IMG/VR virus record: IMGVR_UViG_3300032222_000142
Span: 1-44,070 of that record
Strand: one strand, 5' to 3'
Length of the DNA stretch: 44,070 nucleotides
DNA from: a virus
In this document: piece after piece, positions 1-44,070 of the stretch
Layout: every line of letters begins with the position of its first letter
Numbering within the stretch: position 1 is the stretch's first letter
Program-made: the position numbers and the translations under genes
Notes under the pieces: generated by a model
What the model was told of the DNA's origin: nothing
What the model saw: only the letters and a program-made list of their open reading frames with translations
Database searches by the model: none

Positions 1-957
1 AATGAGTTCAACCCAATCTATCTACATTGGACAGTTCATCCTGAAAGAGACCAAAGATGGAGAGATGAGCAAACAAAAGTATTAGGAGAGAAGTTGGCTG
101 CACAGGAGTGTGATTGCGACTTTATATCTTCCGGTGATACGGTAATTGCTCCTGAAATTCTAATGTGGTACAAGGAAACATTTGTTAAAGACCCGGTTGA
201 AAAGACTGGATTCGATGGTAATTATTGGAAATGGGAATATCCTGATTACAATAAATCTTATATGGTTGTAGCCGACGTTGCCAGAGGTGATGCATCGGAT
301 TACTCAGCTTTCCACGTTATGGATGTAGTTAACAATGTTCAGGTCGCGGAATATAGGGGTAAGATAGATACAAAGGAATTCGGTAACTTTTTAGTTTCAG
401 TTGCAACGGATTATAATAATGCACTATTAGTTGTGGAGAACGCAAACATTGGATGGGCGGCTTTACAGCAATGTATTGATAGGGGATATAATAACATCTA
501 TTATCAAACATCGGATTACAAATATGTTGATGTAGAAAAACAATATAGTAACAAATATGGAGCAGAAGAGAGAAGACAGGTAGCAGGATTTACAACATCA
601 GCTAAAACTCGTCCTCTTATGATTTCCAAATTAGATGAATACTTTAAGGAGAAATCTGTAGTAATACAATCTATAAGAACAATTGATGAGTTATTTACCT
701 TTATATGGTACACTAATAGACCGGAAGCAATGAGAGGATATAACGATGACTTAACGATGTGTCTATCAATTGGTCTGTGGGTTAGGGATACTGCACTCCG
801 TTTGAGGCAAGAAAGGATGGATTTAGTTAAGCAAGGATTAAACTCATTTACATCAACTGGAAACGAAATAGGGGTATATTCTCAAAATTCATTTAAATCA
901 AATCCATATGAAATGGATTTTGGTAGAGAAAAAGAAGATATAAGATGGTTACTTTGA
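1..957 (+). CDS. gp17: Terminase large subunit, C-terminal part (gp17-like), 5' partial
   Basis: The reading frame is open from base 1, so this is the 3' part of a gene that begins outside the window; the first in-frame TTG at 94 is not a real start. The product is the DNA-packaging motor, an ATPase plus nuclease that fills the prohead and cuts the concatemer. Only the RNase H-like nuclease domain and the linker before it are visible. The three acidic positions of the T4 gp17 nuclease can be placed: Asp in ADVARG (codon 274-276), Glu in VVENANIG (codon 436-438) and the Asp pair in YNDDLTM (about 745-750). The ATPase motifs must lie upstream. Its TGA stop overlaps a candidate late promoter leading to the portal gene, the order expected for a packaging and head module. 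Assignment is by recalled family motifs and is strong. Confidence 0.95.
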   Translation, partial: NEFNPIYLHWTVHPERDQRWRDEQTKVLGEKLAAQECDCDFISSGDTVIAPEILMWYKETFVKDPVEKTGFDGNYWKWEYPDYNKSYMVVADVARGDASDYSAFHVMDVVNNVQVAEYRGKIDTKEFGNFLVSVATDYNNALLVVENANIGWAALQQCIDRGYNNIYYQTSDYKYVDVEKQYSNKYGAEERRQVAGFTTSAKTRPLMISKLDEYFKEKSVVIQSIRTIDELFTFIWYTNRPEAMRGYNDDLTMCLSIGLWVRDTALRLRQERMDLVKQGLNSFTSTGNEIGVYSQNSFKSNPYEMDFGREKEDIRWLL

Positions 958-965
958 TATTTATA
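957..965 (+). promoter_or_regulatory. Candidate late promoter motif ATATTTATA before the portal gene
   Basis: An exact ATATTTATA overlaps the terminase TGA stop. It lies 95 bases before the portal ATG, the longest distance of the set, and is followed by further AT-rich, motif-like sequence. Inferred from recurrence, not from a known consensus. Confidence 0.45.
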
Positions 966-1059
966 ATAAGTTTACTTATATATTAATGTTTTAGTGTAAA
1001 TTCTTTATATATATGTATATACAACATAGTTTTAAGAATTATAGAAAATAATACGAAAA

Positions 1060-2970
1060 ATGGCAGAACAAAACAATTCTTTCTTTGACAAATTACGAAA
1101 AGTATTTTCAACAGGAGTCGTTGTCAAAAAAGAAGGAAACAGAACTAAACTTATTGATACCGAAAATAGTCAACAGGTAACAAATTTAAAGTCGTTAAAA
1201 GATAGATTTTATAGATTACAAACTGGGTACACTCAGGATGTATATCAAACTCAATTATCATATCAGGTAATTCGTAGAGAATTATTCTTAGATTATGATG
1301 CAATGGATAATGACCCTATTATAGCATCTGCATTGGATATATATGCGGATGAATGTACTACTAAAAACGAATATGGGGATGTTCTTACTATTAAAACGGA
1401 AAACCAACAAGTTAAAGAAGTATTAGAGAGTTTATTCTATGATACAATGAATATTGAGTTTAATCTTTGGCCTTGGGTAAGAAATTTAGCCAAATATGGT
1501 GATTGTTTCCTGACATTAGAAATTGCAGAAGGAGAGGGGATTGTAAATGTACACCCACAATCAGTTTATTATGTGACAAGAACAGAGGGGTTAAATGACC
1601 CAAACAGAGTTAATAGAAAACAAGAGGGTATTAAATTCACAGTCGACCCAGATAAATTTGGTAAGCATGAGTATGATAACTTCGAGATGGCTCACTTCCG
1701 TTTGTATTCAGATACAAACTACTTACCATATGGTAAATCAATGATTGAAAACGCAAGAAGATTGTGGAAACAGATTACATTGATGGAAGATGCGATGATG
1801 ATACATCGTATTATGAGAGCTCCTGAAAAAAGAATATTCAAAATTGATATAGGTAACATTCCTCCTCAAGAGGTTGATAACTATATGCAGAAGATTATCA
1901 ATAAGATTAAGAAAACTCCTTTTCAAGACCAAAAGACAGGAGATTACAATCTTAAGTACAATATGATGAACATCACAGAGGATTTCTTTATGCCTGTGAG
2001 AGGTGGTGATAGTGGAACTCAAATCGATACCCTAAGTGGATTGAACTATACTGCAATTGAAGATATTGATTACTTAAAAGCTAAACTATTTGCGGCACTT
2101 AAAGTTCCAAAGGCTTTCTTAGGATATGAAGAGGATATAAATGGTAAGGCTACATTAGCAGCGGAAGATATTCGTTTTGCTAGAACAATTGAAAGAATTC
2201 AAAGAGTAGTAGTATCTGAATTAACTCAGGTAGCTATTGCACATTTAATTGCTCAGGGAGTGGATGGTATGGATGCAGTTGATTTCAAATTAGAATTAAC
2301 TAATCCATCTACAATCTATGAGCAGGAGAAGATAAACTTATGGGCTGAGAAAGTTAGATTGGCAACGGATATGAAAGCATTGAAGTTGTTATCAAATGAT
2401 TGGATTTATCAGAATATATTTAAACTTTCTAGTGAAGAAATCGATGGAGAAAGAACAAATGTAGTTTACGATACATTTGATTTAAACCGATTGAATAAGA
2501 TTGAAAACGAAGGAGTAGACCCATATGAAGAGCAACCCGAACAACCGGCTGAAGGAGGAGAACAGCCTGCCGAAGGAGGAGAGCAGCCTGAAACTGGTAT
2601 GATGGCAGAACCCGCCGATGAACAACCTACACAGGAAGCAGCTGATGCTAGTGCAGAAAATGGTAAATTAGGAGGTAGACCACAGATGACAGGTGATAAT
2701 GGAACTGATGATAACGCTATGGGGAGAGACCCATTAGGTAAAGCGGACATCACTCGTAACTTTGGAAGAGAAACCCGTCATAGTAGAATAGGTGAAAAAC
2801 TTAAAAGTATTGCTGATAAAGATAAGAAATTAAGAGATGCAATTAGAAATAAAATTAATGCAAATAACGCTAGAAAGATTGGTAAAAAGATTATAAGTGA
2901 AGATATAGATGGGCTAAGTGATGATACGGGTTCATTATTAGATGATAAAAACATCTTACCAGATGAATAA
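1060..2970 (+). CDS. gp20: Portal vertex protein (gp20-like)
   Basis: This is the portal protein, forming the ring at the DNA-entry vertex where the terminase docks, head assembly starts and the neck attaches. At 636 residues it is longer than T4 gp20 (524). The N-terminal 480 or so residues look like the T4 portal family, including a stem and crown region with LFAALKVPKAFLG followed by a conserved AAEDIRFARTIERIQ stretch. The extra length is a low-complexity acidic Pro/Glu/Gln/Gly tail from about residue 485, including a 21-base tandem duplication encoding PAEGGEQ twice, then a basic, helical C-terminus. The start at 1060 is preceded by A-rich sequence and no Shine-Dalgarno. The position directly after the terminase supports the call. 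The function of the acidic tail is not known; a role in scaffold or internal-protein contact is only a guess. Confidence 0.93.
   Translation: MAEQNNSFFDKLRKVFSTGVVVKKEGNRTKLIDTENSQQVTNLKSLKDRFYRLQTGYTQDVYQTQLSYQVIRRELFLDYDAMDNDPIIASALDIYADECTTKNEYGDVLTIKTENQQVKEVLESLFYDTMNIEFNLWPWVRNLAKYGDCFLTLEIAEGEGIVNVHPQSVYYVTRTEGLNDPNRVNRKQEGIKFTVDPDKFGKHEYDNFEMAHFRLYSDTNYLPYGKSMIENARRLWKQITLMEDAMMIHRIMRAPEKRIFKIDIGNIPPQEVDNYMQKIINKIKKTPFQDQKTGDYNLKYNMMNITEDFFMPVRGGDSGTQIDTLSGLNYTAIEDIDYLKAKLFAALKVPKAFLGYEEDINGKATLAAEDIRFARTIERIQRVVVSELTQVAIAHLIAQGVDGMDAVDFKLELTNPSTIYEQEKINLWAEKVRLATDMKALKLLSNDWIYQNIFKLSSEEIDGERTNVVYDTFDLNRLNKIENEGVDPYEEQPEQPAEGGEQPAEGGEQPETGMMAEPADEQPTQEAADASAENGKLGGRPQMTGDNGTDDNAMGRDPLGKADITRNFGRETRHSRIGEKLKSIADKDKKLRDAIRNKINANNARKIGKKIISEDIDGLSDDTGSLLDDKNILPDE
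2545..2586 (+). repeat. Two 21-base tandem repeats in the portal gene tail
   Basis: Two adjacent 21-base units (2545-2565 and 2566-2586), differing at a few bases, encode PAEGGEQ twice in the low-complexity acidic C-terminal region of the portal. The unit contains GGAGG, but it is inside the gene and not placed before a start codon. Confidence 0.8.
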
Positions 2971-2994
2971 AAATCACTTATCCGAAATTTCCTA

Positions 2995-3003
2995 ATATTT
3001 ATA
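2995..3003 (+). promoter_or_regulatory. Candidate late promoter motif ATATTTATA (unit 3049-5958)
   Basis: Exact ATATTTATA followed by GAAGTA, 46 bases before the ATG at 3049. A degenerate second copy (AATATTTACATA) follows at about 3009. It would drive the 3049-5958 gene run. Confidence 0.5.
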
Positions 3004-3048
3004 GAAGTAATATTTACATATATAGTAAAGAAAAAACAATAAATTCTG

Positions 3049-3927
3049 ATGAAAGTTAAACACTCAAAGTTTAAGAATACTGCTATTTTGTTTGAACTAC
3101 TTGTCAAACAAATTACACAAGAGGTATTATCAAATTCGACAAAAAACGTATCTGAAAAGATTATAAAGGAGTTTTTTAGTTCAAATAAAGAATTGGCTAA
3201 AGAATTGAAATTATACAATCAAATCGTTAAAGAAAAGTATTCTTCAATTGATGATGCTAAGTTATTCTTAGAAGAGGTGGCTAAGGAAAGGGTGAAGTTA
3301 GATGAGAATAAACTAAATAAAGAAAAGTACAATCTTATCAAAACAATAAAAGAATCCTATGATTTGGATAAATTCTTATCTTCAAACCTACAGAACTATA
3401 AACTATTAGCTTCTGTTTATAAGGTGTTTGAAACCAAAACATTAGGTAGAAAGGTTGAGATTAGAGATTTTATTGAATCGAATAATACAATATTAGAGCA
3501 TATTGTAAGTAAAAAAATTGCTACAAAACCTGCTGACAAATTATACGAATCATTTAAACAACAATCAGAAGATTTAAGATTGTTAACTTATAAGTTGTTA
3601 ATAGAAAACTTTAATAAGAAGTATTCTAATTTAGATGATTCTCAGAAGGGTTTATTAAGAGAATTCATAAATAACGTTACTAATACATCTGCATTTCCAA
3701 AATTTATAGAAGAAGAGACTAAAAAAGTTCTTAATAATTTGGTAAAAGAATCAAAGAGTATTAGTGATAAAGTGACTAAGATAAAAATATCTGAGATGAT
3801 TAAATTATATAAATCAGATAAATTTCTTAAAGAGAATCAAGATAAGCAAGTTTCAGTTCTAATGCTTACATATGAATTATTAAAAGAAATAAAGAATGTC
3901 AACACAGTTGGAGCAACTAAAAAATAG
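3049..3927 (+). CDS. Unknown head-module protein, largely helical
   Basis: I do not recognise a characterised function. The 292-residue product is Lys/Glu-rich and predicted to be mostly alpha-helical, with no membrane segment or signal peptide. It begins MKVKHSKFKNTAILFELLVKQ; proteins with this kind of N-terminus occur next to portal and protease genes in uncultured T4-type phages, by recollection. It lies between portal and prohead protease, where T4 has the small core proteins gp67 and gp68, so an internal or scaffold-associated role is plausible but unproven. It carries a candidate late promoter upstream and its 3' end overlaps the next gene by 32 bases in the +1 frame, which suggests coupled translation. 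Confidence 0.8.
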   Translation: MKVKHSKFKNTAILFELLVKQITQEVLSNSTKNVSEKIIKEFFSSNKELAKELKLYNQIVKEKYSSIDDAKLFLEEVAKERVKLDENKLNKEKYNLIKTIKESYDLDKFLSSNLQNYKLLASVYKVFETKTLGRKVEIRDFIESNNTILEHIVSKKIATKPADKLYESFKQQSEDLRLLTYKLLIENFNKKYSNLDDSQKGLLREFINNVTNTSAFPKFIEEETKKVLNNLVKESKSISDKVTKIKISEMIKLYKSDKFLKENQDKQVSVLMLTYELLKEIKNVNTVGATKK

Positions 3928-4351
3928 TATCAGAGAAATCCTTTCTGAAATAGAAAAGGAGGAAGAGGATAAATTGAAAAAGGAGGTAACCGTTACGGGT
4001 GATGTAGCGGGGTATGATACTCCTAGAGCATTTTCTAGCAATGGCCAACACAAAAGTGGTTATACTAAAAAGATGGCGAGTTTAACTGGATATTCAGCAG
4101 TTAATGAAAACAGATTTCAAAAATTAAGATTAGACCAAACTATGACACCTAACCAAAAGATTGGATTGGGTGTAAGGGAAATCCGTAGAAAGATTGATGA
4201 AATCGAAAAGTTCTTAGAATGGTATGGTAAAATTAAAAAAGAAAACTCCCTAAAAGGTGAGAATTTTTGGAAAAGAACTAATCACCATATTTATAGAATA
4301 AAGGAAAGGTTATCTAATATTGGTAAAAACGTAACCACCTTAAGAAAATAA
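3896..4351 (+). CDS. Unknown head-module protein
   Basis: A 151-residue protein of unknown function. It has a charged helical N-terminus (about 1-30), a central stretch rich in Gly, Thr and aromatic residues around GYDTPRAF and GYTKKMASLTGYSAV (about 39-70), and a basic helical C-terminal half containing RRKIDEIEKFLEWYGKI. No catalytic motif is visible. Its ATG lies inside the preceding gene (32-base overlap), so it is probably translationally coupled to it. Head-module position suggests a prohead core or head-decoration role; this is inference from context only. Confidence 0.75.
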   Translation: MSTQLEQLKNSIREILSEIEKEEEDKLKKEVTVTGDVAGYDTPRAFSSNGQHKSGYTKKMASLTGYSAVNENRFQKLRLDQTMTPNQKIGLGVREIRRKIDEIEKFLEWYGKIKKENSLKGENFWKRTNHHIYRIKERLSNIGKNVTTLRK

Positions 4352-4364
4352 ATTAGGAATCCCT

Positions 4365-5126
4365 ATGAAAATAACTAGAGAGCAATTAAGAAACATCGTT
4401 GGAGAAGTATTACAAGAAGAGAAGGATTATCAATCATTCTTTAAAGCTATGTTAAAGAAGCATGGTGTATCTTCGCCAGATGAATTCAAATCAGATGAAG
4501 AGAAGAAAGCATTTTTTAATAAAGTAGAAGATACTTGGAAAGGTGTAAGTGAAAGATTAGTTCAATTAAAAGAAGATGAATTAACTGCTAAGCAACAAAA
4601 AATAGATTTAAATAAAAACGGAAAAGTTGATGGAGATGACTTATCTAAATTAAGAGGTGGTGCAAAAACAGAAGCAGAATTATCAGCGGCTCAACAAAAG
4701 ATAGACCTAAACAAAAACGGAAAAGTTGATGGTGATGATTTATCTAAACTAAGAGCTGGTGCAAAAACTGAGGGGGAAGAAGAACAATTACCTCAAACTA
4801 AAATATTGAGTAAAGAAGGTGAAACTTTAGTTAAGAGTGGTGCAGGTAAAATGTACAACATTACAAAAGTAAACGAAACTAAACTAAGAGAAGGAAGATA
4901 CGATGCTGATTTAGATAAAATTGAAGCAGCGGTTAAAAACGCAACATCTTTTATGAATGTAGGTTCTGAATTAAAGAAAGTTGGTATCAAATATGATTTT
5001 ACAACTTCTATGATTCCAATGTATATGATTAAAGTATCTGGTAACACTATTGCGGTTGTTAATAAAAAATACGCAGCTGGTGCAGAGAGAGAAGTTAAGG
5101 ATATTGCAATTGGATTATTAAACTAA
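4365..5126 (+). CDS. Head-module protein with two tandem dockerin/EF-hand calcium loops
   Basis: The 253-residue product has three visible parts. Residues 1-75 are helical and charged. Residues 76-133 hold two nearly identical copies of a dockerin/EF-hand type loop, DLNKNGKVDGDDLSKLR, beginning at Asp81 and Asp114, exactly 33 residues apart. In each loop the calcium positions 1, 3, 5, 9 and 12 are Asp, Asn, Asn, Asp, Asp, as expected for a working site. Residues about 178-253 form a separate mixed alpha/beta domain. It sits between two unknown head proteins and the prohead protease, 13 bases after the previous stop, and the next gene follows after 9 bases. Known: such loops bind calcium, and paired loops form cohesin-binding dockerins. 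Inferred: calcium-dependent folding or contact during head assembly. The biological role is unknown. Confidence 0.8.
   Translation: MKITREQLRNIVGEVLQEEKDYQSFFKAMLKKHGVSSPDEFKSDEEKKAFFNKVEDTWKGVSERLVQLKEDELTAKQQKIDLNKNGKVDGDDLSKLRGGAKTEAELSAAQQKIDLNKNGKVDGDDLSKLRAGAKTEGEEEQLPQTKILSKEGETLVKSGAGKMYNITKVNETKLREGRYDADLDKIEAAVKNATSFMNVGSELKKVGIKYDFTTSMIPMYMIKVSGNTIAVVNKKYAAGAEREVKDIAIGLLN
4590..4763 (+). repeat. Duplicated EF-hand coding unit, period 99 bases
   Basis: Units at 4590-4664 and 4689-4763 encode almost the same 25 residues around the EF-hand loop. Several third-position differences between copies (for example in the Asp, Leu and Gly codons) with the protein unchanged suggest that the duplication is not recent and the sequence is under selection. 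Confidence 0.85.
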
Positions 5127-5135
5127 ATAAGTAAA

Positions 5136-5741
5136 ATGAAATCACTTTTAATAGAAACAAAATTATTTGAGGGAAAGATTAACGAAGACGAAAACGGAGT
5201 AGTTTTGGTTAAAGGTGTATTACAGAGAGCGGATGCACAAAACCAGAATGGTAGAGTGTACCCAAAAGAAATATTAGAAAGAGAGGTTAAGAAATATCAA
5301 CAACTTATTACAGAGAAAAGAGCATTGGGTGAATTAGACCATCCAGAATCTTCTGTAGTTAGTTTGAAGAATGTATCCCATAACATAAGAGAATGCTATT
5401 GGAAAGGAGATGATGTGGTAGGTGTCGTAGAGATATTACCAACTCCATCTGGTAACATATTAAAAGAATTATTAAAAGCGGGAATCCGTTTAGGTATCTC
5501 AAGTAGAGGTATGGGCTCAGTTCAATCCATTGGAGATAATAAAGTAATGGTGGCTGAAGATTTTGAATTGATTGGGTGGGATTTTGTATCTAACCCATCA
5601 ACTCAGGGTGCATTTATGGAAAACTTAAATGAATCGGTATCTTCTAAGAAACAAATTAACGAAACATACGGAACAGATGTATGTGGAGAGTGGTGTAGAA
5701 CTCAACACTTAATTAGAGAAATTATAGAAGAGTTAGCATAA
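5136..5741 (+). CDS. gp21: Prohead core protease (gp21-like, serine peptidase U9 type)
   Basis: This is the maturation protease that degrades the scaffold and trims capsid proteins inside the prohead. At 201 residues it is close to T4 gp21 (212). Family motifs are clear: His69 in GELDHPESS, the serine pair 122-123 in GISSRGMGS, and Asp149 in WDFVSNPS, consistent with the His/Ser/Asp arrangement of herpesvirus-like assembly proteases. Its likely targets are the products at 6085 and 7197; the capsid protein has a fitting LLSE/A site at residue 61. It belongs to the run starting at 3049 and is followed one base later by the bS21 gene. The start at 5136 has an A-rich leader (GTAAA) and no Shine-Dalgarno. 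Confidence 0.92.
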   Translation: MKSLLIETKLFEGKINEDENGVVLVKGVLQRADAQNQNGRVYPKEILEREVKKYQQLITEKRALGELDHPESSVVSLKNVSHNIRECYWKGDDVVGVVEILPTPSGNILKELLKAGIRLGISSRGMGSVQSIGDNKVMVAEDFELIGWDFVSNPSTQGAFMENLNESVSSKKQINETYGTDVCGEWCRTQHLIREIIEELA

Positions 5742-5742
5742 T

Positions 5743-5958
5743 ATGCCAGCGAGAATTTTAATAAAAGTTAAGCAGGGGTCATCTCAAGAGGAGAGCCAAC
5801 GTAATGTAGAAAAGGCTCTTAAAGATTACAAAAACAAAGTTTTTAAACTAAAAATAACGCAGGAATTGCGTGACAGGAAGGAATTTTTGAAACCTTCTGT
5901 AAAGAAAAGATTACAAAAAGAAAAAGCAAAAAGAAAAAATAATTTTAATTTTCTTTAG
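5743..5958 (+). CDS. rpsU: Phage-encoded ribosomal protein bS21 homologue
   Basis: The 71-residue basic protein matches the bS21 family along its core: a short beta-like N-terminus (ARILIKVKQG), then NVEKALKDYK (21-30) and ELRDRKEFLKPSVKKR (41-56), the last being the family's R-x-R/K-x-F/Y-x-KPSV signature. It most resembles the Bacteroidota form as I recall it. bS21 sits on the small subunit near the 3' end of 16S rRNA and affects initiation; in Flavobacterium it helps hide the anti-Shine-Dalgarno sequence. Where the Flavobacterium protein has a conserved Tyr in its C-terminal helix, this one appears to have Arg64, and its tail is shorter and more basic. It starts one base after the protease stop, so it is expressed with head genes, late in infection. 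Viral bS21 genes are known from metagenomes; what they do is not settled. Confidence 0.85.
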   Translation: MPARILIKVKQGSSQEESQRNVEKALKDYKNKVFKLKITQELRDRKEFLKPSVKKRLQKEKAKRKNNFNFL

Positions 5959-5975
5959 TTTTCTATAATTGTTAT

Positions 5976-5984
5976 ATACTTATA
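5976..5984 (+). promoter_or_regulatory. One-mismatch late promoter motif (ATACTTATA) before scaffold gene
   Basis: ATACTTATA differs from the recurring ATATTTATA at one base and is followed by T-GTA as in other copies. It lies 101 bases before the gp22 start, similar to the long leader of the portal gene. Confidence 0.3.
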
Positions 5985-6001
5985 TGTAATTGATTCGAAT
6001 A

Positions 6002-6067
6002 GTCCATCTCTATATGGGCTCACATAATATCAAGTAATCTTATTTAGGCACACACTCATTAGCCTAA
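6002..6067 (+). promoter_or_regulatory. Structured leader of the scaffold/capsid genes: two hairpins
   Basis: Two potential stem-loops lie in the 126-base gap before gp22. The first pairs GTCCAT (6002-6007) with ATGGGC (6014-6019) around a 6-base loop, with one G-T pair. The second pairs TTAGGC (6044-6049) with GCCTAA (6062-6067) around a 12-base loop. Neither has a T-tract, so they are not simple terminators. A stabilising or regulatory 5' leader is possible. The stems are short and could be chance. Confidence 0.3.
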
Positions 6068-6084
6068 CACAATCAAAAAGTAAA

Positions 6085-7167
6085 ATGAATAGTAAACTTT
6101 TGAAAGAAGCAATCGCAGATGCTAAAGCGGTTCGTGAAACAGCATTAGCAAACGCAAAAATCGCTCTAGAAGAGGCTTTTACTCCTAAATTACAATCTAT
6201 GCTTTCTAAAAAATTACAAGAGGAATTAGAAGGCGATGAAAGTGAAGAAGAAGTAGAGTTAACTCAAGAGAATGATGTATCTTCAGAAATCGGTGGTGGT
6301 GATGGTAACAAAATGCCAGCAGCTAAAGCTTTCAGTTCAGCAGCAGAATCAGATGAATTAGGTGCAGCAGATGTAGATAAAATCTCTGCAGCAGTAGGTT
6401 CAGAAGATGAGAACGCTGAGAAAGTAGCGGGAATCACAGAAGGTGAAGAAGAAGAAGATGTAACAGGAGCAACTCCTGATACAGGTATGAACGAAGAAGA
6501 GGAAATGGATGACGTTGACTCTGAAATCGATGAAATTATCAAAGAATTAGAAGCAGCAGCTGATGATGAAGAATCATACGCAACTGAAGGTGAAGAAGAA
6601 ATGGCAGCTCCTGTACCTGAACCAACTGAAGAGCCTGCAGCTGAAGAGCCAGTAGCTGAAGAAGATGAAATTGACTTAGATGAAATTCTAAGAGAAATGG
6701 GATACGGAGATGAGCCTACAGAAGAAGCACCTGTTGCTACTGAAGAAGAGCACTCTGAAGAAGAATTAGATACATTGAAAGCAGAATTAAAATCAGTTCA
6801 ATCTGAATTAGGTGAAGCTATCAGCGTAATCAAATCTTTGAAAGGTACAATCAACGAAGTAAACCTTTTGAATGCTAAATTATTGTATGTGAACAAATTG
6901 TTCCGTTCATTCAATTTAACAAACGAACAAAAATCTAAAGTTGTTGAAACATTAGATAGAACTAAAAATGTAAGAGAAGTTAAGTTAGTATTCTCAACAA
7001 TTGCTGAAAGTTTCAAATTTGGAACTGGAGCAACTAAGAAAGTAACTGCTAAACTTACAGAAAGTTATGCATCAAAGCCAGCACAATCTACTGCACCAAA
7101 ACAAATTATCTCTGAAGATAATTCTGCTGCAATGAGATTCAAAAAATTAGCTGGTATTATCAAGTAA
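6085..7167 (+). CDS. gp22: Prohead core scaffold protein (gp22-like)
   Basis: The scaffold forms the core around which the capsid assembles and is later digested by the gp21-type protease. The 360-residue protein has the expected composition: a helical N-terminus (about 1-50), a long, very acidic Glu/Asp/Ala/Pro-rich middle (about 48-230), a coiled-coil stretch (about 228-265) and a basic helical C-terminus ending in MRFKKLAGIIK. It is longer than T4 gp22 (269), with the excess in the acidic middle. Identification rests on composition plus position between protease and major capsid gene, as in T4. It begins after a 126-base leader and is followed by the capsid gene 29 bases later, so both may share one transcript. 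Confidence 0.88.
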   Translation: MNSKLLKEAIADAKAVRETALANAKIALEEAFTPKLQSMLSKKLQEELEGDESEEEVELTQENDVSSEIGGGDGNKMPAAKAFSSAAESDELGAADVDKISAAVGSEDENAEKVAGITEGEEEEDVTGATPDTGMNEEEEMDDVDSEIDEIIKELEAAADDEESYATEGEEEMAAPVPEPTEEPAAEEPVAEEDEIDLDEILREMGYGDEPTEEAPVATEEEHSEEELDTLKAELKSVQSELGEAISVIKSLKGTINEVNLLNAKLLYVNKLFRSFNLTNEQKSKVVETLDRTKNVREVKLVFSTIAESFKFGTGATKKVTAKLTESYASKPAQSTAPKQIISEDNSAAMRFKKLAGIIK

Positions 7168-7196
7168 TTGAATAAAAAATTTAAAAAAATAACAAA

Positions 7197-8831
7197 ATGG
7201 CAAACTTTAATGTTAAATCATTATTAGAGGCGAAAAATCCTCAAGCTGTGATGTTGGAACAAACTAGAGGCCTTAGAACAAAATGGGAAAAAACCGGATT
7301 GTTAGAAGGTATGAAAGATAGAGACCAACATTCTATGGCGGTGCTTTTGGAAAACCAAGCACAACAATTATTATCTGAAGCAACTGCTACAGGTACAAAC
7401 GCAGGCTCTGAAGAGTGGTCTGGTGTTGCTTTACCATTGGTAAGAAGAATCTTTGGTGAAATTGCAGCAAAAGAATTCGTTTCAGTTCAACCAATGAACT
7501 TACCTTCTGGACTTATCTTCTTTATGGACTTCAAATATGGTTCAACTAAAGGTGGTAAAGTAGCAGGTGATTCTTTATATGGTACTGGTTCTAAATTCGG
7601 TAGAACTGAATTGGCACAAGGTGGTTTATATGGAGAAGCTCAGTATGGATACACAATGGCTCCAACTGCATCTGCATCTACAGTAGCTGCTAGAATTGCA
7701 ACTGCATCTTGGGCTGATGTTGGATTTGATTCAAACTTCTCTGCATCATTCAATACAAATGCATCTGCATCTGCAAACTTTAAAAAATTAACTATTTCTT
7801 CTTCTGCATTAACTAACGTTGATATTGAAGCTGCTAAGTTAATTGCTTTAACTGATACTGATATTGCACAAGTTTACCCTCAGTTCACTACACATGATTA
7901 TGCTGGAAACAACATTTCATTCGTAGTAAGAGGTGCAGCTTTACCAACAACTGGTTCAGCTACAGTAACTACAATCGACACAATTAAATTCCAAGAGCAA
8001 CCAGTTGCTTACGATAGAGGTGATTTCGAAGACAAATCTCCAATCGAAAATGGTGCAAACCAATTAGCTGGAACTAACTTAAACATTCCAGAAGTTGATT
8101 TGGAATTAAAGAGCGAATCTATTGTTGCTAAAACAAGAAAATTAAAGGCTGTGTGGACTCCAGAGTTGGCACAAGACTTAAACGCTTACCACTCAATTGA
8201 TGCAGAAGCAGAGTTAACTTCAATGTTATCTGAATACATCTCTTTAGAAATCGATTTAGAAATCTTAGATATGTTACAAGTTAACGCATTAACTACTGAA
8301 TACTGGTCAACAACTGTTGGTGAAGAGTATGTAAATGGTTCTTGGTCAAACACAGGTGGTGCATCTAATGCATACCAAAAGAGTACCTGGTTCCAAACTT
8401 TGGGTATTAAATTAAACAAAGTTTCTAACAAGATTCACCAATTGACTATGAGAGGTGGAGCAAACTTCGTTGTATGTTCTCCTGACGTTGCTACAATTTT
8501 AGAATCAATTCCTGGATTCCACGTGAATGCTGAGAAAGATTCATTACAATTTGCAGCTGGCGTTTCTGTAGTAGGTTCAATCTCTAACAGATACACTGTT
8601 TACAAAAACCCTTATATGACTTCTAACCAAATCTTATTAGGATTTAAAGGTTCAAACTTCTTGGAGACTGGTGCGGTTTACGCTCCATACGTTCCATTGA
8701 TTATGACTCCTTTAGTGTACGACCCAGATAACTTCACTCCAAGAAGAGGAGTTATGACAAGATACGCTAAGAAAATCGTAAGACCAGAATTCTATGGTAA
8801 GATTTATGTAAAAGATTTAGCTAACTTGTAA
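7197..8831 (+). CDS. gp23: Major capsid protein (gp23-like)
   Basis: The main shell protein, HK97 fold, 544 residues against 521 for T4 gp23. The N-terminal 61 residues are a charged helical delta-like region expected to be removed by the prohead protease; LLSE/A at 58-62 fits the family's cleavage rule of a hydrophobic residue two before Glu, giving a mature chain of about 483 residues. The following sequence (LPLVRRIFGEIAAKEFVSVQ at about 78-97, then PMNLPSG) matches the start of mature gp23-type proteins. The C-terminus contains the conserved TPRRGVMTRYAKK near residue 515. The ATG at 7197 follows an A-rich leader without Shine-Dalgarno. A strong terminator follows the gene. Confidence 0.95.
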   Translation: MANFNVKSLLEAKNPQAVMLEQTRGLRTKWEKTGLLEGMKDRDQHSMAVLLENQAQQLLSEATATGTNAGSEEWSGVALPLVRRIFGEIAAKEFVSVQPMNLPSGLIFFMDFKYGSTKGGKVAGDSLYGTGSKFGRTELAQGGLYGEAQYGYTMAPTASASTVAARIATASWADVGFDSNFSASFNTNASASANFKKLTISSSALTNVDIEAAKLIALTDTDIAQVYPQFTTHDYAGNNISFVVRGAALPTTGSATVTTIDTIKFQEQPVAYDRGDFEDKSPIENGANQLAGTNLNIPEVDLELKSESIVAKTRKLKAVWTPELAQDLNAYHSIDAEAELTSMLSEYISLEIDLEILDMLQVNALTTEYWSTTVGEEYVNGSWSNTGGASNAYQKSTWFQTLGIKLNKVSNKIHQLTMRGGANFVVCSPDVATILESIPGFHVNAEKDSLQFAAGVSVVGSISNRYTVYKNPYMTSNQILLGFKGSNFLETGAVYAPYVPLIMTPLVYDPDNFTPRRGVMTRYAKKIVRPEFYGKIYVKDLANL

Positions 8832-8870
8832 TATAGTTTTCTAATTCTCTAACGTAACTTAGAGTATAAT

Positions 8871-8901
8871 AAAGAGGGGGTGAGAAATCATCCCCTTTTT
8901 T
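8871..8901 (+). terminator. Rho-independent terminator after the capsid gene
   Basis: A 13-pair stem (8871-8883 with 8888-8900, two G-T pairs) is closed by a GAAA tetraloop and ends in six T (8896-8901). It lies 40 bases after the capsid stop and separates the head module from the accessory pair. Confidence 0.88.
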
Positions 8902-8923
8902 ATGTCTTTTAATATTTAAATTT

Positions 8924-9571
8924 ATGAGGTTACATACAATAAAGGATAAGTACGAAATAGGTAAAATCAAAACCTACGAAGATGTACCAGGATGGATTGG
9001 TTGTGCAGAAGACATCTACGGATTAGTATTCAAAGAATTAAATGATGGGGATTCTATAGTAGAGATTGGAACATTTTTTGGTCAATCTACAATCTTTATG
9101 GCTTCCCTTATAAAAGAAAGCGGGAAGAAAATACACTTCGATACAATAGATTCTCTTTGGCAGATAGATGCGGATGTAAGAAGAGGAGACCATCCAAAAT
9201 CATTTTACGATTACCGATTTTCAGAACAACTTAAGGATATTCCAATTGATGAGTTAATTAAGGCTCACTATCGATTATGCGGGGTGGATGAATATATTAA
9301 CCTTATGATTGGGGATAGCAGATGGTTATGGAAATGGTATGAAAAGGAATCCTTGCAATTTGTTTATATAGATGGAGACCACAATTATGAGATAGTTAAG
9401 TTAGATATGGATAATTGGTGGAGTAGAGTTAAGGTAGGTGGATACTTAGGCGGAGATGATATAGATGCTTATCCATCGGTTCTGAGAGCTATGAATGAAC
9501 TAATTGAGAGAGAAAACATACCAAATCACAAGATTCAGATATTTCCAAACTCTTTTTTAATTAGGAAGTGA
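8924..9571 (+). CDS. Class I SAM-dependent methyltransferase (Methyltransf_24-like)
   Basis: A 215-residue protein with a Rossmann-type methyltransferase fold. Motif I is IVEIGTFFGQST (about 45-56), binding the methionine part of SAM; an acidic post-I Asp lies in HFDTID (71-76); motif IV/V is FVYIDGDHNYE (146-156) followed by VKVGGYLGGDD (about 170-180), typical of Methyltransf_24 enzymes that often act on sugars or small molecules. No DNA-methylase catalytic motif (NPPY, DPPY or PCQ) is seen, so DNA modification is unlikely. It follows a terminator and lacks an exact ATATTTATA copy; a near match, ATATTTAAA, ends 3 bases before the ATG. A link to glycan decoration of fibres, with the glycosyltransferase at 33998, is an inference. 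Confidence 0.8.
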   Translation: MRLHTIKDKYEIGKIKTYEDVPGWIGCAEDIYGLVFKELNDGDSIVEIGTFFGQSTIFMASLIKESGKKIHFDTIDSLWQIDADVRRGDHPKSFYDYRFSEQLKDIPIDELIKAHYRLCGVDEYINLMIGDSRWLWKWYEKESLQFVYIDGDHNYEIVKLDMDNWWSRVKVGGYLGGDDIDAYPSVLRAMNELIERENIPNHKIQIFPNSFLIRK

Positions 9572-9579
9572 TATTTATA
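9571..9579 (+). promoter_or_regulatory. Candidate late promoter motif ATATTTATA before the Dps-like gene
   Basis: Exact motif, overlapping the methyltransferase TGA stop and followed by GATGTA, 25 bases before the ATG at 9604. Confidence 0.55.
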
Positions 9580-9603
9580 GATGTATAATTAAATTTAATA
9601 TAA

Positions 9604-9975
9604 ATGGAAGAATTGGCTTCGGTATTTTTACACAGCAGAACCCAAGCTCATGTGTTTCATACGAGAGTTAGAGGGACAGGTGCTTTATCATTACACTTAG
9701 CATTGGAAGGATACTACACAGAAATAATACCCCTAATCGATGGACTAGTTGAATCTTATCAGGGTATGTATGGTTTAATAGAGTATAAGGATGTAAAAGG
9801 AGTAGATAATAATGCAGAAAAAGACAATATCATTAATTATTTTACTAAACTTTGCACCTATTTAGAAGCTGCTAGAAAAGATAAAAAGTTACAACATAGT
9901 TGGATGCAAAATGATATAGATAATATAGCTACATTATTATATTCAACCAAATACAAATTAACTAATTTAGGTTAA
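9604..9975 (+). CDS. Dps/ferritin-like small protein with intact ferroxidase pattern
   Basis: The 123-residue, apparently all-helical protein has the residue pattern of the Dps ferroxidase centre with exact spacing: His19, His31, Asp46 and Glu50, that is H-x11-H-x14-D-x3-E, the same gaps as His51/His63/Asp78/Glu82 in E. coli Dps and His31/His43/Asp58/Glu62 in Listeria Dps. The context LHLALEGYYTEIIPLIDGLVE also fits Dps helix B. Dps proteins are about 150-170 residues, so this is a short form. Dps family members oxidise and store iron and protect DNA from Fenton damage. Whether the phage protein forms a cage, oxidises iron or serves in the virion cannot be told from sequence. It has its own candidate promoter between the methyltransferase and the fibre block. 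The fold call is inference from the pattern. Confidence 0.72.
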   Translation: MEELASVFLHSRTQAHVFHTRVRGTGALSLHLALEGYYTEIIPLIDGLVESYQGMYGLIEYKDVKGVDNNAEKDNIINYFTKLCTYLEAARKDKKLQHSWMQNDIDNIATLLYSTKYKLTNLG

Positions 9976-9986
9976 TCGTATTTCTG

Positions 9987-9995
9987 ATATTTATA
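9987..9995 (+). promoter_or_regulatory. Candidate late promoter motif ATATTTATA (unit 10014-16446)
   Basis: Exact motif 19 bases before the ATG at 10014 and 12 bases after the previous stop. It would drive the small protein at 10014 and the giant fibre. Confidence 0.55.
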
Positions 9996-10013
9996 TATTA
10001 AAGAATAACATTA

Positions 10014-10391
10014 ATGGCAGCAGCGAGATATTCATTCATAGTAGAGCAAGGAGCAACCACCAACATCCAACTTAAATGGGAGGATGCTAGTGGTAGTATA
10101 AACCTTTCTGGTTATAGTGGAAGGATGCAAATCCGACCTACTGTAGAATCAAGTACGGTTTATTTAACACTTAGTTCTTCTTTAGATGTAGATGGAACTG
10201 GGTTGAATATGAGTGGCTCTGATGGAGAAACACCGGTTCAAAGTGGTTCAATAGGAATCTATATATCAGCTGCAAAATCTGCACAATTAAATTTTGAAAC
10301 CGCTTATTATGATTTAGAAATGATGAGTGGCAATGAGGTTACGAGATTATTAGAAGGACAAGTGAAATTGTCAAAAAATGTAACCCGATAA
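10014..10391 (+). CDS. Small beta-rich virion-associated protein beside the fibre
   Basis: A 125-residue protein rich in beta-strand residues. The N-terminal FIVEQGATTNIQLKWEDASG and the C-terminal YYDLEMMSGNEVTRLLEGQV resemble small proteins found just upstream of tail-fibre genes in many phages and prophages (pattern: 'EQG-T-x-x-L-x-W-D-x-G ... YDLE ... G-x-V-T-R-L-L-x-G-x-V'). A connector or adaptor between fibre and virion is likely but not demonstrated. It is one base from the following fibre gene, so the two are co-translated. Confidence 0.75.
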   Translation: MAAARYSFIVEQGATTNIQLKWEDASGSINLSGYSGRMQIRPTVESSTVYLTLSSSLDVDGTGLNMSGSDGETPVQSGSIGIYISAAKSAQLNFETAYYDLEMMSGNEVTRLLEGQVKLSKNVTR

Positions 10392-10392
10392 G

Positions 10393-13300
10393 ATGTCTGT
10401 AACATTAGTAAATAACTCACCGCAATTAACAGTAGCAACCGCAGGAACAAGAGGGTTGACAGGAGCTCATGTAGTATCCGCAGCATTCTCTGGTTCTAAT
10501 TTAATCATAACACTTTCCGATGGGACAGTTGTAAACGCGGGAGGAGCTATATTATCATCGAGTGGTAGTAACAATTGGGTAGGTCAGCAAGCAATAAATG
10601 GTAATGTAATCATAAGTGGTTCGTTCATCGTAAGTGGTTCGAATACATTTATCAATATTGGACCAGCTATTTTGAGTGGCTCTGTTAATGCGGGTACTAC
10701 CTCTATAACAGGAAGTTTAATTGTTAGTGGTGGAACTATAAATGTAATTGGTACAAATTTAGTTAGTGCATCTCAACAATTAAGTTTATTCAATAATACA
10801 GGATTAACGAGTTATACTCAATCTATGTATAACTATTCCAACACTCAATCATTGAATTTGAGTAGCTCTATTGGTTCATTGAGTGGAAGTGTTGGGGTAA
10901 CAACTGCAAATTTAAGTTCATCAATTGGTTCAAATAGAACTGCATTAAGTGCATCTGTATCAATCGTAACATCTGCTTCAAACGCAAGAATAACTAACTT
11001 AGAGGTTGCAAGTGGTAGTATAAGAAGTGATTTTAATTCATACACATCTTCTACTAATACATCCGTAACTGCTTTACAAACTTCAGCATCAACTGCGGTA
11101 AGCGTTAATGATGTACAAACTTCCAAAATAAATTCATTAGAAATACAAAGTGGCAGTTTAGTAATATCAGCATCTTCGCTTAGAACATCTGCTTCTAATA
11201 TGGTTACTAGAACAAGTGCGATATTACAGGCTACAGAAAGTTTGCATATATTTAGCTCATCTGTTAATCAATTTACATCATCTACTATACAGGATATAAA
11301 TTCAATACATTCTACTACTGCATCAATTAATACATTTACTTCATCAGTTGTAGTCAGAAGTGCGTTTAATTCTTATACACAATCTGTGGGTAACACATTG
11401 GCTTTAACAGGTTCAATAAGTTCTTTAAACACATTTACTGCATCGGCATTTGCATCATTCTCCGCTTTACAAGTTACTGCAAGTTCTTTAACTGCATATA
11501 CAACATCTTCAGATAGTGATATAAATAATTTAGAAGTTAGTGCAAGTAGTTTAGTTGTTAGTGCAAGTTCTTTGATAGTATCAGCATCTACTTCTTTATC
11601 TACAAATAACTCACAGACAGCTTCTATAAATTCATTAAACTCATTTAGTAGTAGTGTTAATGCTAAGTTTGATGTAATAGGTGGTAAAACAGGCTCGTAT
11701 GCAACTACATCATCTGTTACTTTACTAAGTGCATCGGTTGACAGTAGATTAAATTCAATAGAAGGTGATTCTGGAAGTTGGGGAGCTTCTACTAACATAA
11801 GTTCTTTAAACACATTTACCGCTTCAGCATTTGCATCATTCTCCGCTTTACAAGTTACTGCAAGTTCTTTAACTGCATATACAACATCTTCAGATAGTGA
11901 TATAAATAATTTAGAAGTTAGTGCAAGTAGTTTGATACTTAGTGCAAGTGCATTAAGAACATCAGCATCTACAGCTTTATCTACTAATAATGCTCAGACA
12001 GCTTCCATAAATTCATTAAGTTCATTTAGTGCAAGTGTAAGTGCTGTGACAAATTCATTACAAAATACAACAGCATCACTAAATTCATTTACATCTAGCA
12101 CAGATAGCAAATTTATTCAAATCGCTATTTCGACAGGAAGTTTATTAGTATCAGCGAGTTCATTGGTAATTAGTGCAAGCGCTTTAACGACATCAGCTTC
12201 TACTGCGTTTAGTACAAATAATTCTCAGGCAAATAGATTAACAATACTAGAATCATATTCATCTTCACTTAGTTCTGCAATAGATGTATCAAATGGAAAT
12301 TTGACGGTATTGGGTAACTTAACTGTTCAGGGAGATACTACCACTCTTAATACTACTAATTTAATAGTAGAGGATAAATTAATTGAATTAGCAAAAGGAA
12401 CAACGACATCAGTTGATGCAAATGGAGCTGGTATTTATATTAGCGGTGCGGATGCAAGTATAACTTGGAATCACGGACAATCTAGAGTAAATGTAAACAA
12501 AGCATTAAATGTATCTGGGAATATAACATTGACAGGAACAGTTGATGGAGTGGATGTATCTACATTATCGACATCTTTTACTGCTGTAAGTTCCTCTTAT
12601 TTATTAGAAAGTGCATCGGTAAGTGCTTCAATCAAAACATTGAATGCATATACTTCATCTAATAATACAAACATAAGTGCGATGCACACTTCAACTGCAT
12701 CGTTAAATACATTTACATCATCAACTTATAATACATTTAGTACATCCGTTGATATTAGATTAGATACAATAGAAGCTTCTTTAGGTGTAGGTGGAAGTGG
12801 AATAGGCATGGATGTTGATAATTTAATTTTAAGTTCATCGGCATCAATTGTTTTAAATAATCAACAACAAGCTAGTTTAAATGGATTACTTAATAGTACT
12901 CCATCCGCATCTGTATTTAGTGTAGTTAGATTATCACAAACTGCTTCTAATTTAACTGGTCAGGTAGCTAATCAAGAAACACGATTAATATCACATACAT
13001 CTAGTATAGCCATATTATTTCAAAGTGCATCTTCGTTATCAGCATCGGTACTTAGTATATTTAACACAAATAATCAACAGAATGCTAAGTTATCCTTAAT
13101 GGAAAACTTTACGGGTTCAACTTTTACAAATTATACTCAATCAGTATCTCAGTCGATTTTACAATTGAGTGCTTCAATTGGAGGAGGTAATGTAATTGGT
13201 TTGGTAAATGGATTAACCTCTTCGGTATCGAATTTATCAATAACTCAATCTGGTATATCGGCTAGTAATTCCGCATTATCAGCTTCATATAATGCTGCAT

Positions 13301-16300
13301 CGGGTGCTTTTAAAATTCAAATTTCTCAATTACAAGACCAAAAAGACAGTTATTTAGATTTTGTAAGTGGAAGCAGAAGTGGTTCATTTCCTAGTTTCCC
13401 TCCGTTCTCAGCATCAGTTGAACAAAGATTTAATTCTATATTAAGTAATATTAATCAAGTATCAAATAGTGCATGGCTAGATTCAGACCAGGTAACATAT
13501 AGTTCATCGGTGGCATTAACTACAAGTGCAAGTCAAGGTAGTTTGTTTAATTTAAGTTCATCTATTTGGAATACCGCTACCGGATTATCAAAAAGTATTA
13601 ACACAAGTATAAGTGAATCATTTAGAAGTGCATCAAACTCTATAAATTCAATTGTAGTAGGAACCGGATTTATACCTAGACTTGAATTTAATAGTGTAAC
13701 TTCTTCATTTAGCGCATCAATTTCTGCATCGAATTCATTTAGTGCATCTGTAACAAGAAGTGTTAATAATACCGTTTTATCAGCTAGTGCTTTACAAGTA
13801 ACTGCATCAAATTTAAGTGCATATACATCTTCATTACAATTGGCATTGCAACCTAATGGTAACAATGTAAATATTAGTGGTAATTTATATGTAAGTGGAA
13901 ATATAGTAGCACAAACATATATTGTAAGTTCATCTGAAATCTATATAACACAGTCAAACTACAATTATAGCGGAAGTAATTTATTTGGAAATGATTATGG
14001 GGATGAGCATGGATTTAGTGGTTCAATAAAATTATTTGGACCATTGGTAATGAGAGCTGGTTTACTTGGACAAGGTAATCAACCGACTTTTATAGATGTA
14101 GCAGGCTCGATAACTTCATCTGGTACACTAAATTCAAACGGAGTATCATCTAGTTACATTAGTGCATCTACATTTGTTAGCGCATCTAATTTTTATGGTG
14201 AGTATAATGGTGTATCAACGCAAGTACACTTATCACAATCTATTGGATATAATAGTTTAACTGCTTCGATTAGTGGAGCTATAAATGCTGCATCGAACTC
14301 ATTATCAGCGAGTATTACTACTACAACTAATACGTTGAGTGGAAGTGTAGATGTGCTATTCACTTCAGCGAGTTCATTGAGAATATCTGCATCCGCAAAT
14401 CGTAATAATATTATATTCCTATATACTTCAGCGAGTTCATTGGAAACTTCTGCTAGTTTATTGAGTGCAATTACATCAGCGAGTATAGCAAGTGGTAGTG
14501 CTAATCAACAAAGTGGTAGTGCTAATAAACAAAGTGGTAGTATATTATTTACATCAGCAAGTTCATTACAAACATCAGCGAGTGTGATGATTACAAGTGC
14601 TTCTAATCTGAGTACATACACACATTCATTGCAACAAGCTATTTCTGTAACAGGAAGTAATTTAAGAGTATTAGGAAATGCAAATATCCAAAACGATTTA
14701 ATAGTAAGTGGAAATATCGTAGCACAAAACTACATCATAAGTTCATCTGTATTAATTATTACAACTTCATTCAGTAGTGGTTCTACTGTATTCGGTGATA
14801 CTATAAATGATACACATCAGTTTACTGGTTCTCTTAATATTACTGGAAGTATTTCATCTTCTGCTACAATTACTGCGGCAACAATTAGTGGTACTATTGC
14901 AGCAGCAAACGGAGTAGTTTCCGGTTCATCTCAGTTTGTAGAATATGGTGGAGCGTTAACTTCATCCAATACGTTTGTTGGTACGCAAACCGTAAACGGA
15001 CAATTAAAAGTAAGTGGTTCGACTACGTTGACAGGAAGTGTAGGAGTAGATTTAAGAAGTGGCAGTCAGTTTTATGTAAGAAATGGTGTAACTAGAATAG
15101 ATTCAGTTTTATTCGTAACAGATAATGATTATGTTAATTCGGCATACGTTGGGGGTGATATTAAAGTAAATGATTACTTAGCAGGAGGATATACTGCTCA
15201 TTATGATGGTGGTGTTCAAATCACCGGTTCATTAAGAGTAAATGCTGGACAAAACGGAAGTGGTTCATATTTCACAGGAAGTGTTTGGATAACAGGAAAC
15301 GAAGCAGTTAGTGGAAACTTACAAGTTGTACAAAATACTTCAGTAAGTGGTAATTTTATCGGAACTACAATTTCGGCATCTTCAGCTGTAACCGCCTCTT
15401 CTTTAAGAGTTGAGGGGTTAACTAGAATTAATGGAGAGGTTGATATTGATACTACACAAATAACAATTGGTGCTGGTGGAAACGCGGTAGCGGATGAAAC
15501 TAGATTAAACACATTAAATTTAAGAGTAGATAGTGATACATTCTTTAATTCAAACGTAACCGCTATATCAGGTTCTACTAGAGTTAAGAGTTTAGCGATA
15601 AACGATTTAAGTATGAGTAGAATTCCTTATGTGGATTCAACTGATACTTTAGTTGATAGTGCAAACTTTACATACAATGGAGTAACATTCAAAATAGGTG
15701 GAGGGGCAGTTGAAATAGATGATGCAACGGGAAATATTAGAACATCGGGTTCATTAAAAGTAGATGGTATAACTACACTTCATTCAACATTAAATGTTAG
15801 TGGAGCAGTTGGTATAACAGGTTCATTGATAGTAACCGGTTCTACAATTATATCCTCATCATTAAGAGTAAATAATACTGCATCGTTCGCACACTTAAAC
15901 GTAACGGGTTCTACGAATGTGACCGGTTCGGTTTCAATAGGTGGAGCTTTAGCAGTAAGTGGAAGTACTAGAGTTAGTGGAAACTTTGCGGTAAGTGGTA
16001 CATTAGATATAAGTGGTAGTGCAACTTTCGATTCATATGTTAATATAACGGGTGGATTAGCGGTAACAGGAGGATTCTCTGTAAAAGGTGAGCCTGTGTT
16101 AATCGGTGATTCAATGACTGATTCCATCATAATATCTGGAGGTTTAGAGATTACGGGTTCTCTCACAAGAAATACTACAAATCTTAGAGCAACGGGTTCA
16201 AACAATCCTGCAGATGCAATATATAGATTAACTGAGGCTCAAGCATGGAGTTCATCTTTTACAACTAATAACACATCAAGTGGTGCTTGGATAAGAACAC

Positions 16301-16446
16301 CTGATGAATATTTAGAATACTTCGTTGGACAAGGTTCTAACAAAAGAAGATATATTACTCCTGTTTGGATAGATGAAACTCTTTACGCAGACGATTACTT
16401 CGATATATCAGTTGTAAGTGGCGCAGATTCAGATTATGTTTTCTAA
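10393..16446 (+). CDS. Giant Ser/Thr-rich tail fibre or virion surface protein
   Basis: A 2017-residue protein made mostly of low-complexity repeats. Residues about 100-630 and 710-1150 alternate short SASSL, TSASN and SLNTFTSS units that look like coiled or trimeric stalk; later parts (about 1150-1950) use beta-type units such as VSGNLxVSGxT and TGSLxVTGST, typical of trimeric beta-helical fibre shafts. Around residues 636-705 is one copy of a module (IVEDKLIEL ... GAGIYISG ... ITWNH) shared with the fibres at 22308 and 25369. A 137-base segment occurs twice, 381 bases apart. The C-terminus ends in an ordinary globular-looking domain (WIDETLYADDYFDI), with no S74 chaperone. No enzyme motif is seen. 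Ser/Thr content makes it a possible target of the glycosyltransferase at 33998 (inference). Confidence 0.85.
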   Translation: MSVTLVNNSPQLTVATAGTRGLTGAHVVSAAFSGSNLIITLSDGTVVNAGGAILSSSGSNNWVGQQAINGNVIISGSFIVSGSNTFINIGPAILSGSVNAGTTSITGSLIVSGGTINVIGTNLVSASQQLSLFNNTGLTSYTQSMYNYSNTQSLNLSSSIGSLSGSVGVTTANLSSSIGSNRTALSASVSIVTSASNARITNLEVASGSIRSDFNSYTSSTNTSVTALQTSASTAVSVNDVQTSKINSLEIQSGSLVISASSLRTSASNMVTRTSAILQATESLHIFSSSVNQFTSSTIQDINSIHSTTASINTFTSSVVVRSAFNSYTQSVGNTLALTGSISSLNTFTASAFASFSALQVTASSLTAYTTSSDSDINNLEVSASSLVVSASSLIVSASTSLSTNNSQTASINSLNSFSSSVNAKFDVIGGKTGSYATTSSVTLLSASVDSRLNSIEGDSGSWGASTNISSLNTFTASAFASFSALQVTASSLTAYTTSSDSDINNLEVSASSLILSASALRTSASTALSTNNAQTASINSLSSFSASVSAVTNSLQNTTASLNSFTSSTDSKFIQIAISTGSLLVSASSLVISASALTTSASTAFSTNNSQANRLTILESYSSSLSSAIDVSNGNLTVLGNLTVQGDTTTLNTTNLIVEDKLIELAKGTTTSVDANGAGIYISGADASITWNHGQSRVNVNKALNVSGNITLTGTVDGVDVSTLSTSFTAVSSSYLLESASVSASIKTLNAYTSSNNTNISAMHTSTASLNTFTSSTYNTFSTSVDIRLDTIEASLGVGGSGIGMDVDNLILSSSASIVLNNQQQASLNGLLNSTPSASVFSVVRLSQTASNLTGQVANQETRLISHTSSIAILFQSASSLSASVLSIFNTNNQQNAKLSLMENFTGSTFTNYTQSVSQSILQLSASIGGGNVIGLVNGLTSSVSNLSITQSGISASNSALSASYNAASGAFKIQISQLQDQKDSYLDFVSGSRSGSFPSFPPFSASVEQRFNSILSNINQVSNSAWLDSDQVTYSSSVALTTSASQGSLFNLSSSIWNTATGLSKSINTSISESFRSASNSINSIVVGTGFIPRLEFNSVTSSFSASISASNSFSASVTRSVNNTVLSASALQVTASNLSAYTSSLQLALQPNGNNVNISGNLYVSGNIVAQTYIVSSSEIYITQSNYNYSGSNLFGNDYGDEHGFSGSIKLFGPLVMRAGLLGQGNQPTFIDVAGSITSSGTLNSNGVSSSYISASTFVSASNFYGEYNGVSTQVHLSQSIGYNSLTASISGAINAASNSLSASITTTTNTLSGSVDVLFTSASSLRISASANRNNIIFLYTSASSLETSASLLSAITSASIASGSANQQSGSANKQSGSILFTSASSLQTSASVMITSASNLSTYTHSLQQAISVTGSNLRVLGNANIQNDLIVSGNIVAQNYIISSSVLIITTSFSSGSTVFGDTINDTHQFTGSLNITGSISSSATITAATISGTIAAANGVVSGSSQFVEYGGALTSSNTFVGTQTVNGQLKVSGSTTLTGSVGVDLRSGSQFYVRNGVTRIDSVLFVTDNDYVNSAYVGGDIKVNDYLAGGYTAHYDGGVQITGSLRVNAGQNGSGSYFTGSVWITGNEAVSGNLQVVQNTSVSGNFIGTTISASSAVTASSLRVEGLTRINGEVDIDTTQITIGAGGNAVADETRLNTLNLRVDSDTFFNSNVTAISGSTRVKSLAINDLSMSRIPYVDSTDTLVDSANFTYNGVTFKIGGGAVEIDDATGNIRTSGSLKVDGITTLHSTLNVSGAVGITGSLIVTGSTIISSSLRVNNTASFAHLNVTGSTNVTGSVSIGGALAVSGSTRVSGNFAVSGTLDISGSATFDSYVNITGGLAVTGGFSVKGEPVLIGDSMTDSIIISGGLEITGSLTRNTTNLRATGSNNPADAIYRLTEAQAWSSSFTTNNTSSGAWIRTPDEYLEYFVGQGSNKRRYITPVWIDETLYADDYFDISVVSGADSDYVF
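11416..11933 (+). repeat. Two copies of a 137-base segment in the giant fibre gene
   Basis: 11416-11552 and 11797-11933 are nearly identical (a few changes around the Thr-Ala-Ser codons), 381 bases or 127 codons apart, in the same frame. They encode the same stretch beginning ISSLNTFTASAFASF. The near identity suggests recent duplication or gene conversion. Confidence 0.88.
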
Positions 16447-16454
16447 TAAGTTAT

Positions 16455-16463
16455 ATATTTATA
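16455..16463 (+). promoter_or_regulatory. Candidate late promoter motif ATATTTATA (unit 16491-17265)
   Basis: Exact motif 28 bases before the ATG at 16491, in the gap after the giant fibre stop. Confidence 0.5.
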
Positions 16464-16490
16464 CAAAGACACAGATAAAAATAAAATAAA

Positions 16491-16868
16491 ATGCCAATAG
16501 TATATAGAACCACAAACGGTAGTAAACTTACGATAGCTCAATTAGATAATAATTTTAGTGAATTATCTCAAAGTTCAGCTACAGCAAATGCAAACATTAC
16601 TACTATAAACAATAGAGTAACTCAATCACTTCTAGCATTTCCTAATTTATTAATTGGAGCTAACGGAGTGGGTGGTGTTGGATTAATCACAAGTGGTAAC
16701 TTACATGTGAGTGGAACATTGGGGGTATCCGGTAGTATAATAGCAAGTGGGAGTACAAATAGTGTATTGGCTTCTAACTTTGCGGATGATACTGCTGCAG
16801 CGGCTGGATTAGTTCCAATTGGTGGATTTTATCATACAAACGGAACTGTAAAAATTAGACGAGTTTAA
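16491..16868 (+). CDS. Small fibre-associated virion protein, paralogue 1
   Basis: A 125-residue protein in three parts: an N-terminal LTIAQLDNNFSELS motif (about 13-26) common in marine phage fibre proteins, a central beta-type ITSGNLHVSGTLGVSGS stretch (about 70-86), and a C-terminal ending ASNFADDTAAAAGLVPIGGFYHTNGTVKIR. The next gene has the same architecture and closely similar ends, so the two are tandem paralogues. The conserved GG-YHTNGT-KIR ending probably forms a small terminal domain of the virion surface; its role is unknown. Confidence 0.75.
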   Translation: MPIVYRTTNGSKLTIAQLDNNFSELSQSSATANANITTINNRVTQSLLAFPNLLIGANGVGGVGLITSGNLHVSGTLGVSGSIIASGSTNSVLASNFADDTAAAAGLVPIGGFYHTNGTVKIRRV

Positions 16869-16878
16869 TTTAGTATAA

Positions 16879-17265
16879 ATGGCAATACCTGGAGTAATAA
16901 CAAGACAAGATTTAACTGATAAATTATCTATTCAACAAATGGATAATAATTTTATGCAGATTACATCTAGTATAGAATTTAGAGCAACAACGAGTTCAAA
17001 TACTTTTATAGGAAACCAAACTATAAGTGGTTCATTAACCGTAACGGGGAGTGCTCAATTTGGATTAACATCTTCTTTTAACCATCTTTATGCAACCGGA
17101 GCTAGGGCTCAAGTAAGAATTGATTCCGAAAATGCACCAGCTGCATTCCTATTAGGTTCAATCACCGCATCCAATTATGCTACCGATATAGCGGCGGCTT
17201 CTCAGGGAGTTCCTTTGGGAGGAGTGTATCATACAAACGGAACTCTGAAAATCAGATTAACTTAA
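16879..17265 (+). CDS. Small fibre-associated virion protein, paralogue 2
   Basis: A 128-residue paralogue of the preceding product: LSIQQMDNNFMQITS near the N-terminus, TISGSLTVTGS in the middle and an ending of SNYATDIAAASQGVPLGGVYH plus TNGTLKIRLT. It starts 10 bases after the previous stop, without its own promoter motif, so it is probably translated from the same transcript. Two diverged copies side by side suggest a duplication followed by specialisation, perhaps two decoration or fibre-tip variants. Confidence 0.75.
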   Translation: MAIPGVITRQDLTDKLSIQQMDNNFMQITSSIEFRATTSSNTFIGNQTISGSLTVTGSAQFGLTSSFNHLYATGARAQVRIDSENAPAAFLLGSITASNYATDIAAASQGVPLGGVYHTNGTLKIRLT

Positions 17266-17288
17266 AACTTCTTTATTTGACAAACTGA

Positions 17289-17297
17289 ATATTTATA
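17289..17297 (+). promoter_or_regulatory. Candidate late promoter motif ATATTTATA (neck genes)
   Basis: Exact motif followed by TAAGTA, 22 bases before the ATG at 17319. It would drive the gp13-gp14-gp15-type genes and probably the fibre genes up to 22244. Confidence 0.55.
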
Positions 17298-17318
17298 TAA
17301 GTAAATAACTTATATTAG

Positions 17319-18476
17319 ATGTCAGTAAATTCAACAATCAATCATTATCCTGGTTCATCATCGTTTTTTCCTGGAATGACTCCATTCGAAATATACGATA
17401 ATGATTACCATTTCTCAAACGATGCACCTAAAGTAGCCCTTTGGTGTGCGAGAAGATTGGGGTATCCTATTATAGATGTGGAGCTAATAGATGAGCAAAT
17501 GTATGCTTGTTTTGAGGAAGCAACCTCTGAATATTCTGCACAAGTTAATCAATTCAATATTAGAAACAACTTACCTCAAATTATGGGGCAAGCTACAGGT
17601 TCAAATTATAGTGGTAAATTAGTAGAAGGTTCATTCTTAAATCAGGTAATTCGTTTATCGGATTCATATGGAACTGTGGCAGGAGTAGGTGGTGCAACCG
17701 ATATTAAAAGTGGTTCTATTGACATCACAAGTTTGGAACAAGATTATGATTTAAAAACACTATATGCGGATGTTAGTGAAAGTGGTAAGAGGTTAGAGAT
17801 TACAAAAGTATTCTTCGAATCTAAACCCGCATTAACTCGTTTCTTCGACCCTTATGCAGTTAGTGGTATGGGTACTTTAAACATCACTCAGGAGTTCGGA
17901 TTCAGTTCGTTCAGTACTGCTACCCAATTCGTATTAATGCCGTTCTATGAAGACCTTTTGAGGGTACAGGCGATAGAGTTTAATGACCAGATTAGAAAAT
18001 CTGCGCATACATTCAATATCGTTAATAATAAACTTAAAATATTCCCTGTCCCAACTACAAATCAAATATTATGGTTTGAGTATTATGTTAGAGACGAATA
18101 TGATACTAATACATTAGGATTAAGAGATGGTAGAGTTTCCGATTATTCTAATATAGGATATGATTTTATTCCATACCAAAGAATTAACGATGTGGGTAGA
18201 CAATGGATTAGAAAATATACATTGGCTTTATCTAAAGAATTATTGGGAGCGATTAGAGAGAAATATAATACTATACCTATTCCAGGCGGCGAAACTACAT
18301 TAGATGGTGCACAATTAAGAGCGGAAGCGAATACCGAAAAAGAAAATCTAATAACTCAGTTAAGAGAGAATTTAGATGAGGTTTCAAGAAAGAAGATTTT
18401 TGAAAATAAAGCTGCTGAAGCAAATCAACAAATGGAGATGTTGCAAAAAGCACCTTTAGCAATATATGTAGGATAA
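17319..18476 (+). CDS. gp13: Neck / head completion protein (gp13-like)
   Basis: A 385-residue protein (T4 gp13 is 309). The N-terminal segment with RRLGYPIIDVELIDEQMYAC followed by FEEATSEY (about 45-72) matches the gp13 pattern of 'LG-P-V-I-E-I-N-V ... Q-I-D-x-I-E-E-A ... Y'. The rest is mixed, with a C-terminal helical region (about 325-375, EANTEKENLITQLRENLDEV). gp13 and gp14 form the neck that closes the filled head and receives the tail. The next two genes fit gp14 and gp15, supporting the order gp13-gp14-gp15 as in T4. Start codon is preceded by AT-rich sequence and the candidate late promoter. Confidence 0.8.
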   Translation: MSVNSTINHYPGSSSFFPGMTPFEIYDNDYHFSNDAPKVALWCARRLGYPIIDVELIDEQMYACFEEATSEYSAQVNQFNIRNNLPQIMGQATGSNYSGKLVEGSFLNQVIRLSDSYGTVAGVGGATDIKSGSIDITSLEQDYDLKTLYADVSESGKRLEITKVFFESKPALTRFFDPYAVSGMGTLNITQEFGFSSFSTATQFVLMPFYEDLLRVQAIEFNDQIRKSAHTFNIVNNKLKIFPVPTTNQILWFEYYVRDEYDTNTLGLRDGRVSDYSNIGYDFIPYQRINDVGRQWIRKYTLALSKELLGAIREKYNTIPIPGGETTLDGAQLRAEANTEKENLITQLRENLDEVSRKKIFENKAAEANQQMEMLQKAPLAIYVG

Positions 18477-18477
18477 T

Positions 18478-18933
18478 ATGCCAAGATTTAACTCCGCAAG
18501 GGACATACGTTTTTTCGAACAAATTTCTACTGAATTAGTTAACGATGTTATTGAAACATTGGTTACCTTATTCAAAATCGATTCCGCACAGACTTCATAT
18601 AATCTTTATGGAGAAAGTTTAGATAAGCAGTATTATAGAGGAATGGAAACGTATTGTGTAATTGAAAGACAAGATACGGAAACTAATTATGAGGGATTTG
18701 GTTCTGATGCGGGTAGAACTTCTAATTTCCGTTTTAATCGTCATACTTTAATTGAAGCAGATTTCTATCCCGAAGTTGGCGATATAATTAGTTTAGATAG
18801 TTCATATTATGAGGTATCGAATGTAAGAGAAGACCAGTGGATAGGTGGGCAAGGTGAGAGTAAATTCTCTGTTATATGTGAAGCATTCATCACTAGAAAT
18901 AGTGGTATTAACTTAGAAGAAAGAGTACGATAA
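18478..18933 (+). CDS. gp14: Neck protein (gp14-like)
   Basis: A 151-residue protein, shorter than T4 gp14 (256). Shared features: an N-terminal FFEQISTELVND and GMETYCVIERQ (about 58-68), comparable with gp14's 'RGVECYYVPRE', and YPEVGDIISLDSSYYEVSNV (about 99-118), comparable with gp14's '[20 protein letters not shown]'. It starts one base after the gp13-like stop and its stop overlaps the start of the gp15-like gene, so the three are translated together. Assignment depends on these weak similarities plus gene order. Confidence 0.72.
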   Translation: MPRFNSARDIRFFEQISTELVNDVIETLVTLFKIDSAQTSYNLYGESLDKQYYRGMETYCVIERQDTETNYEGFGSDAGRTSNFRFNRHTLIEADFYPEVGDIISLDSSYYEVSNVREDQWIGGQGESKFSVICEAFITRNSGINLEERVR

Positions 18934-19808
18934 TGGCAGATAAAAACTTTTCAAAAATAGTAAAGCAGGATGAGCAGTATATGCCATCAATATCCTTAGT
19001 TGATATTGATAGTACTATTGCATCGTATATGGAAAAGCATATCATACCTGAATTAGAACAAAGTAAGTCAAAAATAAAAGTTCCTTTGATATATGGTAAT
19101 GCTGAAAGATGGAAGGGAGCACAGAAAGATGGATACTTAAGAGATAAATTGGGAAAGATTCAAATCCCACTTATTATGTTTAAGAGAAACTCTTTTGCGA
19201 AAAATGATTCAATGAGATTTCTTAAGGATGATAATGTTTCTTATCCAACTATTAGAAAGTTTTCACAAAAAAATGCATACGATAGATTTTCTGTATTAAA
19301 TCCAGAGTTCAAAAAAAGATACGAAACTTTTGATGTAAAGATGCCGGACTATGTTACCGTTACATACGAAGTAATGGTGTGGACAAACTTTACAGAACAT
19401 AATAATAAAATAATAGAACAATTTCAATATTTCACCGATAGATATTGGGGAGAAGAAGATAAATATAAATTCAAAGTTTCAATTGATAATTTTGATAATC
19501 AGCAAGAAGTAGGAGCAGGGACAGAGAGAATAATAAGAACTACATTTACTATGAGTGTAAACGCTTATCTATTACCTAAGAGAGCTGATAATGTACCTAC
19601 TACACAAAAAGGATTTACAATTAGAAAGGTTGTGGTAACAAATGAGGTTTTATTACAAGGAGGAGATGCATATGATTCAAATGGGAGAGTTGAACCAAGT
19701 ACACAGAGAACCCAGGATATACTGGATAATGAATACTTAACTCAAGAAGGAGAATTTGCAAGTATTCTTCCTATTACAGATGAAAGTGGAAACGCTATAG
19801 AAGTTTAA
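18933..19808 (+). CDS. gp15: Tail completion / sheath stabiliser protein (gp15-like)
   Basis: A 291-residue protein close in length to T4 gp15 (272), which caps the top of the tail tube and sheath and joins tail to head. Matching landmarks: KIKVPLIYGNAERW (48-60), like gp15's 'IRVPITYASKEHF', and VTYEVMVWTNFTEHNNKIIE (143-162), like gp15's 'MIYELSIFTRYEDDMFQIVEQ', followed by an aromatic YFTDRYW. The later TTFTMSVNAYLLP parallels gp15's 'WSLTFEVNGWMYP'. The overlap of start and previous stop (TAATGG) indicates coupling with the gp14-like gene. Confidence 0.85.
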   Translation: MADKNFSKIVKQDEQYMPSISLVDIDSTIASYMEKHIIPELEQSKSKIKVPLIYGNAERWKGAQKDGYLRDKLGKIQIPLIMFKRNSFAKNDSMRFLKDDNVSYPTIRKFSQKNAYDRFSVLNPEFKKRYETFDVKMPDYVTVTYEVMVWTNFTEHNNKIIEQFQYFTDRYWGEEDKYKFKVSIDNFDNQQEVGAGTERIIRTTFTMSVNAYLLPKRADNVPTTQKGFTIRKVVVTNEVLLQGGDAYDSNGRVEPSTQRTQDILDNEYLTQEGEFASILPITDESGNAIEV

Positions 19809-19820
19809 AATTATATAAAA

Positions 19821-21443
19821 ATGCCAAAAATATCACAATTACCTATTCTTACTAATATTACAACCGGTAGTATTATTCCTGTTGTAGAAAGTTCATTAAC
19901 TCAAAAGTTGACGGTAGGAAAATTATTTGAATTCCTTAGTGGAGCATTAGACCAAACTTTCACTACTGAAGTGGAATTATTGAGAAGTGCATCATCGATT
20001 ACATCTTCATTTAATACTTTTGCAACCGCATCAATTTTATCGGTAGCAACTAAATTATCAACTTCATCATTTGAGGCATACACTTCATCAAACGAAGGAA
20101 AGTGGAATACATTAGGAGGACAAACCGGTTCATTTGTAACAGAAGCGGAGACAGGCAGTTTTGTAACTAATGTATCAATGTTCTTATCTAAATCAGTATT
20201 TGATACATATACAGGAAGTGCAGCAACCGCAGTTAGTTCTGCTATTAATGCAGCCACTTCATCATTAAGTTCATCTAATGCGGCTTTAGATAATATACAA
20301 TTATTTACATCAACATTTAATTCCTATACTGCATCGGTTACTGCATCAGTTGGAAATATTGATACATCTTCGTTAGTAACTACATCATCATTTAATTCCT
20401 ATACTGCATCGGTTGGGAGTGTTAATACATCATCATTAGCAACAACCGGTTCAAATACATTTATAGGAAATCAAACTATAACTGGTTCATTAAATGTAAG
20501 TGGTTCAACATCTATAAGTGGTGGATTGGATATTAAAAATAATGGATACTCTTGGAGTTTCGAATCGAATGGTAGAACTAAAATACCAAACATTACTTTC
20601 AATTCGGATAGAGGAACTGGTATGGTTGGTATTAAACCTGCACCTGGAAGGGAATTTCAAATTGAAACATCAACTGCTGAAAGTAGTGTAGGCCCTTGGA
20701 GTTTTGGTTTGGATGGTACTTTAACTGCTCCTTCTGGTGGCGCTAATATAACGAGAGTTGCTAACTTAATTACTACTTCATCATTCAATACTTTTACATC
20801 TTCATTAAATAGTTTTACTGCGAGTGTAATTGCAACCGGTTCAAATATAAACTCATTCACCGCAAGTGTAAACGAAAAGACAGGTTCTTATGCAACAACT
20901 GGTTCAAATCAATTTAATGGTAATCAAACTATAACGGGTTCTCTTGTTCACGGATTAGAGGGAAATATAGCAACGGGAGAACAATCGCATGCTGAAGGAA
21001 GTATTACTAAAGCAATAGGAAACTACTCACATGCCGAAGGAGATTTTACCGAAGCGAAAGGAGATTACTCACACGCTGAAGGTCAAGAAACAATAGCATC
21101 AGGCTCATACTCACATGCAGAGGGTTATCAAACAATAGCATTAGCCAATCATCAACACGTACAAGGCCAATATAATATTACATCATCCGCACCTGCTGCT
21201 TTTATTGTAGGTAATGGAACTGACCCTGAAACTAGAAGTAATCTTATACACGCTGCAGGAAATGAAGTGCAGATAACCGGTTCGTTAAATGTAAGTGGTT
21301 CATTGATGATAAGTGGTAGTGGTAGTTTGAATGGTAGTAATATAGTATCATCAAACACTATTCAGAAAATAGAAACTATATCATCTGCATCTTACGCAGC
21401 ATTAACACCACCTGTAAGTGGGACACTTTATATCATAATTTAA
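19821..21443 (+). CDS. Modular fibre protein with YadA-like SHAEG head repeats
   Basis: A 540-residue fibre. The N-terminus (MPKISQLPILTNITTGSIIP) is a domain common at the start of marine phage fibre proteins and probably docks to the virion. Residues about 50-200 are Ser/Thr-rich stalk. Near residues 388-450 are five units of exactly 14 residues with SHAEG at the first four positions and a degenerate QHVQG last, the signature of a left-handed beta-roll as in the YadA/Hep_Hag adhesin head. A short VSGSL beta section and a conserved TISSASYAALTPPVSGTLY ending follow. The likely role is receptor contact. It follows the gp15-like gene by 12 bases with an AT-rich leader. Confidence 0.8.
   Translation: MPKISQLPILTNITTGSIIPVVESSLTQKLTVGKLFEFLSGALDQTFTTEVELLRSASSITSSFNTFATASILSVATKLSTSSFEAYTSSNEGKWNTLGGQTGSFVTEAETGSFVTNVSMFLSKSVFDTYTGSAATAVSSAINAATSSLSSSNAALDNIQLFTSTFNSYTASVTASVGNIDTSSLVTTSSFNSYTASVGSVNTSSLATTGSNTFIGNQTITGSLNVSGSTSISGGLDIKNNGYSWSFESNGRTKIPNITFNSDRGTGMVGIKPAPGREFQIETSTAESSVGPWSFGLDGTLTAPSGGANITRVANLITTSSFNTFTSSLNSFTASVIATGSNINSFTASVNEKTGSYATTGSNQFNGNQTITGSLVHGLEGNIATGEQSHAEGSITKAIGNYSHAEGDFTEAKGDYSHAEGQETIASGSYSHAEGYQTIALANHQHVQGQYNITSSAPAAFIVGNGTDPETRSNLIHAAGNEVQITGSLNVSGSLMISGSGSLNGSNIVSSNTIQKIETISSASYAALTPPVSGTLYIII
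20985..21167 (+). repeat. Five 42-base units encoding SHAEG beta-roll repeats
   Basis: Unit starts (first codon of SHAEG) are at 20985, 21027, 21069, 21111 and 21153 (last unit degenerate), exactly 42 bases or 14 codons apart. The 14-residue period is that of YadA-type left-handed beta-rolls. Confidence 0.88.
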
Positions 21444-21446
21444 TCT

Positions 21447-22244
21447 ATGAGTTTATTTAACAGCGCATCAAATTTATTTGTAAATGGAAATTCTGTAAGT
21501 TTAGCTTATTTGAATGGAAATCAATTATTTAGTTCTCAATCTGCAATTGTTACTCCAATTGTTACTGGAAGTTTAATTCTAAGTTTAGATGCAGGAAATG
21601 TTTCATCATATCCAGGTTCGGGAACAACTTGGACTGATACCATAGGTGGAAAGGTGTTTACTTTAGCTGGCTCTCCCAGCCTTCCGACATATAATTCATC
21701 TAATGGTGGATACATAAACTTTACACCCGCTGCTCAGCAATATGCTTCGGCCACAAGTTTTGCTTCTATCTTATCTACATACACAATAGAAGTGTGGCAT
21801 CTTTTCAATGGCACAGCAACTGGTGCGGCACCTGTGTTATTTGGCGAAGGTCGTAGCTCTTATAGTAATTTTATGATGGGAACAACCGGCGGTCAAATAT
21901 CACCACTTAAAATACAGGGTGGATTTTGGAATGGAGCATGGCAGCAAGGAACAACTAATCCTGGTGATTACTTTCAACCTTCAAATGGTTGGTATCAATT
22001 TGTAAATATCTACGATGGTTCAAATATTAAATTCTACGCAAATAATATATTACAATTAACTAAAACACCTTCAGATTTCACAATAGCAAGAAGTGGACTT
22101 GGGTTAAACATAATGCGTCGTCAAGATGCGGCTAATAACCATTGGGGTGGTGGGGTAAGTATTATACGAGTTTATGATACGGCGTTAGATTCTACTCAAA
22201 TAACTCAAAACTACAATGCTCAAAAAAGTAGATTTGGATTATAA
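21447..22244 (+). CDS. LamG/concanavalin A-like carbohydrate-binding virion protein
   Basis: A 265-residue protein with a short N-terminal virion-type segment (1-40, FNSASNLFVNGNSVS) and a LamG-like beta-sandwich from about 42 to 260. Landmarks are LILSLDAGNVSSYPGSGTTW at the start, YTIEVWHLFNG (about 112-122), WYQFVNIYDGSNIKFYANN (about 182-200) and an ending with SIIRVYDTALDSTQITQNYN. Such domains commonly bind carbohydrate and are frequent in phage tips. It starts 3 bases after the YadA-like fibre stop. Receptor binding is inferred; no catalytic residues for a glycoside hydrolase were seen. Confidence 0.82.
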   Translation: MSLFNSASNLFVNGNSVSLAYLNGNQLFSSQSAIVTPIVTGSLILSLDAGNVSSYPGSGTTWTDTIGGKVFTLAGSPSLPTYNSSNGGYINFTPAAQQYASATSFASILSTYTIEVWHLFNGTATGAAPVLFGEGRSSYSNFMMGTTGGQISPLKIQGGFWNGAWQQGTTNPGDYFQPSNGWYQFVNIYDGSNIKFYANNILQLTKTPSDFTIARSGLGLNIMRRQDAANNHWGGGVSIIRVYDTALDSTQITQNYNAQKSRFGL

Positions 22245-22268
22245 AATATTGGATAATTACTAAAGGTT

Positions 22269-22277
22269 ATATTTATA
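22269..22277 (+). promoter_or_regulatory. Candidate late promoter motif ATATTTATA (unit 22308 onward)
   Basis: Exact motif followed by GAAGTA, 31 bases before the ATG at 22308. With no later exact copy before 36502, it may serve the whole 22308-36502 block. Confidence 0.5.
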
Positions 22278-22307
22278 GAAGTATAAGAAATCTACAACTA
22301 CAGATAA

Positions 22308-24968
22308 ATGGCATTATTACAGATAAGAAGGGGTAATAACGGAACGAAAGGTACACTACAATATGGTGAACCTTTCTTTAATTCCACATTACAGACCGTT
22401 CAATTCGGAGCAGATGGAAACGAGGAAATAACTCTCGTTAAATTAAATAGAGGTATTGCGGGTGCAAACGTCTGGGGAGAATCAGGAAGTTTTGAAAACT
22501 CCGGTTCACTTTCATTGATGGGTGATATTACCGCATCTAATGCTTTTTTTAGAGGTAATGTTTTTGTAAGTGGTAATCTTAGATTAGGTAACAATGATTT
22601 GGATTCCATAACGGTTGAGGCGGATTTTACTTCCGACCTTATTCCAAATACATCATCAACTTATGATATAGGAGCCGGTGGTAAAACTTGGGCAAATGTT
22701 TATACGGATAACTTAACATTAACTGCTTTATCAGGATTAGATGCGGAAAACAATATTGTGTATGTTAATAATTTAAACGCATTAACTGCATCAAATGATT
22801 TCGAATTTATTCCAGGAGATAAAGTAAGAATTGGTCAAGGTTCAGTAGATAAATTTACAGTAGGAACTTACACCGGTAATACTTTTATAAGTGGAAACTT
22901 AGAAGTTCATGGTAATACCGGTATTTTTGTATCTGGTAACGTATCATCTTCGGGAGGGCAATTATTTGCAGTAAGTGGTACATTTGCTAATTTAAATCCA
23001 AATGCTGGAGGAGCAGACAATGGTTTAGTATTTACTCAAGGTGGTAAATTGGTAAACAATTCCAACATTAGATTTTACGATGGTCAACAACAACTTAATA
23101 TTAGTAATAATAAATTCACCGTAGATGGTATTAATAATGGTAATGTATTCACAAGTGGAACATTACACGCATTAGGTCAATTCTCAGGTTCATCTGCAGT
23201 ATTAACACAAACATTACAAGTTGACGGGGCTACAAATCTATATAATCAACTGAGTCTAATTGGGGCAAATGGTAGAATCGTTACCAGTCAAGATATTGTA
23301 GTTGGAAATGGATTATATGTAACCGGTGGAATTGATAGTATAGGGAACGTAAGACTTAATGCAGGTAATGTAGGGTTTACACAAATTAGGGGTAAATTAT
23401 ATATAGGTAGTAGTTCTGTTGATGGCGAAACTAGCATTAGTGGAGCATTTTCACAAGAATATTCTGGTAGTGAGTTAGAAGTTTTACATAGAAGAATTTC
23501 CCCTTTCACGACAGCATCAATATTTTTTGGTAATGATAACCCAGCATCACCTGGTGTAGCAGAAATGAGAGTTCAAAGTGGAGTTACATCTTCTTTTAAC
23601 TCTAGAGTATTTGCTAATATAAGTTCATCTGGTATAGCCGTAACTTCTCCGGTTGGAGGAGCTGCTATAAAATTGGAATATAACCCTGTAAATAATACAT
23701 CAGACTCAGCATCATTAAGAATAAATCTTGATGCAACAGATGGTATCAAATTAAATAGTAGAACACAATTAGCATCAAACTTATCTGTAACAGGTTCAAC
23801 AATATTAGCGGGGGGATTAATTACAACTGCATCTAATATTTTAATAACTGGTGTAGGGGCTAATCAAGGTAATATTCAAAACTTTAATACTGCATCATTT
23901 GGATTAGTAAACGTTTCATCTTCACTTTATGTAACCGGTTCAACGACTATTTTAGGTGAATTAGTAATTGGAGATTTAAGAACAAATGCAAGTGGATTAA
24001 TTGAAGGTAGTGCATCTATAGCGGGAGATTTAACCGTAAGAGGTAATGCAGTTTATTTAGGAGTTGATAGATTTTCTACTGATGCAAATTTAATTGAAAT
24101 TGGAAGTGGTTCTACGATACCTTCTCAAGTAGAGGGAGCTGGTTTATATATAAGTGGAGCTAGTGCTCAATTTATTTATACGGAAGTTGGTGATAGAATG
24201 TTCCTTAATAAGGGATTAAAAATTGAAGGAGACCAATTTAGTGGATTTGGTTTACAAGTTTCGGCATCTACATACCTAAGTGGTAATTTAGAAGTAAGCG
24301 GAAACTTAGATGTATATGGTAATATAAACTTAGGAAATGTTACTATTACAAATACGGCTTCTATTCAAGAGCTGATTGTAAATAACAATATTTCAGGAGG
24401 TAACCATCTTAATTTAGCTAAAAATGCTTCAATTAGTGGTAACCTTTTTGTATTTGGTAATGAGATAGTAAACGGAACACTTAAATCAAATGGTGCAACT
24501 GCTTTACATTCTACTTTAAATGTTACAGGAGCAGTTGCATTTAACGATAAATTAAATGTAATAGGTTCTACTGCAATCACAGGAGGATTATTTGTAAGCG
24601 GTAATACTGAATTAAGTTCCTCATTAACCGTTAAAGAATATTCTTTCTTTGAAAAGAATATGAGAGTAAGTGGAAACTTACAAGTTGATGGTAATCTTGA
24701 AATATTAGGAGATGTTACTCAACTTCAGGTTTCTAACTTACAAATAGAAGATAAAAATGTTATCATAGCAAGTGGTTCATTATCATCGTTACAATCGGAT
24801 GATGCCGGTTTAACTATTTTAGGGCCAACTACACCTATACAATTTACTTGGGACCACGCTAATCAGAGAATGAATCTCAATAAAGATTTTAATGTGGAAA
24901 CAAATTTATTAGTTGCGGGGGATAATATAATAGATACTGCTGTTGCTTTGGCAATTGCGTTAGGATAA
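22308..24968 (+). CDS. Large modular tail fibre protein
   Basis: An 886-residue fibre. The N-terminus LLQIRRGNNGTKGTLQYGEP and VQFGADG is the 'R-R-G ... G-E-P ... F-G-D-G' docking domain seen in many phage fibres. The middle consists of beta-type units (SGNLEVHGN, VTGSTTILGE, SGNLDVYGN). Two copies of the shared module occur at about 24044-24235 (NLIEIGSGS ... GAGLYISG ... FIYTEVGDR) and 24714-24917 (QIEDKNVIIASGS ... FTWDH). No S74 domain; the C-terminus ends in a short hydrophobic segment (DTAVALAIALG). Likely a shaft of a trimeric fibre. It precedes the 110-residue gene at 25006 and the giant fibre. Confidence 0.82.
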   Translation: MALLQIRRGNNGTKGTLQYGEPFFNSTLQTVQFGADGNEEITLVKLNRGIAGANVWGESGSFENSGSLSLMGDITASNAFFRGNVFVSGNLRLGNNDLDSITVEADFTSDLIPNTSSTYDIGAGGKTWANVYTDNLTLTALSGLDAENNIVYVNNLNALTASNDFEFIPGDKVRIGQGSVDKFTVGTYTGNTFISGNLEVHGNTGIFVSGNVSSSGGQLFAVSGTFANLNPNAGGADNGLVFTQGGKLVNNSNIRFYDGQQQLNISNNKFTVDGINNGNVFTSGTLHALGQFSGSSAVLTQTLQVDGATNLYNQLSLIGANGRIVTSQDIVVGNGLYVTGGIDSIGNVRLNAGNVGFTQIRGKLYIGSSSVDGETSISGAFSQEYSGSELEVLHRRISPFTTASIFFGNDNPASPGVAEMRVQSGVTSSFNSRVFANISSSGIAVTSPVGGAAIKLEYNPVNNTSDSASLRINLDATDGIKLNSRTQLASNLSVTGSTILAGGLITTASNILITGVGANQGNIQNFNTASFGLVNVSSSLYVTGSTTILGELVIGDLRTNASGLIEGSASIAGDLTVRGNAVYLGVDRFSTDANLIEIGSGSTIPSQVEGAGLYISGASAQFIYTEVGDRMFLNKGLKIEGDQFSGFGLQVSASTYLSGNLEVSGNLDVYGNINLGNVTITNTASIQELIVNNNISGGNHLNLAKNASISGNLFVFGNEIVNGTLKSNGATALHSTLNVTGAVAFNDKLNVIGSTAITGGLFVSGNTELSSSLTVKEYSFFEKNMRVSGNLQVDGNLEILGDVTQLQVSNLQIEDKNVIIASGSLSSLQSDDAGLTILGPTTPIQFTWDHANQRMNLNKDFNVETNLLVAGDNIIDTAVALAIALG

Positions 24969-25005
24969 AATAAAGAATTTAATAATTATATATAATTAAA
25001 AACAA

Positions 25006-25338
25006 ATGGCAAACTTTTTTAAAAATAGCTTAGAAAGTGGAATAGGAACAGGTGGTGCAGTAGCATATACTTGTCCAGCGGGAAGAACATCTACCGTAAT
25101 CGGAGTATCGGTTGCTAACGTAGTTGCATCGGATGTACAATTGACTGTAAAAGCACATGATGTTTCTACTGGGGATATTGCTCATGTAATCAAAGATTTT
25201 ATAGTTGCAGAAAACTCAACATTAGTTTTATTTGGAGGTGACCAAAAATTAGTATTAGAAACGGGAGATTTTCTTTCTATAACAGGTTCATCTGCTGCAG
25301 CATTTGATGCAATCGTATCAGTTTTGGAACAAGGGTAA
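25006..25338 (+). CDS. Small beta-sandwich virion structural protein
   Basis: A 110-residue protein. The pattern 'TSTVIGVSVANVVASDVQLT ... VIKDFIVAENSTLVLFGGDQ ... LVLETGDFLSITGSSAAAFD' is one I recall from small structural proteins of marine T4-type phages, where a strand-rich fold with GGDQKLVLE-GD is conserved. It lies between two fibre genes and is probably part of the fibre assembly or a decoration protein. No membrane segment or signal peptide. The exact role is unknown. Confidence 0.75.
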   Translation: MANFFKNSLESGIGTGGAVAYTCPAGRTSTVIGVSVANVVASDVQLTVKAHDVSTGDIAHVIKDFIVAENSTLVLFGGDQKLVLETGDFLSITGSSAAAFDAIVSVLEQG

Positions 25339-25368
25339 TAAATAAATAAAATAAAATTCTTTTCTTAA

Positions 25369-28300
25369 ATGAAAGTAATAGGTAAACAAAGTTCGGGAGT
25401 AAGTTTAGTAGCAAGTGGTACACTTGGTATATCAGTATTAGGAAATAACGAAATACTGATGACTAATGATACTATATTCTTTTCATCATCTTTGGTGGTA
25501 AGTGAATCATTATTCGCATCAGGAAATACTCAATTAGGTATTAACACCGCTAGTACACATGAGATAACTGGTAGTTTTTTATTAACAGGTTCTTCTAAAC
25601 AAATCGGAACATCAGTAATAACGGGTAGTATAACTGTAACAAGGGATTCAACTTTCATTCAAGATGTATATGTAAGTGGTACTTTAAAAGGGCCTTTCTC
25701 TTCTTCAATCGAACAGAGAGTTAATGCTTTAGAAGAACAAAGATTTATATTAGGAGGAGATGTAAGTGCGAATGCGGTATTAACTGGTTCAGCACAATCC
25801 ACATATACGGCTTCATTAAACATAACATTAAATCAAATATCAGCTTCTCAGATTATTTTTCCTGAAGAATCTAAAAAAGTTTATGTAGCGGAATATGGTA
25901 GTGATATTTTAATAACTCCACATAGAGGTAAATCACCGGCAACTGCATTCAAAACAATTAAAGCAGCTGTACAAAGTATATACGGAAACTATCAAATATC
26001 AGCTTCACAAGTTAGTGGCTCTGGTCAAAGTGGTTCTGCAACTGAAGCATCTATTATTTCACAATCATACGCAACTGTTGCTGAAATTTTGGCAGGTGGG
26101 TTAGGTGTAACTCCAGCCGTTGTAAAAAATGGTGCAACTGATTTAGTATTGGTTGGTAACACATCACAAAGTTTTTACGATGGATATGGTGGAAATGCAG
26201 AATCATCATCGGTGAGTTCTTCATTTGCAACCGTAATAAACATATTAGGAAATGGATTAGGTGCAGTTCCTGCATTAGTAGAAAATGGTAGAACACCTGT
26301 AAAACTTTCTACAAATGTTCAAATAACTGGAACAGGTGGTACTAATGCAGTATCATCATCAATCAGTTCATCATTTGCGGTTATTACATCTATTATCAAC
26401 GGAGGAGTAGGAGTTGCACCATCGGTTGTTAATAATGCAGAAGCGATTACAACAGATGCGAATAAATTAAATGCTAGAACATTAGTATTAAGAAATAAAG
26501 GGTTTATACAGGATGAAACAATTGAGTACTTAAGTGCGGTTTATCCTTATTTTGATTATAATAGATTAAGATGTAAGAGAGATGTTGGTTTACTTATTGA
26601 TGCGGTATTAGATGATTTAGTATTCGGAGGAAATCAAAGAACGGTTGAAGCAGGGGTATCATATTATAATGGTAACTTTGGTGATGCATCTAATGTACCT
26701 GGAGCACAAAAAGAACAAACTATTGCGGCAATTCTTTATGCAAGTAGAATGGCACAAATCATTTCAATTAACGGAACGATTTCAGCACCATCTGTAGCTA
26801 AAGGAAATGCAAAGGCTGCATTATTAGGAAACAAAAAACTTATTCAAGAAGAGATAATCTACTTCATTGAGCATGTTTATATAAAAGGTAAAGACCAAAC
26901 AGGTACACCATTTACTTACAATAGAGATAAGTGTAGAAGAGATATTGGATTTATTATAGATGGAGTTGCTACAGATTTAATATTCGGTGGTAATCAACAA
27001 TCTATCATAAGTGGTAAAGCATATTATGATGGTGTTTATGGAAATGGTGAAGTAGTAGTAAATGACCAATTAGTTGAGACTGTAACATCGATTTCATATG
27101 GAGCTAGAATAGCTAAAGATGCTGTTGTAGGTAATGTAGTTCCTAAACTTTCTACAAATAAAAAGAATGCAGTTTCCTTATTGGAAATGAATAAGAAATT
27201 CTTAGGTGAACAAACCGTAGGATTAATATCTTCATCGTTCCCTAACTTAATTTATAGTTCATCTAAGTGTAGTAGAGACGTTGGTTTGATTACTGATTGT
27301 GTTATCGTAGATTTAATCTATGGTGGTAACGAACAGGCAATAGAAGCCGGTACACAATATTACACAAACGCGTATGGTGATGCATCAGAAGTTCCTGCAT
27401 CTCAATTAACAGAGACAGTAGCAGGTATTTTATATGCGGGTGCTATTGCACAAAAAGTTGCAAGAGATATATTTGTAACAAATACATATGCACCTTGGTT
27501 CTCTCCGTTTACAAACTATAACACAACTGTATATGTAGAAACTGGGACATATGTAGAAGATAACCCAATTGTACTTCCTCCTGGAGTTGCAATTAAAGGA
27601 GATACGTTAAGACAATCATTATTATATGCGAAGAATCCTAAATTGGATTACTTCCACGTACATAGTTCAGATTATATAGATTCAGTAAGATTCTTAGATT
27701 TACAGAGACCATCATTTGCGGTGGCTTTTCCATCTGCTATTATTGATTATACAATACAATCTGGTAGAATTACAAATCCAGTTATATTATATTCTCCTAT
27801 TGGATATACATCATCTGTAAACATTATAGTAGAAGAGCCTGATTCTCCACCAGAAAGTGGTTCAATTAGAGCTGAATTTACAACTGTTATTTCGAATGGT
27901 AAAATCGTTGGATTAACTTATGTAAACTCAGGTAGTGGATATGTTTCTACAGAAAGACCGCATATCTCAGTTCCTGCTCCAGAAAATCAAAGACCATTTA
28001 TTCAAGCATCTCCATATGTTTGGAACTCATCAGCAATCACAGGACCATTTAATTTTAATGGGGAGAAGATTTCTGAATTAGTTCCACTTCCATATGATTT
28101 AGAAGATTTAGGCGTTGATAATACTGGTGCCGGTGGTGGTATGAGAGTGGATGGTAATTGTTGTAGAGAAGCTGCACCTCGTTCTCCACTTCGTTCAATG
28201 GTTGCTGCGGCATTTACGCAGGTTAACCAAGGAGGACCTGGACACCACGTTTGTAATACGGGATACGCTCAGTTCGTATCTATGTTCACCACATATTGTA

Positions 28301-31300
28301 CTTATGGATTTAAGACATCAGGTGGTGGTTTTGCAAACATTTCTAACTCCGTAATTGACTTCGGTTTACAAGGAGTTATATCAAAAAGAAACTTTAAAGA
28401 CACATATACAAATGCATTAGTATTATCAGCTGGTACTTCAACCGTTGCTGGTTTTAATGTAATAGTTCCAGGTAGTGGATATACCGTAGCGCCGGTTGTA
28501 ACGATTAGCGGTGGAGGTGGTAGTGGCGCAAGTGGTTCTGCATTAGTTACAGCAGGGCAAGTTGTTGCATTGAATTTAGAATCAAGTGGTAGTGGATATA
28601 CATCAGTACCATCTGTTTCTATTGCATTACCTGATACTCCTGGTGGAGTAAGAGCAGAAGCAACTGCGGTATTAAGTGGTTTGGCTAATATATTTGTTAG
28701 AGTTACTGGTTCATTCCAGGGACAACAAAGAAATATTGACTTCTCTTCTTTAATGAAGTTGAATGGTTCTAATTACTTAGTAACTGATATTAATACAACC
28801 GTAGAACCAGATGAGTTCTTCGTTGAAACTTTCCCTTCTGTATTCTTCGTAAACGCCGGAGATAATGCTGATTTTTATCAATTATCAAACATATCAACGG
28901 GAGGTCTTGTATTAGAATATGTAGGAGCAGGTATCACTTACAATGCAATTCCTGAATATGGTGGTATTCCAGATTCGGCACAAGAAGTTGTGATGATTGA
29001 ACCTGGAAAAGTATTTGCGGTAACAATTGATAACAGAGGTAACTTAAAAGTTGGTAGATTCTTTAGAGTAGACCAATTGACAGGTGCGGTAACAATTGAT
29101 GCGAATCAGTTCTCATTATCAGGTTTATCTTCAATCGGACCGTTCAGAAGAAATGGTGTTCCTGTCGGTGTTGTAATTAATGAAGCATCTGATAACGAAA
29201 CATTATTAAACTCTCAGGGTTTACCTGGTAGAGATACTGTTCCATCACAACAAGCAGTTAAAACTTATGTTGATGCTAGAACTATTGCGGCAACCGGTAC
29301 TGATAATCAAGTATTGGCTAAGAGTGGTAGTGCTTTATACGGAACAGAATTTAGAAATACAATTGATACAATTGCAACGAACACATTAAGTGGTTCTAAA
29401 ATTGTATCTCGTTCATTAGGAAGAGATTTAATCGTAACACATTCAATAACTGCATTAGAAGTATCAACATCATTGGTAAGAAATGGTTTAACCGGTGGTA
29501 ATGGTGCTCCAATTGAAGTAGTATTCGGTGTATTTGCATCACAATCTACCGATGGAGCTCAATTTACTGCATTCTCTCAGAGTGTTAGTGAATCAGTTAG
29601 ATTCTTATTAGCTACATCTGCAACAACCGGTTCAAATACATTTAAAGGTAATCAGATTGTAAGTGGTAATTTGACTGTTAGTGGTAACGTTGATATTAAA
29701 TTAGATACTAGAATAAGTGGAAACTTATTTATCTTAAATTCTACAAACTTAGGGCAGACTGTTGAGGTAAGTGGAAACTTATCTGTAAGTGGTTCAACTA
29801 TTTTAAGTGGAGGTTTAGATGTATTCAAATATGCAAATATACAAGCACCTTTCACTGCGAGTGGATTAAGATACCCTAATAGTGATGCACAAGGTGTAGG
29901 TAAAATTTTAAGAAGTGATGGAGCAGGTGGAATCTTCTTTGGTTTCACAGATAGAACTTCTATTGGAATTGTAAATATAGGAAATGGTGGACCGATTGCA
30001 AAAGGTACTCCATTATATATAAAAGGATTTGATGTTGGAACTGGATTAACAATAGTTGGACCGGCTTCTTCATCTAGATTAGATAAAATGCCAGCTGTAG
30101 GTTTATCAGCAGATAACTTATTAGAAAGTGGTTCAGGTTCATTAACTGCATTGGGTATCTTAACAAACTATGATACAACTGCATTAACATCTGGACAACA
30201 ACTATATGTTGGACCTAACGGAGGTTTAACAACTCAATTACCTACGGGCTCATTCTATGTACAAAACATCGCTGTGGTTGGTAGAATCAATATCAACGAT
30301 GGTGAATTATTAGTAGAGCATCCTGGAACTTATTTCCAATTACCTAACCTTCCAAAAGATTGGATATGGTATGGTGGAGATGGTGGTGCAGCGATTTCTC
30401 AATCATTGACAGGAGCTATCGCTTCATATGAATTAGCTAGAACCGTAGTTGGTGCAACTGACCAATCAAATGGATGGTATGAAGGAGCTTTAGTAGTAAG
30501 TGGAGGTATAGGTGTTGCGAAAAACGCTCAAATATCAGGTAACTTAACAATCTATGGTAACTTTGATGTAAAGGGTAGTACAACGATTACAGCAATTACT
30601 GCATCTAACTTAGACATTGCGGAAAATACAATTGCCGTAAGAGAGTTTTCTCCTGTAGTTAGATTTGGTGGATTGATTGTATGGGATTCTGGTTCTGTGG
30701 TAGGTGGAACTCCTCCTAATAACGTATATGCATCCGCATCATTATTCTATGATGGTGTAGATAATAACTGGGTAATTGCACAAAATGACGGACGTTCTTC
30801 ATCTTTAATGATAGGAGGACCTGTTAATGGTGGAACATATGGTAATGAAGAAGGATTACCAATGGGAACTATTCCTGTAATTCAATATACTGGTAATAAC
30901 TTAACATCTTCTACGATGACCGATAACGGAATTGTAGTAAGAATGACAAATGATTTAGTAGTAACCGGTTCTATAGGTGGTAGATTGACAGGTTCTGTTC
31001 AAGGAACTTCTCTTTCGATATTTAATTCATTAAGTGCAACCGGTTCATTTAGTGGTAATGGTTATTTAACAGGTTCATTCACAGGTTCATTTACTGGAGC
31101 TGCTGACTTGGCATTTGAAATTACCGGAGGAAATCCAGGAGGATTTGATTATTTCACATATAGTGGTAAGGCAAATACAACTGTAACAATTGCAACTCAA
31201 TCTTTACACTTTGAAGAAGGTGTTAAGAAAAAAATAAATTACGAACAAGTAGTAAGTTCTTCTATACAAGTTAGAGAATACGGATTTGAATATTCTGGTT

Positions 31301-33996
31301 CGGTTAACGCATTTACGGCTTCTACTAATTTGGCATTAAGTGGATTAAACTCATACTCTGCTTCATTAAAGCAAGCGATTAACACAAACGGAAACGATTT
31401 AATAGTACATGGTACGTTAAGAGTAACCGGTTCTAAGGTATTGTTAGAAGTTGGTGATGTTAAGATAGTAGATAAATTCATCGAAATCGCAAGTGGTTCA
31501 TTGAACTCAGCGGCGGCAGATGGTGCAGGTTTCTACATTAGTGGTGCCGATGCATATGTAACTTGGTCGCACGCTTCTCAAAGTTTAAATTTCTCTGATA
31601 CACTTTACTCTGATAACAATATTGAAGTAAGAGGAACTGTTGATGGAACTTTAATCAGAGAATTTGCACCTTCACATAATAATTTCTCTTCATCGATAAA
31701 CGCATATACGGCATCATTAAGAACTGCGGTATCTGAAAGTAATGGCGATTTAATTGTATTCAATAACTTACAAGTTAGAGGTACATTAGGTGAATTAAGA
31801 GTTGATAGATTACAAGTTAAGGATAAGCAAATTGAAATAAATAGTGGTTCTACAACTTCTGCTCAATCGGATAAAGCAGGTTTATTCATAAGTGGTGCTA
31901 ATGTTAATTTCTATTGGGACCATCCTGAACAATATATGTACTTAGACAAAGCGTTTACCGTAAATGGTGATTTCAACGCAAGTACAATTAATGGTATAAA
32001 CTTAACGACATTTAGAAATCAAGTTAACCAGGCAACTGGTGCATTGGAAGTTTATTCTTCTTCATTGAAAAATGCTATAACCGTTGCAGGAACAGGAGTT
32101 TCATCTGTAACAACTATACAAGGTGATTTGAATGTATTGGGTACAACAACTCAACTTCAAATTTCAGATTTAAAAATTGAAGACCGTTTAATTGAAATCG
32201 CTAGTGGTTCAACTACATCGGTTGCTGCAAACGGAGCAGGTTTATTCATAAGTGGTGCTAACGTATTCTTCTCATGGTCGAATGCTGAAACTAATATGAG
32301 ATTAGGTAGTGGATTGTTTGTAAATGGCGCAGTTACCTCATCAACAATATTAGTAGCACAAACTGCATCATTAAATCATATATCAGCGAGTGGAAACATT
32401 AGTGGTGGAGCATTATTTGTAGAGGGTGCAACTTCAATAAGAGGTGCGGTATCTGCAAGTAATACAATTAGTGCATCTGCATTATTTGTACAAAATGCTA
32501 CAAACATAAGTGGAGCATTAGAAGTCGTTGGAAACATTAGTGGTAAAGAATACATCTCTGCAAGTAAAGGTATCACAGGTAGTGGTATATGGTCAGCAGG
32601 TGAAATTAGAGCATTATCAAATGTTCAATTCGACCAAACTGCATTAATTATTGGTGCTACAACGGTAAGAAGTACAATTTCTGCTAGTAACTCAATTTCG
32701 GGTGCAGGTATCCAATCAAACGGAAACTTTAGAGCAACCGGTAATTCAATATTAGACGGATTAGCTACATTTAACAATAGTATTTCTGCAAGTGGTGTAA
32801 TAACTGCTAGTGGATTAAGAATAGAAGGTGAAGGTTCATATGGTTCGTCATCATTCTTTGGACCAATCACCGGTTCTACCGCATGGTTCTCTAATAACTT
32901 AAGAGTAACAGGTTCAATAACTGCATCTCTTAATATGAGTGCAAGTGGATTCGTAAGTGCATCGGCTTCTAATTTTAGAGGTGAAGTAACTGCGGGAGAA
33001 TATAAAGGAAATTTACAATATTATGTAACTGCGGGAAGTGGTATTAGTGGTTCAGTATTTAAGAACCAAACAAATACTACAATCGCTATCGATACGCAAT
33101 CAGTTCACTTCCAATCAGGTTCTCAGCAAGCAGTTGTATCTTATGTTAAAGGAGACGTTACTATTGCAAGTGATGGTACTGCAACAATCGCAGCGAATTC
33201 AGTTGCATTAGGAACTGATACAACTGGAGATTATGTTGCGAGTATTAACCCTGGCTCTGGTTTAACCGGTGGTGCGACAAGTGGTGAAGGGGTGGCTCAT
33301 ACTTTAGCGGTAGGGCAGGGAGATGGTATGACAGTTTCAGCGGATGCTGTTGCATTAAATACCGGTTCTACACACTTCACAACGGGAGCAAGAACAACTG
33401 TTGCTAACTGGGTAAGTGGCGAGGTATCAATTAACCCATCGACAGGTGTGGCTTCATTGGTTATCCCAACATTATCTAGAGCAAGTAACATATTAGGAAC
33501 TGCTAATCAGGTTATTGTAAGTGGTGTAACTGCAACGGGAGCATTTACTGCATCATTATCTTTACCACAAGATATTGCTACTACATCAAACGTAAGATTT
33601 GGTTCTTTAGGAATTGGTGTTAACGCAAGTGGAACGAGTGGTAGAATAGATGCGGCAAATGACATCGTAGCTTACTCTTCATCGGATAGAAGATTTAAAG
33701 AGAACATTAAAAATATACCAAACGCATTGGCTAAGGTATTAAGAATAGGTGGATACGAATTCGATTGGATTTCAAACGTTGAATTACATGGACACGAAGG
33801 ACATGATATTGGAGTTATCGCACAAGAAATTGAGGAGATACTTCCAGAATTAGTTCAGACGAGAGAAAGTGGATATAAAGCGGTTAAGTATGATAAATTA
33901 GTTGCACTTCTTATCGAAGGTATGAAAGAGCAACAAATACAAATCGATAACTTAAAATCAGAAGTAGAAAACTTAAAAAGAGCAAGAGGGTTATAA
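25369..33996 (+). CDS. Giant tail fibre with C-terminal S74 intramolecular chaperone
   Basis: A 2875-residue fibre, the largest gene here. Residues 1-200 are beta-type shaft. Three units of a C-x-R-D-x-G-x-x-x-D-x-x-x-D-L-x-x-GGN motif follow (near residues 401, 521 and 633), then a probable beta-helix (about 717-790, YVETGTYVEDNPIVLPPGVA) and a Cys-containing stretch (GGGMRVDGNCCREAAPRS). GSGYT-x-x-P units occur near residues 905 and 1040-1085. Three copies of the module shared with other fibres lie at about 31435-31610, 31789-31974 and 32144-32335. The C-terminus is an S74 peptidase/chaperone: Ser2772-Asp2773 begin SDRRFKENI, with the later conserved HDIGVIAQEIEEILPE and VKYDKLVALLIEGMKEQQ, and a terminal coiled coil. 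By analogy with endosialidase the chaperone trimerises the fibre and is then cut off at that Ser, leaving about 2772 residues. This is probably a long receptor-binding fibre. Confidence 0.88.
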   Translation: MKVIGKQSSGVSLVASGTLGISVLGNNEILMTNDTIFFSSSLVVSESLFASGNTQLGINTASTHEITGSFLLTGSSKQIGTSVITGSITVTRDSTFIQDVYVSGTLKGPFSSSIEQRVNALEEQRFILGGDVSANAVLTGSAQSTYTASLNITLNQISASQIIFPEESKKVYVAEYGSDILITPHRGKSPATAFKTIKAAVQSIYGNYQISASQVSGSGQSGSATEASIISQSYATVAEILAGGLGVTPAVVKNGATDLVLVGNTSQSFYDGYGGNAESSSVSSSFATVINILGNGLGAVPALVENGRTPVKLSTNVQITGTGGTNAVSSSISSSFAVITSIINGGVGVAPSVVNNAEAITTDANKLNARTLVLRNKGFIQDETIEYLSAVYPYFDYNRLRCKRDVGLLIDAVLDDLVFGGNQRTVEAGVSYYNGNFGDASNVPGAQKEQTIAAILYASRMAQIISINGTISAPSVAKGNAKAALLGNKKLIQEEIIYFIEHVYIKGKDQTGTPFTYNRDKCRRDIGFIIDGVATDLIFGGNQQSIISGKAYYDGVYGNGEVVVNDQLVETVTSISYGARIAKDAVVGNVVPKLSTNKKNAVSLLEMNKKFLGEQTVGLISSSFPNLIYSSSKCSRDVGLITDCVIVDLIYGGNEQAIEAGTQYYTNAYGDASEVPASQLTETVAGILYAGAIAQKVARDIFVTNTYAPWFSPFTNYNTTVYVETGTYVEDNPIVLPPGVAIKGDTLRQSLLYAKNPKLDYFHVHSSDYIDSVRFLDLQRPSFAVAFPSAIIDYTIQSGRITNPVILYSPIGYTSSVNIIVEEPDSPPESGSIRAEFTTVISNGKIVGLTYVNSGSGYVSTERPHISVPAPENQRPFIQASPYVWNSSAITGPFNFNGEKISELVPLPYDLEDLGVDNTGAGGGMRVDGNCCREAAPRSPLRSMVAAAFTQVNQGGPGHHVCNTGYAQFVSMFTTYCTYGFKTSGGGFANISNSVIDFGLQGVISKRNFKDTYTNALVLSAGTSTVAGFNVIVPGSGYTVAPVVTISGGGGSGASGSALVTAGQVVALNLESSGSGYTSVPSVSIALPDTPGGVRAEATAVLSGLANIFVRVTGSFQGQQRNIDFSSLMKLNGSNYLVTDINTTVEPDEFFVETFPSVFFVNAGDNADFYQLSNISTGGLVLEYVGAGITYNAIPEYGGIPDSAQEVVMIEPGKVFAVTIDNRGNLKVGRFFRVDQLTGAVTIDANQFSLSGLSSIGPFRRNGVPVGVVINEASDNETLLNSQGLPGRDTVPSQQAVKTYVDARTIAATGTDNQVLAKSGSALYGTEFRNTIDTIATNTLSGSKIVSRSLGRDLIVTHSITALEVSTSLVRNGLTGGNGAPIEVVFGVFASQSTDGAQFTAFSQSVSESVRFLLATSATTGSNTFKGNQIVSGNLTVSGNVDIKLDTRISGNLFILNSTNLGQTVEVSGNLSVSGSTILSGGLDVFKYANIQAPFTASGLRYPNSDAQGVGKILRSDGAGGIFFGFTDRTSIGIVNIGNGGPIAKGTPLYIKGFDVGTGLTIVGPASSSRLDKMPAVGLSADNLLESGSGSLTALGILTNYDTTALTSGQQLYVGPNGGLTTQLPTGSFYVQNIAVVGRININDGELLVEHPGTYFQLPNLPKDWIWYGGDGGAAISQSLTGAIASYELARTVVGATDQSNGWYEGALVVSGGIGVAKNAQISGNLTIYGNFDVKGSTTITAITASNLDIAENTIAVREFSPVVRFGGLIVWDSGSVVGGTPPNNVYASASLFYDGVDNNWVIAQNDGRSSSLMIGGPVNGGTYGNEEGLPMGTIPVIQYTGNNLTSSTMTDNGIVVRMTNDLVVTGSIGGRLTGSVQGTSLSIFNSLSATGSFSGNGYLTGSFTGSFTGAADLAFEITGGNPGGFDYFTYSGKANTTVTIATQSLHFEEGVKKKINYEQVVSSSIQVREYGFEYSGSVNAFTASTNLALSGLNSYSASLKQAINTNGNDLIVHGTLRVTGSKVLLEVGDVKIVDKFIEIASGSLNSAAADGAGFYISGADAYVTWSHASQSLNFSDTLYSDNNIEVRGTVDGTLIREFAPSHNNFSSSINAYTASLRTAVSESNGDLIVFNNLQVRGTLGELRVDRLQVKDKQIEINSGSTTSAQSDKAGLFISGANVNFYWDHPEQYMYLDKAFTVNGDFNASTINGINLTTFRNQVNQATGALEVYSSSLKNAITVAGTGVSSVTTIQGDLNVLGTTTQLQISDLKIEDRLIEIASGSTTSVAANGAGLFISGANVFFSWSNAETNMRLGSGLFVNGAVTSSTILVAQTASLNHISASGNISGGALFVEGATSIRGAVSASNTISASALFVQNATNISGALEVVGNISGKEYISASKGITGSGIWSAGEIRALSNVQFDQTALIIGATTVRSTISASNSISGAGIQSNGNFRATGNSILDGLATFNNSISASGVITASGLRIEGEGSYGSSSFFGPITGSTAWFSNNLRVTGSITASLNMSASGFVSASASNFRGEVTAGEYKGNLQYYVTAGSGISGSVFKNQTNTTIAIDTQSVHFQSGSQQAVVSYVKGDVTIASDGTATIAANSVALGTDTTGDYVASINPGSGLTGGATSGEGVAHTLAVGQGDGMTVSADAVALNTGSTHFTTGARTTVANWVSGEVSINPSTGVASLVIPTLSRASNILGTANQVIVSGVTATGAFTASLSLPQDIATTSNVRFGSLGIGVNASGTSGRIDAANDIVAYSSSDRRFKENIKNIPNALAKVLRIGGYEFDWISNVELHGHEGHDIGVIAQEIEEILPELVQTRESGYKAVKYDKLVALLIEGMKEQQIQIDNLKSEVENLKRARGL

Positions 33997-33997
33997 G

Positions 33998-35011
33998 ATG
34001 TACGATGTTTATTTTACCACAGGAATAGGTAAAATCAGTACGGGAGTAGATATTTGGGTAAACAACTGGTTGAGTGAAGTAAGTAAAGACTTAAACACTC
34101 AGCCAGTTTTACTTATTTATAGAACTAAACCAACTGATTTTAATTTTGATATACCAATTGAACACTATTGGTATAACGATGAGAACGGAAATCACAGAGA
34201 TATTTTTGAAGAAAAGTTTAGAGAGTGTAGGAGAGTTAATATATTACATGCTCACTACACTCCTTTGGAATTAATAGAAGAGAATAAGGATAAGATACAT
34301 TCCTACATAATCCACAATTGTTTAGATAAAGTTGTAGTAGAAACTGGGATAAGTGATTTACCATTTGGTTGGACTCCTTATTATTCTCAAAAGTGGGAAA
34401 GTGAAATACTATCATATGCTAAAAACAAAGTATGGATAGGGTTATATGAATTAAAAGGAGAGAAGTTTGAAGGAGCAGTTAATATCCCATCTTATTACGA
34501 ATTCATTCATAACAAAGAGTTATCTGATTCAAACTTTATAGGATTTACTGCGAGATGTGAGAGTAGAAAGAATCCACATTATTTAGACCAATTGGGAGGA
34601 TTTATGTTTACGAATATAAGAACCTTTCAGAAGACTTGGAAACATACAACTGATATAAATTTCCGTAACTTAAAACAAATTCAATATGAAAGCCCATTTG
34701 AAGAAATATATTATGGTATGGATTGGGGTATATCTCATTGTGCATTTTCTGCTGAGCCATTTGGGTTCTCCATATTTCAGAGTTTAGATTGGGGAAAACT
34801 ACCGATTATATCAAAAGATTGGTGTGAAGATATACCTTATAAATTTAGAGCTGGTAGTAAAGAAGAATTTAAAGATATTTATGATAGTATTGGGTATCTA
34901 TCTTATGAAGAGAAAAAAGAGGAGTTTGATAAATTTAAATATTTATTAGCACAACGTTTTGATACCAAACAAAATTGGAAGGAACAATTAACAAACTTAT
35001 ATAATGCCTAG
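33998..35011 (+). CDS. GT-B fold glycosyltransferase (GT4-like) in the fibre block
   Basis: A 337-residue cytoplasmic protein with a glycosyltransferase GT-B architecture. The C-terminal sugar-nucleotide site is recognisable as SAEPFGFSIFQSLDWGKLPIIS (Glu253 to about 273), matching 'E-x-F-G-x-x-x-x-E-A-x-x-x-G-x-P-V-I' of GT4 enzymes. The second Glu of the E-x7-E pair is Gln261 here, which is unusual and could alter or weaken catalysis. The N-terminal half has VDIWVNNWL and RVNILHAHYTPLELI, fitting the acceptor domain. It starts one base after the giant fibre stop and overlaps the next gene by 8 bases, so it is co-expressed with fibres. Glycosylation of Ser/Thr-rich fibres is the simplest idea; a host-surface target is an alternative. 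Confidence 0.78.
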   Translation: MYDVYFTTGIGKISTGVDIWVNNWLSEVSKDLNTQPVLLIYRTKPTDFNFDIPIEHYWYNDENGNHRDIFEEKFRECRRVNILHAHYTPLELIEENKDKIHSYIIHNCLDKVVVETGISDLPFGWTPYYSQKWESEILSYAKNKVWIGLYELKGEKFEGAVNIPSYYEFIHNKELSDSNFIGFTARCESRKNPHYLDQLGGFMFTNIRTFQKTWKHTTDINFRNLKQIQYESPFEEIYYGMDWGISHCAFSAEPFGFSIFQSLDWGKLPIISKDWCEDIPYKFRAGSKEEFKDIYDSIGYLSYEEKKEEFDKFKYLLAQRFDTKQNWKEQLTNLYNA

Positions 35012-36302
35012 AGTTCAGGGAGACAATTTAGAATTATCGAATTTAAAAGCAGCGACAGGTAATACGGCTACTTCTAACTACTCCATTGCTACTGCGGCAG
35101 GAACAACTACCGGTCCAATTGCATTTTCGGATTTCACAATAGATGGGGTATTTCCAAGTATATCAGGGTTCACTTATGTAAAGGAATCAACTGCGGAAAC
35201 ATTTAATATGACCTTTACAAATGCTGGAACGCGTTTTTTAAGTAGAGTTGGTTCTCAATATAATAATTTCACATGGAGTTTATCAGCAGGAGCAGAGTTT
35301 ACAATTCAATCACTTCCTCCGTATAACCCAACGGTAACTGCAAACGCTGTAGGTAATTCATCTACATTAGCTGCACCAACTGCGAGAACCCTAACTGCAA
35401 CATTTAGAGACCTTTATAACGACCATGCTTCAAGCTATAATGTAGCTATGACGAAAACCATTTACAATGTAGATGATTATGCGGGAGCTAGTGGTTTATG
35501 TTTGCATTTAGATGAGATGATTGAGATGTGGGATGGCACATTTAAGAAAGCAGGTGATTTAGTGGAAGAGGATGTTGTAAAAGCATATTTTCCTCCACAT
35601 TTTCAACAAGTGGGTGATTTCAATTTTTATGATTGGGAATATTATACACCAGGAGGAATATTAGTTCCTGCTTATGTAAAAGATGTTGCATACACATTTG
35701 TGGATAGATGGAATATAATACGAACTGATAAAGGAGATGTTAGAGGAAATGGTGAGCATCCTATGATGATATTCGATATAAATGAAGAAGTTTATAAATT
35801 CAAACCATTAGGATTACTTCAACCTGGAGACAGATTAATAAAAGTATTGGGTGAGAACCAAATAGAGGAAGTAGAGATAATTGCGAATGAGGTACAATCA
35901 TCCACATTAGAGGTTGTATCGATAGATGTTGAAGATGTGGATACATACATAGTAAATGGATTCGTTACCCACAATAAGGGTGCAAACTCATTAGCGGGGT
36001 ATTCTATATCAACTAACCCAACTATATCAATTGGTGCGGTAACTATCGGAGGAGATACATATAAACAATTAACATTAAGTACTAACTCAGCAGTAGTATC
36101 TCCTGGCTCAACAGCGATTACTGCAAACTATTCATATGATATACAAATAGCATCTGATAGTGGGTTTACTTCTATATTAGCAACGTTTACTGCGTATAGT
36201 TCTAATACTTTAAATTATAAGACTGGGGCTACTATCTTTGCAAGAGCTAAAACAAATTTTGCAGGATTACAAAGTTCATTCGGTTCAACTGCAACAGGAT
36301 AA
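35004..36302 (+). CDS. Virion-like protein interrupted by a Hint/intein-like domain
   Basis: The 432-residue protein has beta-rich flanks (1-165 and 325-432, the latter with fibronectin-like YSYDIQIASDSGFTSILATF) and a central Hint domain, residues 166-324. Block A begins Cys166 (CLHLDEMIEMWDG, then DLVEEDVV); block B has His252 in GNGEHPMMIF; PGDRLIKV lies at 274-281; blocks F and G are DVDTYIVNGFVTHN, ending His323-Asn324. It is about 159 residues, with no room for a homing endonuclease. The residue after Asn324 is Lys325, not Cys, Ser or Thr, so ordinary splicing is not expected. Such HNK endings occur in bacterial/phage intein-like Hint domains that cleave themselves. It may process the protein during virion maturation. 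It overlaps the glycosyltransferase gene by 8 bases. Confidence 0.82.
   Translation: MPRVQGDNLELSNLKAATGNTATSNYSIATAAGTTTGPIAFSDFTIDGVFPSISGFTYVKESTAETFNMTFTNAGTRFLSRVGSQYNNFTWSLSAGAEFTIQSLPPYNPTVTANAVGNSSTLAAPTARTLTATFRDLYNDHASSYNVAMTKTIYNVDDYAGASGLCLHLDEMIEMWDGTFKKAGDLVEEDVVKAYFPPHFQQVGDFNFYDWEYYTPGGILVPAYVKDVAYTFVDRWNIIRTDKGDVRGNGEHPMMIFDINEEVYKFKPLGLLQPGDRLIKVLGENQIEEVEIIANEVQSSTLEVVSIDVEDVDTYIVNGFVTHNKGANSLAGYSISTNPTISIGAVTIGGDTYKQLTLSTNSAVVSPGSTAITANYSYDIQIASDSGFTSILATFTAYSSNTLNYKTGATIFARAKTNFAGLQSSFGSTATG
35499..35975 (+). other. Hint (intein-like) domain coding segment
   Basis: Boundaries set by Cys166 (codon 35499-35501) and Asn324 (codon 35973-35975). Nucleophile Cys, block B His and terminal His-Asn are all present; the +1 nucleophile is absent (Lys). 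Confidence 0.8.
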
Positions 36303-36316
36303 TAAAATAATATAAT

Positions 36317-36502
36317 ATGTTTAAAATAACAAAACAATTGGTAATAGATGGAAAAGTATTAGAGAGAATCTATGTTTCCAAAGATTATACGTTTGAAGGA
36401 GTAGAATCCTTTGAAACAGAGGGAGAGGCTACCGAAAAGAAAGAAGAATTAGAAAGTTTGGATAATTTTGGGGCTAAATATAAGGTTACGGAATTATCAT
36501 GA
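36317..36502 (+). CDS. Hypothetical small protein
   Basis: A 61-residue protein I do not recognise. It begins MFKITKQLVIDGKVLERIYVS, is charged, and ends in YKVTELS, with no catalytic motif, signal or membrane segment. It lies 14 bases after the Hint gene with an AT-rich leader (ATAATATAATATG) and its TGA stop overlaps the next promoter motif, which supports it as a real gene. Confidence 0.6.
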   Translation: MFKITKQLVIDGKVLERIYVSKDYTFEGVESFETEGEATEKKEELESLDNFGAKYKVTELS

Positions 36503-36510
36503 TATTTATA
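36502..36510 (+). promoter_or_regulatory. Candidate late promoter motif ATATTTATA before the coiled-coil gene
   Basis: Exact motif overlapping the TGA stop of the 36317 gene, 36 bases before the ATG at 36546. Confidence 0.5.
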
Positions 36511-36545
36511 GATATATATTAGTATAAACAAACCAAAATATAAAA

Positions 36546-36797
36546 ATGGAAAACAAACAGTTATCGCAAGAAGAGTTACAATTGATTAATGAATTAAGAA
36601 CAGAGTTCGCTAATGTATTTGCTAATATCGGTTCAGTTCAAAGTAGAATCAAAGAATTGGAAGAAGAGAATGAAGTAAACTATGAAGCTTTAAAAGAAAT
36701 TCAAAAAAAAGAGGCTGATTTATTTGAAAAATTAAAAACTTCATACGGAGAAGGAACGGTAGATTTAATAACAGGAGAATTTAAACCCGCACAATAA
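36546..36797 (+). CDS. Small coiled-coil protein before the tail sheath
   Basis: An 83-residue protein with a long antiparallel coiled-coil pattern (about 8-68, ELQLINELRTEFANVF and the later IKELEEENEVNYEALKEIQK) and a C-terminal tail (YGEGTVDLITGEFKPAQ). Prefoldin-like helical hairpins with a YG-G-x-x-D-x-x-TGEF ending are found beside tail genes of uncultured T4-type phages, by recollection. It has its own promoter motif before and another after it. A tail-assembly chaperone role is plausible but not shown. Confidence 0.72.
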   Translation: MENKQLSQEELQLINELRTEFANVFANIGSVQSRIKELEEENEVNYEALKEIQKKEADLFEKLKTSYGEGTVDLITGEFKPAQ

Positions 36798-36817
36798 TAT
36801 TTTGGAGGTTTCTTTTG

Positions 36818-36826
36818 ATATTTATA
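36818..36826 (+). promoter_or_regulatory. Candidate late promoter motif ATATTTATA before the sheath gene
   Basis: Exact motif followed by GTAGTA, 31 bases before the sheath ATG at 36857. Confidence 0.58.
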
Positions 36827-36856
36827 GTAGTAAACAAAAATTAAACAACGATTAAT

Positions 36857-39202
36857 ATGGCAGAGAAAATTGTATCGCCTGGTGTATTTACGAGAGAAAA
36901 TGACCTTTCTTTCTTACCACAGGGTATATCACAAATAGGAGCAGCGGTTGTAGGCCCAACAGAAAAGGGACCTGCATTTGTTCCTACATTGGTAACATCA
37001 CAAGCGGAATATGAGCAAATCTTCGGAGCACCGAAAGATTATTATACAGGTTATACAGTACAGAATTATCTAAGAGATGCCGGTTCAGTAACCGTAGTTA
37101 GAGTAGCCGGAGTTGATGGATACCAAACTTCAGGAGGTTCTTCAGATGGTTCATACGTTTTGGCGGTGGCTGATGGAGCTGGCTCACCTGTAACTCATGT
37201 ATTAGGTGTATTAGAAAATACAGAAACTAATATAGGTGCAGAAGTTGTTGCAAACAGTAACGATACATTTGCTAATCCATTTACTTTAGTGGTAGATAGC
37301 GTATCATACGAAATTAATATAGATGCTTCGAAAGCTGCATCGATTGATAAAGTATTTGGAGTTTCTCCAATCTCTTCATCAGTTAAGAAAAAATATGCTA
37401 ATGTATTATTTGATATTTCTGATGTAACTTCTAGTGCGGCGATAGTAACAACTGGTACGTTGAACTTAACAGCATATGAATTACCTGCACAGGATTTTTC
37501 ATCAGATAATGAAACCGCATATTCAAATGCATATACACCTTGGATTAAGTCTCAGAAATTCGATGGAAATAACAGATATGACCTATTTAAAGTTCATACA
37601 TTGGCACATGGAGAATCTGAAAACAAAAGATTCAAAATTCAAATTTCAAATATCAAATCTTCTTTAAGTGGAAGTTATGGTACATTTAGTTTGGCAGTTA
37701 GAGAATTCGGTGATAGTGATAAAAGAAAAGTAATATTAGAAACATATAACAATTTAACATTAGATTATAATTCTCCTAACTTCATTGGTAGAAGAATTGG
37801 CGATAGAACTATTTCAATTGCATCTGATGGCAAGATAACTGAAACTGGTGATTACTCAAATAAATCAAAATACATTAGAGTAGAGATTAAAAAAGAAGGA
37901 TTTTATCCTATTGAAGCAATTCCTTTTGCATTTGGAGCATACACCATTCCTGTGGATTTTACTGGAGCTGGAGTAGCTGCAACAGCTTTTCCTATATTAC
38001 AATATTCATCTGCATCATTCTGGAGTACTGGTTCTTACTCAAGTGGTGTTGAATTTGGTGATTCTAAATCAACTAGAGCTAAAAATAATTTAAACTATTT
38101 CAAACCTATACCAGCTGGAGCGGTTGTTGGTAACAATACAGAGTTTGGATTAGATAATTCATTTGGTGCAAATGGAATAGGTATATCAGCGAATTACACA
38201 TCATCTGCACAAGATATAGCATATAGAAATTTCTGTGTTGCATTTCAAGGAGGATTTAGTGGAATTGACCCAACTGTAGATATATTTAAAGGGGATGCTA
38301 TCATTGATACTAACACACAAGGATTCAATTGTTCAACATCAACTACAAGTGGTACAAAGGCTTATGTAAAAGCATTAAATACACTTTCTAATCCAGATGA
38401 AATTGATATTAACTTATTAGTTACTCCTGGTATCATCAGAAATCAACATAGATATGTATCTACAAAAGCTATGGATTTATGTGAAGCTAGAGAAGATGTG
38501 TTCTACATTGCGGATTTTGTTGGAGCAAATGATTCTATAACAGAAGTGGTAGAAGAAGCATCATTAGTTGATTCTAACTATACTGCAACTTATTACCCTT
38601 GGGTTAAGACAATTGACACTATAACAAATAAAGTACTTCCTGTTCCACCATCAACATTATTGGTTGGTACATACGCACAAAACGATAGATTAGGTGCAGA
38701 ATGGTTCGCACCAGCTGGGCTAAACAGAGGTGGTATTCAAGGAGCAGTTCAAGTATTGAATAGATTAACACAATCTGAAAGAGATACATTATACGAAGGA
38801 AAGGTAAACCCAATTGCGGCATTCCCTGGACAAGGTATTAGTGCATTCGGACAGAAAACTTTACAAGAAAGCTCATCTGCATTAGATAGAATCAACGTAA
38901 GAAGATTGTTAATTAACTTGAAGAAGTTTGTTGCATCTACTTCTAGATTCTTAGTATTCGAACAAAATACCGGACAGACAAGAGCTAAATTCCTAAATAC
39001 AGTAAACCCTTACTTAGAGAGTGTTCAACAAAGACAAGGACTTTACGCATTTAGAGTGGTTATGGATGAAACAAATAATACACCAGATGTAATTGACAGA
39101 AACATTTTACAAGGTTCTGTGTTCTTACAACCTGCTAAAACTGCTGAATTCATCGTAATAGATTTCAATATCTTACCGACTGGAGCAACATTTAGTGTAT
39201 AA
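36857..39202 (+). CDS. gp18: Contractile tail sheath protein (gp18-like)
   Basis: A 781-residue sheath subunit; T4 gp18 is 659. The N-terminus IVSPGVFTRENDLSFLP and GAAVVGPTEKGPAFVPTLVT is the standard sheath start, followed by YTVQNYLRDAGSVTVVRV. The C-terminal core domain also fits, with VRRLLINLKKFVASTSRFLVF (near 677-697), NTVNPYLESVQQRQGL and AEFIVIDFNILPTGATFSV at the end, matching the conserved handshake strand region. The extra residues relative to T4 lie in the middle (about 100-450), the surface-exposed insertion region. Contraction of this sheath drives the tube into the host. The tube gene follows. Confidence 0.94.
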   Translation: MAEKIVSPGVFTRENDLSFLPQGISQIGAAVVGPTEKGPAFVPTLVTSQAEYEQIFGAPKDYYTGYTVQNYLRDAGSVTVVRVAGVDGYQTSGGSSDGSYVLAVADGAGSPVTHVLGVLENTETNIGAEVVANSNDTFANPFTLVVDSVSYEINIDASKAASIDKVFGVSPISSSVKKKYANVLFDISDVTSSAAIVTTGTLNLTAYELPAQDFSSDNETAYSNAYTPWIKSQKFDGNNRYDLFKVHTLAHGESENKRFKIQISNIKSSLSGSYGTFSLAVREFGDSDKRKVILETYNNLTLDYNSPNFIGRRIGDRTISIASDGKITETGDYSNKSKYIRVEIKKEGFYPIEAIPFAFGAYTIPVDFTGAGVAATAFPILQYSSASFWSTGSYSSGVEFGDSKSTRAKNNLNYFKPIPAGAVVGNNTEFGLDNSFGANGIGISANYTSSAQDIAYRNFCVAFQGGFSGIDPTVDIFKGDAIIDTNTQGFNCSTSTTSGTKAYVKALNTLSNPDEIDINLLVTPGIIRNQHRYVSTKAMDLCEAREDVFYIADFVGANDSITEVVEEASLVDSNYTATYYPWVKTIDTITNKVLPVPPSTLLVGTYAQNDRLGAEWFAPAGLNRGGIQGAVQVLNRLTQSERDTLYEGKVNPIAAFPGQGISAFGQKTLQESSSALDRINVRRLLINLKKFVASTSRFLVFEQNTGQTRAKFLNTVNPYLESVQQRQGLYAFRVVMDETNNTPDVIDRNILQGSVFLQPAKTAEFIVIDFNILPTGATFSV

Positions 39203-39214
39203 TTTGATAAACTA

Positions 39215-39223
39215 ATATTTATA
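39215..39223 (+). promoter_or_regulatory. Candidate late promoter motif ATATTTATA before the tube gene
   Basis: Exact motif 18 bases before the tube ATG at 39241, the shortest spacing in the set. Confidence 0.55.
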
Positions 39224-39240
39224 TAAAATAAAGTAATAAA

Positions 39241-39732
39241 ATGGCAGAAGTATTAGAATTTAACGAAATGTTTTATACCAATTTCGAACCAAAGATGAAG
39301 AACAGATTCATCGTGGAAATCGATGGTATTCCTTCATACTTAGTAAGAGTGGCAAACAGACCAACAATTCAGTTTGAAACAGTTGTATTAGACCATATCA
39401 ACGTAAAAAGAAAGTTGAAAGGTAAAGGAGATTGGCAAGATGTGGCTATTACATTATTCGACCCGATTGTTCCATCTGGAGCACAGGCGGTAATGGAGTG
39501 GATTAGAACATCTCACGAATCCTTAACAGGTAGAGATGGATACGCAGAATTCTATAAGAAGGATGTGGATTTCTATATGTTAGGTCCAGTAGGTGATAAG
39601 ATTGAGCAATGGAAATTAAAAGGAGCATTCATCTCTCAAGCTAACTTCGGTGACTTGGATTGGAGTAATGCTACAGACCCTGCATCAATCGAAGTTACTT
39701 TAACTTACGATTACGCAATCTTAGAATTCTAA
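39241..39732 (+). CDS. gp19: Tail tube protein (gp19-like)
   Basis: A 163-residue protein, the same length as T4 gp19. It begins MAEVLEFNEMFYTNFEPKMK and contains NRFIVEIDGIPSYLVRVANR, the typical tube-protein start, then GDWQDVAITLFDPIVPSGAQ and GDLDWSNATDPASIEVTLTY at the C-terminus. These are features of T4-type and related contractile injection system tube proteins. It stacks as rings inside the sheath around the tape measure. A terminator follows, so it may be expressed as a separate high-level transcript from the motif at 39215. Confidence 0.93.
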   Translation: MAEVLEFNEMFYTNFEPKMKNRFIVEIDGIPSYLVRVANRPTIQFETVVLDHINVKRKLKGKGDWQDVAITLFDPIVPSGAQAVMEWIRTSHESLTGRDGYAEFYKKDVDFYMLGPVGDKIEQWKLKGAFISQANFGDLDWSNATDPASIEVTLTYDYAILEF

Positions 39733-39747
39733 TCAAAAATAAAATAT

Positions 39748-39781
39748 AAAAGGGGAAACAGAAATGTTATCCCCTTTTTTT
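39748..39781 (+). terminator. Rho-independent terminator after the tube gene
   Basis: AAAAGGGGA (39748-39756) pairs with TCCCCTTTT (39770-39778); AACA (39757-39760) pairs with TGTT (39765-39768) around a GAAA loop, with one bulged A. Seven T at 39775-39781 follow. Same architecture as the capsid terminator. Confidence 0.85.
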
Positions 39782-39804
39782 GTTTTCTAAAATTTGTGAT
39801 ATAT

Positions 39805-39813
39805 ATATTTATA
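39805..39813 (+). promoter_or_regulatory. Candidate late promoter motif ATATTTATA (gp26-type unit)
   Basis: Exact motif in a longer AT run, 23 bases before the ATG at 39836. Confidence 0.5.
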
Positions 39814-39835
39814 TACAAACAATAAGTTATTTATT

Positions 39836-40597
39836 ATGGCAGAAAAAAATTATGAATTTCCAACGGAAGTAATATCATTACCATCGGAAGGAAAATGTTA
39901 TCCAGAAGGTCATCCATTATCAAGTGGACAAGTTACTATAAAGTATATGACCGCGAAAGAGGAAGATATTCTATCCTCTCAAAACCTTATCAAAAAGGGA
40001 ATTGTATTAGACAAATTATTAGAATCGGTTGTAGTTGATTCTTCTATCGATGATTTAGTAGTTGGTGATAAGAATGCAATTATGTTAGCAACTCGTATTT
40101 TAGGATATGGTGCTAATTATCAAGTTGAATTAACCGACCCTTTTAGTGGGGAAAGACAGCAAGTGACAATCGATTTATCCAAAGTAAAAACAAAGGATAT
40201 TGATTATACTAAATTAAAAAGAGATAATAAATACGAGTTTACTCTTCCTCAGACTGGCAAGAAGATTAAATTCAAATTATTATCACACAGAGATGAGAAA
40301 GATGTGCAAGCTGAAGTTGCTGCATTAGAAAAATTATCAAAGGGTGCTAATCCTGTTGAAGTTACTACTAGATTAAGAAAAATGATAATCGAAGTAGAAG
40401 GTAATACAGAAAGAGGATTCATTAATAATTGGGTAAGCAATCAGTTATTGGCACAAGATAGTAGAGCATTAAGGGCGTATGTTAGAGAATTTGCACCTGA
40501 TTTGGATTTGAAATTTCAATTCACTTCGGATATAACTGGTGAGACGGAGGCGCTAGATATACCATTTGGGGTTTCATTTTTTTACCCTTCCAACTAA
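39836..40597 (+). CDS. gp26: Baseplate hub/assembly protein (gp26-type)
   Basis: A 253-residue protein with the N-terminus FPTEVISLPSEGKCYPEGHP and VTIKYMTAKEEDILSSQNLI (about 33-52), then VGDKNAIMLATRILGYG. This pattern is typical of the T4 baseplate family annotated as gp26 in T4-type marine phages. The family acts in assembly of the baseplate hub. Its 3' end overlaps the next ORF by 32 bases, and the overlap holds a run of seven T (40577-40583), a possible site for a programmed frameshift joining the two products. The function is from family annotation; the fold is not derived here. Confidence 0.82.
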   Translation: MAEKNYEFPTEVISLPSEGKCYPEGHPLSSGQVTIKYMTAKEEDILSSQNLIKKGIVLDKLLESVVVDSSIDDLVVGDKNAIMLATRILGYGANYQVELTDPFSGERQQVTIDLSKVKTKDIDYTKLKRDNKYEFTLPQTGKKIKFKLLSHRDEKDVQAEVAALEKLSKGANPVEVTTRLRKMIIEVEGNTERGFINNWVSNQLLAQDSRALRAYVREFAPDLDLKFQFTSDITGETEALDIPFGVSFFYPSN

Positions 40598-40802
40598 TTA
40601 CTCTACCCAACTTCACGAAGAAATTTGGAGCTTGGTTCAATATGGTAATGGGTTTACTTGGAAAGATGTATATACAATGCCGATACATTGGAGAAGGTTC
40701 TATCTTAAGAAATTGATAGACCTTAAAAAGAAAGAAAAAGAAGAGCATGATAAGATGAGTAGGAAGGTTAAAGCTCCATCATCTAAAGTAAGAATGAGAT
40801 AA
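40566..40802 (+). CDS. Small protein overlapping the gp26-type gene
   Basis: A 78-residue protein. Its middle (EEIWSLVQYGNGFTWKDVYT followed by MPIHWRRFYLKKLIDLKKKE) resembles the C-terminal parts of phage tail-assembly chaperones, where 'Y-x-x-G-F ... V-x-x-M-P-x-x-x-R-x-x-Y' is common; the C-terminus is very basic. It could start at its own ATG (40566) within the gp26-type gene, or be made as a C-terminal extension of it by a +1 (or -2) shift at the seven-T run. It ends on a terminator hairpin. No T4 counterpart is assigned with confidence. Confidence 0.7.
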   Translation: MGFHFFTLPTNYSTQLHEEIWSLVQYGNGFTWKDVYTMPIHWRRFYLKKLIDLKKKEKEEHDKMSRKVKAPSSKVRMR

Positions 40803-40833
40803 AATAAGGGGAGTAATATCCCCTTATTTTTTT
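40801..40833 (+). terminator. Rho-independent terminator after the gp26-type unit
   Basis: A perfect 12-pair stem, AAAATAAGGGGA (40801-40812) with TCCCCTTATTTT (40819-40830), encloses a 6-base loop and ends in seven T (40827-40833). It overlaps the stop codon of the preceding ORF. Confidence 0.88.
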
Positions 40834-40838
40834 ATCCA

Positions 40839-40847
40839 ATATTTATA
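40839..40847 (+). promoter_or_regulatory. Candidate late promoter motif ATATTTATA (tape-measure unit)
   Basis: Exact motif followed by TTAGTA, 21 bases before the ATG at 40868 and directly after a terminator. Confidence 0.58.
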
Positions 40848-40867
40848 TTAGTAAAAATATACTCACA

Positions 40868-41065
40868 ATGAAACAACCTATAAAAGAAGGGATTCTTAAT
40901 AAATTCGTAGATAGCTTTATGGATTCTTATAAAAGAGGATTAGATAAGTATTTCATAGAAAAATCAGCAGAAAGAAATCCAGAATTAGCAAAAGCACTTA
41001 GAAATACAAGTGATTCTTTAGATGATTTGCAAAAAATCTTAGATAAGATTAATAAGAAGAAATAA
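40868..41065 (+). CDS. Hypothetical small protein before the tape measure
   Basis: A 65-residue basic helical protein, not recognised. It has an amphipathic, Lys-rich sequence (LNKFVDSFMDSYKRGLDKYF, then a C-terminal helix LDDLQKILDKINKKK). It starts a transcription unit after a terminator and promoter motif and ends 4 bases before the tape-measure gene, so it is probably translated with it. A role in tail initiation or as a tape-measure partner is possible. Confidence 0.65.
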   Translation: MKQPIKEGILNKFVDSFMDSYKRGLDKYFIEKSAERNPELAKALRNTSDSLDDLQKILDKINKKK

Positions 41066-41069
41066 TTAA

Positions 41070-44021
41070 ATGTCAGATAGAATAAAACTAATCAATGCCG
41101 AAGCTAAGGCAACCGAAAATTTAGCCAGACAACAGGCTGAACTAGCGGCTGCCCAACGAAGTGGTGATGCGGCTGCAATAACTGCAATCGAAGAAAAGAT
41201 TAGAAAAACTGAATCCTACATTAGTAAAGCAAAAGGTATAAAAACCACTACTGCTGAATTTACAGATTTAGCATCACAAATATCTTTATCGGAAAGAGCA
41301 ACTAGTGAGTTAGGTAAATCGTTCACTGCAATGGATAAACAACTTAAATCATTAACTAAGATTCAAGTTAGTTTAACTGACCCTGCGGAGATAAATTTTG
41401 CAAATGAACTTGCAACAGCCGGAACTCTTATAGCAGAAGCACAAAGAGATGTGTTAAACGCAGCTAGTGGTACAAAAGAAGAACAAAAAGCAGCGGCTGC
41501 AAATTTAGAAGCTGCGCAGGGTATGTACGACCAACTCATTAAAGATAATGTAACTTTATTAGCGGGTAATTCTCATTTAGCTGGTATCGCTGGAGATTTT
41601 AATAAAAATTTGATAAAGGCGAATCGTGAATTAGAAATAATGAATGGTTTAACCGATGATGAGATAGCGGCCTATAAAGAGTTAACTAAGGAAGTTGATG
41701 AAATGAAAGGTAGATTAAATGCAGTTGCAAATCAAATAACTGCAGCATTAAAGAAACCATCATTGGCAATCGGATTATTAATAGTAGGTGTAGGTAAAGT
41801 AGTTGGTAAAGTTTTCGAAATGCAGAAAGCATTTGGAATGGTAGGTCAAGGAATAAACGGATTTACTGCATCAGCGGGAGTATTGGGAATGGTTTTCAAA
41901 GAATCTCAAAGTTCAGCTGAAGGTTTAGTGGATAATTTAGGTGATATGAATGAGGCTTCATTTGGTACTCAATTGAATACCAATTTGATTGCAAACAATA
42001 TGGGTATAAGTGGAACTGAAGCTGCATACCTAACATCTGAGTTTGGTAAGATGAGAGGATTGAGTTCCGACCAAGCAGCTAATATGTTACAATCACTTAA
42101 AGCAACTGCAAAATTAAGAGGAGTTCTACCTTCAGCGGTAATGAAAGATTTAGCTGCTAACGGAGAAGCGTTTGCTTTATATGCAAAAGGAAGTGGTGAT
42201 AATATTAAAAACGCAGCGATACAAGCTAGACAATTAGGTTTAACTTTTGCAACTACGGCTAAGATAGCGGATACATTATTAGATTTTGAAGGTTCTATTG
42301 AAAAAGAATTGGAAGCAAGTGCGATGTTGGGTAAAGACCTGAATCTAAGTAGAGCAAGAGAGTTGTTCTATATGGGTAAGCAGGAGGAAGCAATGTCCGA
42401 AATACTTAGACAGTTGGGGGATAAAGCCGAATGGGATGCAATGGATGTGTATCAAAAAGATGCAGCGGCTAAAGCATTGGGAATAAGTGTTGCGGAATTA
42501 GAGAAGATGTATATGAATCAGCAGAATATCGCTGAAAATGCTGGTACTTTGACTGAAGACTTTAATACAATAAAGGAGAGTGTAAGTGCGATAGTAAACG
42601 AATGGGGAGGAGGATTTATAAGTGCATTAGGAAAGGGTATCATATTAATGGGCCAATTAGGTGGAGGTATAAAGGCATTCGATGGTATGTTCGGTGGAGT
42701 TGTATCTAAGGTGTGGGATATGGTTAAGGGATTAGTAGTGGCAGGAGCACAGAAGGTGTGGGGAATGGTGACAGGTGGTAAAAGTCCTGCGAGTGATGTA
42801 ATAGATAGTGCAAAAGATAAAGTAGTAGATAAAGTACAAGATAGTATAACAGATAAAGTACAAGATAAAGCATCCGAAAAAGCAGAGGATTTGGTTGATA
42901 GTAAAATAGATTCAGTAACCTCACCTGAAGGTGTCGAGGGAGCAACTGATGCGGTTAATAAGGATAAATCAATGGGCGATAAGCTAAAGGATTTATCTGA
43001 AGGATTGAAAGCAATGGGTGATACTCAAGTTTTAAGAGGAGCTTTAAATTTAATACCAACGGGGATTGGATTTTTATTATTAACTCCTGGATTAATTGGT
43101 ATGTGGGGCGTTTCTAAATTTGCGGATAGTGCTGGTAAAGGGTTAGAATCGTTAGCAGAGGGATTGAAAAAAATGGGCGATGGTTCTGTGATGATGGGTT
43201 CATTATCATTAGCAGTAGCATCATTAGGATTTCTATTGATTACACCTGGATTAATAGGTATGGCAGGTGTGGCATTTTTTGGAGCGGCTGCTGGTACTGG
43301 ATTAATTGGATTAGCAGCAGGATTAACCGCAATGAATGGAACATTTGGGGGTTCATTAGCACTAGGCGCAGCAGCGGTTGCATTTACATTGATGATTCCT
43401 GGAGCTATTGGTATGGCATTATTTGGAGCTACCGCCTCAATAGCAGCCGCAGGTTTATTGGCGTTGGGGCCTGCTTTAGTAGCGTTTGGTTCAACTGCTG
43501 GAACTGTAGGTTGGTTAGGAGTTGCAGTAATATTAGCATTAGCGGCAGCATTTGTGATATTTGCATTTGGATTAAGTTTATTAGTTCCATTAGTAAAAGC
43601 AATTGGACAGGTTATAGTTGGTGTTATAACCGCTATAGCAAGTGGGGTTGCAGTTATTATAGGTAGTATAACAAATATGATGACGGCTTTATTGCCACTT
43701 ATGAATATAGAAGCTGCGATAGGTATATTGGCAATGGCAGGTGCATTTAGTGCATTAGCACTTTCATTAGCGATGGTTGCTATGATGGGAACTGCAGCAA
43801 TTCCTGTATTATTAGTTGCAGGTGCAGTTGGTGCGGTAGCCGGTTCTCTATTCGGAGGAGAAGGAGGCGGTGGTGGAAAAGAAAGTAAAGATGATTTAAT
43901 AATTCAAAAATTAGATGAATTGAAAGCGGCATACATGTCTAATAAAGATGTTTATATAGATGGTGCGAAAGTTACATCAGCAGTAGGTAAAGGAGCCTCT
44001 AAAAATCCAATTAGTTCATAA
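41070..44021 (+). CDS. Tail length tape-measure protein
   Basis: A 983-residue protein with tape-measure features: a helical, coiled-coil N-terminal third (about 1-230, Ala/Glu/Lys-rich), a region (about 230-530) with Gly- and Ala-rich helices, an extended charged segment (about 570-640) rich in Asp-Lys-Val repeats, then a strongly hydrophobic C-terminal third. Within that lie three tandem 53-residue units starting at 42993, 43152 and 43311, each with a membrane-length hydrophobic segment ending TPGLIGM or IPGAIGM, and further hydrophobic helices to about residue 930. Such segments are thought to help DNA cross the host membrane. T4's gp29 has 590 residues. The position after sheath, tube and gp26-type genes fits. 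Confidence 0.85.
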   Translation: MSDRIKLINAEAKATENLARQQAELAAAQRSGDAAAITAIEEKIRKTESYISKAKGIKTTTAEFTDLASQISLSERATSELGKSFTAMDKQLKSLTKIQVSLTDPAEINFANELATAGTLIAEAQRDVLNAASGTKEEQKAAAANLEAAQGMYDQLIKDNVTLLAGNSHLAGIAGDFNKNLIKANRELEIMNGLTDDEIAAYKELTKEVDEMKGRLNAVANQITAALKKPSLAIGLLIVGVGKVVGKVFEMQKAFGMVGQGINGFTASAGVLGMVFKESQSSAEGLVDNLGDMNEASFGTQLNTNLIANNMGISGTEAAYLTSEFGKMRGLSSDQAANMLQSLKATAKLRGVLPSAVMKDLAANGEAFALYAKGSGDNIKNAAIQARQLGLTFATTAKIADTLLDFEGSIEKELEASAMLGKDLNLSRARELFYMGKQEEAMSEILRQLGDKAEWDAMDVYQKDAAAKALGISVAELEKMYMNQQNIAENAGTLTEDFNTIKESVSAIVNEWGGGFISALGKGIILMGQLGGGIKAFDGMFGGVVSKVWDMVKGLVVAGAQKVWGMVTGGKSPASDVIDSAKDKVVDKVQDSITDKVQDKASEKAEDLVDSKIDSVTSPEGVEGATDAVNKDKSMGDKLKDLSEGLKAMGDTQVLRGALNLIPTGIGFLLLTPGLIGMWGVSKFADSAGKGLESLAEGLKKMGDGSVMMGSLSLAVASLGFLLITPGLIGMAGVAFFGAAAGTGLIGLAAGLTAMNGTFGGSLALGAAAVAFTLMIPGAIGMALFGATASIAAAGLLALGPALVAFGSTAGTVGWLGVAVILALAAAFVIFAFGLSLLVPLVKAIGQVIVGVITAIASGVAVIIGSITNMMTALLPLMNIEAAIGILAMAGAFSALALSLAMVAMMGTAAIPVLLVAGAVGAVAGSLFGGEGGGGGKESKDDLIIQKLDELKAAYMSNKDVYIDGAKVTSAVGKGASKNPISS
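42993..43469 (+). repeat. Three tandem 159-base units in the tape-measure gene
   Basis: Unit starts are at 42993, 43152 and 43311, exactly 159 bases apart, each encoding L-x-x-G-L-x-x-M followed by a hydrophobic stretch with PG-x-I-G-M. The third unit has diverged most. Confidence 0.82.
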
Positions 44022-44070
44022 TGGGAAAAACGATAGAAGAATTATTTAAGACAAAACAATTACAGAGTAG
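44021..44070 (+). CDS. Start of next tail gene, 3' partial
   Basis: ATG at 44021 shares its first A with the tape-measure TAA (ATAATGG), so the two genes are coupled. Sixteen full codons are visible, giving MGKTIEELFKTKQLQS, still open at the right edge. This looks like the start of a tail or baseplate protein from uncultured T4-type phages, but too little is present to assign. Confidence 0.6.
   Translation, partial: MGKTIEELFKTKQLQS

Follow-up and report, generated by a model that had tools for sequence, protein, structure and literature searches.

What would a phage gain from a gene for the ribosomal protein bS21 placed among its head genes, directly behind the prohead protease? The question is raised by a virus record of 44,070 bases, the whole of which was analysed and is referred to below as the window. 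The sequence-only reading had recognised here a bS21-like protein, one base past the protease gene, with the KPSV core and an arginine (Arg64) where Flavobacterium has a tyrosine, and these remarks are borne out. A single base separates the stop of gp21 (5741) from the bS21 ORF, the KPSV core is present, and the profile alignment sets Arg64 in the column of Flavobacterium Tyr54, the residue that stacks on the anti-Shine-Dalgarno (anti-SD) sequence. Profile searches identified the product as a member of PF01165 (40.1 bits, E-value 3e-10; Pfam cut-off 27) and matched it to PHROG 21469 "ribosomal protein S21" (E-value 2.6e-4); it falls 0.85 bit short of the NCBIfam equivalog TIGR00030 (28.1 bits, cut-off 28.95), and because of this miss we would file it as a PF01165 family member and not as an S21p equivalog. 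Among solved chains the closest by sequence belongs to the F. johnsoniae ribosome: its bS21 (7jil_z, E-value 1.8e-6). Eleven near relatives on other contigs (90-100% identical) and a median dN/dS of 0.125 (45 pairs; 0.071 in 34 pairs for gp21) argue against a chance ORF, the latter value pointing to purifying selection. The AlphaFold2 model (helices 15-35, 38-44 and 51-70; mean pLDDT 84.3, pTM 0.52) adds little, since a Foldseek search of the PDB with it returned no match at E ≤ 0.001. This is a real, conserved phage bS21, a variant of a published kind, and what deserves testing is its non-aromatic position 54.

Table 1. Features around the bS21 gene of the window.
Feature	Coordinates	Strand	Evidence or remark
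TerL, 3' part	94..957	+	PHROG terminase, E 1.9e-12
gp20 portal protein	1060..2970	+	PF07230
TATTTATA motif	2996..3003	+	closest intergenic promoter-like site 5' of the unit that ends with bS21 (inferred)
Three hypothetical genes, portal-protease interval (3049-3927, 3896-4351, 4365-5126)	3049..5126	+	order kept in relatives
gp21 prohead protease	5136..5741	+	PF03420, 103.7 bits
Phage bS21 gene	5743..5958	+	71 aa, ATG start; Arg64 in Tyr54-equivalent column
TATACTTAT motif	5975..5983	+	after bS21, before RNA leader; promoter-like (inferred)
Conserved structured RNA leader of scaffold gene	5985..6072	+	covariation, models; independent of bS21
Scaffold-like gene	6085..7167	+	position and similarity among relatives
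Major capsid protein gp23	7197..8831	+	PF07068

The phage is T4-like (Table 1), with its major capsid protein (MCP) closest to those of the uncultured 484-kb phage LR756508 (53.9% identity), Microcystis phage Mel-JY01 (49.6%) and Flavobacterium phage immuto (48.7%); the scaffold-like gene has no Pfam or PHROG match. The motif [LI]xE, which we take to be the cleavage consensus of T4 gp21, is found by eye in the MCP (QLLSE) and is absent from bS21. Among 80 viral loci picked by similarity to the protease, independently of bS21, all 20 with a protease identity of at least 76% have bS21 as the next gene on the same strand, with a gap of -1 or +1 base in 17 of them, 13 in one and 199 in two. Of the other 60, one (L183) carries a different bS21 4.2 kb further on, and the remaining 59 have none in the DNA fetched, the next position after the protease being mostly taken by another gene; in at least three of these cases the contig runs out no more than 80 bases from the protease. 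Six contigs of the sister group (31-136 kb) lack bS21 in the entire record, which makes the gene dispensable among close kin. In L129, L136, L168 and other sister loci without bS21 a different conserved gene (MAKNFDIYDYVHNNK...) follows gp21, which suggests a cargo site in the interval from gp21 to the scaffold leader.

A wider set of 62 distinct viral bS21 (loci chosen by similarity to the window bS21, to an alignment of its relatives or to a protease alignment, plus two phage records) comprises 37 on the head-gene strand, 18 on the opposite strand and 7 without a marker gene in the fetched DNA. All but one of the 37 sit 126-189 bases 5' of the scaffold gene, the distance in Mel-JY01 being 1,445. 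Placement inside the head module, which had been called unusual, proves not to be so: the available text of Chen et al. 2022 (PMC9723584) describes bS21 near the prohead protease or MCP across hundreds of phages, with the protease at most 10 genes away in 310 of 900 published bS21 phages. Their clades a-e share with the window the T4-like myovirus head genes around bS21 (TerL, portal, protease, MCP), a Bacteroidetes-type bS21, SD-poor hosts and an inferred late role; in the part of that paper available, however, bS21 runs antisense to the head genes and is always aromatic at position 54, whereas the window bS21 lies on the same strand directly after gp21 and has Arg. Mel-JY01 (RpsU, PP395634.1; a literature search found no paper on this phage) likewise carries bS21 on the head-gene strand in the protease-scaffold interval, with a leader RNA of the same kind 5' of the scaffold gene; it differs from the window in a bS21 that is not Bacteroidia-type, in its use of SDs and in one ORF between protease and bS21.

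Several further observations concern this gene set. A tblastn search of phage records with the window bS21 gave LR745206 as its sole match. LR756508 contains an unannotated bS21 directly 5' of the scaffold gene (L031:6810-7049), with Met at position 54 and not Bacteroidia-type. The 75-aa ORF right after gp21 in immuto was considered as a diverged bS21 and dropped, as no likeness was visible by eye. The head-module hypothetical gene 4365-5126 (+) encodes two near-identical AQQKIDLNKNGKVDGDDLSKLR-type repeats resembling EF-hand/dockerin calcium loops, with every Pfam match under its cut-off. ORFs 10393-16446 and 25369-33996 (+) encode proteins of 2017 and 2875 aa with repeated Ser/Ala/Thr stretches, fibre-like by eye, the C-terminal part of the latter seeming to resemble a peptidase-type fibre chaperone.

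How the gene may be expressed is suggested by a promoter-like motif, TATTTATA, which in gene direction is the reverse complement of the T4 late promoter TATAAATA. It occurs 18 times over the two strands of the window together against 9.6 expected (none of 100 shuffles reached this number). Sites of this type are intergenic at 13 of 17 plus-strand positions in a window made up to 96.7% of genes, and lie 25-110 bases 5' of gp20, ORF 3049, the scaffold gene and ten others, including ORFs 36857 and 39241 (tail sheath- and tail tube-like by eye). Plus-strand TATTTATA sites at 958, 2996, 9572, 9988, 16456, 17290, 22270, 36503, 36819, 39216, 39806 and 40840 stand 25-102 bases 5' of structural genes. 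None precedes gp21 or bS21 (further upstream there is one at 4288, inside a gene), and since the nearest intergenic site is that at 2996, bS21 would most simply be the last gene of a unit 3049-5958, off the scaffold-MCP unit. In a 164-kb relative the motif lies within 120 bases of 16 of 193 head-strand genes, eight of which belong to the opening 21 kb with the head genes. This layout, together with RNA data in the available text of PMC9723584, according to which bS21 is transcribed together with structural genes in other phages, suggests late expression of the window bS21.

The scaffold gene is preceded by an RNA leader whose predicted fold has an outer helix, an inner hairpin and one further hairpin. 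Across 11 relatives 98.6% of its pair cells are standard and seven pairs are changed on both sides, with no compensatory variation in the outer helix; sliding the partners by 1-3 columns lowers pairing to 26-43%. A model built from these relatives, on which the window scores by construction, also matches sister phages (E-values 9e-4 and 1.2e-3), and a second model matches Mel-JY01 just 5' of its scaffold gene (2.9e-4), these E-values being rough, the second model holding just 10 pairs and the Mel-JY01 alignment breaking the three pairs of one helix. In the 164-kb relative the search gave a strong copy and a second, weak match (E-value 0.039). Copies lie at 5985-6072 (+) of the window, L265:18264-18351 (-), L136:7622-7714 and L030:7768-7854, and the leader stands immediately 5' of the scaffold gene in T4-like phages of Bacteroidota, whether or not they carry bS21, and probably also in Mel-JY01. 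Rfam gave nothing at gathering level across the window and chance-level matches only in 5900-6120, and a literature search on phage capsid or scaffold leader RNAs turned up nothing relevant among 8 of 65 entries. We considered bS21 and the leader as one system and rejected it: of 31 loci that have the scaffold gene and no bS21 match, 29 show the TGAATA core by eye, the two exceptions being immuto (a divergent leader form) and L147 (a mis-called scaffold start). As the leader occurs without bS21, it is no part of bS21 function.

The claim that the phage messages lack SD sequences is upheld for the window overall. An SD-like motif stands ahead of 3 of the 27 genes in the window and of 7 of 158 in the 164-kb relative (its bS21 is 96% identical), with anti-SD pairing energies near the shuffled level in both. 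Elsewhere the counts are 2/56 in a Flavobacterium phage, 6/129 in Tyr-type cells, 19/51 in Mel-JY01 and 37/173 in Arg-type cells, where use is uneven among genomes; gene starts come from a script that took the longest ORF and its first ATG, which makes all these figures approximate. The window starts are A-rich, as described for hosts in the available text of PMC9976891. Strong pairing is also missing where viral bS21 genes begin: not one of 48 such starts falls below -9 kcal/mol, whereas 66 of the 137 cellular ones lie below -13 (by group 28/53, 6/14 and 32/70), and the upstream region of L004, near-identical to that of the window, reaches -3.2 kcal/mol. The phage copy thus lacks the autoregulatory SD of rpsU described in PMC9976891, as far as that source is available.

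With column 54 masked, the window bS21 scores 49.1 bits with a model of Bacteroidia (Tyr-type) cells and 34.1 bits with one of Arg-type cells, in the same direction in 10/10 resamples; the controls of this test were right in 14/14 and 52/53 cases. All 27 distinct Arg-type viral bS21 prefer the Bacteroidia model (10/10 balanced resamples, column 54 masked), and only Mel-JY01 and LR756508 never fit it better. The tree (118 rows, 61 columns), for which the program warned of few columns and which leaves 43 of 114 inner branches open, assigns the window to a phage clade of 40 rows (97/88), which is nested in a supported grouping of phages with Tyr-type cells (96/94) and separated from Arg-type cells (93/96). 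The phylogeny that the sequence-only reading had proposed thus groups the protein with phages and Tyr-type cells as Bacteroidia-type. From the SD-free starts, the bS21 type and the MCP kinship with immuto we infer a host among the Bacteroidetes, presumably in Bacteroidia.

The function to which we would give about an even chance is that of a replacement bS21, made together with the structural proteins, which would keep the 30S subunit fit for SD-less initiation outside the host rpsU feedback. The gene would have been captured long ago from a Bacteroidia-type cell and would be expressed as the final gene of the structural-gene unit; having no strong SD, it would escape the feedback, its product would enter the 30S subunit instead of, or alongside, host bS21, and ribosomes would stay competent for SD-less initiation during bulk synthesis of capsid protein. 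In the window lineage the Tyr that stacks on the 16S 3' tail has been replaced by Arg, which probably alters how the anti-SD tail is held and does not release it. The supply of bS21 would matter because F. johnsoniae without the bS21 C-terminus is crippled in SD-less initiation, according to the available text of PMC9976891. The F. johnsoniae protein (7jil) shares fold family and Bacteroidia-type sequence with that of the window, which differs in Arg64 for Tyr54, a longer N-terminal stretch and no strong SD at its start. The PF01165 match, the masked type test, the tree, the SD-free genes, the weak bS21 starts, the upstream motif and purifying selection speak for a replacement bS21; the TIGR00030 miss, the bS21-less kin and the lack of a Foldseek match speak against it, as does the near inactivity of hybrid E. 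coli ribosomes that had incorporated a different phage bS21 (PMC6375957, available in part). That protein, from Pelagibacter phage HTVC008M, is phage-borne like the window's and enters ribosomes in E. coli, and is unlike it in its alphaproteobacterial type and host.

What Arg64 does is a separate question. In the Bacteroidia-type bS21 that occludes the anti-SD, Tyr54 or another aromatic residue stacks on A1534; the window protein is of this type in its overall sequence and has Arg64 at that position. In PMC9723584, as far as available, position 54 is Tyr in 54/61 and another aromatic residue in 7/61, that is, aromatic in 61/61. Our 62 distinct viral bS21 have Arg (27), Tyr (19), His (10), Phe (2), Lys (2) and Met (1), one being truncated; 30 of the 61 scorable sequences (27 of them Arg) are non-aromatic, so about half of the sample departs from the published picture. 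Non-aromatic residues occur in 29/37 proteins encoded on the head-gene strand (8/37 aromatic) and in 0/17 antisense ones (17/17 aromatic, in agreement with PMC9723584; Fisher 2e-8). We rejected a functional link between orientation and residue 54: on the tree, orientation has to change just twice, and supported branches provide a single independent pair. Both layouts go back to old lineages and do not count as independent events, which leaves the relation an association. The nearest kin of the window bS21 have Arg, Lys or His, and L122-L124, with the same gene order, keep Tyr; together with the Bacteroidia-type test this marks Arg as derived within the phages.

Cells of the phylum are themselves divided. 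A first survey (78/80 Tyr) overstated conservation, as its search patterns favour Bacteroidia; a sample of 70, skewed in that it joins the 30 best Pfam scores to 40 lower picks and leaves out the lowest scorers of 197 genomes, has 55 Arg and 15 Tyr. Arg being native in other phylum members, it need not mean lost anti-SD masking and may be another way of holding the tail; that the rpsU SD still pairs below -13 kcal/mol in 28 of the 53 Arg cells counted suggests that masking works with Arg. The Chlorobia without Y54 still satisfy the rpsU-SD criteria of PMC9976891, according to its available text. We regard it as possible, if rather unlikely, that a lineage of SD-free Bacteroidota phages uses a late-inserted bS21, with Tyr54 changed to Arg, Lys or His, to rebuild the pocket of the 16S anti-SD tail and so alter the message choice of host ribosomes; candidates for such a masking switch have so far been found solely among phages with bS21 on the head-gene strand.

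A different mechanism, which we consider unlikely, is that phage bS21, by way of changed mRNA-facing residues in its N-terminal part, makes ribosomes favour the late mRNAs of the phage. The N-terminal part is indeed divergent, with an extra stretch GSSQEESQRN in the window clade that F. johnsoniae bS21 lacks, and the co-transcription with structural genes seen in other phages would fit. Since Tyr-type host-like cells are SD-free too (6/129 genes), however, an absent SD does not separate phage mRNA from host mRNA; the window starts are A-rich like those described for hosts, and no phage-specific start signal is shown; and Y54A ribosomes gain on strong-SD mRNA and bind SD-less mRNA somewhat less well, the opposite direction (PMC9976891, available in part). 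The core of this idea, a late swap-in of phage bS21 that favours phage mRNA, is already in the available text of PMC9723584. The sequence-only reading had proposed it as favouring late SD-free mRNAs; its premise of SD-free phage genes stands, and the preference is left weak by the SD-free hosts, by the direction of the Y54A effect and by Arg being normal elsewhere in the phylum.

It is improbable that Arg64 instead frees the 16S tail as Y54A does, so that SD-bearing mRNAs (host rpsU, rare phage genes) become usable. In the available text of PMC9976891, Y54A raises strong-SD translation 3-fold in vitro, and some Arg-type cells do use SDs; yet a phage whose genes lack SDs would gain little, and many Arg-type cells are SD-poor, more than half of those counted retaining a very strong rpsU SD.

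A host outside Bacteroidia, an Arg-native member of the phylum whose residue the phage merely matches, was raised by the sample of 70 with its Arg majority and seems equally improbable: Tyr-type cells fit the window protein better when column 54 is masked, L122-L124 keep Tyr in the same gene order, and the tree places the window with Tyr-type cells. That bS21 is head cargo, packed in the virion and acting as infection starts (also raised in the available text of PMC9723584), is very improbable, as bS21 lacks the cleavage motif seen in the MCP and unrelated genes occupy the slot in kin, although the slot lies between protease and scaffold gene in the window clade and one gene further on in Mel-JY01.

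We return to the replacement bS21 as the favoured function. Published bS21 of Bacteroidetes phages keep an aromatic residue at position 54, and about half of the distinct viral bS21 sampled here do not, which makes them natural variants for position-54 function. With these variants one can ask whether phages retune position 54 on SD-blind ribosomes, a question for which F. johnsoniae is suited.

What the first reader, a model, noticed from the sequence alone, without database searches (positions are those of the whole stretch)
9604..9975. Short phage protein with the complete Dps ferroxidase residue set
Seen: His19, His31, Asp46 and Glu50 in a 123-residue helical protein, with gaps of 12, 15 and 4. 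Known: E. coli Dps (51/63/78/82) and Listeria Dps (31/43/58/62) have exactly these gaps and bind iron at the dimer interface. A four-residue match at exact spacing with the right helix context is unlikely by chance. A late-expressed phage Dps-like protein could protect packaged or replicating DNA from iron-driven damage, supply or remove iron during virion assembly, or be a structural component. It has its own promoter motif.
Basis: partly seen in the sequence, partly recalled or inferred. Interest (0 to 1): 0.78.

Follow-up and report, generated by a model that had tools for sequence, protein, structure and literature searches.

The report
Phage mini-Dps, probably carried in virions
A T4-like phage gene, sitting among its head genes, encodes a shortened version of the bacterial iron-detoxifying, DNA-protecting protein Dps with its iron-binding residues intact, and published virion analyses of distant relatives suggest that this widespread family is carried in phage particles.

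Summary
In detail: ORF 9604-9975 encodes 123 residues with His19, His31, Asp46 and Glu50 at Dps spacing. It is the only such motif among 14,189 residues of window proteins. The Dps reading holds too. AlphaFold2 gives a confident four-helix bundle (pLDDT 97), and the 50 PDB matches shown are Dps-type or ferritin-family chains. The four residues are present in 167 of 168 unique relatives (the other is cut off).

The protein belongs to Pfam DUF5856 / PHROG 858, a named but uncharacterised family in over a thousand phage records, including T4-group rI.-1.

New here: family members matched gene by gene were detected in virion proteomes of three phages from two families (LIMEstone1 ORF78, Sajous1 gp217, ValerieMcCarty03 gp108), and the gene recurs among head or packaging genes in unrelated lineages. 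I judge it a minimal, probably virion-associated Dps that oxidises iron near phage DNA. Fold and site are well supported; activity, cage assembly and virion location for this phage are inferred. A phage ferritin was already proposed for Sajous1.

The parts
9604..9975 (+). mini-Dps gene, 123 aa (DUF5856 / PHROG 858)
   Evidence: ORF; Pfam PF19174 E=2e-14; PHROG 858 E=3e-15; AlphaFold2 pLDDT 97.4; Foldseek Dps matches, TM up to 0.80
9658..9660 (+). His19 codon (Dps ferroxidase His, helix A)
   Evidence: 168/168 unique relatives; aligns with NAP His25
9694..9696 (+). His31 codon (Dps ferroxidase His, start of helix B)
   Evidence: 168/168; aligns with NAP His37
9739..9741 (+). Asp46 codon (Dps ferroxidase Asp, helix B)
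   Evidence: 167/168, one gap; aligns with NAP Asp52
9751..9753 (+). Glu50 codon (Dps ferroxidase Glu, helix B)
   Evidence: 167/168, one gap; aligns with NAP Glu56
9649..9651 (+). His16 codon, extra invariant His three residues before His19
   Evidence: 168/168 in the phage family; Arg or Gln in 12 cellular Dps matches
9572..9579 (+). TATTTATA promoter-like element 32 nt upstream of the gene
   Evidence: 12 intergenic copies in the window vs 0.77 expected, also before tail sheath and head-tail adaptor genes; kept upstream of the gene in close relatives L001-L003, L023, L026, L027
7197..8831 (+). context: major head protein (T4 gp23-like)
   Evidence: PHROG 138 E=2e-72
8924..9571 (+). context: methyltransferase-like gene between the head protein and mini-Dps
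   Evidence: PHROG 2675 E=6e-13
10014..10391 (+). context: next gene downstream, PHROG 1084 (unknown), same promoter-like element at 9988
5136..5741 (+). context: head maturation protease (gp21-like)
   Evidence: PHROG 207 E=4e-52

Best explanation
The gene encodes a minimal Dps-type ferritin-like protein. Shown by computation: a four-helix bundle in which H19 and H31 (helix A end, helix B start) and D46 and E50 (helix B) sit where Dps has its ferroxidase ligands, all conserved in the family. Inferred from Dps: two subunits pair so that the two His of one and the Asp/Glu of the other form a di-iron site that oxidises Fe2+, preferably with H2O2, and keeps iron from making hydroxyl radicals. Inferred from context and from relatives: the protein is made with head and tail genes and becomes part of, or is packaged in, the virion, so that it limits iron-driven damage to the phage DNA during packaging, storage or entry. 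It probably does not bind DNA through a basic tail as E. coli Dps does.
For: Fold and homology: searches (pLDDT 97.4, pTM 0.90; the 50 PDB matches shown are Dps/ferritin-family chains, prob 1.00 for the best ones, TMq 0.80 to E. coli Dps), (profile search of the PDB, NAP best at E=0.0005; 10 of 65 family members match Pfam Ferritin, best 1e-4; profile-profile with 9 bacterial Dps, P=8e-4, ligand columns in register). Ligand conservation. A short-loop member folds as the same bundle with its two His at the same helix ends and matches Dps and bacterioferritins. Virion association of relatives: LIMEstone1 ORF78, 13.15 kDa, 3 peptides, 28% coverage (PMC3296691); Sajous1 gp217, 10 spectra, called 'Ferritin' by Phyre2 (PMC10892097); ValerieMcCarty03/04 gp108/gp100, 26/27 spectra, above the authors' cut-off for virion proteins (PMC13119998). 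The LIMEstone1, Sajous1 and ValerieMcCarty03 genes are DUF5856/PHROG 858 with all four ligands. Context: a head or packaging gene within two genes in 50 of 68 unique window-clade loci and 53 of 55 portal-clade loci; next to HNH/TerS/TerL genes in a third clade; shared promoter-like motif.
Against: No Foldseek E-value is below 0.001 and sequence identity to Dps in the rows shown is 9-24%. The Pfam Ferritin model does not match this protein. The BC helix of Dps is absent and helix C is short, so a 12-subunit cage is uncertain. The position of the fifth Dps ligand (E35 here) varies in the family. Virion detections are low-count and come from relatives 25-29% identical; contaminants were also seen in those preparations. 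In T4-group, RB49 and P19250A relatives the gene lies beside lysis genes rather than head genes.
Confidence: 0.6

Rival explanations
1. An intracellular mini-Dps: it protects the infected cell and replicating phage DNA from iron and peroxide, and its presence in virion preparations is contamination. This is the role proposed for phage Dps in gut and Lactobacillus phages.
For: Published proposals for other phage Dps proteins (PMC8008677; PMC6669764). A host dps gene is strongly induced during phage infection (PMC7354516). In several lineages the gene is beside nuclease, chaperonin or lysis genes. Virion counts are low.
Against: Detected in virions by independent studies of three phages from two phage families; repeated placement in head and packaging gene clusters.
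Confidence: 0.25
2. An iron donor: the protein loads iron into metal-containing tail tips or spikes, or presents iron to host uptake receptors (the Ferrojan Horse idea, proposed for Sajous1).
For: The authors of PMC10892097 proposed it for the operon gp214-217.
Against: The same paper found no loss of infection on tonB or feoB mutants. In the window and most relatives here the gene is with head, not tail, genes.
Confidence: 0.08
3. A structural protein that kept the Dps fold and uses the His/Asp/Glu site only as a metal staple that holds the dimer together, with no ferroxidase activity.
For: Loss of the BC helix and a short helix C; no conserved fifth ligand; the extra invariant His16 could change the metal bound.
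Against: Strict conservation of all four ferroxidase ligands is what is expected of a working site.
Confidence: 0.12
4. The motif is a chance match in an unrelated helical protein.
For: Weak pairwise sequence similarity (E=0.016 at best).
Against: Chance per protein is about 2e-5 to 5e-4; fold, Foldseek ranking and conservation all agree.
Confidence: 0.02

Closest known systems
Pfam DUF5856 (PF19174) / PHROG 858 'starvation-inducible transcriptional regulator' (T4-group rI.-1, CBA120 orf108, RB49 rI.-1)
   Same: Direct sequence membership; all four ferroxidase residues, H16, D106 and the C-terminal Y-x-L conserved.
   Different: The window member has the longer, Dps-like A-B loop (gap 12); many members have gap 9. 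The family name implies a regulator, for which I found no evidence.
Bacterial Dps / miniferritins (E. coli Dps, H. pylori NAP, Listeria Dps)
   Same: Four-helix bundle; H-12-H-15-D-4-E ligand set; ungapped alignment over helices A-B.
   Different: 123 aa, against about 142-180 aa in the Dps chains matched; no BC helix, short helix C, no lysine-rich tail; extra invariant His16; oligomer unknown.
Full-length phage Dps (Gratiaviridae, Lactobacillus plantarum phages; perhaps PHROG 3636 'DNA binding protein')
   Same: Phage-borne Dps-type proteins; 44 of 65 family members match PHROG 3636 at E up to 1, best 9e-7.
   Different: Those are described as host-like Dps; the one whose location is given lies near replication genes, not head genes.
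Sajous1 gp217 'Ferritin' (PMC10892097)
   Same: Same family, found in CsCl-purified virions.
   Different: The authors read it as part of a tail iron system; the passages I read do not link it to the Dps ligand set, DUF5856 or other phages' virions.

Membership tests
DUF5856 / PHROG 858 | Profile match above the curated cut-off | tested here: met
   PF19174 54.8 bits vs cut-off 34.6; PHROG 858 E=3e-15
Dps (ferritin-like superfamily) | Four-helix bundle | tested here: met
   Helices 2-21, 27-56, 73-90, 99-121, pLDDT 97.4
Dps (ferritin-like superfamily) | H-H-D-E ferroxidase ligands on helices A and B | tested here: met
   Present and in register with NAP; conserved 167/168
Dps (ferritin-like superfamily) | Nearest solved folds are Dps | tested here: met
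   The 50 PDB rows shown are Dps/ferritin-family, best TMq 0.80; no E-value below 0.001
Dps (ferritin-like superfamily) | Match to Pfam Ferritin PF00210 | tested here: inconclusive
   No match for the window protein; 10 of 65 relatives match, best 1.4e-4
Canonical Dps | Short BC helix between helices B and C | tested here: not met
   Residues 57-72 contain no helix in the model
Canonical E. coli-type Dps | Lysine-rich N-terminal DNA-binding tail | tested here: not met
   N-terminus MEELASVFLHSRTQA, helix starts at residue 2, net charge -2
Dps (ferritin-like superfamily) | Ligands meet across a two-fold dimer interface | not testable with these tools
   No multimer prediction, no coordinates
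Dps (ferritin-like superfamily) | Dodecameric cage | not testable with these tools
   Needs SEC-MALS or cryo-EM
Dps (ferritin-like superfamily) | Iron binding and ferroxidase activity | not testable with these tools
   Needs a bench assay

The most novel reading that the evidence does not exclude
Tailed phages of several families, the T4 group included, carry a cut-down Dps as a virion protein: a metalloenzyme co-packaged with or attached to the head that disarms iron next to the genome, in a family now labelled only DUF5856 or 'transcriptional regulator'.
Probability: 0.4. Interest if true: 0.78.

Novelty: new variant of a known kind. Interest (0 to 1): 0.55.

Why it matters
Iron chemistry in phage particles has been discussed with little molecular handle. 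This family offers one in T4-group phages, where rI.-1 can be deleted and virions purified easily. It would also replace a misleading family name (starvation-inducible transcriptional regulator) in over a thousand phage records with a testable function.

Tried and rejected
Chance match: rejected. Anti-phage defence protein: no PADLOC match. Transcriptional regulator, as PHROG 858 is named: no evidence found; the name probably comes from Dps ('DNA protection during starvation'). Ordinary sigma-70 promoter upstream: scan found no more than shuffles. T4-type late promoter TATAAATA on the sense strand: the enriched word reads TATTTATA on the sense strand instead. Profile search with the narrow alignment A1 gave spurious hemagglutinin matches at E=0.006, which vanished with the broader alignment A4. 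A ferritin control for the profile-profile comparison failed because my script extracted no sequences. Literature searches for DUF5856 and for Dps among auxiliary metabolic genes found nothing. Bacterial genomes: only one locus, a 5.2-kb contig of a Crocinitomicaceae bin, possibly phage.

Full report
Observation. The window is a whole 44,070-base virus record. It carries the structural module of a T4-like phage: portal, head protease, major head protein, head-tail adaptor and tail sheath. Its head protein is 49-54% identical to those of an uncultured phage, a Microcystis phage and Flavobacterium phages. ORF 9604-9975 and its four residues are as described. The pattern is unique among 14,189 residues of window proteins.

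Family. The protein is DUF5856 in Pfam and PHROG 858. Records of T4, T6 and RB14 carry it; RB14 rI.-1 was checked against both profile libraries. PHROG calls the family 'starvation-inducible transcriptional regulator', so a Dps link was already implied by name. I found no paper naming DUF5856.

Conservation. In 168 unique sequences, H16, H19 and H31 are invariant, and D46 and E50 are present in 167, the remaining row being a gap. Caveat: the relatives were found partly through conserved stretches, so some bias towards the family's core is built in. The H19-H31 distance is 12 in 72 sequences and 9 in 95. H16 is not a Dps ligand known to me; in 12 cellular Dps matches that position was Arg or Gln, while H. 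pylori NAP has a His there.

Structure. AlphaFold2 on a 65-sequence alignment gives pLDDT 97.4, with helices 2-21, 27-56, 73-90 and 99-121. Foldseek lists Dps-type or ferritin-family chains in all 50 PDB rows shown, best TMq 0.80; E-values are 0.02-0.16, so the strength lies in consistency and probability, not in any single E-value. A portal-clade member with the short loop gives the same bundle at pLDDT 93.7 with the His at the same helix ends and matches Dps and bacterioferritins. Differences from Dps: no BC helix, short helix C, no basic tail.

Virion evidence from the literature, matched gene by gene here. LIMEstone1 ORF078 is recorded as 'confirmed structural protein', 13.15 kDa with 3 peptides (PMC3296691); [quoted passage not shown] Sajous1 gp217 gave 10 spectra and a Phyre2 'Ferritin' assignment at 96.7 confidence (PMC10892097). 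ValerieMcCarty03 gp108 gave 26 spectra and its counterpart in ValerieMcCarty04 gave 27 (PMC13119998), where the authors chose a cut-off of 15 because known virion proteins ended there. The LIMEstone1, Sajous1 and ValerieMcCarty03 proteins are DUF5856 with every ligand. These are low counts from relatives 25-29% identical to the window protein; they do not show that the window phage packages its copy.

Context. In portal-clade loci the gene directly follows the portal gene (73 loci before dereplication; 53 of 55 after). In the window clade it occupies several different positions, many of them within the head module: after gp23, between protease and scaffold-like genes, or before the head-tail adaptor. 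A third clade (L009 and relatives) sits by HNH, small and large terminase genes. Exceptions are T4-group, RB49 and P19250A, near lysis genes. Recurrent placement in different spots of one module suggests late co-expression; it does not prove virion location. Phage genomes have many head genes, and I computed no null for it.

Promoter. TATTTATA occurs 12 times in 1,448 intergenic bases against 0.77 expected, mostly 25-53 nt upstream of start codons, including this gene, the tail sheath and the head-tail adaptor.

Mechanism and confidence. Dps-type fold and homology about 0.95; metal binding at the conserved site about 0.85; ferroxidase activity about 0.65; virion component in this phage about 0.5; protection of phage DNA as the selected role about 0.45. 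Novelty: the family is known and a phage ferritin in virions has been suggested for Sajous1. What is added is the complete Dps site, the minimal architecture, the unification with rI.-1 and three virion proteomes, and the head-gene association.

Noticed in passing
window 958, 2996, 9572, 9988, 16456, 17290, 22270, 36503, 36819, 39216, 39806, 40840 (+): TATTTATA, mostly within GATATTTATA or AATATTTATA, stands before many structural genes of this phage: a likely phage promoter word that reads as the reverse complement of the T4 late element.
   Followed up: partly
BFVD hits A0A6J7XDU5, A0A6J7WPK9, A0A6J7WIS1, A0A6J5LAB8, A0A8S5MNG7: Long phage proteins annotated as prohead protease, ParB/sulfiredoxin or NUDIX hydrolase contain a stretch with a Dps-like fold, suggesting fusions of a mini-Dps to head-maturation or other proteins.
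   Followed up: no
BFVD hits A0A481ZC29 (Pithovirus LCPAC404), A0A7D3V608 (Fadolivirus): Giant-virus proteins of 115 and 129 aa match the mini-Dps model at TM about 0.75.
   Followed up: no
window 8924-9571: Methyltransferase-like gene between the major head protein and mini-Dps, kept next to the mini-Dps gene in 12 loci; target unknown.
   Followed up: no
window 10393-16446 and 25369-33996: Two very large ORFs of 2017 and 2875 aa; the first is made of Ser/Thr/Asn-rich repeats resembling a fibre or adhesin.
   Followed up: no
L220 2137-5012; L219 1695-5354: In Ackermannviridae the mini-Dps gene is next to other virion proteins of unknown function (LIMEstone1 ORF80-82; Sajous1 gp214 with 196 spectra, gp215, gp216).
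   Followed up: partly
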